A DNA stretch of 60,768 bases from positions 1 through 60,768 of the forward strand of contig JAGTXO010000090.1 in NCBI GenBank assembly GCA_019448385.1. Direction: 5' to 3'. Positions 1 through 60,768 of this stretch are shown in pieces. This DNA comes from Diacronema lutheri. Taxonomy: Eukaryota > Haptophyta > Pavlovophyceae > Pavlovales > Pavlovaceae. The translations under genes were made by a program, and so were the position numbers. The notes under the pieces are model-generated. The model was not told the origin of the DNA, ran no database searches, and was given only the letters and a program-made list of their open reading frames with translations. The first letter of the stretch is position 1. Every line of letters starts with the position of its first letter.

Positions 1-13
1 TTGCGCCGCGCAG

Positions 14-1941
14 CCGGATAAGGCGGCGATGGGCGCGTCGCTGCTCGCGCGCCTCGCGATACTCTACACGCACGTCACCGGCGAGCCGCCGCCGTACGCG
101 CTCTGCCCCCGGCGCGGGAGCATGCAGCAGCGCTTTGTCGACCTGTCCGCGCAGGACCTGTACCTCCTGCTCGACGAGGACGACACGGCCTTCGTCCGCG
201 ATTGGGTGCGCGAGCTGTCGACGGGCGACGGCGTGCCGCACGACGAGCCGCGCAACGCGACCAGCGACCCGCGTGTCAGGAACATGATCTTCAGCCACTT
301 CGTCAGCCTCGACGAGCGGGCGATGCGGTGGACGGGCGAGCAGCTGCCCGGCAGCGACGTGACGGCGGAGCAGCGGCCCACGTATGTCGACACCGCCGTC
401 CCACCCGCGACCGCGTCCGCCGGACCGCAGCCGGCGGTGTACATGCGCCACAACGGCCACGCCTGGCAGGTGGTCGTGCCGGTGTTCAAGCCGCCGCCGC
501 CCGGCGGCAGCAAGTCCTTCCTCGACGATTGGCGCGATCCCAACGGCACGTTCGACGAGGCGACGCCCGAGCAGCTGGCCGAGGCGATCGAGGTGCACGG
601 CCTCAAGACGGCCACGGTGGACCCCGGCTCCGACGGCTTCGTGACGTACGCGCCGAACGGCCACGGGCTCGAGCCCACCTCGGTTCGCCTCACGCAGCGC
701 GAGCGCGCCGCGCGCGCGGGGCACGCGCGCGAGCGCAGCAAGCTCGAAGGCGCGCGGCAACGGCCGCTCGTCGAGCCGGGCGCGCGCGCCGGCCCGTCGG
801 GGCCGGGCGGCGCGCGGCCGCGCGCGCCGCGTGCTCCGCCGACGGCGGCCGCGCTCGAGGCGGAGCTCGGCGCGGCGCACGGCGGGCGCACCGCGCTCGG
901 CGCGAACGACCAGGCCGCCTACGCGCGCGCGCACGAGCGCGTGCGACGGGCTACGCTGCCCGTGTATGGCGCGCGCGCGCGGCTGCGCGCGCGCAAGCGG
1001 CGCGGCGGCGCGGGCCGGCGCGAGTGCGCGCGCGCGGCGGCGCGGATCGTGCGCGCGCACGCGACCGACCGGGGGCTGCGGCCAGACCAGCTGCTCGTGC
1101 TCTTCGGCGATTGGCTCCACCGGTCGCGCGGCGGCGGCTGCGTGCGCGGCAAGGCGCCGGCGCTCGGCGTCGGCGTGCTGTGCGCGCTGCGCCGGCGCGG
1201 CGTCGCGGCGACGCTCGTGCCCGAGCCGCTCAGCTCCAAGTGCTGTTCGCAGCTGCGCGAGGTGCGGGGCGCGCCCGCTGCGAGCGCGGCGCCGGCCGCC
1301 GACGCCGGCGCAGGCGCTCCCGCCGACGACGGCGCGCCGACGACGGCGGACGAGGCGGCGGGGCAGCCGCCGCCGCTGCAGCGATGCGGAGGCACGCTGC
1401 ACCCGTACGCGCGCAGCTCGCCGAGCGGCCGCGGCGCGTGGCGGGCGACGCGGTGCGACGCGTGCGGCATCATCTACCACCGCGACTGGACGGCGGCGCG
1501 CTGCATCTACCACGATGTGCTCGACATGGTCGCCGACCACCTCGGCAGGCATGAGCGCATCACGTCCGAGCCCGGCCGCTTCAAGCGCGTCAAGGCCTTT
1601 TGGCAGCGCGCCCTCGGTCGCGAGAGAGAGCACGACGAGGGCGTGCTGCAGGTGGACGAAGAAGACGAGGCGGGCGGCGGCGGCGGCGGCGGCGGCGGCG
1701 GTTCCGGCGGCGGCGGTGGCGGCGGAGGTGCCGGCAGCCGCGGCGGCGGCGGCGGCGCCGGCGGCGGCGCCGGCGGCGGCGCCAGCGGCAGCGGCGTTGG
1801 CGTCCTCGGCGGCGGCCGCGGCGGCGGCCGCGGCGGCGGACGCGGCGGCGGACGCAGCGGCGGCCGCGGCCGCGGCCGCGGCCGCGGCCGAGGCAACGGT
1901 GCTGGTGCTGCCGGCGCCGCCGACGGTGCCGCTGCCGCACA

Positions 1942-1977
<36 letters not shown>

Positions 1978-2383
1978 TGCCGCTGCCGGCACCGGCACGA
2001 CCGGCGGCAACGCGCGAGGTTCGCTCGCGTCCGCACGCGACGCGGCGCCGGAGGCGAAGCGCCAGCGTCGCGTCAGCACGGCAGCCGCGAACGGCGCAGC
2101 CCCTCGCCGGTCGGCGGCGACCTTGCGGCGGGGCGGCTCGGCCAGCCCGAGCACGCGCGCCACGCCCCCGGGCCCGAAGCGGGCACGGGCGAGCCGCAGT
2201 GGCGCACAGGACGCGGCCGCCGCCGTGCGCGCGCGCGCGCACGCGGCGCCGCGCGTGGCGGCGCCGCGCGGCGGCGCAGCCGGTGGCGCGACGAAGCGCG
2301 CCTGCCACACCCTGCTGAGAACAACGCTTCATGGCGATCTTCAGCCTCAGCACGAGCCGCTTGCGGCTTCGCACGCCCCGTAG
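14..2383 (+). CDS. Fanzor (TnpB-like RNA-guided nuclease), 5' part outside window
   Basis: The C-terminal RuvC half of a Fanzor/TnpB (OrfB_IS605 superfamily) protein. The family is known to cut DNA guided by an RNA made from the element. Counting from the ATG at 29, the RuvC triad is visible: D198 in 'ATVDPGSDGF', E399 in 'VPEPLSSKCC', and D486 in 'YHRDWTAAR'. A zinc-ribbon lies between the last two (KCC, RCGG, CDACG). A Gly-rich tail (about residues 548-665) is followed by basic clusters such as 'KRQRR' and 'GPKRARASRS', which fit a nuclear localisation signal. The frame stays open to the left edge. An AG at 12-13 may be a splice acceptor starting this exon at 14 in phase 0, because the homologous giant protein has over 150 residues before this point. 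Compared with that protein's Fanzor domain this is a clearly different lineage. The stop is TAG at 2381. Confidence 0.8.
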
Positions 2384-2400
2384 GGGTCGTGTATACAACC

Positions 2401-4363
2401 GACAGTTGCACTTTTTTTTGACGAGGGTGAGGGCACGGCGCGCGCGCGGACGCAGCCTGCGCGCGCCACCAATCGCGCGGCGCGCGCTCGCGAGCAGCTC
2501 GACGGCCAGCCCGAGCAGCGCGAGCGCAAGACAGCCCGCAGCCATCTTTGGCGCAGTGTCGAGGACAGCGGATGGCGCGAAGAGGACGACACACTCCGCG
2601 GGCGGGAGCGCGTTGCCGTCGGCAGCGGTGCGCGGCGCGAGGACAAGGCTGGCGAAGCCCTGCATGTACATCGAGACGCCCGGCCCGGAGCAGAAGGGGC
2701 GCGGGCGCGCCGCGAGCCAAGTCGTCGTCGCCGCCGTCGCCGCCGTCCGTGGCGCGGCGTCGGCGGCGTCGGACGGCGGCGACGGCGGCGTGCCCTGGGC
2801 CTCGCGGCGTGGCGGCAGCAGCAGCAGCGATGGCGGCGGCGGTGGTGACGACGGCATGGGCGGCGGCGGCACGCAGCGCAGATGGCAGTTACTGCGCGGC
2901 ACCGTTGGGCAATGGTCTGAGCCGTTCACACGCGCGCCCGTCGACGAGTCGATGCATGCAACCGTTGCGTCAGTTGCGCAGCCGAGGGCAGACGGGTCGA
3001 CGCATAGCATCCAGCAGCGCACACCGACGGTTCCCGAGCCCGTCACGCACTCGTCACCGCCGCCCGCCACCGCCGTCAGCTGCCGGCGCGACGCGGACGC
3101 GAAGGCGCGGCCGGGCGGCAGCGCGCCGCCCGTCGAGCAGGCGGCCGGCGCGGCCGGCGCCTCGCCGCTCGCAGCGCGCGCGCGCGCCGCGCGGGCCGTG
3201 AGCGGCGCCGCAGCGATGGCGGCCGCCTCAGCCTCGCGATGCGCTTGGAAGGTGAGGCCTGAGGGGAGCAACGCGTCTGATGGCGGCAGCAGCATGCGCC
3301 CGTGCCACGCGCGCGCGACGCGCACGCCGCCGCCGCCACCGTCGCCGCCGCCACCGTCGCCGCCGCTCCCGACGAGCAGCGCGTGCGGCGCGGGCCGGAA
3401 GGGCGCGGCGCCGGCGCGTCGCTCAAGCCAGCGCGCCGCGCCCTCGCCCGCGAGCACGATCACCTCCGAGCGCGGCGGCTCGGCGGCGTGGAGGGGCGTG
3501 GACTGTGCCGCGCGCACAAGGCGCCCATCCCGCAGTCGGATGTAGAGGCCCGCGCCGCGCGGCGCCAGGTCGGCCGGCGCCTGCCGTGCGGCGCCGGTCG
3601 CGCCGCGTAGCCCGTCTGCGAGCTCGGCGCCATGGGAGGAGCGCCCCGCCTCCTCCCCAGCGGACCCCCCCAGGAGCCCGTCTGCGAGCTCGACGTAGAA
3701 TCCGGCGGTCATGACGGCGAACAGGCCGCCGTCCGTGTGCAACGGCATTGTCCATTCGCCCTCGTCCAACGCGCCGGCGCCGCCACCGTCGACGCGCTGC
3801 GCGTCCGCCGCGCCGCGCGCGGGGGCGCCGGCCGGCCGGCCGCGCCCAACGGGGTAGAGGTGGAAGTGCTCGAGCTGCTCGCCAGCGTGAACGAGCGCGC
3901 GAAGCCCAGCGTACTCGCCACCGCCCACGCGGCGCATCCGCGCCGCGCCGCCAGGCGCGCGGCCGCCGCCCGTGTCGGCGTCGGCGTCGGCGTCGGCGTC
4001 GAGCGCTGCGACGACCGCATCGGTCGCGCGGCCGAGCGCGCGGCGGAGCGGCTCGAGAGCGCGGGCGCAAGCGACCATGTCGAGCTGGGACGCCACGCCG
4101 CCGAGCACGCGCGCGGCGACGGTGCGGCGGAATTCGCCGGCGCGCAGGCGCCCGCCCGAGCAGCTCGCGAGCTGGGCAAACGCGCCGGCCGACGCGTGGC
4201 CGAGCGACGGCACGTCGGTGACGACGGCGGCGCCCACCTCGACGAGCGCGACGCGGAGCTGGGCGAGCGCCGCGCGCTTGCCCGCGACCAGGTCGCCGAG
4301 CGCCACTTCGGGCAGGGCGACGTCCGGAACGGAGAGCGCCGCGAGCAGGGCGATGGCCGCCAT
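2401..4363 (-). CDS. 2OG-Fe(II) oxygenase-like region joined to CTR copper-transporter segment; 3' end unresolved
   Basis: An ATG at 4363 opens a minus-strand frame with no stop through 2401, which continues open antisense to the Fanzor ORF. The N-terminus resembles the DIOX_N region. H209-T-D211 in 'MPLHTDGGLFAVM' plus a later His (H327, 'RPAPHALLV') fits the Fe-binding H-x-D...H pattern of 2-oxoglutarate oxygenases. After an Ala/Pro-rich stretch, 'CSGPGVSMYMQGF' (C558 to F570), then 'ECVVLF' and a membrane segment 'MAAGCLALALLGLAVELL', match algal CTR-type copper transporters (Met motif, TM1/TM2 region). The last CTR helix is not found before the Fanzor tail begins near 2400. The gene therefore looks interrupted there, or continues in an exon left of the window. 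The oxygenase call is weaker than the CTR call, and a missed intron could mean two genes. Confidence 0.5.
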
Positions 4364-4559
4364 GCGCAACTTCCTGCCGACCCGAACTCGCGAGTCGTGA
4401 CCTTCTCGCTAGGAGGTGGACCGGGCTGGGCAGTGGGCTCGGACCCGGCGGCTGCCGTGCACGGCCCGCCGGCACGCCCTCCGTGTGTGCGCGAGCTGGC
4501 CAATGATCGCGAATCGGCGAGCGCCCGGCGCTTGTCCCGCGGTGCTCGTCGCTGTGGAG
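4364..4559. other. Spacer upstream of the CTR/oxygenase gene
   Basis: No coding signal. An in-frame minus-strand stop at 4409-4411 lies upstream of the chosen ATG at 4363, which limits where that gene can start without an intron. Any promoter for the minus-strand gene should lie here, but I see no recognisable element. Confidence 0.4.
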
Positions 4560-4795
4560 GACGCGGTCTGTGCGCATGAGCGTATGCCGCGCTTTTCGTG
4601 CGCGCGCCACGCCTGGTGACGCTGCGCTCGCGTGCGCTCGCCACAGGGGCGCTGTGACCGGCATCCGCTCGGTTGCGATTGGCGTGTCGAAGCAAATGAT
4701 GCTGTGCGCGACAGCGGCGAGGGCTGGGTGCATCCGCTCGATGGCGTGGCTGCGCGAGCACAACTGCGAGTGGGGCTGTCGCTCGTGCTACTCTC
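4560..4795 (+). pseudogene. F-box/ankyrin gene fragment (N-terminal part)
   Basis: A decayed copy of the N-terminal region of the F-box/ankyrin family found elsewhere in the window. Recognisable pieces, spread over different frames, are the F-box tail ('VCRAFRA' for the family's 'SCRAFAH') and 'ATAARAGCIRSMAWLREHN' for the conserved 'ALAARAGCVG..WLRERG' linker before the first repeat. The fragment ends soon after one repeat start. It has no start, no intact F-box and no repeat array. Confidence 0.6.
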
Positions 4796-5237
4796 CCCTC
4801 AGCTGAGAGAAGCCATCTGGAGGTACTACAATAGGCATTGACTCGCGGCCGCTCACATGTCGACCCAGCCCCTTCGGGCCCTTCGCCCCCGCCCCAATCC
4901 TGTGTCCGTTGTGGACAGCCGCAGAAGGGCTTCCACGCCGCGCTCGCACGCCGGCGGCGTGGCGCGGCGCGCAACAACCAGCGCCGTCATCGGGTTGCGC
5001 TCGAGCCCGTGAATGCCAGCCGGCTGCCGCAGCGCGACGGAAAGCGGGCGGCAAAAGGAGGGGGGGCAGGGGGGGGCAGGGGGGGGGGGGCAGCACGACA
5101 CAAAGCGGAGGAAAGAAAAACGCAGAGTTCAGCGTACAACAAAGCCGCTCGCAGCTGCAGCTGTGCGCTCGCGCCCGCTGCAGCACCTCGAGGTGTGGCC
5201 ACCCTTGGCTGCAAAGGAGCGAGCACGTGCCGCTGCT
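4796..5237. other. Decayed repeat tail with poly-G tract
   Basis: The left part, with a poly-G run around 5055-5091, has no gene. From about 5125 to 5237, minus-strand traces of the 81-bp ankyrin unit continue beyond the second stop of the neighbouring pseudogene, but the frame is lost. Confidence 0.5.
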
Positions 5238-6383
5238 TCACTCGCAGCCATGCTCTCGTGCCCACTGCAGCACCTCAAGGTGCCCACCCTCAGCTGCAGC
5301 AAAGCACGTGTCGCTGTTCCACTCGCAGCCGTGCTCTCGCGCCCACTGCAGCACCGCAAGGTGGCCGCCCCTAGCTGCAGCGGAGCACGTGCGGCCGTCC
5401 CACTCGCAGCCGTGCTCTCGCGCCCACTGCAGCACCTCCAGGTGGCCACCCGCAGCTGCAGCGGAGCACGTGCCGCTATTCCACTCGCAGCCGTGCTCTC
5501 GCGCCCACTGCAGCATCTCGAGGTGACCACCCGCAGCTGCAGCGGAGCACGTGCCGCTGTCCCATTTGCAGCCGTGCTCGCGTGCTCACTGCAGCACCTC
5601 GAAGTGGCCACCCTCAGCTGCAGCGTAGCACGTGTAGCTGTTCCACTCGCAGCCGTGCTCGCGCGCCCACTGCAGCACCTGCAGGTGGCCACCCCTAGCT
5701 GCAGTGGAGCACGTGCGCCTGTCCCACTCGCAACCGTGCTCTCGCGCCCACTGCAGCACCTCCAGGTGGCCACCCCTAGCTGCAGCGGAGCATGTGCCGC
5801 TGTCCCACTTGCAGCCGTGCTCTCGTGCCCACTGCAGCACCACCAGGTGCCCACTCAAAGCTGCAGCGGAGCATGTGTAGCTGTCCCACTCGCAGCCACG
5901 CCCGCGCGCCCACTGCAGCATCTCGAGGTGGCCACCCCCAGCTGCAGCGGAGCACGTGCGGCCGTTCCACTCGCACCCACGCTCGCGCAGCAACGCCATC
6001 AAGCCGACGCACCCAGCCCTCGCCGCCAGCGCGCACAGCTCGATCTGCTCCCACACGGGAAACGCGGCCGAGCGGAAGCCGGGCAGCGCCCACGCCCACG
6101 CGGCAAGCGCGCGCGAGCGCAGCATCGCCGAGCGCGGCGTGCGTGTCGGCGCGGGAAGTAAGTGCGCAAAGGCGCGGCACGACGCGCGCACGCACAGCGC
6201 GTCCTCCGGCGCGATGAGCGCGCCGACGCGCGCGAGCACGTCGGCGGGCAGCCGCGTGACCATGTCCGCGCGCTCGGCACTCGCGCGCGCCGTCGCGCGC
6301 CTCGTGAGGTCAGCGAGCGCGCTTTCAGCAAGCGGGGCTGTGGATTCCCGGGGGAGCGACCGTCGATAATAATACGCGTCCAA
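5238..6383 (-). pseudogene. F-box/ankyrin-repeat gene with two Trp-to-stop changes
   Basis: A minus-strand member of the F-box/ankyrin family. The likely start is the ATG at 6263, before 'VTRLPADVLARVGALI', though the frame is open up to an ATG at 6383. The F-box is followed by about nine 27-residue units of the type 'GGHLEVLQWAREHGCEWD'. The family Trp in 'VLQWAR' is TGA at 5586-5588, cutting the protein to 265 residues from 6383. The same frame then continues intact for four more units to a second TGA at 5238, again at a conserved Trp codon (after 'HGCE'). Both changes are single-base TGG to TGA, so this is a recent pseudogene unless TGA is read through. It lacks the family's usual C-terminus 'ADWVQAQLALQ'. 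Confidence 0.75.
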
Positions 6384-6781
6384 CCCGGACAGCCTTCCGG
6401 ACTACATGGGGGACTGAAACGGCCGCCCACCCGCCCTTCCAATTTCGCCCTGTCTTTTCTTGTGTTCCGCCTTGCGCGAAGGGGCCCTCCTCCTGGTCGA
6501 GAGAAGTGTGCGAGAGCCGCCCGCCGCCCCCGACTCCCGCTTCGCAGCGAGCGAGCCGAGCGCGCACGAGCCGGCGCAGCGCTTGCCTTCGGACCCTCCG
6601 GATCGCGCCCCGCTCCGCCTCCTCGCCGCTCGCCCCGAGCGGCAGAGCCGGCGGCACCCGGCCCCGAGGCCTGCCAGGCGCTTTCGCTCGCCGCCGCGCA
6701 CGTTCGGGCCAAGGCTCGGCGCGCCGCGCTCGCGTCGCGTTCGCGAGGCGCCGACCGACTGCGTAACACACGCTCGAAGTC

Positions 6782-7410
6782 ATGCTCAAGCTTGCCTCCA
6801 AGCGCCCGCTCGACTGGGGCAGCGCCTACTCGCCCGCCGACGCGCACGGCGTACCGTTCGGCGGATGCTCACCGCACCGCACCGGCGGGAACATGGCGGA
6901 CGCCGCCGCGGGGGGCGCGTACGCGCACCTCGCCGCGTCTTCGCCCTTTGCCAATGCCGCCGCCGGCGCCGGCGCGCATTCCGCCGATGATTTTGCTGCC
7001 GCCGCCGCTGCCGCGCCCTCGCAGCAGCAGCCGCAGCAGCATGGGGCCGACGGTGCGATGGACGACGCGGGCACGCCGTCCGCCAGCCCGGCGCGCTCCG
7101 CGGGCGGCTGCGCCGCGCTTCACCACCACGACGCCTCCGCCAGCGCCGCCGCCAGCGGCCTCGCCGCCACGGCCAAGCGCCTCCGTTTAAACTGCGCTGG
7201 TGGATTTTTGCCCTCGTCGGCGCCTCCACTCTTCGGCCTCCCGCCAAGCACTCCCGCGCACCACGCGGCCGGTGGCGCGAACGGCGGGAACGGCGGCGCG
7301 AGCGGCGGGGGCGCGGCTGGCTGTGCAACGTCCCTCTTTGGTTTTGATTTCGGCGCGGCAGTTGCGCACGCGCAGGCGGCGGGCGGCGCGCAGGCGGCGG
7401 CCGCTGCCGC

Positions 7411-7452
<42 letters not shown>

Positions 7453-8869
7453 CGCGGCGGCCGCCGCCGCGCACGCCGCGCGCAAGCGCTTCCGACGGCC
7501 GGACCTTTTCGGACATTCCGACACGCCCGGCACCGATTCCGACGCGGCGCGCGGCGGACTGTCCGGTAGCGGCGGCCACGCGGCGAGTGGCGCGCAGCAG
7601 CCGCAGCCATCGTGGCTCTTCTTTCCACCGACGGCCTCCTCCGAATCCGCCGCGGCCGCAGCCGCCGCACTCGCAGCCGTTACGGCTCGCACGCCCGGCG
7701 GCCGGCTCGGCGGTGGCGGTGGTGGCGGTGGCGGTGGCGGTGGCGGTAGCGGCGGCGGCGGCGGCGGCAGCGGCGTGCGCTCAAGCTACTCGCTGCCAGA
7801 GGTGCGCGGCGTGGCGCTGCGCGGCGCTGGCTGCGCGGCGTGTGCGGGCTGGCGGCCACGGCCGTGCAGCCGCGCCGCCGCGCCATCAACTCACAGACCC
7901 CCCCCCCCCCCTTCTTCCCCCCCCCCCCCCCTCCCCCTTTCCCCTCCCCTTCCCCTCCCCTTCCCCCCCCCCCCCCCCCCCCTCTCCCCCCTCTCCGCCC
8001 CCGCAGGTGCGTGCGATTGTGGGCAAGGCCGTCGACCTGCGCGAGCTGCAGCTGCGCGCAGAATACGAGCGGCTGTTACAGCTGCGCCTGCAGGGTGAGG
8101 CGCTGCGCGGGGCTGCGCGGCTGCAGGGCTGCAGGGCGGTGGGCTGCGGGGGGCGGGGCGGTGGGGTGGGGTGGGGATGGGCTGGGCTGGGCTGGGCTGG
8201 GCTGGGCTGGGCTGGGCTGGGCTGGGCTGGGCTGGGCTGGGCTGGGCTGGGCTGGGCTGGGCTGGGCTGGGCTGGGCTGGGCTGGGGCGGGGCGGTGCGG
8301 TGGGATGGGAGAGGACGCGGTCCTATTCGTGTAGCCGTGGTTGGTCTGACTCAGGTGGCGGGTGTGCGGGTGGCGGGTGCGGCGAGTGCGGCGAGTGCGC
8401 TGTTTTGCGATCCATGGCGGGGCAGCAGTCCCCCTTTCTCCCCCTTCACCTCTGCCCCTGCTCTTCGAATGCGCTCACCCCACACGCGCACACACACACA
8501 CGCACCTTCCCCTCTCTTCCATTCCCCTCCCCTCCCCTCCCCTCCCTTCCCTCTCGCAGAGCAATTTGAATCCTTCTCGCGCTACCACGAGGAATACGTT
8601 TCGCGCCAACTGCGCCAAAGGTGGCGCGCACCCGCCACGCCACGCCCCCGCCCCCCGCCCCCCGCCCCCCGCCCCCCGCCCCCTGCCGTGCGCCACCCCC
8701 GCCTTGCGCGTGCGCGTGCGCCGCGCCTTCTGCCCGCCCGCTCCGCGCACTCGGCCCACTGCCCGCCCGCTCCGCGCGCGCCTCGCGCCCCGTCGCCGAC
8801 TCGCCCGTCGCCCGCGCCGTCCGCCCGCGCGGCCTGTGCACGCGCAGCGAGTTCAGTTACATGTCGTAA
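6782..8869 (+). CDS. Akirin family nuclear protein
   Basis: Akirins are small nuclear adaptors that link transcription factors to chromatin remodellers. Four exons are inferred: 6782-7801, 8007-8094, 8560-8620 and 8848-8869, all with GT-AG introns and consistent phases (0, 1, 2), giving 396 residues. The C-terminal exons reconstruct the akirin signature: 'LRAEYERLLQLRLQ' joins 'EQFESFSRYHEEYVSRQL', matching the family's 'EYD..L..KLAEQYD.FVKF..DQI'. The last exon ends 'SEFSYMS', like the animal 'SYVS' terminus. The first exon is long and disordered, with poly-Ala, poly-Gln (about 7411-7450) and poly-Gly, plus NLS-like 'AKRLRL' and 'RKRFRRPD'. Animal akirins are near 200 residues, so this N-terminus is expanded. 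Introns 1 and 2 hold C-tracts and a GGGCT pentamer satellite. Confidence 0.85.
8163..8290. repeat. Pentamer satellite (GGGCT)n in akirin intron 2
   Basis: About 23 uninterrupted copies of a 5-bp unit, degenerating into GGGGC at the right end. It lies wholly within the akirin intron 8095-8559. Confidence 0.9.
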
Positions 8870-9244
8870 CGGCCGTCCAGCCCAATGTGGCGTTTCGCCG
8901 GGGCATGCCGGCGAATTGACACGCTCGGACGCCCACGCGGACGACCACGAGGGGGGACGACAGCCCTCTTCAGTCTCCAGTGCTCGGGGCGCCGGCGCAT
9001 GGCGGCTGCGGGCGCGTGCACGCCCGCGCTGCGCCTCGACGCGGCGCCGAGCATGTTGCTGCGCTGCTCATGTTCACGGACCAGTGTGCACAGGGCACTG
9101 GCAGGCGCAGACTCGTCTTGCTAGCAAAATATGTGCCGTGAGGGGCTGCTGTGCCTGTCTTCGTATGTCTTTTAACAGCTTTTAACAGCTTCGATGACCC
9201 TTAAGCCGCAGCTCCTATAGAACGTGCCGGCAGTAGGCACGGTC
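8870..9244. other. Intergenic region between akirin and transporter genes
   Basis: No ORF with family features. The segment 9120-9220 is AT-richer than its surroundings and contains a short direct repeat 'cttttaacag' (9168 and 9179). It should hold the akirin 3' UTR and the transporter promoter; no motif is identifiable. Confidence 0.4.
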
Positions 9245-10601
9245 ATGGGAAAGCACGCCGACGGGCGAGTGGCTCGGTGGCGGACGCGGCTCCAGGCGGC
9301 GGGCGAATGGCTGGACGCCAACCCAAAGCACAAGATGGCATACGTGCGCTGCTGCTCGTCACGCCACACGCGCGCGCGCGCCGGCGAAGGCCTGTCTTGC
9401 CCAAGCGCGCGCACCCTCGACGACTGTGGCGCGCCACGCGGCGCCGAATCCCGCGCCGCGCATCGTGCGCATCCGCCGAGCAATTGATTTCAGCTAACAT
9501 GCGCCCGCGCTCGCGCTGGTCTGCGTAGATTGTCGTCGTGTACGCGCCCTTCATCGTCTTCCTCACTCTGCTCAAGGAGGCGCCGACCATCGTGCTCGCG
9601 CGCAAGTCCTTCTTCCTCTCCGTGCGGCGCGCGGGCCGCGTCAGGGATGGGCAGGAAAAGAAGGGTGGGAGGACCTCTCTTTGAAGGGCGCGAAATCTGT
9701 CGGACGGGCGGCGCAGGCGCTCCTTTCGCGCGCTCGCATGCCTACGCGCACCGCGCGCAGCCGCGTCGCCCGCGCGCACCGTTCTCCCGGCGAGGCGCTG
9801 AAGCCTACGCCGCGCCGCGTGTCGAACCGCGGCGGCGCCGCCTTGGCCCGCGCGCGTCCACGCAGGTGGTCTTTGTGAGCCTGCGCGACACCACGGGCTG
9901 GCTCGTCAATCTCTTCACTTTCTTCTGGTATGGCGTCCTGGGGTCGGATGTGCGGCTGGGGTCGAGCGCGCGCGCCCGTGCGCGAGCAATTGGCCAGCAC
10001 TCGAACCCACATTCAGCCTCTTCGCCGCTGCTGCTGTCGTCGTGCCGCGCTTGCACGCGCACGCGCCACCCCATGCGCTTCGCAGGTACGTGCAGATGAA
10101 CTTGATTGCGCGGCTGCGCGGAGAGGGTGACTTTGAAACGGCCGGCCAGGTCGTGCATTACGGCACCGTCGCAACATTCATCGGCGGCATTGTGGTCGCC
10201 GCCATCTTTGCAGGCGTGGCGCGGCAGCTTCTCAGTGTCATCTCGTTCAGCTACGCCGAGCCTGTCCTCGACCTCGGGCTGAGCGCCCTCTACGCGTGGG
10301 CGGCCGGCCTGCCCGCCGTCGTGCTGCAGGCGCCGGTGACGGGGGCATTGCTCGGCATGCACCAGTTTGTGCGCCTCGCGCTGCTTGCGACATTATGGTA
10401 CGGGGCGGGCCGAGATGGCAGAGGAGGGCAATGGGCAATATCCTTTTTGCCCTCTTTGCCATCCCCTCGCTGCCGCCTGCCGACAACCCTGCCCCCTGCC
10501 CCCCCCCCCCCCCTCTTCCCTTTTAACGTCGTTGCTCAGGTCCATTGTGGTAGCCGTGCTCTCGCTGGTGATGGTCACCGTCCAGGTGACAGGCTCCCCG
10601 C

Positions 10602-10652
<51 letters not shown>

Positions 10653-10977
10653 CCGGCCCCTTACCCCAACCACCCCCCCCCCCCCCCCCCCCCCCACCTA
10701 AAACCAAAAAAAATCCATCCTCCATTTTCTCGTGCCTTCCGACAGCGCCGCGCTGGCCCCGAGCAGACGCACCTCCCCGCTCCCCCTCCGCCATGCCCCT
10801 TTCCACCCGCCCCGCTCCCAGGTGCCGTGCGACGACAAGCCGGCCATCGTGCCCGAGACCTACCTCTGCCCCGGCTCAAAGCGCTTCCTCCTCGACGTGT
10901 CGATTGTGGCCGCTGTCATCGTCTGGCTCACTGCGGCGCACCTTGTTGCCATGCAGTACAAGGTGTTTGGCGGCAAG

Positions 10978-11019
<42 letters not shown>

Positions 11020-12085
11020 CTGCGCGTTCCCCTTGCCTCCACTCGCGCGCGCGCAAGGGCGCGCCTGCACGGTCCCGCGCGCCCGACGGCGCCCAACTCC
11101 TCCGCTGCCCGCTCGACGCGCAGCTGGCCGCGCGGCAAGGCATGTTCCCCAACGGCATGCCGCGCCTCGCATGCGTCAACGCGAGCGGCACGGCCGCGTC
11201 GACGTGGGCGGCGCTCCGCTCGACGTGGTCGCGCGACACGGCGGGCGTCGCCGTCCGCTCGGTGCTCAACAACACGCGCGAGTTCATCACGCTCGTCGTT
11301 GCGCTGCGTATCGGGCTCGTGGCCGCCGCGCTCTACGCGCTCTTCGCGTCGGTCTCCGCCTTCTCGTACAGCGTGCCCAACATGCTCTCGACGAGCGCGA
11401 TGACAGAGGGGTCGAAGCAGCTCGGGCGCGGCGACGTGCGCACGGTCGTGTGGTGCCTCAAATTCTTCCACGCGTTTGGCGCGCTTTGCGGCGTAGCGTT
11501 TGCGGGCATCATCTTCTTTCAGCGGGAGGCCGTGCTGCGCGCGTACAGCGGCGAGTCGGTGTACGCGGGCTTTGGTGAGCTGGCGGCGGAGACGTGGCCG
11601 CTATTCGTCGCCTTTCAGCCGATCAACGCACTCGTCGGCGTCTTTGGCCCGCTGCTCATGACGACGCAGAACTACACTCACTGGGGCGGCGCCGTCTCCG
11701 TGTGCTTCTTCGCGGTCTTCCTGCCGGTCACCATCTCCGCCGCGTACGCTCGCTCAACCTATCGGCTCCTCCTCGCGGAAGTGCTGTACAGCGCCGCGCA
11801 TCTCCTCCTCCTCATCCACAAGGCAACGCGCTGCCGCCACGCGCCACGCGCCACGCGCCACGCGCCACGCACCGAGCGCGTCGCGGCTCGCGCGCCACGC
11901 GCCGGCGCGCGCCGCTCAGCGCGGCATCGCGCGCGCGCGCGCCGCTGCTGCGCCCGCCCGCCGCGCGGCAGGTGAGCTGGGTGGAGCTGCGCAGATTGAT
12001 ACGCGTGGCGGACGAGCCGAGGGCGGATGCGGCCGCGCCGGCGGCGCTCGGTGCCGTCTGCGAGCCGCACGCGATGAGCGCCTGA
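9245..12085 (+). CDS. Polytopic membrane transporter, MATE-like
   Basis: Eight exons give a coherent frame: 9245-9343, 9529-9621, 9866-9927, 10086-10397, 10540-10585, 10822-10962, 11124-11780 and 11972-12085, all GT-AG, about 505 residues. An alternative donor for exon 2 at 9640 would add six residues. Hydrophobic segments include 'IVVVYAPFIVFLTLL', 'GTVATFIGGIVVAAIFAGVA', 'SIVVAVLSLVMVTVQ', 'VSIVAAVIVWLTAAHLVA' and several in exon 7. The two-fold pattern 'ARLRGEGDFETAGQVV' and 'SEGSKQLGRGDVRTVV' (the latter read 'TEGSKQLGRGDVRTVV') resembles the 'A..LGAGD...A' loops of multidrug and toxin extrusion (MATE) antiporters. These export organic cations in exchange for H+ or Na+. The length fits the family. 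The substrate cannot be told from the sequence. Confidence 0.65.
10603..11017. repeat. Poly-C tracts in transporter introns
   Basis: Long C homopolymers at 10603-10651, 10673-10695 and 10982-11017, all inside introns 5 and 6 of the transporter gene. Their lengths are likely to be unreliable in any assembly. Confidence 0.85.
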
Positions 12086-12264
12086 CGGCCTCAACCTGGG
12101 GGAAGCGCGAGGGGAAGGGAAGGCAAGGCCACCTTTCCTGTACTGTACCAAACATTCTAGCGAAAAGCCAAACAAACAAAAGCAAAACAAAATGGATATG
12201 GCGCTCATGACGAGGCCCCATCTCCCCCCCCGCACCTGCGTCACGACTTGCCCGCGCGCGCCGC
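12086..12264. other. Convergent intergenic spacer
   Basis: Lies between the stops of the transporter (plus) and the unknown gene (minus). An A-rich stretch at 12160-12193 is unusual for this genome and may belong to the 3' end signals of one or both genes. Confidence 0.4.
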
Positions 12265-13671
12265 TCACGATCGCGCATGGCCGGGTGAGCGGCCGCCCCC
12301 GACGACGTGTGCGGCGAGCGCGGTGACCCACTCCTTCGTCGAGCGATAACTGGCGCGGCGGCGCGAAAGCGGAGGCACCGCCCGCGCCGCCGGCTCACCC
12401 GCGCCGCCGGCACCGTCGCCGCCAGCGCCGCCGCCGCCGTTCCCGCCACCGCGCGCGACCCCGCCGGCCGCGCGCGCGCGCACCGCACCGCCGCCACTCG
12501 CACGCGCGCACGCCACGCCCGTGTCGCGCGGGGCGCCGAGCGGCCGCGCGTCGAGCGTGACGAACGCGCCGCTCGGCCTGCGCGTGGCCTCCGCCCGCTG
12601 CGCGCCGCTCACGCGCGCGCTCGGGCCCGCGCGCGCCACGTCGCGCGAGAGCGGTGCGACGGCGGCGCGCGCCTCGGCGGAAGCGGCGGGCCGCGCGCCA
12701 GCGTGACCGCCGCCGACGAGCTCGGCGCGGGGCGAGAGGCGGCGTGGCGAGGGGATAGCAAAGGCGGCATTTGCGAAAAGCGGCGCCTCCTCCGCGTCGT
12801 CCTCGGACGCCGCCTCGTCCGTGCCGCGCTGCTCGCATCCGCCGGTGACGCGCGCGGCCGCGCCCTCGCGCGCGGCGACGGCGCCTTCGGCCGAGCGGCG
12901 CGTGGCGCGGTGGTCGTGCGCGAGTGGAACGGTTTCCGCCGATCTCGCGAGTGGAACGGTTTCCGCCGATCTCGCGAGTGGAACGGATTCCGCCGAGTAC
13001 CACGAGATGGCCGCGCTGCACTTGCTCGTCCCACTGCCGCCGCCGCCATTGACCGCGCGCGGCAGCTCGCAGACGGTCACGGCGGTGCCGGCGCAGGCGC
13101 CGCCGGGCGCGCCGGCGCGCACGGGCGAGCCGCCGGCGGGCGCGCGCGCGCCGTCGCGCGGCTCGGCCGGGCGCGGCGCGGGCAGGCCGGAAGGGCGCGA
13201 TGCCGCCGCTGTGCGCAGCTCGGCGGCCGAGCCGCGCCTGTCCTCGTCGATTGCGAGGTGCGCGACGGCCGCGGTGATGTCGGCCGCGGCCGTGCCGCCA
13301 ACGCCGTGCGCGCCGTGCCCGGCGCCCGCCGGGGGCGCGAGCGGCCGGCCAAGCGGGAGCGGGTGAGCGGGGGTGGCGCCGTCGCGTGCGAGGCGGTTGC
13401 GCCAGATGGGAAGGCCGCGCGCCAATTGCAAGCCCGCGACGCGCGGCGCGCGGCCGAGCGCGCGCGGCGAGCGCGAGGTGTGCGGCGAGCGGAGAGCTCC
13501 ATGCGCCCGCGCGTGGCCGGGCGCCGAGTTGGGCACGTCAGGCGTGGGCTTTGCGGGCGGCAGCGTGGCCGATTTGGTGACGGAACCCTTGCGCTCGCGT
13601 GAGATGTGGAAGACGGTGGCGCCGCGCCCGCGCGTCGTGCCGAGCCAGCCCGGGCGTTGCGTGGTCGACAT
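12265..13671 (-). CDS. Hypothetical disordered protein with 9-residue tandem repeat
   Basis: An open frame runs from an ATG at 13740. The downstream ATG at 13671 ('MSTTQRPGWLGTTRGRG') is the likelier start because the first 23 codons look non-coding in style. The N-terminus is basic ('GATVFHISRERKGSVTKSA'). The middle is Ala/Pro/Arg-rich and disordered, with an acidic patch 'TDEAASEDDAEEAPLF'. Around 12920-13003 a 27-bp unit is repeated three times, encoding 'SAETVPLAR'. I recognise no domain. The opposite strand is also open over much of this stretch, so the coding strand is chosen on composition and could be wrong. It is convergent with the transporter. Confidence 0.4.
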   Translation of the reverse strand: MSTTQRPGWLGTTRGRGATVFHISRERKGSVTKSATLPPAKPTPDVPNSAPGHARAHGALRSPHTSRSPRALGRAPRVAGLQLARGLPIWRNRLARDGATPAHPLPLGRPLAPPAGAGHGAHGVGGTAAADITAAVAHLAIDEDRRGSAAELRTAAASRPSGLPAPRPAEPRDGARAPAGGSPVRAGAPGGACAGTAVTVCELPRAVNGGGGSGTSKCSAAISWYSAESVPLARSAETVPLARSAETVPLAHDHRATRRSAEGAVAAREGAAARVTGGCEQRGTDEAASEDDAEEAPLFANAAFAIPSPRRLSPRAELVGGGHAGARPAASAEARAAVAPLSRDVARAGPSARVSGAQRAEATRRPSGAFVTLDARPLGAPRDTGVACARASGGGAVRARAAGGVARGGGNGGGGAGGDGAGGAGEPAARAVPPLSRRRASYRSTKEWVTALAAHVVGGGRSPGHARS

Positions 13672-13740
13672 CATCCTGGGATGTGGGGTCGATCCGTGCC
13701 ACGCCTGCCAAAGCCCAAAAGTACTAATTATTGGGCCCAA

Positions 13741-14119
13741 CCAACAGGCGCTTCGTTTAAGCGAGCCGTTTTATTCTGGGGGGTTTACGTTTCGTCGGAC
13801 GTGGCGGCCACGGCCGCGTGCGCCTGCCGGCGCCCAGCGCTCTTCTCGCGAAAGACCCTGCACAGCTGCACTGCACTCGCCGCCGCTCGCGGTGCGCAAA
13901 CCTACGTGCGCGCGCTCATGCGCCGCGGCTGCGCGCAAGCAATCGCGCAGCGAGGGCAAGCCGCAATCCTGTGCTGTGCTTGTGAGTTGTGACGCACATC
14001 GCCGCGAGGGCGGTGGGCCGTGGGTCCCTGGTGCGTCGCGCCAATACAAAAGTCACATGCGGTCCCTGGTCCGCAATGCCGAGAGTCACCAATGTCACGC
14101 GTGACGGTGACGGTACCCG
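13741..14119. other. Spacer between two minus-strand genes
   Basis: No supported gene. It lies downstream of the RCC1 stop and upstream of the unknown minus-strand gene, so it should carry that gene's promoter and the RCC1 3' UTR. No specific element recognised. Confidence 0.35.
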
Positions 14120-18182
<4,063 letters not shown>

Positions 18183-18695
18183 TCTCGCCCGCTTCTGCTG
18201 AGTGGGCCGAGCGATGGCGGCGGGGGTTGAATGTGGGGCGGGTTGTCGTAGAGGAGTGAGCGACAACAGCTGAGAATGGATGGCTCACCTCGGGCGCGCA
18301 CAGGCCAAAGGGGTGCCTCGCACTCGACTCCCGAGCTTAACACCGCTCCATCACGAAGGGCGAACACCACCTCTCCCCCTCCCCTTTCGGCTTTCGTTGG
18401 CGTCTTGCGGCTCGCCCAAAAAAACGCCGAGTGGCGCGCGCGCCCAAACTCCGCGCAAGTGGAGTTCGAGCGCATCGCGGCGAAACGCTTCGCGGACCGA
18501 GCATTCGGCGAGCACCCGACGCGGCCCGTACTCGCGCCCGCAGCTCGCCGTCATCGCCACGCTACAGAGTGGACAGCCTGTCCGGACACCTTCCGGACAT
18601 TATACGAATGGCCGAGGACGGGTCCAACACAAAAAAATAAAAAAGATCCTCGAAGACATAGACGGTTTAACGGCCGAGTCGCGGGTGTCCTTGAC
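18183..18695. promoter_or_regulatory. Divergent promoter region (RCC1 and Pro-rich gene)
   Basis: The 513 bp between two divergent start codons must contain the promoters of both genes, unless upstream non-coding exons exist. An A-rich patch at 18628-18650 sits about 50 bp before the plus-strand ATG. I recognise no TATA box or other defined element. Confidence 0.4.
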
Positions 18696-20459
18696 ATGCT
18701 CAAGGTGCGCGCCTCGCGCGCGGTCGTGCTCGGCGTGATCGTTGTTTTCGCGCGCGAAGCGTGGGCTTCGTCGTCTTTGCCCACGCCCTCGCCGCCGCCA
18801 TCGCCACCGCCTTCGCCGCCGCACTCGCCGCCACCCTCGTTGCCGCCCTCGCCGCCGCCCTCGCGGCCGCTTTCGCCGCCGTTTCCCCCGCCGTCGCCTC
18901 CGCCGCCCTCGCCGCCGCCTCCGCCGCCGCCCTCGCCGCCGCCCTCGCCGCCGCCCCCACCGTCGTCGCCCCCGCAGCCGTCCTCGCCGCCCTATCTGCC
19001 GCCCTCGCCGCCGCCATCGCCGCCGCCATTAGGGTGAACGGCGCTCGCGCCTCCAGCGCCCGCGCGCACTTTTGCGCGCGTGAATGAATATGGTTGCTCG
19101 GAGCCGCCTAACCTGCGTGTCGCACCCTTTGCCGCGCCTGCCGAGTGCGCCTTGCCTTATCACCAACCCTTGTCCCCCCCCCCCCCCCCCCCCCCCCCCA
19201 ACCCCCCCTCCCCACCCCCCCCCCCCCCAAAGACAACATCCCGTGCCCTTTCCCCTCCGCCGTTCGACCGTGGTCTTGCCCCTGCCTCCACTTTGCCCCC
19301 TGCCCATGCCTCCACTTTGCCCCCGTCCTGCGCCTGCCCCCACCCCTGCGCCTGCCCACTGCATTTCGCACGAGAGCCGCGTCGAAAGCCGTTACGCGCC
19401 CCCGGCGAAAAAATGACGCGCCGATGCGCTGACGCGCCGCGCGCCTCCCGCCCCCGGCGCCATGTTCGTGTTGCCCTTGTCGTTCCCTTTCCGCCCCTTC
19501 CGCGCGCCTGTGTGCTCAGCCCGGTGCTTGGGCCGTCGCCGTCGACCAGCCCCTCCTCATCCTCCCCGGGGCCCACCCCCAGCCGCCCGTCGCCATCGCC
19601 CGGGCCCACTGGCCCCGAAGATGGCGGCGACACCACGGGCGGCCCGCGCAGCTCGGTCGCGGTGGGCGCGACCCTTGGCGTCCTCGTGCCCGTGCTGCTC
19701 CTCTCGAGCGCGTTTGTCGTCTGGCGGCGACGCGCGATCTCGCGGCGGCGCGGCGCGGCGCGCGGCTCGTCGACGGGCGGGGGCGGCGCGTGGGGCGACG
19801 GCGGCTACGGCGGCGGCGGCTACGGCGTCGGCGCGAGCGGCGGCGGCGGCTACGGCGTCGGCGCGAGCGGCGGCGGTGGTGCGAGCGGTGTGAGCGGGAC
19901 GCGCGCTTCGCAGCCGACAGGCGGCGGCGGTGGGGTCGGGATCGGTTCGGGCGCGGTGGGTGGGCTGGCCACGTCGCAGATTGAGCTCACGCCCGTGCAT
20001 GGAGGCGGGGCGAACGGCGGAAGCGGTGGGGTGGGGTACGGCGGTTACGGCGCCAACTACGCGGGTGCGTCGCAGCCGTTACCGCCGGCAGCGCAGGAAG
20101 AGGCGTCGGGCTGGGCGGCGTTTGGCGAGGCGCCACAGCCGCAGCCGCAGCCGCAGCCGCAGGGATGGGCAGGGCCGGGCTGGGAGGCAGGTGGCGACGC
20201 GTTTGGTCCCGGCGCGCCGGTTGCGCCTACGCCGTCGCAGCCGCAGCTGCAGGCGCAGCAGACCACCGCGGCGCTGCCGTTCGGCGACCCGTTCGCCGCC
20301 GCGGGTGACCCGTTCGCAGAGCCCGACCCGCCCTGGCCCGCCCAAGCCTCTGCGCTTCCCACGCTGCCGGGGGCGTGGCCCGAGGCGGGAGCGGCAAGAC
20401 CGGAGGACGAGCTTGGGCAGGGGCAGGGGCAAGCGCCGCGCGGGCTGTCGTTCCTGTAG
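18696..20459 (+). CDS. Pro-rich single-pass membrane protein (extensin/pherophorin-like ectodomain)
   Basis: Two exons: 18696-19033 and 19520-20459. The 486-bp intron carries C-tracts, and the join makes a Gly codon in phase 2. The start 'MLKVRASRAVVLGVIVVFA' reads as a signal peptide ending near 'REAWASS'. The ectodomain is 'SPPPSPP'-type repeats, like hydroxyproline-rich cell-wall proteins of algae. A single membrane helix 'VAVGATLGVLVPVLLLSSAF' is followed by the stop-transfer 'WRRRAISRRR'. The cytoplasmic tail is Gly/Tyr-rich, then Gln/Pro-rich, with 'ALPFGDPFAAAGDPF', which resembles endocytic-adaptor binding motifs (inference). It probably sits at the cell surface. Its 3' end is duplicated at 22165-22530. 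Confidence 0.7.
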
Positions 20460-20664
20460 AAATCCCGCACCCATCAGCGGTGGCGGCGTGGACGGAGAGA
20501 GCGTCCGAGGAGCCGCCGAAGCAAAACTGAGAGTCCGGTGCTTTCCATCCACAATAAAATGCACGGTCCGGGGCGTACGCTTGGCTACGGGCGCTTGTCC
20601 TAGGAGGGCGGGTGGACCGCGCGCGTGCCATTGCCCCGCTTGCCGAAAGCGCGACTGCTCGCGG

Positions 20665-22077
20665 ATGCGCACGAGGCGCGCGACGGCGCGCGCGCACGCC
20701 GAGCGAGCGGACATGGTCATGCGGCTGCCCGCCGACGTGCTCGCGCGCGTCGGTGCGTTCATCGGGTCGGAGGACACGCTGTGCGTGCGCGCGTCGTGCC
20801 GCGCCTTTGCGCGCACGCTTCCCGCACCGGCATGCACGCCGCGCTCGGCGTTGCTGCGCTCGCGCACGCTCGCCGCTTGGGCGTGGGCGCTGCCCGACTT
20901 CCGCTCGGCCGCGTTTCCCGCGCGGGAGCAGATCGAGCTGTGCGCGCTAGCGGCGAGGTCTGGATGCGTCGGCTCGATCACGTGGCTGCGCGAGCGTGGC
21001 TGCGAGTGGGACAGCAGCACGTGCTTCGCTTCAGCTCGGGGCGGCAACCTCGAGGTGCTGCAGTGGGCACGCGAGCACGGCTGCGAGTGGGACAGCGATA
21101 CATGCTCTAATGCAGCTAAGGCTGGCCACCTCGAGGTAATGCAATGGGCGCGAGAGCACGGCTGCGAGTGGGACGGTCACACGTGCTCCGCTGCAGCTAT
21201 CGGTGGCCACCTCGAAATGCTGCAGTGGGCGCGAGAGCACGGCTGCGAGTGGGACAGCTACACGTGCTCCGCTGCAGCTAAGGGTGGACACCTTGAGGTG
21301 CTGCAGTGGGCGCGAGAGCACGGCTGCGAGTGGGACAGCGACACGTGCTCCGCTGCAGCTAAGGGTGGACACCTTGAGGTGCTGCAGTGGGCGCGAGAGC
21401 ACGGCTGCGAGTGGTACATCCATACGTGCTCCGCTGCAGCTGCGGGTGGCCACCTCGAGGTGTTGCGGTGGGCGCGAGAGCACGGCTGCGAGTGGGACAG
21501 CGACACGTGCTCCGCTGCAGCTGAGGGTGGCCACCTTGCGGTGCTGCAGTGGGCGCGAGAGCACGGCTGCGAGTGGGACAGCCGCACGTGCTCCGCTGCA
21601 GCTAAGGGTGGACACCTTGAGGTGCTGCAATGGGCGCGAGAGCACGGCTACGAGTGGTACATCCATACGTGCTACGCTGCAGCTCGGGCTGGCCACCTGG
21701 AGTTGCTGCAGTGGGCGCGAGAGCACGGCTGCGAGTGGGACAGCAGCACGTGCTCCGGTGCAGCAAACGGTGGACACCTCGACATTCTGCAGTGGGCACG
21801 CGAGCACGGCTGCGAGTGGGACAGCAGCACGTGCTGCGGTGCAGCTCGGGGTGGCCACCTCGAGGTGCTGCAGTGGGCGCGAGAGCATGGCTGCGATTGG
21901 GACAGCCGCACGTGCTTCGCTGCAGCTCGTGGTGGCCACCTCGAGGTGCTGATGTGGGCGCGAGAGCACGGCTGCGATTGGGACCCGCAGGATTGCTTGC
22001 AGGATGCACTCTCTTCTGGCAACGCGCGTATTGCCGATTGGGTGCAAGCGCAGCTGGCGCTGCAGCAGCAGCCGTAA
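20665..22077 (+). CDS. F-box/ankyrin-type repeat protein (13 units)
   Basis: Intact 470-residue frame. An N-terminal F-box ('MRLPADVLARVGAFI', then 'VRASCRAFA') would bind Skp1 in an SCF ubiquitin ligase. A linker 'AWAWALPDFRSAAFP' leads into thirteen 27-residue ankyrin-like units, consensus 'TCSAAAKGGHLEVLQWAREH' plus 'GCEWDSD', the first one degenerate. The C-terminal cap is 'SSGNARIADWVQAQLALQQ'. The units form a substrate-binding solenoid in the usual reading of this architecture. At DNA level they are near-identical 81-bp repeats, with variation concentrated after 'EW' and around the residue before 'GGH'. The start is the ATG at 20665; the ATG at 20713 just before the F-box is an alternative. 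It sits between the two copies of the Pro-rich gene's 3' end. Confidence 0.85.
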   Translation: MRTRRATARAHAERADMVMRLPADVLARVGAFIGSEDTLCVRASCRAFARTLPAPACTPRSALLRSRTLAAWAWALPDFRSAAFPAREQIELCALAARSGCVGSITWLRERGCEWDSSTCFASARGGNLEVLQWAREHGCEWDSDTCSNAAKAGHLEVMQWAREHGCEWDGHTCSAAAIGGHLEMLQWAREHGCEWDSYTCSAAAKGGHLEVLQWAREHGCEWDSDTCSAAAKGGHLEVLQWAREHGCEWYIHTCSAAAAGGHLEVLRWAREHGCEWDSDTCSAAAEGGHLAVLQWAREHGCEWDSRTCSAAAKGGHLEVLQWAREHGYEWYIHTCYAAARAGHLELLQWAREHGCEWDSSTCSGAANGGHLDILQWAREHGCEWDSSTCCGAARGGHLEVLQWAREHGCDWDSRTCFAAARGGHLEVLMWAREHGCDWDPQDCLQDALSSGNARIADWVQAQLALQQQP

Positions 22078-22164
22078 CGGCATCGCGTGCATCGTACCCC
22101 AGCGGCAGGTGAAAATCGTTAGCCGCCGTTTAGCGGCGTCGCTTGAACATTCGCCCCGGCCATT

Positions 22165-22530
22165 ACCGCCAGCGGCGCAGGGAGAACCGTTTCGCGACGC
22201 GCCACGGCCGCAGCCGCAGCCGCAGCCGCCGCCACAGGGGTGGGCAGCGCCGGGCTGGGAGGCAGGTGGCGACGCGTTTGGTCCCGGCGCGCCGGTTGCG
22301 CTCACGCCGCCGCAGCCGCAGCTGCAGGCGCAGCAGACCACCGCGGCGCTGCCGTTCGGCGACCCGTTCGCCGCCGCGGGTGACCCGTTCGCAGAGCCCG
22401 ACGCGCCCTGGCCCGCCCAAGCCTCTGCGCTTCCAGTGCTTTCGAGGGGCGTGGCCCGGGGCGGGAGCGGCGAGGTCGGAGGACGAGCCTGGGCAGGGGC
22501 AGGGGCAGGCGCCGCGGGCTGTCCTGCGTA
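22165..22530 (+). pseudogene. Duplicated 3' end of the Pro-rich membrane protein gene
   Basis: About 360 bp closely matching 20090-20455: 'PQGWA.PGWEAGGDAFGPGA', then the 'ALPFGDPFAAAGDPFAEP' stretch and the 'GQGQ' end. It has no signal peptide, membrane helix or start of its own. The duplication brackets the F-box/ankyrin gene 20665-22077. Confidence 0.8.
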
Positions 22531-22759
22531 TAGAGCTCCCGCAAAAGCTTGCACGAAGAGAGTGTCCGTACAGATGCGAAGCATGGCCTGCCTGCATGCG
22601 AGGGCGGTAACGACGCACAACGGCAAACTTGATGAATCTACGAGCGACGCATTCTGTGCGCATCATAGGTCCGATGGCAGCGCGTCGAGCCTGTGCACGG
22701 TGGCAGCGGGGACGGCAGGAATGGCAGGGACGCGGCAAGACGCGTATACACCGCCGCAG

Positions 22760-23490
22760 GCGTCCATGTCAGCCTGCGCGCTATGGTCGGCCCGGCGCTG
22801 CGGAGGCGCCTGTCCGCGCGCCCTCTGCGCGCGCGTGAGAAGGAGCTGCGCGTGCCCGCGCTCGACGCACGCGGCGAACTGAAGGCGCATTTGCCGCTCG
22901 AGCGCCGCCTGGGTGACGTCGCGCGAGGCGCGCGGCAATGCGCGCCATCCACGCGTGCGCGCCCATGTGCGAGTAGCTCGCGAGCAGGCCGGCGGGGCCG
23001 GCCGACCACTCGCCAGAGCAGCCAGTAACCTTCGCGAAGACCGGCCCAAAAAATTGGACACGCCTGCATTGGGCCTACCAGGCCAGGCTGTAGGACGAAG
23101 AGCTTCTCGTCGAGCTGGGCGCAGATGCGCCGCCGCTCGCCGCAGTTGGCCGCCGTCCGCCGCTCAGCGGCCTGACAGCGGCAGGTGTCCAGCTGGCCGT
23201 AGCGCGTGAAAAAGTGCGAGATCGATTTGAACTCGCTCAGCGTCTGCACGAGCTGGGGCGCCGAGCCCGCACCGTTGAGCACGACGACCAGATCGACCGT
23301 GGGCACGCGCCGACGCCGCAGAGCCGCGCGCCCGGCCGTTGACAAGCCAGCGAGCACGGCGCCAACGATATCCGCGTCCTCTCGCCGCGCAAATGTGAAC
23401 GCGAATCCGTGAGCGAGCGAGGCGAGCAGGTCGAGAGCGGCGACGTGGTCCTGCGCGACGCCGTTCGCCGCCGTGGACGACGGCCGGGAT
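22760..23490 (-). pseudogene. Ankyrin-partner gene of unknown function, copy A (truncated)
   Basis: A minus-strand coding relic lying head-to-head with the F-box/ankyrin gene at 23669. Conserved pieces are 'FARREDADIVGAVLAG', 'VPTVDLVVVLNGAGSAPQLV', 'EFKSISHFFTRYGQLD' and 'EKLFVLQPGLVGPMQA'. The same protein segments recur upstream of the ankyrin gene at 55825 and in part near 49600, which argues that they were once coding. The copy stops matching its longer relative near 22760. I do not recognise the family. Confidence 0.45.
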
Positions 23491-23668
23491 CGCGCGTGCG
23501 ACTGAAAACCGAGAGTCCGGTGCCCTCCATCCCATAAAAATATCCGGGTTGAAGCCGCCTCGGCTCCACGCTCGGCGAAGAGCGCGCGTCCCGAGAGGGC
23601 GGCGGTCGTCGAGTCGACCGCGCAGCGCGTGCCACTACCCCGCTTGCCGAAAGCGCGCCTGCTCGCTG

Positions 23669-24991
23669 ATGCGCACGAGGCGCGCGACGGCGCGCGCGCG
23701 CGCCGAGCTCGCGGACATGGCCACGCGGCTGCCCGTCGACGTGCTCGCACGCATCGGCGCGCTCATCGGGCCGGAGGACGCGCTGTGCGTGCGCGCGTCG
23801 TGCCGCGCCTTTGCGCACGCGCTTCCCGCACCGACGCGCACGCCGCGCTCGGCGATGCTGCGCTCGAGCGCGCTCGCCGCATGGGCGTGGGCACTGCCCG
23901 GCTTCCGCTCGGCAGCGTTCCCCGCGCGGGAGCAGATCGAGCTGTGCGCGCTGGCGGCGAGGTCTGGATTCGTCGGCTCGATCACGTGGCTGCGCGAGCG
24001 TGGCTGCGAGTGGGACAGCAAAACGTGCTCCGCTGCAGCTGAGGGTGGGCACCTCGAGGTGCTGCAGTGGGCGCGAGAGCACGGCTGCGAGTGGAACAGC
24101 CTCACGTGCGCCTTTGCAGCTGCGGGTGGCCACCTCGAGGTGCTGCAGTGGGCACGAGAGCACGGCTGCGAGTGGGACAGCTACACGTGCTCCGATGCAG
24201 CTGAGCGTGGCCACCTCGAGGTGCTGCAGTGGGCGCGAGCGCACGGCTGCGAGTGGGACAGCGACACGTGCTCCGCTGCAGCCAAGGGTGGCCACCTCGA
24301 GGTGCTGCAGTGGGCGCGAGAGCACGGCTGCGAGTGGGACAGCAGCACGTGCTCCGCTGCAGCTGGGGGTGGCCACCGTGAGGTGCTGCAGTGGGCGCGC
24401 GAGCACGGCTGCGAATGGGACAGCTGCACGTGCTCCGCTGCAGCTCATGGTGGCCACCTGGAGGTGCTGCAGTGGGCGCGAGAGCACGGCTGCGAGTGGT
24501 GCAGCAACACGTGCTGCGCTGCAGCTGAAGGTGGCCACCTTGCGGTGCTGCGTTGGGCACGAGAACACGGCTGCGAGTGGGACAGCCGCACGTGCTTCTT
24601 TGCAGCTAAGGGTGGCCACCTCGAGGTGCTGCAATGGGCACGAGAGCACGGCTGCTCGTGGAGCTACTTCACGTGCTCCGCTGCTGCTGCTATTGGCCAC
24701 CTTGCGATGCTACAGTGGGCGCGAGAGCACGGCTGCGATTGGGACAGCCGCACGTGCTCTGCTGCAGCTCGGGGTGGCCACCTGGAGACGCTGCAGTGGG
24801 CGCGAGAGCATGGCTGCGATTGGGACAGCCGCACGTGCTCTGCTGCAGCTCGGGGTGGCCACCTGGAGGTGCTGCAGTGGGCGCGAGAGCATGGCTGCGA
24901 GTGGCTTCCGACGTATTGCTTGAACGACGCGCGCTCTTCTGGCAACTCGCGCGTGGCCGATTGGGTGCAAGCGCAGCTGGCGCTGCAGTAG
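23669..24991 (+). CDS. F-box/ankyrin-type repeat protein (11 units)
   Basis: Intact 440-residue frame. The start at 23669 ('MRTRRATARAR') matches that of the paralogues, and the F-box 'MATRLPVDVLARIGALI' follows. Eleven 27-residue units of the family type follow a degenerate first one, with variants such as 'CSWSYFTCSAAAAIGHLAML'. The C-terminal cap is 'SSGNSRVADWVQAQLALQ', stop TAG. Units 10 and 11 are nearly identical at DNA level, indicating recent unit duplication. Likely role, by architecture only: substrate receptor of a cullin-RING ubiquitin ligase. A decayed partner gene lies upstream on the opposite strand and a second minus-strand gene starts just downstream. Confidence 0.85.
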   Translation: MRTRRATARARAELADMATRLPVDVLARIGALIGPEDALCVRASCRAFAHALPAPTRTPRSAMLRSSALAAWAWALPGFRSAAFPAREQIELCALAARSGFVGSITWLRERGCEWDSKTCSAAAEGGHLEVLQWAREHGCEWNSLTCAFAAAGGHLEVLQWAREHGCEWDSYTCSDAAERGHLEVLQWARAHGCEWDSDTCSAAAKGGHLEVLQWAREHGCEWDSSTCSAAAGGGHREVLQWAREHGCEWDSCTCSAAAHGGHLEVLQWAREHGCEWCSNTCCAAAEGGHLAVLRWAREHGCEWDSRTCFFAAKGGHLEVLQWAREHGCSWSYFTCSAAAAIGHLAMLQWAREHGCDWDSRTCSAAARGGHLETLQWAREHGCDWDSRTCSAAARGGHLEVLQWAREHGCEWLPTYCLNDARSSGNSRVADWVQAQLALQ

Positions 24992-25056
24992 CAGGCAGCT
25001 GCTGCAGACGTTGACGCCGTAATTGCCTGTCGCGCCAGCCCTGACCGCGCGCCGCC

Positions 25057-25985
25057 TTAGTGCCCGTTTTGAACGCCGCGCGCTGCGCCCGCCATCCCAC
25101 GCCGCGCCGCGCGAGCGCGCATCGCCGCCCCGGCCGGCGCGCGCCTAGTGGCGCGCGCGCGGCCAAGGCCGGTCGACGTGACGGCGGCGGCCACCGTGTG
25201 GGAGGCGAATTTGACGGCGAGGAGCGCAACGAACGCGAACGCCCCTCGCGCGAATGTCGCGACGAGCGCGGCAATGACGGCCGTAATGGGCGTGGTGTGC
25301 GCTGCTGCCGTCGACCAAGGTGCTGCCGCCGGCGGGCGCTGCGCGCGCGGTCGCGCTGGCGTATGCGCCGCGCGCAGCCGTGCGCACAGGCAGCGCGCCA
25401 CCATGTGCACGCGCAAACAGAGCCGTGCCGACGGTGCGTGCTGCGGGTGGGGCGCGCGGCACCCCGTCGTCGACGTTGCCACCGCCGCTCGGAGCCGCGC
25501 CGCCAACACGCACTAGCTCTGCGGAAGAGAAGCGCTTGAGGAACGCCGCCGGCACGAACGCGACCCACGGGCTGGGCGGCGGACGCGGCGGCGGCGGGCA
25601 AGGCGGCGGGCGCGCCCACGGGCTGGGTGGCGGCGCGGGCGGCGGGAGTGGCGGTATGTGCGAGGGCGGGGGGTGGGGGGGGGGGGGGGGGGGGGTGGGC
25701 GGTGGCGGCGGGCTCGGCGGCGGCCTTTGCGGCGTCCAGCTCAGCGGCGGGCTCGTTGTCGGCGCGGGCGAGGACGGCGGCGGGTGCAGCGCGCCCGGGA
25801 TGAATTTGCACCACGGCGCGTCGAGCGGGTAGCGAAACGTCGGCTGCGCCAGCGCGGCGGGCGCAAATCGCGCGAGCGTGCGCGCCGCGAGTTCGATGGC
25901 CAGCGAGCCCGGCGCGACCGCCGGCGCTGTGAAGGCTCCTGCGCCGTCGGTTGACGACAATGTGCCCTCACTGACGCTCGCACGA
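25057..25985 (-). CDS. Unknown Pro-rich protein with a hydrophobic segment, copy A
   Basis: Minus strand, paralogous to 57064-58050. The first part encodes 'SSTDGAGAFTAPAVAPGSL', 'ELAARTLARFAPAALAQPTF' and 'RYPLDAPWCKFIPGALHPPP', then a long Pro run and 'FVPAAFLKRFSSAELVRVGG'. A different frame then reads 'TTPITAVIAALVATFARGAF' followed by 'AFVALLAVKFASHTV', a likely membrane region. The frame change means either an intron I could not place or decay. It was not recognised in any known family. A Fanzor fragment abuts its 5' end near 25990, where copy B instead continues into an ankyrin fragment. Confidence 0.35.
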
Positions 25986-25989
25986 GAAA

Positions 25990-26350
25990 GAACCAGCACG
26001 GCCTACGCAGCCGCGGGTGCGGGCGCGGCCACTGCGTCCGCTGCGGCCGCCGCCGCGGCCGCGACCGCGGGCGCCGCCGCAGCCACCAACGCCGAAACCT
26101 ACGCCGCTGTCGTCGCCGCGCCGCCGCCGCTGGCGGCGGTTGGCGGCGGCGGTGGCGGCGGCGGCGGTGCCGCCGCCACCGCCGCCCTCTTCCATTTTTC
26201 CCTCCTTCTGCACGCCCTCGTCGTGCTCTCTCTCGCGCGCGAGGGCGCGCTGCCAGAAGGCCTTGACGCGCTTGAAGCGGCCGGGCTAGGATGGAATGCG
26301 CTCGGGCCTGCCGAGGTGGTTGGCGAGGTAGATGCGCCGTCCAGTCGCGC
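25990..26350 (-). pseudogene. Fanzor 3'-end fragment
   Basis: On the minus strand the DNA matches the end of the left-edge Fanzor: 'RDWTA' (the RuvC-III Asp region), then after a small deletion the stretch coding 'GRFKRVKAFWQRAL', 'REREHDEGV' and a Gly-rich tail. It is frame-shifted and lacks the rest of the nuclease, so it is debris of the same lineage as 14-2383. Confidence 0.75.
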
Positions 26351-26397
26351 CTATATACGGCGCGGTCCGGGCTGGTCCGGCCAGTGTAAGGCTGAGA

Positions 26398-26415
26398 GTA
26401 CGACCCGGGTCGTAC
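26398..26415. repeat. 18-bp perfect palindrome
   Basis: The sequence 'gtacgacccgggtcgtac' equals its own reverse complement. It lies just beyond the Fanzor fragment in a gene-poor stretch. Its function is unknown; it could be a recombination or binding site, or chance. Confidence 0.8.
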
Positions 26416-26892
26416 AATCAAGGGTTAAAAGCCAGCCAATGAGCGCTCGAGGGGTCGGGGCGAGGCTTATGACGAGCCTAGGACCGAGACACCCTCCTGA
26501 CCGGCCGATTTGGAGTAGAATTCGGGGTCGAGCGGGCGCGGCGGACGGAGGGCCCGAGCCGGGCCGACGGAGGGTCCGACCCCGGAATGCGGGCGACCGG
26601 AAGGGCTTGGGTGATTTACGCCTAGTAGAATAGAATGGCGGATTCCGGGGGGGCTCGCAACTGGCATCGCGCAAGCTGAGGCCCCCTGACTGACCGGACC
26701 GCGCCGAGTGCGCGTGCACCCCGTGGAGGGCGCGGCCAGTCGGACACTCTTCGCGACTGAGCTCGCCGCGGCATACCGTGCGCTGCGCCGGCGCGCTACT
26801 TGCCGTTGGCCGAGCTGCGGGTGTTGCGCACCGCCGTGTTGCGCAGCCAGCGGCTGGATGCGCCGGTGGCCGGAACCTTGGCGCGCTTTGGC

Positions 26893-27069
26893 TAAGCGAC
26901 CTCGGCCTGCACAGACTCGAACGCGTGCGTAAACTCGAGGCGTTGCAGGTGGCGAGCACGTGAGTTCGCGTAGGAGGTCTTGTACTCGGTGGCCTGACTG
27001 TCGACCGACGAGAGCTTGGGCGAGTTCGGCGGCACGTTGGCTCACTTGGGCTCGGTGCGCGGCTCTGCC

Positions 27070-27102
<33 letters not shown>

Positions 27103-28040
27103 CTTCGGACTCGCTGCCCGGCTCTGCCTGTGCGGGCGCGATGCACTCGGACTCGATGCCCGGCTCTGCCTTCGTGGGCGCGGTCGCGGGCACGGGCGCG
27201 CCCTCGACCCCGTCGCGGTTGAAGACATCGAACTCGACGCACACGCCGTGGTCCTTGAAGTCGGTGGCCTCGCTGTCGTTCGCGTAAGCCTCGGGCGAAC
27301 TCGCAACGAGCGACGACATCTCGGCGTGGAGCCAGCACATCTCATGCTGCACCGCGTGTTCAGGTTCTCGAGCGCTCCGTTGAAAGAGTCACTCTCACCG
27401 AGGCGCTCGCTGCACCACACCAGATAGCCATCGAGCTTGTGAGCGTGCTCGTGCGCCCGTGCGAGGTCCTTGGAGAGCGCGTCGGCGCGCGCGCACATGC
27501 CGTCGCATGACTTGGCCGGTGTCATGCTGTGCTTCCAAGGCCTGGTGCTCGGCGTTGAGCGTGTCGTGATCCTCGCGAACGAGCTGCAACCAGCTGCAGC
27601 AGCCGCGCGACGCCGCTGTCGCCGACGATGCGCTGGAGCATGTGGCCCATGAGGTGTGCGCGGCACGTGGCGAGCGCCACATTTTTGCGCAGCAGCGCGA
27701 GGATCCGGGCGCCGCGGACGAGCCGGCCCATGCACTTGAGCGCGTAGATTCGGCCGCACATGCACGCGCCGACGACCGAGTCGGCGGGCCCGCCGTCGAG
27801 CCAAAAGTTGGCCTCGGCCGCATCGCGGCGGCGGGCGACGCGCTGAAGGATGCGCACGCGGTAGTGCCGGTCGACGAGCAGCTCGTCGCCGAAGATCTCG
27901 TCGGGCAGCAGCTCGGAGACGTTCTGGGGGTACATGCTGTGCGAGCGTGCACGCGACGAGATCTCGTCGGGCGTGCCGTCCGTTCGTTCAGAGCAGAGCG
28001 CGTCGGACCGGCAGACAGACGATGCAGCGCGCGAAGGCAC
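26893..28040 (-). pseudogene. Degenerate unknown gene with coiled-coil-like segment
   Basis: Sensible protein text appears on the minus strand but hops frames at least three times. In order it reads: 'MYPQNVSELLPDEIFGDELL', 'GACMCGRIYALKCMGRLV', 'HLMGHMLQRIVGDSGVARLL', then 'REDHDTLNAEHQALEAQHD' and 'ADALSKDLARAHEHAHKLDG' (helical, charged), 'SEATDFKDHGVCVEFDVFN', and a final 'ATEYKTSYANSRARHLQRLE' up to a stop near 26893. The stretches 'SPEAYANDSEATDF' and 'SPKLSSVDSQATEY' look like two copies of one repeat. The junctions are too tight for introns, so I call it a pseudogene. No family recognised. Confidence 0.35.
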
Positions 28041-28224
28041 CTGCGGCGCGCGGCGTGGCCTCGCGTGCCGTCACGAAGCCGCCTGCGCGCACTGCGGAGG
28101 CGGCGAGCGCGACGAGGGCGGGCGCGGACGAGGTGCTGAGCGGCGTCACGTACGCGCCCTCGCTCGCCGAGCTCGACGCCGCGGCGCTGACGATGCGCGC
28201 GGCGTACCACACCGACCGCCCCTG
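28021..28224 (+). CDS. Possible small or partial ORF ahead of the helicase relic
   Basis: A 67-residue plus-strand frame overlapping the start of the minus-strand relic. The end 'GVTYAPSLAELDAAALTMRA' reads like real protein. It could be an N-terminal exon of the helicase that was separated by the foldback element, or chance. No domain. Confidence 0.2.
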
Positions 28225-28353
28225 AGACGATGCGCGGCGCCCGCGGAGGACTGGTCCGTTGGCGCGCAAACCGTGGGCGAAAGGGCGCGAAGCCAACGGC
28301 CGTCCGCGCACGTTCAAACGCGCGCATACGGGTGGCATCCTCCCACCTTCGGC

Positions 28354-28666
28354 GCCGCTTTCTAAAAGGGTGTAGGGTGTAGGGTGTAGGATGCAAAACA
28401 AGCCCTCCCCACATTTGGGCCCGACGTCATTCCTTCTTCGAAGCCGTGACGTTACTCACATACGAGTACCTTTACTTAGTGTAGGATGTATCTATTCTCT
28501 AGGTATTTGCATAGTGTAGGGTGTAGGATACGTACGGTTATGAAAGTCCCATAGGGGGGAGAAGGAATGACGCTGTGACGAAAGAAGGAATGACGTCGGG
28601 CCCAAATGTGGGGAGGGCTTGTTTTGCATCCTACACCCTACACCCTACACCCTTTTAGAAAGCGGC
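28354..28666. mobile_element. Foldback (MITE-like) element with 85-bp perfect inverted arms
   Basis: Arms 28354-28438 and 28582-28666 are exact reverse complements over 85 bp and flank a 143-bp AT-rich centre. Near the outer end of each arm is a run of three heptamers ('gggtgta' type, 'ccctaca' on the other arm). Two more copies of the heptamer occur in the centre near 28515. No ORF is present. The element separates the unknown relic from the helicase relic. Its low GC differs sharply from the surroundings, suggesting transfer in. Confidence 0.85.
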
Positions 28667-28825
28667 GGCGCCTCGGAGCATGGCGGCTCGACAGCATGGC
28701 GCCTCGACAGCATGGCGTCGTCCAGCGTCACGCCGCGTCGTGGTCCTGCCGCTCCTCCGTGGCGCACGGATGGCGCTCCTCCGTGACGCAGCCGAACGAC
28801 GCCGCGGCGTCACGGCCCGGGCGCA

Positions 28826-30913
28826 GTCGCCATCCTGGACGCCACGGATGGCGAACCGGTCGACGAGATCCGGCACGAGGACGTCTGCGCCATCGCCACG
28901 CAGCTCGACTGCGTCTACACGGGGCTCACGGGCTCGATGTTTGGCACCAAGTGGAACGTGTGCGGGGTCATGCTCCCGAAGCGCGCCGAGCAGCGGCCGC
29001 AGCCCGGCTCGGACGCCTTCGCCTCGTACAGCGTGGCCGCCTGGGCCGACACGTTCGACTCCACGGGGCTGTACGTGCCCGACGAGCGCGAGCGCGCGGC
29101 GGCGCTCGCGGCGGTGGCCGGTCTGCGCACGGCGCGCGCGCCGGCCGGGCCGGGCGGGCGCGAGCTCGCGCGCGCGCAGGGCTACGATCGCGCCGAGCAG
29201 GCTGCGAGCGCGGCGGCGGCGCGCGCGGCGATGGCCGAGACCGGCCAGCAGCGCGCGCTCCACGGCGCGGTCGTCGACTCGGCGCTGCGCGGCGTGGGCG
29301 ACCGGCTGCACTTTTGCGACGCGCCGGGCGGCACGGGCAAGACGTTCGTCGAGCGCGCCATCATCGCCGCCGTGCGCGCGGATGGGCACGCGGTCGTCGT
29401 GTGCGCGTCCTCGGGCGTCGCCGCCACGCTGCTGCCCGACGGCCGCACCTTCCACTCGACCTTCAAGGTGCCCGTCGGCGCCGACTCGGACGGGCAAGCC
29501 GTTCAATGGCGTGCCGCGCTCCGAGCGCGGGCGCTCCGTGGCCGCCGCGGCGAATGATCGTGGGGGACGAGGCGCCGATGCAGAAGCGGGGCCGCCTCGA
29601 CTCGCTCGATCGGTGTTTGCGCGACGTGACGGGCGTCGACGAGCGCTTCGGCGGCAAGACGTTGCTGCTCGCCGGCGACTTTTGCCAGTGCTTGCCGGTG
29701 GTGCGGCGCGGCTCGCGCGCGCAGATCGTGCGCTCCTGCCTCGAGTACTCGGCATCGTGGCAGCACGATCGGCCGTACGCCTTGGTCGAGAACTCTCGCG
29801 CCTCGAACGCGGCGCGCGACACGGGCGACGCGCTCGGCGCGGGCGAGTGGGCGAAGCTGCCGCGCAGCCTCGGCGACGGCGCCTTTCCCGCGGCGGTGCC
29901 GCCTGCGGGGGCCATGCCCGGCGCATTCCCGCTCGATCCCGTGCAGCTGCCCGAGGCGTCTCGGCCTACCCGGCGGAGCTCGTAGCCACTCGCCTCCTCT
30001 CGCTCGGCGAGGGGCTGTGCAGCGGCACGCGGCTGGTCGTGCGCGGCGTGCGCGCCGGCGGCCGGCTGCTCGAGTGCGCGCGACCCGGCGCGGCCGCCGG
30101 GCGCGACAGCACCGTGCTCATCGCGCGCATCGGCCACCACTCGCCCGACGAGGGCACGTTCGCGTTTGCATGGCTGCACCGCCAGTTCCCGGTGCGGCCG
30201 GCGTAACAAGGCGCAGGGTCAAGCGCTCGGGTGCGCGGGCGTGTGGCTCGCCGAGCCGTGCTTCACGCACGGCCAGCTCTACGTGGCCGCTTCGCGCGTC
30301 GGGCACGCGTCGCGCATCCGCTTTGCGCTTGGCCCGGACCCTGTGACGCGCACCGTCGTCTTCAAAGAGGTGCTCCGCGCGGTCAGCGGTGGCGAGGCGG
30401 CGGCGGCGGCGGCGGCGTTCGCCGCGGCCGCCGTCGCCGCCGCGCGCGAATGCGCGGCGGCGGCGCGCGGTGGCGGCGGGCGCGGCGGGCGCGGCTCGGA
30501 CGGCGCGCGCGGCGCCGGCGGCGGGCGGCGCGCTGGCGGCGGGCGCGACGCCGGCGCGCGGTGCTGCCCAGCACCCGCCGGCGCGACGCCCGCCGCGCCG
30601 CTCGCGGCCGACGCGCAGCCGGCGGGTGCTCGCCAACACCGCGCGCCGCGCGACTGGCCCGCGTACCTGCGCGCCCTTCTAGGGCGCGCAGGGCGGCGCC
30701 AATGCGGCCGGCAAGCAGGGGCCTCAAGCCGGCGCGCTGCCCGACGCCGCGTGGGTCGCCGCCGCGCGCGTGCCGTCGGCGCTGCCGCCGTCCGGCGTCG
30801 CGCTCGCGCCGCTGCCGCAACCTCAGCCGCCGCCGCCGCCGCCGCCTGCCGGCAAGCAGGGCAAGCGCGCAGCGGCGGCGACGGCGGTGCGCGGCCCGGC
30901 GAGCAAGCGGTAG
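28826..30913 (+). pseudogene. Pif1/Helitron-type helicase, broken by indels and a deletion
   Basis: Superfamily 1B helicase motifs occur in order but in changing frames. Motif I is 'DAPGGTGKTF', then 'CASSGVAATLLPDGRTFHST' (Ia), 'MIVGDEAPMQKRGRLDSLDR' (motif II), 'LAGDFCQCLPVVRRGSR' (III). After a gap of perhaps 40 residues comes 'AYPAELVATRLLSL', then 'GLCSGTRLVVRGVR', 'LHRQFPVRPA', and 'NKAQGQALGCAGVWL' with 'FTHGQLYVAASRVG' (V/VI). This is the pattern of the Pif1-like helicases carried by Helitrons. Frame shifts near 29510 and 29545 are too close for introns. A tail ending 'GKRAAATAVRGPASKR' reaches a stop at 30913. No Rep (HUH) domain was found nearby. Confidence 0.75.
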
Positions 30914-32093
30914 CGGTGCCGCCGAGCCGGGGGCGGGCTCCGTGGGCGACGCGGCTTGGCCCGCCACTCGCACCACTCGCGCCGGGCGCGCACAACGCGC
31001 CGTGGTCCGCTGCGTGGCCGAGCGAAAATGCGGTCCTGGCTGCGGGGCGGATCCGACACGCCATGCGGGAGAGGCCGTACAGCGCGTGAGCTTGGGCCCG
31101 TGATTTATTACTCATGGATTTATTACTCATGCCATGGCGTCGCGCCACGATTACGCCCGTGGCCCCGGCCGCCAGCCTCGCGCCGCTACGCCGTGTCGTC
31201 GCGGCCGGCGCACACAGCGAACTGTGTGTCCGCGGCACATGCCCGGCTGCTCGCGAGCTGCAAGCTTGCCGAACTGCTCGCGCTAAAATGGCGCGTTGCG
31301 GGCGTGCCCGCGCACCGCGCGTATGTTCCGCGCGTTCCAGGCGCGCCGCGCCGCGCGCCGAAGCGGCGCGCGGCGCACGTGCGGCCGCGAGCCGAAGAGG
31401 GGCCGGCGCGACCGGCCGCGAGGCAGACGCAGACGCTCGGCGTGCCGGTCGACGCGTCGTCCAAATCCGCGTCGGGCGGATGCGCGCCTAGGCCGGCGCT
31501 GCGTGCAATCGGCGCGGGTCGCCGCCGCATGACGAAGCATGCTTCCATCCGGTGCTCGGCCACGCGCTCGGGCGTAACGTTCGCGCCTGTTCGGCCGAGG
31601 CGCACTCGCCGTCCCCTCGCGCCGGCAATGCGCGTGCGTGCCAGCACGCCGGCAGCGGAGGATGCCACGGCAGCGGCGAGCGGGTCCCCGCCGGTGTGCC
31701 GCTCGGCGCCCCGTCACGCGCAACGCGCGCGCCGCCCGCTGAACGCGCACAATTGCCTGGGCAAGATCGTCCCGCGCTCACGCCGCCGTCGCATCGTTCC
31801 ATGCATGGCGCCCGGCTCGTCCGTACCGCTTTCGGGCAGTGCCGCGACGCCCTTTTTCAAAGGCGGGTGCCGCGCTGATTCGTCATCGGCCACCATCCAT
31901 CTGGCCCTCTAAAGCCGGTTTGCGCGTGGGCGCCCGTCCGGTGCGAGAAGCGGCTCGCGTCCTCGCGCGGGGCGCCTCCGCGCCAGGCGCCCGGCGCGCG
32001 CTCGTCTTGCCGCGCCACCACGCTGATCTGCGCCCAACCCTCGCTCGCCTATTCCCCCGTCGTTTCTGCTGCGTAGCCCGCAACAGCGCGCGC
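30914..32093. other. Gap between helicase relic and giant gene
   Basis: No convincing gene on either strand; open frames here are Arg/Ala/Pro-rich and motif-free. At 31101-31130 an AT-rich 15-bp unit 'gatttattactcatg' is repeated twice in tandem. The promoter of the giant gene should lie at the right end. Confidence 0.4.
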
Positions 32094-35000
32094 ATGACGC
32101 GTGCACGGCGCAGCGCCTGGAGCAACTTCCGAGTCGTCGGCCGGCAGCCTGTGGGGGGCGCGTTCATCGGCCCGATGTGGCCGGTGAGAGTGCCCGACGT
32201 GCCGCGTGGTGAGCGCCTGCACGGCTCGCCGGGTTCGGCGCGTTCCCAGTCGGCCTCTCTCCGACTCGCCGTAAACCTTGCGTGCGCACCCCGCACACCC
32301 GGCGCTGCGCGGCGCGGCGCAGGCGTGAAAAACGAGGGCAACGCGTGCTACGTGAACGCCCTCGCGCAATCGCTCGTCGCCTTGAACGTGCTCCGTCCGA
32401 TGCCCCGCTCCGCTTCGCGCCGTGCGGGAAGAGTCGAGAAGGCGCTTTTTCGGGACTTTGGCACGCTGCTCGAGGACACCGAGGCGCCGGCACAGCTGTG
32501 TCTTGTGTCCGTCGTCGACGTCATCTTGGGCCGTGGCACGCGAGGGACGCAGCAGGACGCTGCTGAGTTCTTCCAGATGCTACTCGGCCGAGTGCCCGGG
32601 CTCGCTGCTGCCTTCGAAGACGACAGACGCGTAGTGCTCGAGCCGATCGCTGTGGCCTCGAGCGAGCGCGGTGAGGGCATCGCCATCCTCGTCAGCATTG
32701 GCGGCGATGCGGCGCGCACGCTCGCACACGCTCTGGGGGGCGTCGCTGGGCCGCCGCAGGGTGGCAGCCCGGACGCGTGCCGCTCGGACGTGCTCATGCC
32801 AGCCAGCATTGCCGTCGAGGTGCCGCGCACGACGCGCGGCAATGGCTCGCAGTGCAAGAACAAGCACGCGTTCGTGTGCGCGCCGCGGCTGCTACTCGGC
32901 GGGCGCGACTACCTCCTCGTCGCCGCCGTCGTGCACTTGGGCGAGGAGTCGACGAGCGGGCACCTTGTCGCCATCGTGCTCCGCAACGGGGCTTGGTTTC
33001 TGTGCGACGACGACAACGTGCGGCGGCGCGCACGGCCGCTTGGCGCCGCGACCGGCGGTTGATCGCAGCCGCAGCCGCCCCGTCCTCCCGCGCGGCACGC
33101 GCGCGTGGCCTGAAAGCTCGCGCCGCGCGCCTGCCGCACGCACGCGCGTTGCCCGCGCAGATGCACAACTTGTCTCAGTCCGACGCGCTGGCGTGGGCAA
33201 GTGGTGCGAGCATGCTCTTCTACAGCCGGCTCGACGCGGAACCGTTGGACCCGGCGCTGGGCTCAGCGTCACCGCCGTCGGCCGCATCGCCTGCGTGGCC
33301 GAGCTCGGCGCCCGACGCGCCGACCCTGTCGGCAGCCTGGTCGCGGGTGCGGCAGATGGCAGCGGTGCCAACAGATGCGACGATCGGCATCGCGGAGACG
33401 GCTGCAGACACCTCTGCGGCGGCGATCGGCCCAGCTGCGTGCGAGGCCCGCCAAGTTGTCTCCGCGACGCGCGCATTGCCAATGGCGGTGAGTGCCTCGC
33501 ACGCGCACGCCGTCCGCTGTCCACAGCGTGGCGCCCGGCGCTTGCGTTCGCGCCAGGTAAAGTTTGCGCGTATAGCGTGCAGCACCCTCACGCATCCCCT
33601 ACGCCTCCCGCCCGCCCGACCTCTTGCCCGCCGGCCGCGCGCAGGACCAGCGCACGCCAATTGTTGGGCGCGGCCAAATCTGGGCATGCGCAAATTTTGA
33701 GCCGGCAGCGGAGGGCGGGGATGCGCAGCACAACTGGCGCAAGCGCACGTGGTGCCCGCAGCACGAGCAGCGCGAGCAGCGCGAGCAGCGCGAGCAGCGC
33801 GAGCAGCGCGAGCAGCGCGAGCAGCGCGAGCAGCGCGAGCAGCGCGTGCAGCGCGTGCAGCGCGAGCAGCGCGAGCAGCGCGAGCAGCCCTGGCAGCCAG
33901 CGCGGCCAGGCCTCGGCGCGGGCGCTGGCGTTCGGCCCGCTGCTCTGCCGCCGAGCCATCCGCGCGCCAGCATGCGCGCGAGCAACCGCTTCGAGCCGCT
34001 CTTGTTGGCCGAGGCGGACGTGCCCGCCACCGAGCCCGCCGCCGCCCAGCCCGCCGCCCAGCCCGCCGCCGAGCCCGCCGCCAAGCCAGCCGCTGCCAAG
34101 CCCACCGCCGAGCCCGCCGCCCAGTCCACGGCCCAGCCTCCCACCGTGCCTGACGCCAAGCCAGCCGACCAGCCCGCCGTCAAATGCGCTGCCGCCAAGC
34201 GCGCTGACGACCGCATTGCTGCCGCTGAGGTAGGCGCCGTCGCCGCCACGCTTGCCGCCGCCACCGAGCCTGGCGGCGTTGCCGAGCTCGCCGCCGCCGC
34301 CGACGAGGGCTGCAGGGCGCGTGCCGACGCGCTCGCCAAGCGCGAGACCCGCCGCGCGCTCCACCGCGAGCAGCTTTTTCGCGAGGACAAGCGCGCGGCC
34401 GGCCGCCTGATCGAGCAGTGCGCGCTGGGCTCTGCGGACGATGCAGCGCGCGCGCGCGCCCTGCTCGAGCGCGTCAAGGCGCGTGGCCACGCGCTGCCTC
34501 CGCACCTGCTGCGGTCGCTGCGCGACCTCGCGTCGCCGCGGCTCGCGCTCGCCGCTGAGGCGGCGGGCGTGCTCGCCGCGTCCGAGATGGGCGAGGCGGA
34601 CGCACCTGCGGAGGCGCGCGCGCTACTCATGCACGCCGAGGCCGTGGGCGCCCACCTGCCCGCGCACACAGAGCTCGCGCTGCGCCGCGCCTGCATCCCC
34701 ACCGCCGAGCAGGCGGAGCTGCTCGCGACTGCGCGCGAGCTGCTCGCGCCGCGCGACCCCGAAGGCTCGGTGGCTCCGGCGGGCGCGCGTGCCGAGTGCG
34801 ACGGCGCCGCGCTCGGCACTCGCGCGCGCGAGCTCCTCTCGCGACTCGACGAGGCGCACCTCGACGTGCAGCCCTGCATTGCGCGGCAACTGCGCCGGCT
34901 CGCCGCCACCGAGCCAGACGCAAGTTCGAGCGCTGCGCTCGCCGCCACGCCCGGCACCGCCGGTCGCGCGGCCGCCGAGCCGCGGCGCGCGTGGCGCCCG

Positions 35001-36939
35001 CGCGGGTGGCGTCTCGCGGTAGGCGCAAAGGGTGCGCGCGCGCGCGCGCGCGCGCCGCGGCTGCTCCGCTCGACACGGCGCCGCCCGCGGCGGCCGGCGC
35101 CGTCCCGCCGCTCGAGCCGCAGCCCGAGCGCCGTGCAGCCGACGCCGCGGCCGCCGCAGCGGCGCCGGCGGCCGGCGACGACGGCGTGGCACGCGCGCTC
35201 GCAGCCGCAGCGCGCGGCGACGGCCTCGACGGCGTCGATGGCGCCGACGACCTCGTTTGCGCGCCGTGCGACCGAGGCTGCGCGCACGCACGCGACGGCG
35301 GCTGCTGCGAGCCTGCCGCGCGCAGCTCGCCCGACCAGTGCCCGCGCGCACCGCCGCGGCGCGCACGGCGGGCGGCAAAGCGCGCGCGCGACCGGCTGCG
35401 GAGATCAATCGACAGGTCAGAGCGGGCTGTCGGCCGCCGATTGCGTGGCGGCGACGCGCGCCGCGAGCGCAAGCGCAGGTGCGCGACGGGCGGCCAGCAC
35501 GCACCGCAGCCGCTCCGCCGCGCGAGTCGCAGCCCGCCGTCGCGCACCGATCGGCCCTCGGCCGAGCATGCCGCCGAGCCTGCCGCCGAGCCCGACAGCC
35601 CCCACCGCCGCCCGTGTGCCGGTGCCGCCGTCGCCGTCGCCACTGTCCGGTGCGCCGTCGGCATCTTCGCGAGTGTCGTCGCCGCCTCTGCCGTCCGGGC
35701 CGCCATTGCTCCGGCCGCTCGCCCGTCTGCAGCCACCGCCTTTTGGCTCGTCGCCGTGTGCTCGGCCGCCGCATGGGCCGCCTTCGCCTCCGCCGCCCGC
35801 CCGACCGCCGCCTTGGCCGCGCCGCAGCCTGCCACGCAATCGTCGGCCGCCGAGCCCACCGCCGCCGCGCCAGCCCCCGCCCAGCCCGCCGCTGCCGAGC
35901 CAGCCGCTGCCCAGCCCGCCGCGGCCGAGCCCGCCGTGGCGCAGCGCGACGTCCAGTCCGCCGCCCCGGCGCTGCTCGCGTGGGCGGGCGACGCGGCTGC
36001 GCTCCGGCTGGCCGATGCCGCCGCGCGCGCCGGCATCCCGCAGGCAGAGGTGGACTGCATTGCGGGCGGCGACATGCTCGCCTCCACTGTGGACGCTTGC
36101 TGCGAGGTCGTGCTGCGCGTGCACGGGCAGGCCGGCGAAGGGCGCGTCTGCCACGTACCGCTTGCCGCTCAGCCCGCGGTGTTCCAGGACGGCGCCGAGC
36201 GCGCCGCGCTGCTGCACCGCCTGCACAGCGAGGCGACGACGCAGGCGGTCATCGGCATGTGGAGCCCGCCGGGCGGGCGCGGCGGTGCGGGCAGTGACGA
36301 TGGCACGCCGCCCGCCTCCGGCCATTTCACCGCGTTGCGCCTCGTGCGCGTCGCGCGCGCGGGCGAGCATCGCTACGACGCGGTGCTTGTCGACACGCTC
36401 GCGTCGCCGAGCAGGCAGGCGCTCAAGCGTGCCAGGTCGATAACCGCCACGCTGCACGCGGCGGGCCTCGACGTCTTGCCCGTGCGCCGCGCGCGGCTGC
36501 TCGACAACGCGGCGCAGCGTGGCGCGACGTGCGGCCTCGCCGTGGTGGGCGCGCTCAACGACGCCGCGCTCGCTGCGGCGGGCGGTGCATCCGCGCCGCG
36601 CACGTTCAGCGTGGCGGACATGTACGCTGTTGGCGAGCACCTCCGCGTCGCGTTGACTGGCGCGGTCAGCGGGCGTGCGCCGAGCGGCGCCTGCGCCGGG
36701 GCGGGCGCGGTGCGCGGCGGGGGCAGCCGCGATCGCGCTGCCGAAGCGCCGCGGCAGACGCGCGGCGCCAAGGCCGCCGCAGACGCCGCCGCCGCTGCCG
36801 CCGTTCCGCCGCCGCCGCCACCTCCGCCGCCCGCGCTGGGCGCCGCCGCCGCCACCACCACCGCCGCTGCCGCTGCTGCCGCCGCCGTGGCCGCGCCGCC
36901 ACCGCCGCCACCGCCGCCGCGTGCCGGCGACGAGGGCGA

Positions 36940-36990
<51 letters not shown>

Positions 36991-39900
36991 GCGCACGTTC
37001 TTGAGGCTCGCGCCCAGGGCGCGCGCGGCCGCCTCGGCGCGTGAGGCGTTGCGCGCCGCGTGTGCGCGCGCGGACGCGGCGGCGTCGTCACACGCGTCGG
37101 CGCCGCACGCGCCCGCCGGTGCGCGCCGCCGGCGGCGCGCGGGCGCAGGCGAGCTGGCGCTCGCGGCTGCGCGCGCGCTCGCCTCGACGGAGCACGGCGA
37201 TTTGACGGACGACGCGCTCGAGGCCGCCATCGAGCAGGAGCTGGGCGACGAGCGCGGCCAACTGCTGCTGTGCACGCGGGGCGCAGCGGCGCAAAGGCCC
37301 GCGCTTTGCCGGCTCCTGAAGCACGCGTGCGCGTCGGCGCGCGCGGCGAAGCGCGCGCAATTCACGGTGTTCGTCGTGCGCGCGCCCACGCGCGGCGAGC
37401 GGGGGGGCGCCGCCGCGACGCGCGTGGACTCGGTGGTCGAGCTGTCGTGCGCGCTGCACGAGAAGGCGGGCGCGCTCGGCGGCCTCCAGAGCGTCTGTGT
37501 GCGTGGCTTTGCCCTCGAGCGCCGCCGGACACTCGACGGTGGCGCCGAGGCCGGCGCGTCCGCCATCGGCCAGGACGAGCAGGTCGAGGCAGAGGCGGGC
37601 GAGGCGTGCGTCGCCGGCGTGACGATGGCCAAGCAGCTGCGTCAGTTTGCCGAGCAAGCTGCCCGCGACGACGTGCTCTTCCGCGTCGCCGTGTCCGAGG
37701 CCGACGCCCACGCCCGGCTGGCGCGCGTTGCGGGTGACGATGTCGGCGCGTACAGCGTCGTGCTCGCAGTCGCCGGGCTCGTCTGGCTGGCCAAGGCCGA
37801 CGAGGTTGCGCCGGCGGCCGCCCAGTCCGCCGCCGCGCCGCCCGCCGCCCCGCCTGCTGCCGCCACGTCCGCCGACGCCGAGCGCGACGCCTCGCCTTCC
37901 GACCGCCTGCGCGCGCTGACGCTCGCCGTGCGAGTCGCGCTCGCGCGCGGCGTGCTGCGCCACCTCCTCGCCGACGCGTCGCCGGGCGCGTCCGCGACCG
38001 CTGGCGGTAGTTGCGCGACGCCCGTCGAGGCGGCCGCGTCCGACGCCGCGCCGCCCGCCACGGGCGTCGTGACGAGTGGCGTCGCGGCGGGCGCTGTGGC
38101 GGCCGCACCGGCTGCTGCGGGCGGTGCGACGGCGGGTGCATCGCCCATCGCGCGGCCGGCGAAGCGCGCGCGGCGCACGCTCACCGCCGCTCCAGCCGCC
38201 TCGGCCGTTGCGGCCGCTGGAGGCGCACGCGCTGGCGCACGCGGCGCGGCCGGCGCGCCTCGCGCGCGCGCCGCGCGCGCGCCGGCCGAGTACGTCTGGC
38301 TTGCCATCGCGCGCCGGATGCTGGCGGCGCGACACGCGGCGGCCGCGGGCGGCGACTTTGTCGCGTCGTGCGTCGCCGCGATGCAGGCCGAGTACGGCGA
38401 CGGCTGTGCCGTCGTCGTCGGCGACGCGCCTGGTGACGCCTTGGTCGAGGCTGCGGCGGCGGCGCTGCTCGAGGGCAAGCACGCGGCGGTGAGCCTCGGC
38501 TGCGTCGACCGGCCGGCGGTGCTCGTCGTGCAGCGCGCCGTGGATGCGCCCACGTCGCGCGTGCACGGGTGGTGCGCGCACGCGGCGGGCGCCGCCGAGT
38601 TTGACGAGGGCGCCGCGCGCGACGTGTTCAACGCGATCGTCGAGCGCGCGTGGGCGCTGCGTCCGGACCCGGCCGACGGCAGCCCGCCGCCCACGCGCAC
38701 GTGGGAGGTCGGGCGCATCGCTGGCGACGCGCCCGACCAGGCGGGCGTGGCCGCGCTGCGCGTGCTCTACGCGCTCGTCGCGGCGCACGGCCGCTACCGC
38801 TCGGCCGCCGCGCTCTTTGGCGCGCTCGCGCAGCTGCACGCGCCCGACGCCGCCGGCGCGCGCGCGGAGGTCGTCGCGGCGGCGTGCGCGGTGCCGCCCG
38901 GCGCGCGGCCGGGCGCCGCGCCGGCGGCCGCGCGGGACGACGCGAGGGAGCGCGCATGGGAGGGCGCTCAGATCGCCGCGCTCGCCGTCGGCGCGGACGC
39001 TGCGCGCAGGCGTGTCGCGCCCGTGCGCGCGCTCGTCGACGCGCTCGGCACGCCACCGACCTCGGCGATCACGGGCGGGCCGGCGGTCCGGCTCGCGGGC
39101 GCGGGCGACGGCGGCCACGGTGTACGGTGGGTGGGCGAGCAGGCGGCGACGCCCGCCGAGCAGCTGCCGAGGGAGCTGCTGCGCGCCTACCACGAGGCGG
39201 TGCTGTGCGTCACGCCCGGCAGCCTCCAGCTCGGCCCGGCGGCGCTCGACGCGGTCACGCGGCCGCGCGAAAACGACACGCTGGAAGGCCTCCTCGCGCG
39301 CGTCAGCTGGCAGTGCGGCGCGAGGGCGAGCACGTGCGCCATGCTCGCCACGTTTTCCGAGCAGGCGGGCACCGGCTCGCGCGTCGCGCTCAAGGCCCTC
39401 CGCACGAGCTCCGACCTGGCCGGGCTGACGGCGGCTGCGGTCGGGCAGCAGGCGCCGCAGACGCCGCCGCCGCCGCTGCTCGTAATGCTCGGCCGCTGCC
39501 CCAGCCCGCTCGTCGGCGGCGGCCTCTTCCCGCCCGACCGCGCGACGGGCGAGCCGGCGGTGCACGCGGCGACGTCCGAGCTCGCCGTCGAGCTGCTGCG
39601 CGACGCGCGCGCGCTGGCCGGCACGGACGGGCGGCTCGTCGTGCTGTGCCTCGAGGCGTCCAACCCGCTCTGGTTCTGCCCCAAGGTGCGCGAGCTCGAG
39701 CTGCCGCGGACGCGGTCGGACGGCGTGCGCGCGTCCGGCTGCACCTGCCCTGCGACGTGCAGCGATGCGCGCGGCGCGGCGGGTGGCGCTGCCCGCGGCG
39801 CATCGACGCGGCCGGCGGCGCGCGCGATCAACAAGGCGGTGCTCGACCACTTCGTCGCGCTTTTCGGCCGCGAGGGCTTCGCGACCTTTGAGTTTGCGGG

Positions 39901-42900
39901 CGGCGGCGAGGCGAGCTGGCTGTGCGACAGCGCGGCCGGCACGACGACCGTCGCGGCGTGCGCGTCGCTCCCGCCGCGCATGGGCGATGGGCAGCTGGCC
40001 ATCCGGCGGCACACGCTCGGCACGGGCGCCGGCGCGCCGGCGCACGCCGTCGTCTCGCTCCGCGTCGCGCACGTGAGCCACGCCATCCGCCGCGCGGCGG
40101 ACGACGGCGGCGCGCGCGCCGAGCGGATGGCGCGCGCCGCGCGCGCGTTTTGCGATGTGGCGGCCGCGCTGCGCGTCGACGCGATCCTGGCGGAGGTGCC
40201 CGAGGACCGCCCGACGGGCACGCCCTTCCTTGGCGGGCTGCTCGAGTTTTGGAACAAACGCCACGGGAGCTCGACGGCGCCAGCCACGCTCGCGCTCGGA
40301 GACGTGCGCGAGGTGGCCAAGCGGACGGCCGACGCAGCGGCCGGCCGAGCGGACGAGGCCCCTGCGGCTGGCCGTCCGCAGGTCGCGGCGCGCGCGTGCG
40401 CTGGCGCGATTGGCGGCGGCGCGGGCGCGGCGGGCGCCTCGGACGCTGCGCCCCGTGCACTGGCGGGCGCGTCGGGTGCGCGCACGGACGGCGGCCCTGC
40501 CGACGCACCGCGCCAGCTGGAGAGCCGCTACGGCGAGGCGAGCAAGCTCGACCTACCCCAAGATTCCACTACGGGCTGCGTCCTCGACGCTCGCGAGGCC
40601 CAGGACCGCGCGCGCGTGCCTGCTGCGCCCGACGGCACAGCGCTGCGCCGCGTGCTCGACGCCGTCGGCGCGGGCGCGCCCGCGCAGCGCAGCCCGCGCT
40701 GGCACGACGAGCGATGGGAGGAGGTCACGGGCAGCAAGGTTGGCGACGTCGTGAACGACAACGCCGGCGTCGCGCACGAGACGCTCACCGACGAGTACGT
40801 GCACCGGCGGCGGCGCGAGGTGCGGACCAAGGCGACGACCGCGGGCATCCTCGGCGAGGCCGTCGCGCTGCGCAAGCTGGCGGCCGCGTACGGCATCACC
40901 GTCGTGTGCAACCTGCCGATGGTGCGTGCGGACCCGCACGACAAGAGCGCGCCGTTCGCCTTCTCGCCGGACGGGCTCGCCATCCTCCCCGAAGACAACG
41001 AGCAGGTCCTCGTCGAGGTGAAGACGCTCACCAAGGCGGACGCCACGGCGCACGAGGACGGGCCGCCGCAGCCGCACCGCGATCAGCTGCAGCTCGGCAT
41101 GCACGTCCTCGGCGTGCGCAAAGCGCTCTACGTGCAGTACCTCAGGCACGAGGACCGGATCGTCGTGCACGTCGTGACGCGCGGCGCCGGCTGGCTTGCA
41201 TTCGCGCAGCCGAGGGTGCAGGCCTTCTGGGCGCGCGTCGTCGAGCGGCGCGCGCGGCTCGAGCGCGCGCGCGCCGACCACCCGGCTGCGAGCCGGCGGC
41301 ACCGGCGGCAGCAGACGCCGGCCGGGCCGCCGCTCGTGCTCGCGCTGGACGGGCGCATCCCCGCCGCGCGCGCCGCCGCGCTGCACGCCGTCGCGCACGG
41401 CACCGCGAGCGCGGCGGCGGTGGCGGCGACGGCGGCGACGGGCGACGCGACGGCGTTGCAAGACGCGATCGCGGCGCTGCGCGCGCCCGTCGGCAATGCG
41501 GCGATCGCCAGCGCAGCGCGTGCGGAGCGCGCGGCCGTCGAGCGGGCGATCGCGTACCTCGGGCAGCCGGCGGGCGACGCCGCCGCCCGCGGCACGGCCG
41601 AGGCGGCCGAGGAGGAGAGGACGGTCGACGCCGACATCTGCGCGTTGCTGCACCAGCTCGGCGCGAGCGTGGCGCACGTGCACGTCGAGGACGCGGATTG
41701 CGTCACGCGTGAGCACTGGGGCGAGGCGGGGCTCGCTGCAGCGGGCGACCCGTCGAGCGCCCCCGCCATTTCGAGCGTCATCGTCGCGCACATCGTGCGC
41801 CTCGCCGGCTTTGGCGTCGAGCTCCCGCAGTCGATTCGCGTCGCCCCCAGCACGGCCGACTGGCACGAGGGCTGGCTCGACGTGCAGTGCGTGCTGCTGC
41901 GCACGCGCCGGCGCGGGCGGCGCGACGACGACTTTGTGGCCGTCGTCAGGCGCGGTGGGCGCTGGTTTGCGTGCGAGCCCGGCCGCGCGCGGCGGCTGCA
42001 GTGGCGGTCGGTCCTGCGCCGCGCGCGCGGCGGCGTCGACGGGACCGGCGAGGAGGCGTTCGCGGTCGTCTACGTGCGGCGCGGCGACGCGGCCGGCGAC
42101 GCGGCTGGCGACGCGCAGGCCGAACGGGCGCGCGGCGGGCGCGCGCGCAGGCGCACGCGCGGCGGCACGCGCAAGCGCAAGCGCGGCGCCTCCGCCGGGC
42201 TCGAGGCGGCCGCGCCCGCCGGCGCGCCGGCTGCCGCGCCCGCCGGCGCGCCGGCGGGCGCTGCTCACCGCCCGCCCGCCATGCGCGCGACGGTCGCCGC
42301 GCGCACCACGCGCTCTGTGACCGACGCGCGGCACTCGGCGCCTGCCGCCACGGTTGCACCTGTCTTCGACTGGCGCGCCGGCCGCCCGCCCCCCGCCGCT
42401 CGAGCCCGCCACCCGCGGCCGCGTGGGCGCGCGCCACCGGGCAAGGCCTGGGACAGCGTCTCGGGTGCGTGGGCGGACAAGCCGACTGGTGCTGCCGTCG
42501 CCGCCGCGCCGCCGCCGCTGCCGCCCGCCGCCGCGCCGCCGCCCACCGCCGCGCCGCCGCCCGCCGCCGCGCCGCCGCCCGCCGTCGCGCCGCCGCCCGC
42601 CGCCGCGCCGCCGCCGCCGCCGCCACCGGCGGCGCTCGGCCGCCGGCAGCACGTCGGCGCGGGCGGCAGCGCGGCGGGCCGGCGGCTCGCGGCCATCGCA
42701 CGGCGGCAGCGCGGCGTGCGCGCGCCGCCGCCCGCCGCGCGCTTCCTCGCCACGCTGCCGCCACCGCCACGCGACGGCCTCGCGCGCACGAGCAAGCAGG
42801 CGCGCGCGAGGCGCAACGCGGACGGACGGCCGGCGCACGCGCGCGCGGCCAACGCGCGCGCCTTCTACCGCGGCGTGGAGCTCGGCGTGCACGCGACGCG

Positions 42901-45900
42901 CGCCATCGTCGACGCGCGCCACGCCGACCTGCCGCAGGCCGTCTTCGTGGCGGAGGCGCGGGCGATCGTCGCGCGCTCCGCCGGCGGCGGCGCGCTGCTC
43001 GCGCCGGACGACGTGCGCGACCTGTGCGACGCGCAGACGGACGCCGATCGCGCTGCGATCTGGGCGTCGGTGGGCGCGCACGAGGCGACGCGCATCTTCG
43101 CGCTCGTCACGCGCAACGCGAGCTTGGCGGGCGCGGCGCTGCTCGTGCTGCACACGCCGGCGGGCGCGCCGGCGCGCGCGCTCGGGCTCCTGGCGACGCG
43201 CTCGCGCGCGCCGTCGACGGGCGCGCCGCGCGACGCGCACAGGGCGCTGGTGCAGCGGTTGGACGTGCTGATGGACGCGATCGCCGCGGCGCGAGGCGCG
43301 TCGCCGCTCGAGCTCGAGCTCGCGCTCGCGCCCGAGCCGCAGAGCGCGTGCAACGCGCGTGCGGCCGCGCTGCTCTGCCTGCAGGCCGTCGCGGACGCGA
43401 GCGGCCGTCCCGCCGCTGAGGACGCGCTGGCCGCGCTCGACGACGCGCGCGGCATCGACCGGCACTGCCACGCCGTCCGGCAGCAGATCGAGGCGAAGCT
43501 CGCGTGGCGGCGCGCCGACGGCGCCGTCGGCGTTGACGGCGCCGACGGCGCGCCCGCGCTCGCGCCTGCCGCCGCACCGCCGGCGTGCGCGCCGGCGCAC
43601 GCTGCCGGCGAGGCGGCGGTCGACCAGGCGATCGTCACGCGGGTGCGCGACGCGCTGCGCGCGTGGGCGACGACTGGCACCGCGCCCAGCGCGGCGGTGC
43701 TCGACGACGCCTGCGCCGCGTACACGGCCCGCGCACGCGCGCGCAAGGACGCGCGCACGGCGCTGGGCCCGACGCGCGCGGCCGAGCTGCTCGCCGCGGC
43801 CGCGCGCGGCGGAGCCGACGGGGCGGATGCCGCGCGCGCGCTGCTCGGCGGCACGCCGCGCCTGCTCGTCGTGCTCCTCTGCGTGCCCGTCGCCGCGCCG
43901 TCCGGCGAGCCGCCGCGCCCGGTCGGGCTGCTCGTCGCCGACCGGCCGACGGACGACTCGCGCCCGGCCGCGCTCGTGCGCTACGACTTTGCGCCGCTCG
44001 ACGCGGACGTGGCCGTCGCGGTCGGCGCGCATGCCGTCGCGCTGGCCAGTGCGATCTGGCCGCTGCTCGCGGCCGAGGGGGAGCCGCGGCCATCGCCCGT
44101 CGTGCGCTCGCAGCCGCGCGGCGGCGACGATGGCGCGCGTGCGCTCGCAACGTTCGCGTGCCTCGACGCGCTGATGACCGCCAGCGTCGGCGCGCACGGC
44201 CTCGCGGGCGGCGCGGGCATGCTGCCCGCGCTGGTCGCGCGAGGCGCCGCGGCCGCCCAGCGCGAGCGGCAGCTGCGCGCGGCCGCCGAGAGGCTGGGCG
44301 GCACGGTCGCTGGGTGGCCGGACACGGGCGCGAGCGCGGCGGGCGCGAGCGTCGACGAGGAGGCGCGCACGTACGAGGTCGAGGCGGTCGTCGACGAGCG
44401 CCGCAAGGCGGGCAAGAAGGTGACGTTCCAGTTCCGGATCAGGTGGCGGGGCTACGACGAGAGCGCCGACACGTGGGAGCCTGAGGCCAACGTGAGCAGC
44501 GACCTCGTCGCCCAGTTCCGCAAGACGCGCGACGAGCAGAAGCGGCGCGCGGGCGTATCGGGCAGCGGCAGCGGCGGCGCGGGCGCGGCGTCGGCATTGG
44601 CGTCGGCGCCGCTTCGCGCGCACGGCGAGTCGGGCGCCGCGGGCAAGCGCGCCGCGGCGGGTGCCGCCGCGAGCGCGCGCGACGCCGCGGGCGCGCGCGC
44701 GCCGAGCGTTCCCCGCGCGCGCGGCGTCGAGCGCGCGCGCGTGGACGAGCCCGCTGCGCCGAGCGCGCGCGCCGCCGGCGGCGCGACGGCGCGCACGCGC
44801 GTCAGCGTGCTCCCGGGCTTCGTGGTCAAGCGCTCGACGCTCAACGCGGGGCCGCAGGCGGTGACGGCGCAGCCCGGTGCGCGGAAGGAGCTGCGGCGCA
44901 TCGCGGCGGCCGTGCACAGGCTCACGACACAGGCGTACCGCGTCATCAACAAGGTGGTGCGCGACGAGGCTGCGGTGGCGAGCGCGCAGGCCGTCGGCGC
45001 GGCGTCGGGCGGCCCGTCGACCAGCGTGCACACGTCGACCACGATGGACAAGGGAACCGTCCGTGCGATCTTCTCGGCCATCGGCTGGCACAAGGACGAG
45101 AGCACGTACGGTGCAGCGCCCCGAGGCAAGCCCGCCGAGCAAGCCGCCGCGCAGACCAAGGCGGCGACGGCGCGCGCCGTCGGCGAGATGGCCGAGGGCG
45201 TCCAGCCCGTCTGCGCGGTGGGCCTCACGGAGATCCTCGAGGCGGAGGCGACGCAGGTGTCCACCGCGTGCCTGATGCATCCATCGCGCGTCGTGAACGG
45301 GCTGCTCCGCGACGTCGTCCGCGCGGCAGTCGAGCGCGACGAGGCGCTCGTCGCGCTGCCCGAGATGCAGCGAAACGCGCGCGTGCGCGAGCTGTGCGAG
45401 CGGCTGCTGCGCGGCGACGTGGAGGGCGCGCGCGTCGGCTGCCCCGCCGCGCTCGACCGCCACCTGCCCGACATGGTCCTCCACAAGATCGACTACAAGT
45501 GCACGCCCACGAAAAGGTGGAACTACGACCGGCACACGACGCGCTACTTCCTCGTGCAGATCCGCACCCTGCAGCACGTGGCCGAGGGGCAGGCGCTGCT
45601 CTGCCGGCTCGCGCGCCTGTACACGCAGCTCACCGACCGGCCGCCGCGGTACAATGTGGCGCCGCTGCGCACGCACAATGTGCGCGCGAGGCGTGGCTGC
45701 CGCTGCCGCCGCCGAGCGCCCAAGCGCGCGCGCCGCCGCCGTGCGCGCCGCCCCGCGGCCAGGTTGGTCACGCGCCCGCGCGCTCGCGCGCCGCGCGCTG
45801 CGCGCAGGTGCCGCGCAACGTGCGCCTCGCCGCGAGCGCCATCTGGGTGACGCTTTCGGATGACGAGCGCAAGGAGCTGCGCGCGCGGCTCAAGGCGCTG

Positions 45901-47532
45901 GACCTGCGCGACCACGATGGCGAGCCGATCAAGTGGACAGGCACAAACGGCAACACCCCGCCGATGTCGGACGTGCGCGTCAGGTACGCGGTCTTTGCGA
46001 CGCGCTTCGACATCTCCAACCGCGTCTTCGACTACGCCGGGCGCGAGCGGCCGCCGGCCGATCTGCCGTGGCACGCGCGGCGCTCGTGGGTTGGCCTCGC
46101 GCCGCTGCCGCGCGTGCCGCTCCCGGGCCGGCAGCCCGTCAAGTCGGTGGTGACAGATGGCGTCGCCGTGCACGCCGTCGGGACCGTCCTCGTGCCGAAG
46201 GCGCAGGCGCCGGCCGGCGGCTCGGGCGTCCTGCACCGCTGGCGCCGGCCGGACGGGCGCATCGCCGTCGCGCTCGGCTCCGAGCTGCGGCGGGCGATCG
46301 ACGTCGAGGCGGCGGTCGTCGTCGCGGCCGACCCGAACATGGGCAACATCACCACCTACTCTGCGCACGTCGGGCGGGCGGCCGTCTGGCGGCAGTTCAC
46401 GCAGCGCGCGCGCGCGCGCGCCGCGGGCTTTGCGCGCGAGACGGCCAAGACCAACGCGGCGCGGCGGCGCGTGCGCAAGGACGGGCGCGGCGAGGAGTTC
46501 AGCGTGGAGGCGGACGAGGCGCGGCTTGGCGAGGCGCACAGCGCCAAGGTGCTCGACGCGGGCAAATACATCGCCTTCCACCGCGAGAGCGCGCGGGTGC
46601 GCGAGCGCGCCGCCGAGCACGTGTACGACGCGCCGGCGCGCCGGAAGGAGCGCTGGCGGCGCGACAGCGGCGGGCGGTCCAACGCGGCGCGCGTCGCCGA
46701 GGCGCTCATCGCGGCGCACTGTGTCGACGGCGTGACGCGCGACCGGCTGCTCGTGTGCGTGGGCAAGTGGCTGCGCGACCACAAGGGCGCGCAGCCCAAG
46801 GGCGCGCCGCCCGCCTTCCAGGTGGGGCTGCTGCGCGAGCTGCGGCGGCGCGGCGTCGCGGCCGTCTTCGTGCCCGAGCCGTACACGTCGATGCACTGCT
46901 CGATGCCGCGGCTCGCCAAGGGCGGCAGGCTGCAGCGCTGCGGCGCGGAGCTCGCGCAGAACCCGCGCCTGCCCGTGGCAAAGGGCGGCACGCGCACGGT
47001 GCACGCGCTCGTCATCTGCCCGGCGTGCAACGGCGGCAAGAAGCCCGTGCACCGCGACTACAACGCCGCGCGCAACATCTTCTACGACGTGCACGACATG
47101 GCGGCGCACGCGGCCGGGCGCGACACCACGTCGACGCCTGAGCGCTTTGCCCTCGTGCTCGCCTGGTGGGCGCGCGGCGAGGTGTGGGAGCGTGAGGAGC
47201 GCATGGTGCACGGCGAGGGCGACGACTGCGACGACGAGTGCGACGGCGACGACGAGGGCGACGACGAGGGCGACGACGACGACGACGACGATGGCAGCGG
47301 CGACGGCGGCGGCGGCGAGGGCGACGGCGACGGCGACGGCGACGGAGGCGGCGGCGGCGACGACGACGATGACGGCGGGGGAGGCGGCGGCGGCGACGGC
47401 GGTGGCGACGACGGCGGCGGGCGCGGCGGCGGTGGCGGCGGCGGCTCTCGCGCCCGCACCCCCGCCCGCGGAGCTGCCAGCGCCAGTGCCGGCGGCGGCA
47501 GCGCGCGCGGGCCGAAGCGCGGCCGGCGTTGA
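32094..47532 (+). CDS. Giant USP-Ulp1-like-YqaJ-chromodomain-Fanzor polyprotein
   Basis: Five exons, all introns GT-AG and phase 0: 32094-33017, 33161-33556, 33645-35018, 35123-45679 and 45808-47532, giving 4,991 residues. Domains in order: USP deubiquitinase with Cys box 'NEGNACYVNALAQSL' (C85), 'QQDAAEFFQ' and His box 'GHLVAIVLRNGAWFLCDDDN' (H290), ending 'SMLFYSRL'. A Ulp1/adenain-like H1299-D1322-Q1363-C1368 set ('GHFTALRL', 'VLVDTL', 'QRGATCGLAVVGAL'). YqaJ exonuclease: 'RSPRWHDERWEEVTGS', D2848 in 'SPDG', E2863-x-K2865, 'QLQLGMHVLG'. Chromodomain about 3982-4040 ('FRIRWRGYDESADTWEPE'). Fanzor: D4592 ('AADPNMGN'), E4774 ('VPEPYTSMHC'), D4834 ('HRDYNAARNI') with Cys ribbon, acidic linker and basic end 'GPKRGRR'. 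The start codon, the acceptor at 35123 and the Ulp1 call are the least certain points. The gene may instead be two. Confidence 0.7.
33018..33160 (+). other. Inferred intron 1 of the giant gene
   Basis: Donor 'gacaac|gtgcgg', acceptor 'ccgcgcag|atgcac', phase 0. Splicing joins 'WFLCDDDN' to 'MHNLSQSDALAWASGASMLF', restoring the normal USP C-terminal order (acidic His-box tail, then '.LFY.R'). Confidence 0.7.
33557..33644 (+). other. Inferred intron 2 of the giant gene
   Basis: Donor 'gccag|gtaaag' is near-canonical and the acceptor is 'gcgcgcag|gaccag', 88 bp, phase 0. Splicing carries the USP exon into the frame that encodes 'DQRTPIVGRGQIWACANFEP' and the EQR repeat. Confidence 0.6.
33764..33892. 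repeat. 9-bp tandem repeat coding for (Glu-Gln-Arg)n
   Basis: About fourteen copies of 'gagcagcgc' or close variants. In the inferred giant frame it gives 'EQREQREQR', a charged helical linker between the USP and the next region. Confidence 0.85.
35019..35122 (+). other. Inferred intron 3 of the giant gene
   Basis: The frame must change between about 35019 and 35140. Donor 'ctcgcg|gtaggc' with acceptor 'gccgcag|cccgag' gives a 104-bp phase-0 intron; 'gtgcag' at 35137 is an alternative acceptor. The stretch contains a (GC)n run, so a length error in that run is the competing explanation. Confidence 0.5.
45680..45807 (+). other. Inferred intron 4 of the giant gene
   Basis: Donor 'cacaat|gtgcgc', acceptor 'gcgcgcag|gtgccg', 128 bp, phase 0. 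It joins 'RYNVAPLRTHN' to 'VPRNVRLAASAIWVTL', keeping the Fanzor domain continuous. The left-edge Fanzor reads straight through the equivalent point without an intron. Confidence 0.8.
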
Positions 47533-47929
47533 CGCACGGCCGAGCCGCGCAGCGGTCGACGCTTTGCGGGCTCTGCCCAGGTCGCGCGCGGCTGGCGACG
47601 CGTGCCGCGCGCGGCACGACCGTGCACGCCGCCACCCGTGGCCGAGCGCGCCGCACCAGCCGGCCCGCTCCAACCGCCGTGCGGATCACGGACGCTCGCT
47701 ACGGCTCGTCGGCGCGCGTCACCTGCGCCGGCGGCCACGGCGCCGTCTGCTCCGGCCTCGTCGCGAGCAGCCCGACCGCTGCTCGCCGCCCGCACGCCGC
47801 CGCAGCAACGCTGCGCGTCGTGCTCCCCCGCTCGCCAAACGCGAAGAGCTCCCTCACAAGGACGTCCTTCCGAACGGCCCGCGCTGCACTCGGGGCGCGA
47901 TCGTGCCCCTGATCGGATTTGGCTTGACC
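47533..47929. other. Spacer between giant gene and Fanzor pseudogene
   Basis: No gene supported. This is where a Fanzor guide RNA (3'-end derived in TnpB/Fanzor systems) would be expected if the element makes one; I see no clear hairpin by eye. Confidence 0.35.
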
Positions 47930-49250
47930 ATCTATACGTTGCAGCCACACGTCGCATTGCGTTGCCCGCCACGCGCCACGGCCGCGCGGCAAGCTGCGCG
48001 CGTACGGGTGCAGCGTGCCTTCGCACCGCTTCAGCCGCAGAGGCTGCCCCGACGCGTCGTCTGCCGTCGTCGGCGGGAGCGCCCGCGCCCGCGTCGGCGG
48101 CGGGCGCCGCGCTCGCATCGGACGCGTTCCGCACCTCGAACAGCTCCGAGCAGCACCTAGAACTGAGTGGCCTCGGGCACGAGCGTCGTCGCGACGTTGC
48201 ACCGACGCAGCGCGCAGAGCAGGCCAACGCCGAGCGCGAGCGGCTTCTCGCGCACGCAGCCGCCGTTGAGCACGAGCCGCTGCTCGGGCCGCAGCCCTCG
48301 GTCGATCGCGTGCACGCGCACGATCCGCGCTGCCGCGCGCGCGCACGCGCGCCGGTTTGCGCCGCCGCGCCGCTTGCGCGCGCGCAGGCGTGCACGCGCG
48401 CCGTGCACGGGCAGCGTGGCCCGTCGCACGCGCTTGTGCGCGCGCGCGAAGGCGAGCTGCTCGTCCAGGCCTTGCGCGGTACGCCCGCCATGCGCCGCGC
48501 CGAGCGCCGCCTCGAGCACGGCCGCCATTGGCGGAGCGCGCGGCGCACCCGGCCGCGCGCCGCTTAGCCCCAGCGGGCGAGCGCGCGAGTTCGCGTTGGC
48601 GAGCGGCCGTTGCCGCGCGGCCTCGATCTTGCCGCGCTCGCGCGCGTGCCCCTCGCGCGCGGCGCGCTCGCGCTGCGTGAGGCAGACCGAGATGGGCTCG
48701 AGCCCTCAACCGCCGGACGCGTACGTCATGAAAGTCGCCAATGCCGGGTTCCATCCCACGTCAATCGCCTCGGCCAGCTGGGCAGGCGTCGCCTCGTCGA
48801 ACGTGACGTCGAGCCCTCAACCGCTGGACGCGTACGTCACGAAAGTCGCCAATGCCGGGCGACACTGTGGCGCCGACGTACGTGTGCCGCTGCTCCGCCG
48901 TCACGTCGCTGCGGGCAGCTGCTCTCCTGCCCACCGCCACGCCCGCTCGTCGAGGTTGAACAAGTGGCCGTAGATCAGCACCTTGACACGCGGATCGCTG
49001 GTGAAGGTGCGCGGGTCGATGAGCGGCACGCCGTCGGCCGTCGGCAGCCTGCGCACCTGATCGCAGACGAAGGCCGTGTCGTCCTCGTCGAGCAGGAGAT
49101 AATGGTCCCGCGCGCACATATGGACAAAACGCTGCTGCATACCCTCGCGCTGGAGGCAGAGCGCGTGCGGCGGCGGCTCTCCGCTGATGTGCGTAAAGAG
49201 CATCGCGAGGCGCGTGAGCAGCGACGCACGCGCCCATCGCCGCCTTGTCC
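47930..49250 (-). pseudogene. Fanzor pseudogene of the left-edge lineage
   Basis: Minus strand, tail-to-tail with the giant gene. It begins with the same 'QPDKAAMGA' as the left-edge copy, then after a frame shift 'HISGEPPPHALCLQREGMQQ', 'YLLLDEDDTAFVCDQVRRL' and 'NLDERAWRWAGEQLP'. The RuvC-I region is damaged: a deletion precedes it, a local ~60-bp duplication (48700-48760 and 48810-48865) is present, and the Asp codon is replaced ('VEPG' for 'VDPG'). Further on, 'RVRRATLPVHGARARLRARK' and 'CALRRCNVATTLVPEA' survive, but the zinc-ribbon and RuvC-III end are lost after 'RATQCD'. Not functional. Confidence 0.8.
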
Positions 49251-49359
49251 GGCTGCTCGGCGCAAGCAGTCGGAGGGCGGGAGGGAGGGGGGGCGGGGAG
49301 AGAATGAAAGAAGGGGCGGCGGCGGCCCGACGGCGCCGTCAGCGTCGTCATGCGCTCCG

Positions 49360-49815
49360 CGCGCCGCGGCCTAGCTGCGCGCGCGCGCGCGGCACGTCGT
49401 CCACGCGCCGCGCGCCCATCCGTGCCCAGCTGCCGTGCCGCGCCGCGGAGCGCGCGAGACTGGGGCGCGACGCGGCGCGCGCGCGCGCCGGGCGAATGCC
49501 GAGACCGTTGCCGCGTTGCCGGTCCGTGCGCGGCCCCTCCGTTCCCACGCGCGCCGTTCGACGGTGGGCACGCGCCAACGCCTCAGAGCCGCGCGCCCGG
49601 CCGGTGGCACGCCAGCGAGCACGGGCCAACGATATCCGCGTCCTCCCGCCGCGCGAACGTGACAGCAAAGCCGCGAGCGAGCGAGGCGAGCAGGTCGAGA
49701 CCGTTGTAATGCCAAAGCTTTGCGACGTGGTCGTTGGCGACGCCGTTGGCCGCCGTGGACGTCGGCCGGGATCGGGCGCAGAACCGAGAGTCCGGCGAAT
49801 TTCATCCTGTGTATA
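49360..49815 (-). pseudogene. Ankyrin-partner gene remnant, copy C, split from its ankyrin gene by a transposon
   Basis: The sequence near 49560-49790 matches the upstream (minus-strand) region of the ankyrin genes at 23669 and 55825, including the 'FARREDAD' coding block and the 'ccgagagtccgg' segment. The ankyrin gene it belongs with resumes only after the inserted element, at 52560. Left of about 49560 the similarity fades. Confidence 0.55.
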
Positions 49816-50254
49816 CTGCCCGTTGGGTCTGAGTTCGCGGACGAAGGAACAGGAGAGACCCGCGCGCGAAAAAGCGAAAATGGCCGCGAGAGGTGCGCGC
49901 GCGCGTCGCGTCGGCCCCGCGGGAGGTGGCGCGGTGCGTGTCGCGCTATGCGTGTCGCCGCTGCGCGTGGGGGTTCCTGACATACCCGGGAACCCCGCTC
50001 TCATAACCGCGACACGTGCAGGCGGCGCGGCCGCAGCGCCGCGAGCGGCGTCATCATCGGCGTCGGTCGCGGGCACCGGCTCTCGGTCGAGGTCATGAAG
50101 ATCATCCTGCGGCGGCTATTTTCTCGGCAGGAGCGCGGTGAGGATTGCGGATGACCTCCACACATCCACCGACACGCTCACGGAGTCGATCGTCCGCGCC
50201 ACCATCGAGCGGTACGAGGCCACCGGCATCGTCGATTCCCAGCCGAACAAGCCA
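49816..50254 (+). repeat. Left long terminal inverted repeat
   Basis: Carries a 5' fragment of the helix-turn-helix reading frame that ends within a few codons of the arm's inner boundary. Confidence 0.9.
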
Positions 50255-51140
50255 CACGCTCGGTGAGCCGGCAGCGGACGGCGGCGTCGCGGACGGTGTC
50301 GCCGTGCCGGCCCCGGGTTCCCAAAATGGCCAGGACCCCGCCGCCGCAGCTGCGACATCCGCCGCGCCCGGCCCGCCGGCCGGCGCAGGCGCGCTCGCGG
50401 CCCTCCGCTTGGACGCGGACGCCGGCGCGCGCGCTGGCCTTGGTCGCGTCAAGGTCGCGCGCGCCGGTTCGTTGGACAAGGCGATAGCCGACAAGATGAC
50501 GCGAGCGAAGCGCAAGGCCGACCAAGACGAGGCCGATCGCGCGCGCGAGACCTCGGCGCCGGCTGGCGCGCGACCCCGCGTGCCGAGGGTTACCATGTAC
50601 TCGCCTACAACAATTGGCGCGCTGCCGCAGCGCTCGTCTCGCAAGCCCAGCGCTGGCGCAACGAAGCCGCCCGAGAAAGCGGCTCCAGTGCGCGCCCTCG
50701 CCGGCGGTGGGGCCGGCGCGAAGGCCGGTAGCTCGAGCGCGCTGCCACGAGCACGAGCCGGACGAGCACGAGCCGGCGCGTGGGCTTGCGGCGGTGCCCG
50801 CGCAGGATTCGCTCAAGTCGTGGCGGACGACTCCGAGGAGGAGGGGAAGGCTTTGGAGACGCTGCGCGTGTACCTCGTGTCCTTTGACGCGTACGTTGAT
50901 GCCCTCTACGTTGATGCCCTCAAGCCGGGCGAGCCATTGTGCGTCAAGCTGGGCGCCAACTCGGGGGACAACGATGCGATCACTCGCGTGCAAGCTTTAA
51001 AAAGGGCCAAGCTCCTCGTCAGTATAGCGCGGAGGCCGCGGAGCTCGCCAAGTCGGAGGCCGCGCGCACGCAGAGGAGAACAAGGTGCACTTTGCGCCTG
51101 CGCTCGGGGAGAAGGCGCAAGCGCAGGCCCGGTCGGCTGA
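50255..51140 (+). CDS. Transposon cargo ORF of unknown function
   Basis: The open frame within the element extends from the left arm. Its upstream part is Ala/Pro-rich and basic ('KMTRAKRKADQDEADRARE'). A conserved-looking part 'VVADDSEEEGKALETLRVYL' then 'VSFDAYVDALYVDALKPGEP' and 'LCVKLGANSGDNDAITRVQ' follows, with a 15-bp direct duplication encoding 'YVDAL' twice. No known domain. A further frame at 51085-51273 is rich in Ala/Glu/Lys and may continue it by frame shift. Confidence 0.3.
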
Positions 51141-51506
51141 GACGCGCGCCAACAAGGACGAGGCGGCCGCAAAGGCGGCGGAGATCAAAGCCGCGCAGCT
51201 TGAGGAGCGCACGGCGGAGACGAGCGATGTGTCGGCGCGCCGGCCCGGCGCGCGAGACGCGTCGCGCCGCTAATCGCGCTCGACCGGCGAAGACGGTGAG
51301 GATGACGAAGCAAGCGCTTCCGCGCCGCTACGCGCTCTCGTTGGTCTACAAGCAGCCGACGGCTTTTACGCGCTGGTCGAGAGCCGCGACGTGCTCACCA
51401 CGCTCCTACGCTCGACGCACGACTCGACTCACGGCAACCTGCCGCAGCCGCCTCACTCCCTTCGGCTCTACCGGATCGGCATCAGCGAGAGGTCGGCGCG
51501 CCCGCA

Positions 51507-51839
51507 GTGTTCGTCCGCCTGACGCTGATCACCGACGATGCCGACGTGGCGCGCAGGTTTTACGCGCCGAGCGGCGCGCAGCAGGACTTGGACATCTGCA
51601 TTCTTTACCTTGTCGTCGAGGTGACGCCCCCGCCCAAGCACCCTGGCAAGGTCGGTGGCGGCGGCCTCGTGGCGTCGGGCGGCTGGGCCGGCGCGTTCGG
51701 TGCCTGCTCCGCGCCTGTGCCGGCGCCGCAGTCCATTGCTCCCACTATGCCGGCCGCTCAGAGCGTGGCGCTCGCGCAGCAGGTCGCGCAGGCGCTCGAG
51801 TTGTGCAAAGTTGGCTGGGATGCGACCGCGCAGGCGTGA
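51507..51839 (+). CDS. Transposon cargo ORF 2, unknown
   Basis: A 110-residue frame. 'VRLTLITDDADVARRFYAPS' and 'QQDLDICILYLVVEVTPPP' look like folded protein; the rest is Gly/Ala/Pro-rich with a helical end 'ALAQQVAQALELCKVGWD'. It may be the 3' part of the preceding cargo gene. No family recognised. Confidence 0.3.
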   Translation: MFVRLTLITDDADVARRFYAPSGAQQDLDICILYLVVEVTPPPKHPGKVGGGGLVASGGWAGAFGACSAPVPAPQSIAPTMPAAQSVALAQQVAQALELCKVGWDATAQA

Positions 51840-52052
51840 ATCAAGGCTGCTGAGCACATCAACAGCAGCGTCGAGCGCGCGCAGCTGTTCCTCAGCATGC
51901 CCGAGGTGTTCTTCTTCGTCGCGGGCCGCTTGGACGCGCTGCATCTTCTTGAGCGAGAGGCCGGCGGCGCAGAGGTTGTAGTGAATGTACTCGCGCGTGA
52001 ACGCCTTGAGCGTGACGGCCTGCAGCTCGGCCGCAATCTCGCTTAAGTAAAG

Positions 52053-52557
52053 TCACGGTTGCTCCGCCATGATCGCAAGCATCAGCTCCTGGTCGAGCTC
52101 GCTCATGAGCTTCGCGCACGGCTTGTTCGGCTGGGAATCGACGATGCCGGTGGCCTCGTACCGCTCGATGGTGGCGCGGACGATCGACTCCGTGAGCGTG
52201 TCGGTGGATGTGTGCAGGTCATCCGCAATCCTCACCGCGCTCCTGCCGAGAAAATAGCCGCCGCAGGATGATCTTCATGACCTCGACCGAGAGCCGGTGC
52301 CCGCGACCGACGCCGATGATGACGCCGCTCGCGGCGCTGCGGCCGCGCCGCCTGCACGTGTCGCGGTTATGAGAGCGGGGTTCCCGGGTATGTCAGGAAC
52401 CCCCACGCGCAGCGGCGACACGCATAGCGCGACACGCACCGCGCCACCTCCCGCGGGGCCGACGCGACGCGCGCGCGCACCTCTCGCGGCCATTTTCGCT
52501 TTTTCGCGCGCGGGTCTCTCCTATTCCTTCGTCCGCGAACTCAGACCCAACGGGCAG
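52053..52557 (-). repeat. Right inverted repeat with transposase helix-turn-helix ORF
   Basis: On the minus strand, a 60-residue frame (52235-52053) spans the arm boundary: the helix-turn-helix part lies in the arm and 'KLMSELDQELMLAIMAEQP' lies inside. This looks like the 5' end of a truncated transposase gene whose catalytic part is missing. Confidence 0.7.
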
Positions 52558-52740
52558 TAATGTCCGGGTTGTGAGCGCAGCCGTCCCCCGGGGCTCCACG
52601 GAAGAACGCGCGTCCCCAGAGGGCGGCGGTCGTCGAGTCGACCTCGAAGCGCGTGCCACTGCCCCGCTTGCCGAAAGCGCGTCTGCTCGCGGATGCTCAC
52701 GAGGCGCGCGACGGCGCGCGCGCGCGCTGAGCGCGCGGAC

Positions 52741-53822
52741 ATGGCCACGCGGCTGCCCGCCGACGTGCTCGCGCGCGTCGGCGCGCTTATCGGGCAGGAG
52801 GACGCGCTGTGCCACCAACGCGCACCCCGCGCTCGGTGATGCTGCGCACGCGCGCGCTCGCCGCGTGGGCGTGGGCGCTGCCCGGCTTCCGCTCGGCCGC
52901 GTTTCCCGCGTGGGAGCAGGTCGAGCTGTGCGCGCTGGCGGCGAGGGCTGGGTGCGTCGGCTTGATCACGTGGCTGCGCGAGCGTGGCTGCGAGTGGGAC
53001 AGCTACACGTGCTCCGCTGCAGCTATGGCTGGCCTCCTTGCGGTGCTGCAGTGGGCGCGAGAGCACGGCTGCGAGTGGGACAAACGCACGTGCCACGCTG
53101 CAGCTCGGGGCGGCCACTTGGAAGTGCTGCAGTGGGCACGTGAGCACGGCTGCGAGTGGGACATCTACACGTGCTCCGCTGCAGCTGAAGGTGGCCACCT
53201 CGAGGTGCTGCAGTGGGCGCGAGAGCACGGCTGTGGCTGGAGCATCGAAACGTGCTATTCTGCAGCTAAGGGTGGCCACCTTGCGGTGCTGCAGTGGGCG
53301 CGAGAGAACGGCTGCGTGTGGGACCACAACGCGTGCTTCTTTGCAGCCAAGGGTGGCCACCTCGAGATGCTGCAGTGGGCGCGAGAGCACGGCTGCGAGT
53401 GGGGCAGCCGCACGTGCTGCTATGCAGCTGGGGGTGGCCACCTCGAGGTCCTGCAGTGGGCGCGAGAGAACGGCTGCGAGTGGGACAGCAACACGTGCTC
53501 CGCTGCAGCTGAAGGTGGTCACCTTGCGGTGCTGCAGTGGGCACGCGAGCACGGCTGCGAGTGGGACCGCAGCACGTGCTCCTCTGCAGCTCGGGGTGGC
53601 CACCTCGGATTGTTGCAGTGGGCACGCGAGTACGGCTGCGAGTGGAACAGCAACACGTGCTTTGCTGCAGCTCGGGGTGGCCACCTCGAGGTGCTGCAGT
53701 GGGCACGAGAGCACGGCTGCGAGTGGGATGCGCGGCTCTGCTTGCAGAATGCACTCTCTTTTGGCAACGCGCGTATTGCTGATTGGGTGCACGCGCAGTT
53801 GGCGCTGCAGCAGCAGCCTTAA
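52741..53822 (+). pseudogene. F-box/ankyrin gene with a deletion in the F-box
   Basis: The F-box opens at 52741 ('MATRLPADVLARVGALIGQE') but about 38 bp are missing after 'DALC' relative to the paralogues, shifting the frame. Downstream, an intact frame (from ATG 52809 or 52836) encodes the linker, nine 27-residue units and the C-terminal cap 'FGNARIADWVHAQLALQQ' with stop TAA at 53820. It may still make a repeat-only protein. Units such as 'WSIETCYSAAKGGHLAVL' and 'CFFAAKGGHLEML' also occur in the 55825 gene, so the two are close relatives. The 5' flank is separated from its old neighbour by the 2.74-kb transposon. Confidence 0.75.
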
Positions 53823-53828
53823 CGGCAT

Positions 53829-53935
53829 TGCGCGTCCTCGTCGAGCAGAAGGTACTGATCTCGCGCAGACACATATGCGAAGCGCTGCTGCATACCCTCG
53901 CGCCGGGGGCAGAGCGCGTGCGGCGGCGGCCGGCG
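53829..53935 (-). pseudogene. Fanzor N-terminal fragment
   Basis: About 100 bp matching the left-edge Fanzor: 'PPPHALCPRREGMQQRF' and 'SARDQYLLLDED'. It begins just after the stop of the ankyrin gene. Nothing else of the nuclease remains here. Confidence 0.75.
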
Positions 53936-54189
53936 GCTCGGCGCGCGCGCAGCACGTGCAGGCGGCCGCGGCCGAACTGCGGGCCGCCGGCTGCGCAGGA
54001 GGAGCGGCCGCGGCCGAGCTGCCAGCCGCCGGCGCGGCCGTCCGCGCGGCGCAAGGCGGTGCTGCGGCCGGCTTTGCGCACGCGCCGCACGCGAGCACGT
54101 GCGCGCCGGCCGCGCCGGCCGCGCCCGGCCCCGCGCAGCCGCGGCCGCGCGCCCGGCCGCGGGCGCGGTGCTCACCGGCGACTTGAGAA

Positions 54190-55645
54190 GAGCGGCCTCG
54201 CGCTTGGCCTCCGCGCTCAGCCACGCCTCGAGCAGCGAACCAGCCGCCTGCGCGTCGCGCTCGCGCGGCCACGCGCGCCCGGCGTTGCCGAGCAGGCCGC
54301 CGCGTTCCACGCGCAGGACGCATATCGCGAGCGCGAGCGCCCACACGCCCGCGCGTCCGGCGGGCGGCACGTGCGCGCGCGAGCGCTGCGGGCAGCGCAG
54401 CTGCTCGGGCGTCGCGCCGCCAATGAAGGCACGCGCGACGAGCCCGCTCGCCCAGCTCGGAGTCGCCGCGCCCGCCGCGCCATCCCCCGGTTCGCGCGCG
54501 TGCAGGAGGAAACGGCGCCAGCGCGCGCGCGCGGAGCCGCCGTTGGTCGTGGGCGGCGAGGAGGAGGAGGAGCTGCGGGTCGGCCGCCATTCCTCGGTGT
54601 GTGTGCGAGTAGCAGCGCGTCACAGATCGTCTCGTCGATTTGCTTGAGCAGCCGCGCCCACGCGGCCCCGTGCCTCACGGCCGCCGGGTCGAGCAGTGCC
54701 CAGGCCAAAAAAGGATCGTGTGGCGCATAGGATACGACGCGTTCGTGGCGGTCGAGCAGCGCGCCCGTCTTGCCCAAGCCGAAGAAGGCGCAAAACCTGC
54801 GCGCAGGATCGTGTAGCCGGCCAAACACGCCGTCGAAGGCGATGTGCGCCACGAACGCGTGCTTGCCGCCCGTCGCCTTGGCTCGTCCACGTCTGCCTGC
54901 GCGCTGTGGTCGGCCCGGCGCTGCGGAGGCGCCAGTCCGCGCGCACCATGCGCGTGCGCGCGAGCAGGAGCTGCGCGTGCCCGCGCACGACACACGCAGC
55001 GAAGAGAAGGCGAATGGGCCGCTCGAGCGCCACCTGGGCGACGTCGCGCGAGGGCGCGCCCATGCGCGCCATCCACGCGTGCGCGCCCATGTGCGAGTAT
55101 CTCGCGAGCAGGCCCTGCGAGGCCGGCCGACCACTCGCCAAACAAGCCGGTGACCTGCGCGCAGACCGGCCAGAACGAGTTGAAACGCGCCTGCATTGGG
55201 CCTACCAGGCCAGGCTGCAGGACGAAGAGCTTCTCGTCGAGCTGGGCGCAGATGCGCCGCCGCTCGCCGCAGATGGCCGCCGCCCGCCGCTCAACAGCCT
55301 GGCAGCGGCGGGTGTCCAACTGGCCGTAACGCGTGCGTGGGGAAGTGCGAGATCGACTTGAACTCGCACAACGTCTGCACGAGCTGGGGCGCCGAGCCCG
55401 CACCGTTGAGCACGACGACCAGATCGACGGTGGGCACGCGCCGACGCCGCAGAGGCACGCGCCCGGCCGGTGGCACGCCAGCGAGCACGGCGCCAAAAAC
55501 ATCCGCGTCCTCCCGCCGCGCGAACGTGACAGCAAAGCCGTGCGCGAGAAAGGCGAGCAGGTCGAGGACGGCGACGCGGCAAAGCCTTGCGACGTGGTCG
55601 TGGGCGACGCCGTTGGCCGCCGTGGACGTCGGCCGGGATCGGGCG
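54190..55645 (-). pseudogene. Ankyrin-partner gene of unknown function, copy B (longest)
   Basis: Minus strand, head-to-head with the 55825 ankyrin gene. Conserved blocks in order: 'VPTVDLVVVLNGAGSAPQLV', 'RICAQLDEKLFVLQPGLVG', 'NSFWPVCAQVTGLFGEWSAG', 'RYSHMGAHAWMARMGAPSRD', 'LLFAACVVRGHAQLLLARTR', 'HAFVAHIAFDGVFGRLHDPA', 'FFGLGKTGALLDRHERVVSY', 'LLKQIDETICDALLLAHT', 'ARAFIGGATPEQLRCPQ' and 'SLLEAWLSAEAKREAALL'. The blocks are good protein, but the frame changes several times; some changes could be introns. I do not recognise the family. Confidence 0.5.
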
Positions 55646-55824
55646 CACAATTGAGAACCGAGATCCGGCGCCTTCCATCCTGCGTTAAATGTCCGGGTTG
55701 TGAGCGCAAGCCGGCCCGCCCCGGCTCCACGCTTGCCGAAGAGCTCCAAAGAGGGCGGCGGTCGTCGAGTCGACCTCGCAGCGCGTGCCACTGCCCCGCT
55801 TGCCGAAAGCGCGTCTGCTCGCGG

Positions 55825-56916
55825 ATGCGCACGAGGCGCGCGACGGCGCGCGCGCGCGCCGAGCGCGCGGACATGGTCACGCGGCTGCCCGCCGACGTGC
55901 TCGCGCGCGTCGGCGCGCTCATCGGGCCGGAGGACGCGCTGTGCGTGCGCGCGTCGTGCCGCGCCTTTGCGCACGCGCTTCTCGTACCGACGCGCACGCC
56001 GCGCTCGGCGATGCTGCGCTCGCGCGCGCTCGCCGCGTGGGCGTGGGCGCTGCCCGGCTTCCGCTCGGCCGCGTTTCCCGCGTGGGAACAGATCGAGCTG
56101 TGCGAGTTGGCGGCGAGGGCCGGGTGCGTCGGCCCGATCACGTGGCTGCGCGAGCGTGGCTGCGAGTGGGACAGCTACACGTGCTCCGCTGCAGCTGAAG
56201 GTGGCCACCTCGAGGTGCTGCAGTGGGCGCGAGAGCACGGCTGCGGCTGGAGCATCGAAACGTGCTATTCTGCAGCTATGGGTGGCCACCTTGCGGTGCT
56301 GCAGTGGGCGCGAGAGCACGGCTGCGAGTGGGACCACCAAACGTGCTTCTTTGCAGCCAAGGGTGGCCACTTCGAGGTGCTGCAGTGGGCGCGAGAGCAC
56401 GGCTGCGAGTGGGGCAGCCTCACGTGCTGCTTTGCAGCTGGGGGTGGCCACCTCGAGGTGCTGCAATGGGCGCGAGAGCACGGCTGCGAGTGGGACAGCG
56501 ACACGTGCTCCGCTGCAGCCAAGGGTGGCCACCTTGAGGTGCTGCAGTGGGCACGCGAGCACGGCTGCGAGTGGGACAGCGGCACGTGCTTCGCTGCAGC
56601 TCAAGGTGGCCACCTGGAGGTGCTGCAGTGGGCACGAGAGCACGGCTGCGAGTGGGAAAGCAACACGTGCTCCGCTGCAGCTGGGGGTGGCCACCTTGAG
56701 GTGCTGCAGTGGGCACGCGAGCACGGCTGCGAGTGGAATAGCAACACGTGCTATCTTGCAGCTCGGGGTGGCCACCTTGCGGCGCTGCAGTGGGCGCGAG
56801 AGCACGGCTGCGAGTGGGATCCGACGCATTGCTTGAGCAGCGCGCGCTCTTTTGGAAATTCGCGCGTGGCCGATTGGGTGCAAGCGCAGCTGGCGCTGCA
56901 GCAGTTGGTGCGATAG
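55825..56916 (+). CDS. F-box/ankyrin-type repeat protein (8 units)
   Basis: Intact 363-residue frame from the ATG at 55825. F-box 'MVTRLPADVLARVGALIGPE' with 'VRASCRAFAHALLVP', linker 'AWAWALPGFRSAAFPAWEQ', a degenerate first unit, then eight 27-residue units and the cap 'FGNSRVADWVQAQLALQQL'. The 5' flank 55650-55825 preserves the uninterrupted version of the site where the 2.74-kb transposon inserted in the paralogue. It has the fewest units of the intact family members here (11 and 13 in the others), showing that array length varies. Confidence 0.85.
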   Translation: MRTRRATARARAERADMVTRLPADVLARVGALIGPEDALCVRASCRAFAHALLVPTRTPRSAMLRSRALAAWAWALPGFRSAAFPAWEQIELCELAARAGCVGPITWLRERGCEWDSYTCSAAAEGGHLEVLQWAREHGCGWSIETCYSAAMGGHLAVLQWAREHGCEWDHQTCFFAAKGGHFEVLQWAREHGCEWGSLTCCFAAGGGHLEVLQWAREHGCEWDSDTCSAAAKGGHLEVLQWAREHGCEWDSGTCFAAAQGGHLEVLQWAREHGCEWESNTCSAAAGGGHLEVLQWAREHGCEWNSNTCYLAARGGHLAALQWAREHGCEWDPTHCLSSARSFGNSRVADWVQAQLALQQLVR

Positions 56917-57063
56917 CAATCCTTCCGGTATTTACTGTCAGCCGTTTGGTGGCCGGACTCGAACCGGGCCGGGTTTCCCGCCTACCAGCGCCCGCTTGCG
57001 GGCGTCGCTCGTCGGCGCCAGGGCGCGCAGCCGCATTTGCATCGCAAGCCGCCGCCCTCCGCA

Positions 57064-58050
57064 TCATGGCCGGCAGCGAGCAGCGGGTTGAGGCCGCGCC
57101 ACCAACCACGCCGCCATCCATTCCGCAAGCGCGCACGTTGGGCCGCCCGACGGCCGCCGCACGCGCGCTTGCCGCGCGAGCAGCTCCTGCAGGGGCCTAC
57201 GCTGCACGCGCCAGCCGCGCCTGTCACGACGGTCACGGCCCGCCGCCTGCGTGCGCCACCGCCTCACCGGCGCGCGCGCGGCCGAGGCTGGTCGACGCGA
57301 CGGTGGCGGCCACCGCGTGGGGAGGCGAATCCGACGGCGAGGAGCGCAACGAACGCGAACGCTCCGCACGCGAACGACCCGACGAGCGCGGCAATGATAA
57401 AAGCAGTGACGGGCGTGGCGACCGACCGGCGCGGCGCGCGCGGTCGCGCTGGCGTGCGCGCAGCGTGAAGCCGTGCGTACAGGCAGCGCGCCGCCATGTG
57501 CACGCACAAACTGAGCCGTGCCGACGGTGCGTGCTGCGGGTGGGGCGCGAGGCACCCCGTCGTCGATGTCGCCACCGCCGCTCAGAGCCGCGCCGCACCC
57601 ACGCACTGGCTGTGCGGGCGAGAAGCGCTCAAGGAATGCCGCCGGCACAAACCCGCGGGCTGGGCGGCGGGCGCGGCGGCGGCGGGCCGGGCGGCAGGCG
57701 CTACGGCGGGCTGAACGGCGGCGCGGGCGGCGGGAGCGGCGGCAGGTGCGGGTGCGGGGGCGGGGCCGGGGCGGTGGTGGCGGGCTCGGCAACGGCCTGT
57801 TCGACGGCAGGCCTGGCAGCGGCGTGGGCGAAGACGGCGGCGGGTGCAGCGCGCTCGGGATGAATTTGCACCACAGCGCGTCGAGCGGGTAGCGAAACGT
57901 CGGCTCCGCCAGCGCGGCGGGCGTAAATCGCGCGAGCGTGCGCGCCGCGAGCTCGATAGCGAGCGAGCCCGGCGCGACCGCCGGCGCTGTGAAGGCTCCT
58001 GCGCCGTCGGTTGACGACGATGTGCCCTCACTGACGCTCGCGCACGACGA
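57064..58050 (-). CDS. Unknown Pro-rich protein with a hydrophobic segment, copy B
   Basis: Paralogue of 25057-25985. Shared blocks: 'SSTDGAGAFTAPAVAPGSL', 'RYPLDALWCKFIPSALHPPP', a Pro-rich middle, 'GFVPAAFLERFSPAQPVRG', then in another frame 'VTAFIIAALVGSFACGAFAF' and 'VALLAVGFASP'. The two copies keep the same frame change in the same place, which favours an unplaced intron or a real second gene over random decay. Function unknown. Confidence 0.35.
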   Translation of the reverse strand, partial: SSCASVSEGTSSSTDGAGAFTAPAVAPGSLAIELAARTLARFTPAALAEPTFRYPLDALWCKFIPSALHPPPSSPTPLPGLPSNRPLPSPPPPPRPRPRTRTCRRSRRPRRRSARRSACRPARRRRARRPARGFVPAAFLERFSPAQPVRGCGAALSGGGDIDDGVPRAPPAARTVGTAQFVRAHGGALPVRTASRCAHASATARAAPVGRHARHCFYHCRARRVVRVRSVRVRCAPRRRIRLPTRWPPPSRRPASAARAPVRRWRTQAAGRDRRDRRGWRVQRRPLQELLARQARVRRPSGGPTCALAEWMAAWLVARPQPAARCRP

Positions 58051-58061
58051 GCGCCCGCCGT

Positions 58062-58514
58062 TTGTCTTTCGGCCGCCCGCCGACGTGCTCGCTCGTCGTG
58101 CTGAAGGATGCGCTGTGCGTGCGCGCGTCGTGCCGCGCCTTTGCGCACGCGCTTCCCGCACCGACGCGCACGCCGCGCTCGGCGATGCTGCGCTCGCGCG
58201 CGCTCGCCGCATGGGCGTGGGCGCTGTTCGGCTTCCGCTCGGCAGCGTTCCCCGCGCGGGAGCAGATCAAGCTGTGCGAGTTGGCGGCGAGAGCTGGGTG
58301 CGTCGGCTCGATGGCGTCGCTGCGCGAGCGTGGCTGCGAGTGGGACAGCTACACGTGCTCCGCTGCAGCTGAGGGTGGCCACCTCGAGGTGCTGCAGTGG
58401 GACAGGTACACGTGCTATGCTGCAGCTTTGGGTGGCGACCTGAAGGTGCTGAAGTGGGCGCACGAGCACGGCTGCGAGTGGGACCGTCAGCAGCACGTGC
58501 TCCGCTGCAGCTGA
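58062..58514 (+). pseudogene. F-box/ankyrin gene fragment
   Basis: Begins inside the F-box ('LKDALCVRASCRAFAHALP') without the usual start, keeps the linker and 'WLRERG'-type segment ('ASLRERGCEWDSYTC'), has two or three damaged units, one with an internal deletion ('GGHLEVLQWDRYTC'), and ends by frame loss at about 58514. It is fused to the 5' side of the Pro-rich gene copy B. Confidence 0.7.
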
Positions 58515-58804
58515 AGGCGGCGCCCGTCCGCAACCCTCCGCATCATGGGCCGGCACCGAGCCTGGTAGCGAGCAGCGGCTCGACCGCACCATCGCCCACG
58601 CCGCCCGCGCGCCGGTGTGCGAGGTGGCAAATCGCCGCCATGCATCGAAGGGGTGCCAACGCGACTCGCCTCGTCAGCGCGTTTTTGAAGCGGGCGGTTT
58701 CACCGACCGAGCGCGCAGCGCTGCGCTGGCGCGGTGTGCCGGATTGAGGACGGGCGTCGCGAAGACGCGCGGCCAGTCCGGCCCTCAGCCCCGGACTGCG
58801 CCAC
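58515..58804. other. Spacer before adenosine kinase 3' end
   Basis: Contains a short match to 57055-57110 ('ctccgcatcatgg' region), a remnant of the local duplication. No gene supported. Confidence 0.4.
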
Positions 58805-60686
<1,882 letters not shown>

Positions 60687-60768
60687 CTGCGCCGTGTTTG
60701 GGGATGGGGGGGGGGGGGAGGGAGGTGTTGGTTGGGCAACAGTGGGCGACAGAGGGCTGCGGGCGGGG

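Follow-up and report, generated by a model that had tools for sequence, protein, structure and literature searches.

Fanzor1 genes are carried by the CRe-1, CRe-2 and CRe-3 elements of Chlamydomonas, which their authors hold to be non-autonomous Helitrons and for which 5′-truncated copies with target-site duplications (TSDs) are also described (PMC3627910). The element described here, from the haptophyte Diacronema lutheri, is like those elements, as far as the available part of that paper goes, in having a Fanzor inside, no TSD at full-length insertions and a high copy number. It is unlike them in that a multi-exon Fanzor is all that is reported there, whereas in D. lutheri a chromodomain and a RecE/YqaJ nuclease are linked to the Fanzor; insertions of the D. 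lutheri element also lack the TTTT target of Chlamydomonas Helitron2, and the ATIR and hairpin of the D. lutheri element are at chance level (PMC3627910).

Three further systems are close. Helentrons and proto-Helentrons share with our element a PIF1-type helicase and extra enzymes, among them, in Helentrons, an endonuclease and an OTU cysteine protease; our protease is instead of USP type and our nucleases are Fanzor and YqaJ. Helentrons have Rep-Hel and T-rich targets, whereas here no Rep and no T-rich bases were found; as in our element, no target-site modification is reported for them in the available text (PMC4067079). ISL2EU is likewise a DNA transposon with a YqaJ exonuclease ORF, but it differs from the D. 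lutheri element in keeping YqaJ on a separate ORF and in possessing TIRs, TSDs and a transposase of the DDE type (PMC4482050). Giant eukaryotic transposons also reach tens of kilobases and carry accessory domains, including ubiquitination-related ones; a Fanzor-YqaJ-chromodomain fusion is absent from the accessible portion of a review of them, with no mention of either YqaJ or Ulp1 (PMC6431247).

The window analysed is the whole 60,768-nucleotide stretch of contig JAGTXO010000090.1, in which a preliminary description had read 32094..47532 as encoding one intact, self-contained mobile element protein of 4,991 residues. This interval is the coding core of a larger, giant, recently amplified transposon of this marine alga. 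The role of Fanzors in the life of their transposons is, to our knowledge, an open question, and here a Fanzor, a RecE/YqaJ exonuclease and a chromodomain are apparently joined in an element with more than 100 near-identical copies. Since most scored copies have frames of several thousand codons, direct tests are possible in this aquaculture alga of whether guided cutting and resection copy the element and whether chromatin binding directs it. If the message is as we read it, guided nuclease and exonuclease would be naturally linked here, in a giant protein that would be, as far as we know, among the larger transposon proteins.

Extent and copies of the element

The copy in the window lies at 26351..47937 on the + strand (first letters CTATATACGGCGCGG, last letters GACCATCTATAC), as defined by shared 5′ and 3′ breakpoints and by ends read in flanks, and belongs to a 21.6-kb subfamily. 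The view that the region is part of a mobile element is thus borne out by its repetition, sharp ends and many near-identical copies, and its extent proves larger than had been proposed. Exact ends occur 155 times (5′) and 202 times (3′) in the D. lutheri genome, and 0 times with reversed-pattern controls. Pairing 79 of the 155 5′ ends with the 3′ ends on contigs C1-C46, and leaving out the other 76, gave at least 45 paired copies totalling 1.23 Mb; among the 45 listed, 22 are ∼31 kb and 10 are ∼21.6 kb. Ends were read directly in 31 5′ flanks and 39 3′ flanks, counts that exclude L007, at a contig end, L012, with a shortened 3′ end, L028, whose 5′ end reads CTATTTA, and L029, which is no end. 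CTATA is found at either end of the element, directly oriented.

The YqaJ segment is 98–100% identical at all 150 scored places (from 234 candidates). The open frame is at least 4000 aa long at 110 of these, more than 5000 aa at seven and less than 2500 aa at 16. The noncoding 3′ end (47533..47937, +) is a putative guide-RNA region, where the fold is no better than that of shuffles (z −0.9) and no Rfam match was found.

Giant open frame

An open frame of 3763 codons, stop to stop, spans 34559..45850 (+), its coding use ending at an intron, at 45679; the related frame in the C11 copy has 6,136 codons. This is far beyond chance, as base composition predicts 36 stops and the longest stop-free run in 60 first-order Markov simulations was 1,386. 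Between two subfamilies dN/dS is 0.53 for the giant frame, against 1.09 and 1.23 for the other two + frames, a value drawn from 329 codons of a single copy pair in which one − strand frame scores 0.54.

YqaJ, the chromodomain and the N-terminal half of Fanzor share this one frame, and the Fanzor catalytic half lies one intron downstream. That intron, phase-0 GT-AG and 128 bp long (45680..45807, +), falls at the boundary between the N-terminal and RuvC halves. The diverged relatives P0002 and P0003 start at the opening residue of the next exon, and a 2-bp indel of the C71 copy is located within the intron, so its predicted role in linking the giant frame to the RuvC domain is well supported. 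It is the last of four phase-0 GT-AG introns that had been proposed. The other three were not confirmed: a search over chains of three phase-0 GT-AG introns returned 462 alternatives, 0 of them adding up to the 463 bp required for 4,991 residues.

Upstream, 33576..34900 (+) is an Ala/Pro-rich stretch with repeats and coding phase, in the frame of the USP and with putative splice links to its neighbours; in the long C71 copy, the surrounding 33520-35952 finds no match >300 bp. Pfam and PHROGs searches of other stretches of the giant frame found no domain, and large parts of it match nothing.

Nuclease and chromatin modules

USP, YqaJ, chromodomain and Fanzor RuvC modules all have profile support on the + strand where the preliminary description had placed them. 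The YqaJ/lambda-exonuclease/RecE-like nuclease (40700..41107, +) matches PHROG_434 (RecE-like) at 3.8e-17. With the segment cut out, Pfam YqaJ gives 1.4e-4 and 22.6 bits, over its cut-off of 22, and with the whole frame 0.016, below cut-off; TIGR03033 gives 1.2e-5, far below its own cut-off. Its D and E-V-K are present, and we take this D and E-x-K to be the catalytic residues of the nuclease core. The sole homologue in the protein collection is P0004, labelled Pavlova lutheri. The chromodomain (44372..44524, +) is of HP1/CDY type, with a profile match of 5.4e-12 and HP1/CDY chains down to 8.3e-10; its Y, W and Y presumably occupy the methyl-lysine cage positions.

The Fanzor catalytic exon (45808..47532, +) contains the D (ADPNMGN), E, Cys pattern and RD, followed by an acidic/Gly tail. 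Its RuvC end matches PF07282 at 4.3e-6, above cut-off, and the NCBIfam TnpB profile at 0.023 only, below cut-off. The published Fanzor rule has the RuvC-I Asp in a DPG motif (PMC10711439); the Asp is present here as DPN, in P0002 as DTG and only in P0003 as DPG. The relocated catalytic Glu precedes the first Cys of the zinc finger by six residues, as E-PYTSMH-C in the window and as E-AYTSMH-C in P0002; the P0003 sequence stops short of this position. The order D-x(125-275)-[TS][TS]xx, C4 zinc finger, RD is found, with 184 residues from D to TS and 8 from the last Cys to RD, and the first zinc knuckle is C-x15-C rather than CxxC. P0002, 50% identical in the alignment, keeps the D, E, Cys and RD motifs. 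In PDB, the single sequence had no significant relatives and the best match of a four-sequence profile was Cas12f1, at 0.013 only.

USP and putative Ulp1

The USP-type deubiquitinase ORF (32094..33062, +) matches UCH (PF00443) at 7.3e-15, and its Cys, QDAAEF and His boxes align to USP46. Its dN/dS is 1.07, a sign of no constraint, in the sole comparison made (two subfamilies), where the partner was the C71 copy, itself possibly decaying, and where two other frames, + frame p=2 at 0.65 and one − frame at 0.61, lie below the coding frame. In the long C71 copy, 3.3 kb of sequence showing little codon-phase signal separates the USP from the giant frame. The USP is genuine and is probably a separate gene or exon; given this gap and the lack of constraint, one 4,991-residue protein is unsupported.

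The Ulp1-like, or SUMO-protease, module is a motif reading (H...D...Q..C, 36101..36700, +): Pfam and PHROGs had no match in the stretch scanned and PDB gave one unrelated, chance-level match (E 1.3). The proposed joining of modules is supported for YqaJ, the chromodomain and Fanzor, and unsupported for the USP.

Helicase and search for movement enzymes

A decayed PIF1/Helitron-type helicase lies at 28851..30400 (+), with frame changes and ∼300 nt fewer than in the C71 copy, which matches Pfam PIF1 and Pif1_2B and still has one frame change. The helicase resembles the Hel of RepHel proteins: Helraiser is its best match in PDB (4e-25, against 6e-6 for PIF1), and the first part alone matches Helraiser at 1.4e-7. 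A simple GT-AG intron was considered as the cause of the frame change and dropped, the candidate lengths having been counted by eye on the alignment. Of 8,000 candidates scored in the protein collection, none reached E≤0.001 as a helicase homologue.

For an HUH Rep, a loose HxH-type pattern had three matches, in antisense frames and so outside both the giant frame and that of the helicase; no match was obtained with the paired-Tyr pattern. Helitron_like_N was absent from the frames scanned, which cover part of those of 26351-28850, and matches the genome once, at C63. A loose tyrosine recombinase pattern had four matches, antisense or in frames other than those of the giant protein and the helicase, and Pfam, NCBIfam and PHROGs gave no tyrosine or serine recombinase profile in the stretches scanned. 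No viral relatives were found at the sensitivity used, and a search of bacterial and archaeal contigs was without result. With no transposase found in the element, its description as self-contained is unsupported; the Helitron-type helicase is frameshifted in the copies read.

Insertion sites

No clear TSD was seen, the longest match in 19 flank pairs being 2 bp. In 31 5′ flanks the final 8 bases show no base preference and no fixed host bases, and these flanks have no TAM-like motif adjoining the 5′ end. Farther from the end, in 30 flanks, information rises to 0.35 bits at position −10 and to 0.33 bits at −15. A paralogous segment of the window contains an empty site, in which no TSD is seen; the segment is only 80% identical, with indels, so the exact target is not readable from it. 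At 12 places another repeat has its 3′ end no more than 12 bp from the 5′ end of the element, which in six cases directly follows TTAGT, a terminus that looks Helitron-like to us. In five unoccupied TTAGT-ending repeats the following bases differ from CTATA, so no shared target core is seen. A terminal hairpin and ATIR are present in form; they had been considered as proof of a Helitron and were dropped, both being no better than chance: 155 of 400 controls had an equally good terminal inverted repeat, and 236–417 of 1000 random 60-mers an equally good hairpin.

Origin and possible role

We give an even chance to a giant Helitron-derived element that is moved in trans and carries the Fanzor-chromodomain-exonuclease polyprotein as an accessory copying or retention machine. 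It would descend from a Helitron-like rolling-circle transposon, would lack a Rep of its own, through loss or from the start, and would now be mobilised by enzymes acting in trans. The chromodomain may hold the polyprotein on methylated-histone chromatin, Fanzor would make an RNA-guided DNA cut, and the RecE/YqaJ-type nuclease would resect the break so that a resident copy could serve as template; the USP would be a neighbouring gene or occasional extra, inessential. Against a Helitron origin stand the failure to find a Rep in the frames scanned, the lack of Helitron host bases and the chance-level hairpin and TIR. Rather unlikely, in our judgement, is another kind of transposon or an integrated virus-like element, for example a Crypton-like one whose giant frame conceals a tyrosine recombinase; the helicase would then be a captured Helitron fragment. 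CTATA at both ends in direct orientation, the lack of a TSD and the large unmatched parts of the giant frame fit a Crypton, and Crypton recombinases are reported among Fanzor1 partners in the part of the source available (PMC10711439). That reading is countered by the want of a recombinase profile in the stretches scanned, by loose-pattern matches that all fall outside the giant frame and by the five unoccupied repeats, which lack CTATA after TTAGT; the virus-like version is countered by the lack of viral relatives at the sensitivity used.

The modules may also be captured cargo without a role, with only the ends and a helper enzyme mattering and open frames persisting through recent amplification. 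Copies 98–100% identical have had little time for decay, and Helitrons are known for gene capture, as the accessible text of a review states (PMC6431247). We nevertheless find this unlikely, because thousands of codons stay stop-free while the helicase is broken, the giant-frame dN/dS is 0.53 and P0002 keeps the Fanzor catalytic motifs at 50% identity. A single 4,991-residue USP-Ulp1-YqaJ-chromodomain-Fanzor protein as the complete machinery of the element seems improbable. All its modules except Ulp1 have profile support on the same strand, and the USP frame and the second same-frame coding stretch are close together in the 21.6-kb subfamily, but the dN/dS of the USP (one comparison, with a partner that may itself be decaying), the 3.3 kb in the C71 copy and the three-intron chains oppose it. 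Just as hard to credit is a polyprotein that is itself the copying machine, in which an RNA-guided Fanzor break, linked RecE-type resection, template copying and steering by an HP1-like chromodomain would do without a classical transposase.

Contig starts

A telomere-targeted element had been suggested by 8 of 19 contig starts lying at, or within ∼10 bases of, the element 3′ end; the 19 were read, out of 103 contigs, since copies lay near many of their ends. This was rejected: C9 starts with a telomere-like repeat (CCCTACCCCTA) and other contigs start inside the element, so the starts look like assembly breaks at a repeat.

Element copies and genome setting

The genome searched comprised 103 contigs (43.49 Mb), of which the window is contig C103 (60,768 b). 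The mobile element at window 26351–47937 shares breakpoints with a second copy on contig C71, and its family has been mobile in the past. Exact terminal patterns found 155 5′ ends and 202 3′ ends genome-wide; reversed-pattern controls found 0. Pairing used the ends listed on contigs C1–C46, which hold 79 of the 155 5′ ends, and yielded 45 two-ended copies: 10 of 21.4–21.6 kb (the class of the window copy), five of 26 kb, six of 29 kb, 22 of 30.5–32.5 kb and two shorter. Together these span 1.23 Mb, or 2.8% of the genome; multiplying 155 by the median length of 29.4 kb gives a share of ~10%, which is an extrapolation and not a count. The Fanzor exon matched at least 101 places at 99–100% identity (101 scored of 411 candidates). 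For the USP region, 40 places were scored, of which 30 match over the full length at 97–100% and 10 are partial or more diverged at 87–98%, besides fragments. Window 26000–31600 gave 27 scored long matches, most beginning a few bases or less from 26351.

Repeats were put at 22.9% of the D. lutheri NIVA-4/92 assembly (PMC8379373), in a paper whose main text uses 'Helitron' 0 times and 'transposable' 0 times. Because the element 3′ end opens eight of the 19 contig starts read (C1, C5, C6, C12, C26, C29, C83 and C91), the element seems to limit assembly contiguity. Contig C9 starts with telomere-like repeats (CCCTACCCCTA).

Termini and insertion sites

The 3′ end carries a terminal C in 38 of 39 flanks, which we assign to the element, followed by a weak G in 23 of the 39. 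These excepted, no base preference adjoins the element in 31 5′ and 39 3′ flanks; 5′ flank positions −10 and −15 hold 0.35 and 0.33 bits (30 flanks), for which we have no explanation. There is no clear target-site duplication: over 19 flank pairs the longest common end was 2 bp, seen once in either register, and the empty site in a paralogous segment (window ~640–1690, minus strand) shows none, at an identity of just 80%. Terminal hairpins and inverted repeats of the element were no better than chance controls.

At 12 places (C4:40355, C8:74191, C34:400185, C44:183847, C69:1150949, C85:524865 and six more) the element 5′ end lies at most 12 bp from where a different repeat (AAGCGNCNTNAGT) has its 3′ end, against 0 in the control, and at six of them it directly follows that repeat's TTAGT terminus, a motif with three occurrences in 183 kb of DNA examined. 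The end of this repeat, TTAG followed by T, resembles the canonical 3′ end of Helitrons. In two of six flanks read, two copies of this repeat are joined head to tail. These junctions hint at Helitron company and do not prove it.

Host segments are duplicated within the window at 80–85% identity, and the element interrupts one: 640–1690 (minus strand) resembles the element flanks 26169–26350 and 47946–48732. Window 25351–25981 likewise resembles ~57444–58041.

Giant frame and Fanzor

The giant frame (34559–45850, plus strand) runs for 3,763 codons where 36 stops are expected; the longest open run in 60 Markov simulations was 1,386 codons. Around the YqaJ segment, scored at 150 of 234 candidate places, the frame reaches at least 4,000 aa in 110, exceeds 5,000 aa in seven and falls below 2,500 aa in 16. 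The copy on contig C11 has a single frame of 6,136 codons (first 2,964 read), and that on C71 has four extra bases in a GC repeat, after which a 4,518-codon frame opens. Between the window and C71 copies, dN/dS is 0.53 over 329 codons of the frame.

Profile matches within it identify a YqaJ/RecE-like nuclease and a chromodomain of HP1/CDY type. The one homologue of the YqaJ region found in the protein collection (99%) is labelled Pavlova lutheri and is therefore no independent species. The Fanzor is encoded in two halves, N-terminal and RuvC, with a phase-0 intron of 128 bp between them. By criteria drawn from PMC10711439 and PMC3627910, its Glu is relocated and the D-TS-Cys-RD pattern is present; in the window DPN stands in place of the DPG motif, and the spacing of the first zinc knuckle is wide. 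Scoring 8,000 candidates out of 5.8 billion proteins gave three homologues of the Fanzor exon at E ≤ 0.001. One is 98% identical; the other two are diverged, at 46% and 39% by BLASTP and 50% and 45% by alignment.

USP region and extent of the protein

The preliminary description joined USP, Ulp1, YqaJ, chromodomain and Fanzor modules into one 4,991-residue protein. The YqaJ, chromodomain and Fanzor modules were found again here, with the catalytic motifs of YqaJ and Fanzor, and the USP is genuine, its Cys and His being kept in two subfamilies. The single protein is not supported. USP dN/dS between the window and C71 copies is 1.07 in the coding frame versus 0.65 and 0.61 in two non-coding frames and 0.53 in the giant frame, from one pair of copies, by which a drifting lineage cannot be told. 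In the C71 copy 3.3 kb with little codon-phase signal separates the USP from the giant frame. There are 462 possible GT-AG chains with three introns, none of which removes the 463 bp that 4,991 residues need; the chain originally proposed has four introns. The stretch assigned to Ulp1 had no Pfam or PHROGs match and only a chance-level PDB match.

Helicase and mode of movement

Upstream in the element lies a PIF1-family helicase whose closest solved relative is Helraiser (PDB E-value 4e-25, 1.4e-7 for the first part, versus 6e-6 for cellular PIF1). It is broken: the frame changes inside it in the window and C71 copies, the C11 copy has the same two-frame split, and the window copy lacks another ~300 nt. 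Its dN/dS in the three plus-strand frames is 0.69–1.38 (window versus C71). Matches to loose Rep and recombinase patterns were confined to antisense or other frames. Helitron_like_N has one match in the whole genome (C63:35738–36019), a candidate relic of a Rep partner; its neighbours are coding pieces in several frames.

No TAM-like motif was seen adjoining the insertion sites, which speaks against a homing role. We give an even chance to the combined reading that the element descends from Helitrons and moved in trans, and that its polyprotein may be an accessory which would make a guided cut and then resect, with chromatin binding.

Fanzors have been described in Helitrons (PMC3627910), ISL2EU elements carry YqaJ (PMC4482050) and Helentrons carry proteases (PMC4067079). 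In the D. lutheri element Fanzor, YqaJ and chromodomain appear to be fused. Searches of non-subscription literature that paired Fanzor with YqaJ, chromodomain, ubiquitin, Helitron or haptophyte gave no such fusion in titles or abstracts among the matches listed. As far as we have seen, neither the fusion nor the scale was known before.

Other features

A 99% inverted repeat (28350–28438/28582–28670) with tandem motifs (GTGTAGGG) is nested in the element, and the stretch around it has the opposite orientation in the C71 and C11 copies. Window 26467–28414 (minus strand) has coding-looking frame pieces (e.g. NVSELLPDEIFGDELLV) with frame changes and no Pfam match. Tandem 81-bp repeats occupy 19930–22077, with similar arrays at 5157–5975, 24002–24904 and 52986–53728. 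Minus-strand frames over two other 81-bp arrays gave no match; the plus frame of the array at 20998–21984 encodes ankyrin repeats (Ank_4, 1.2e-31).
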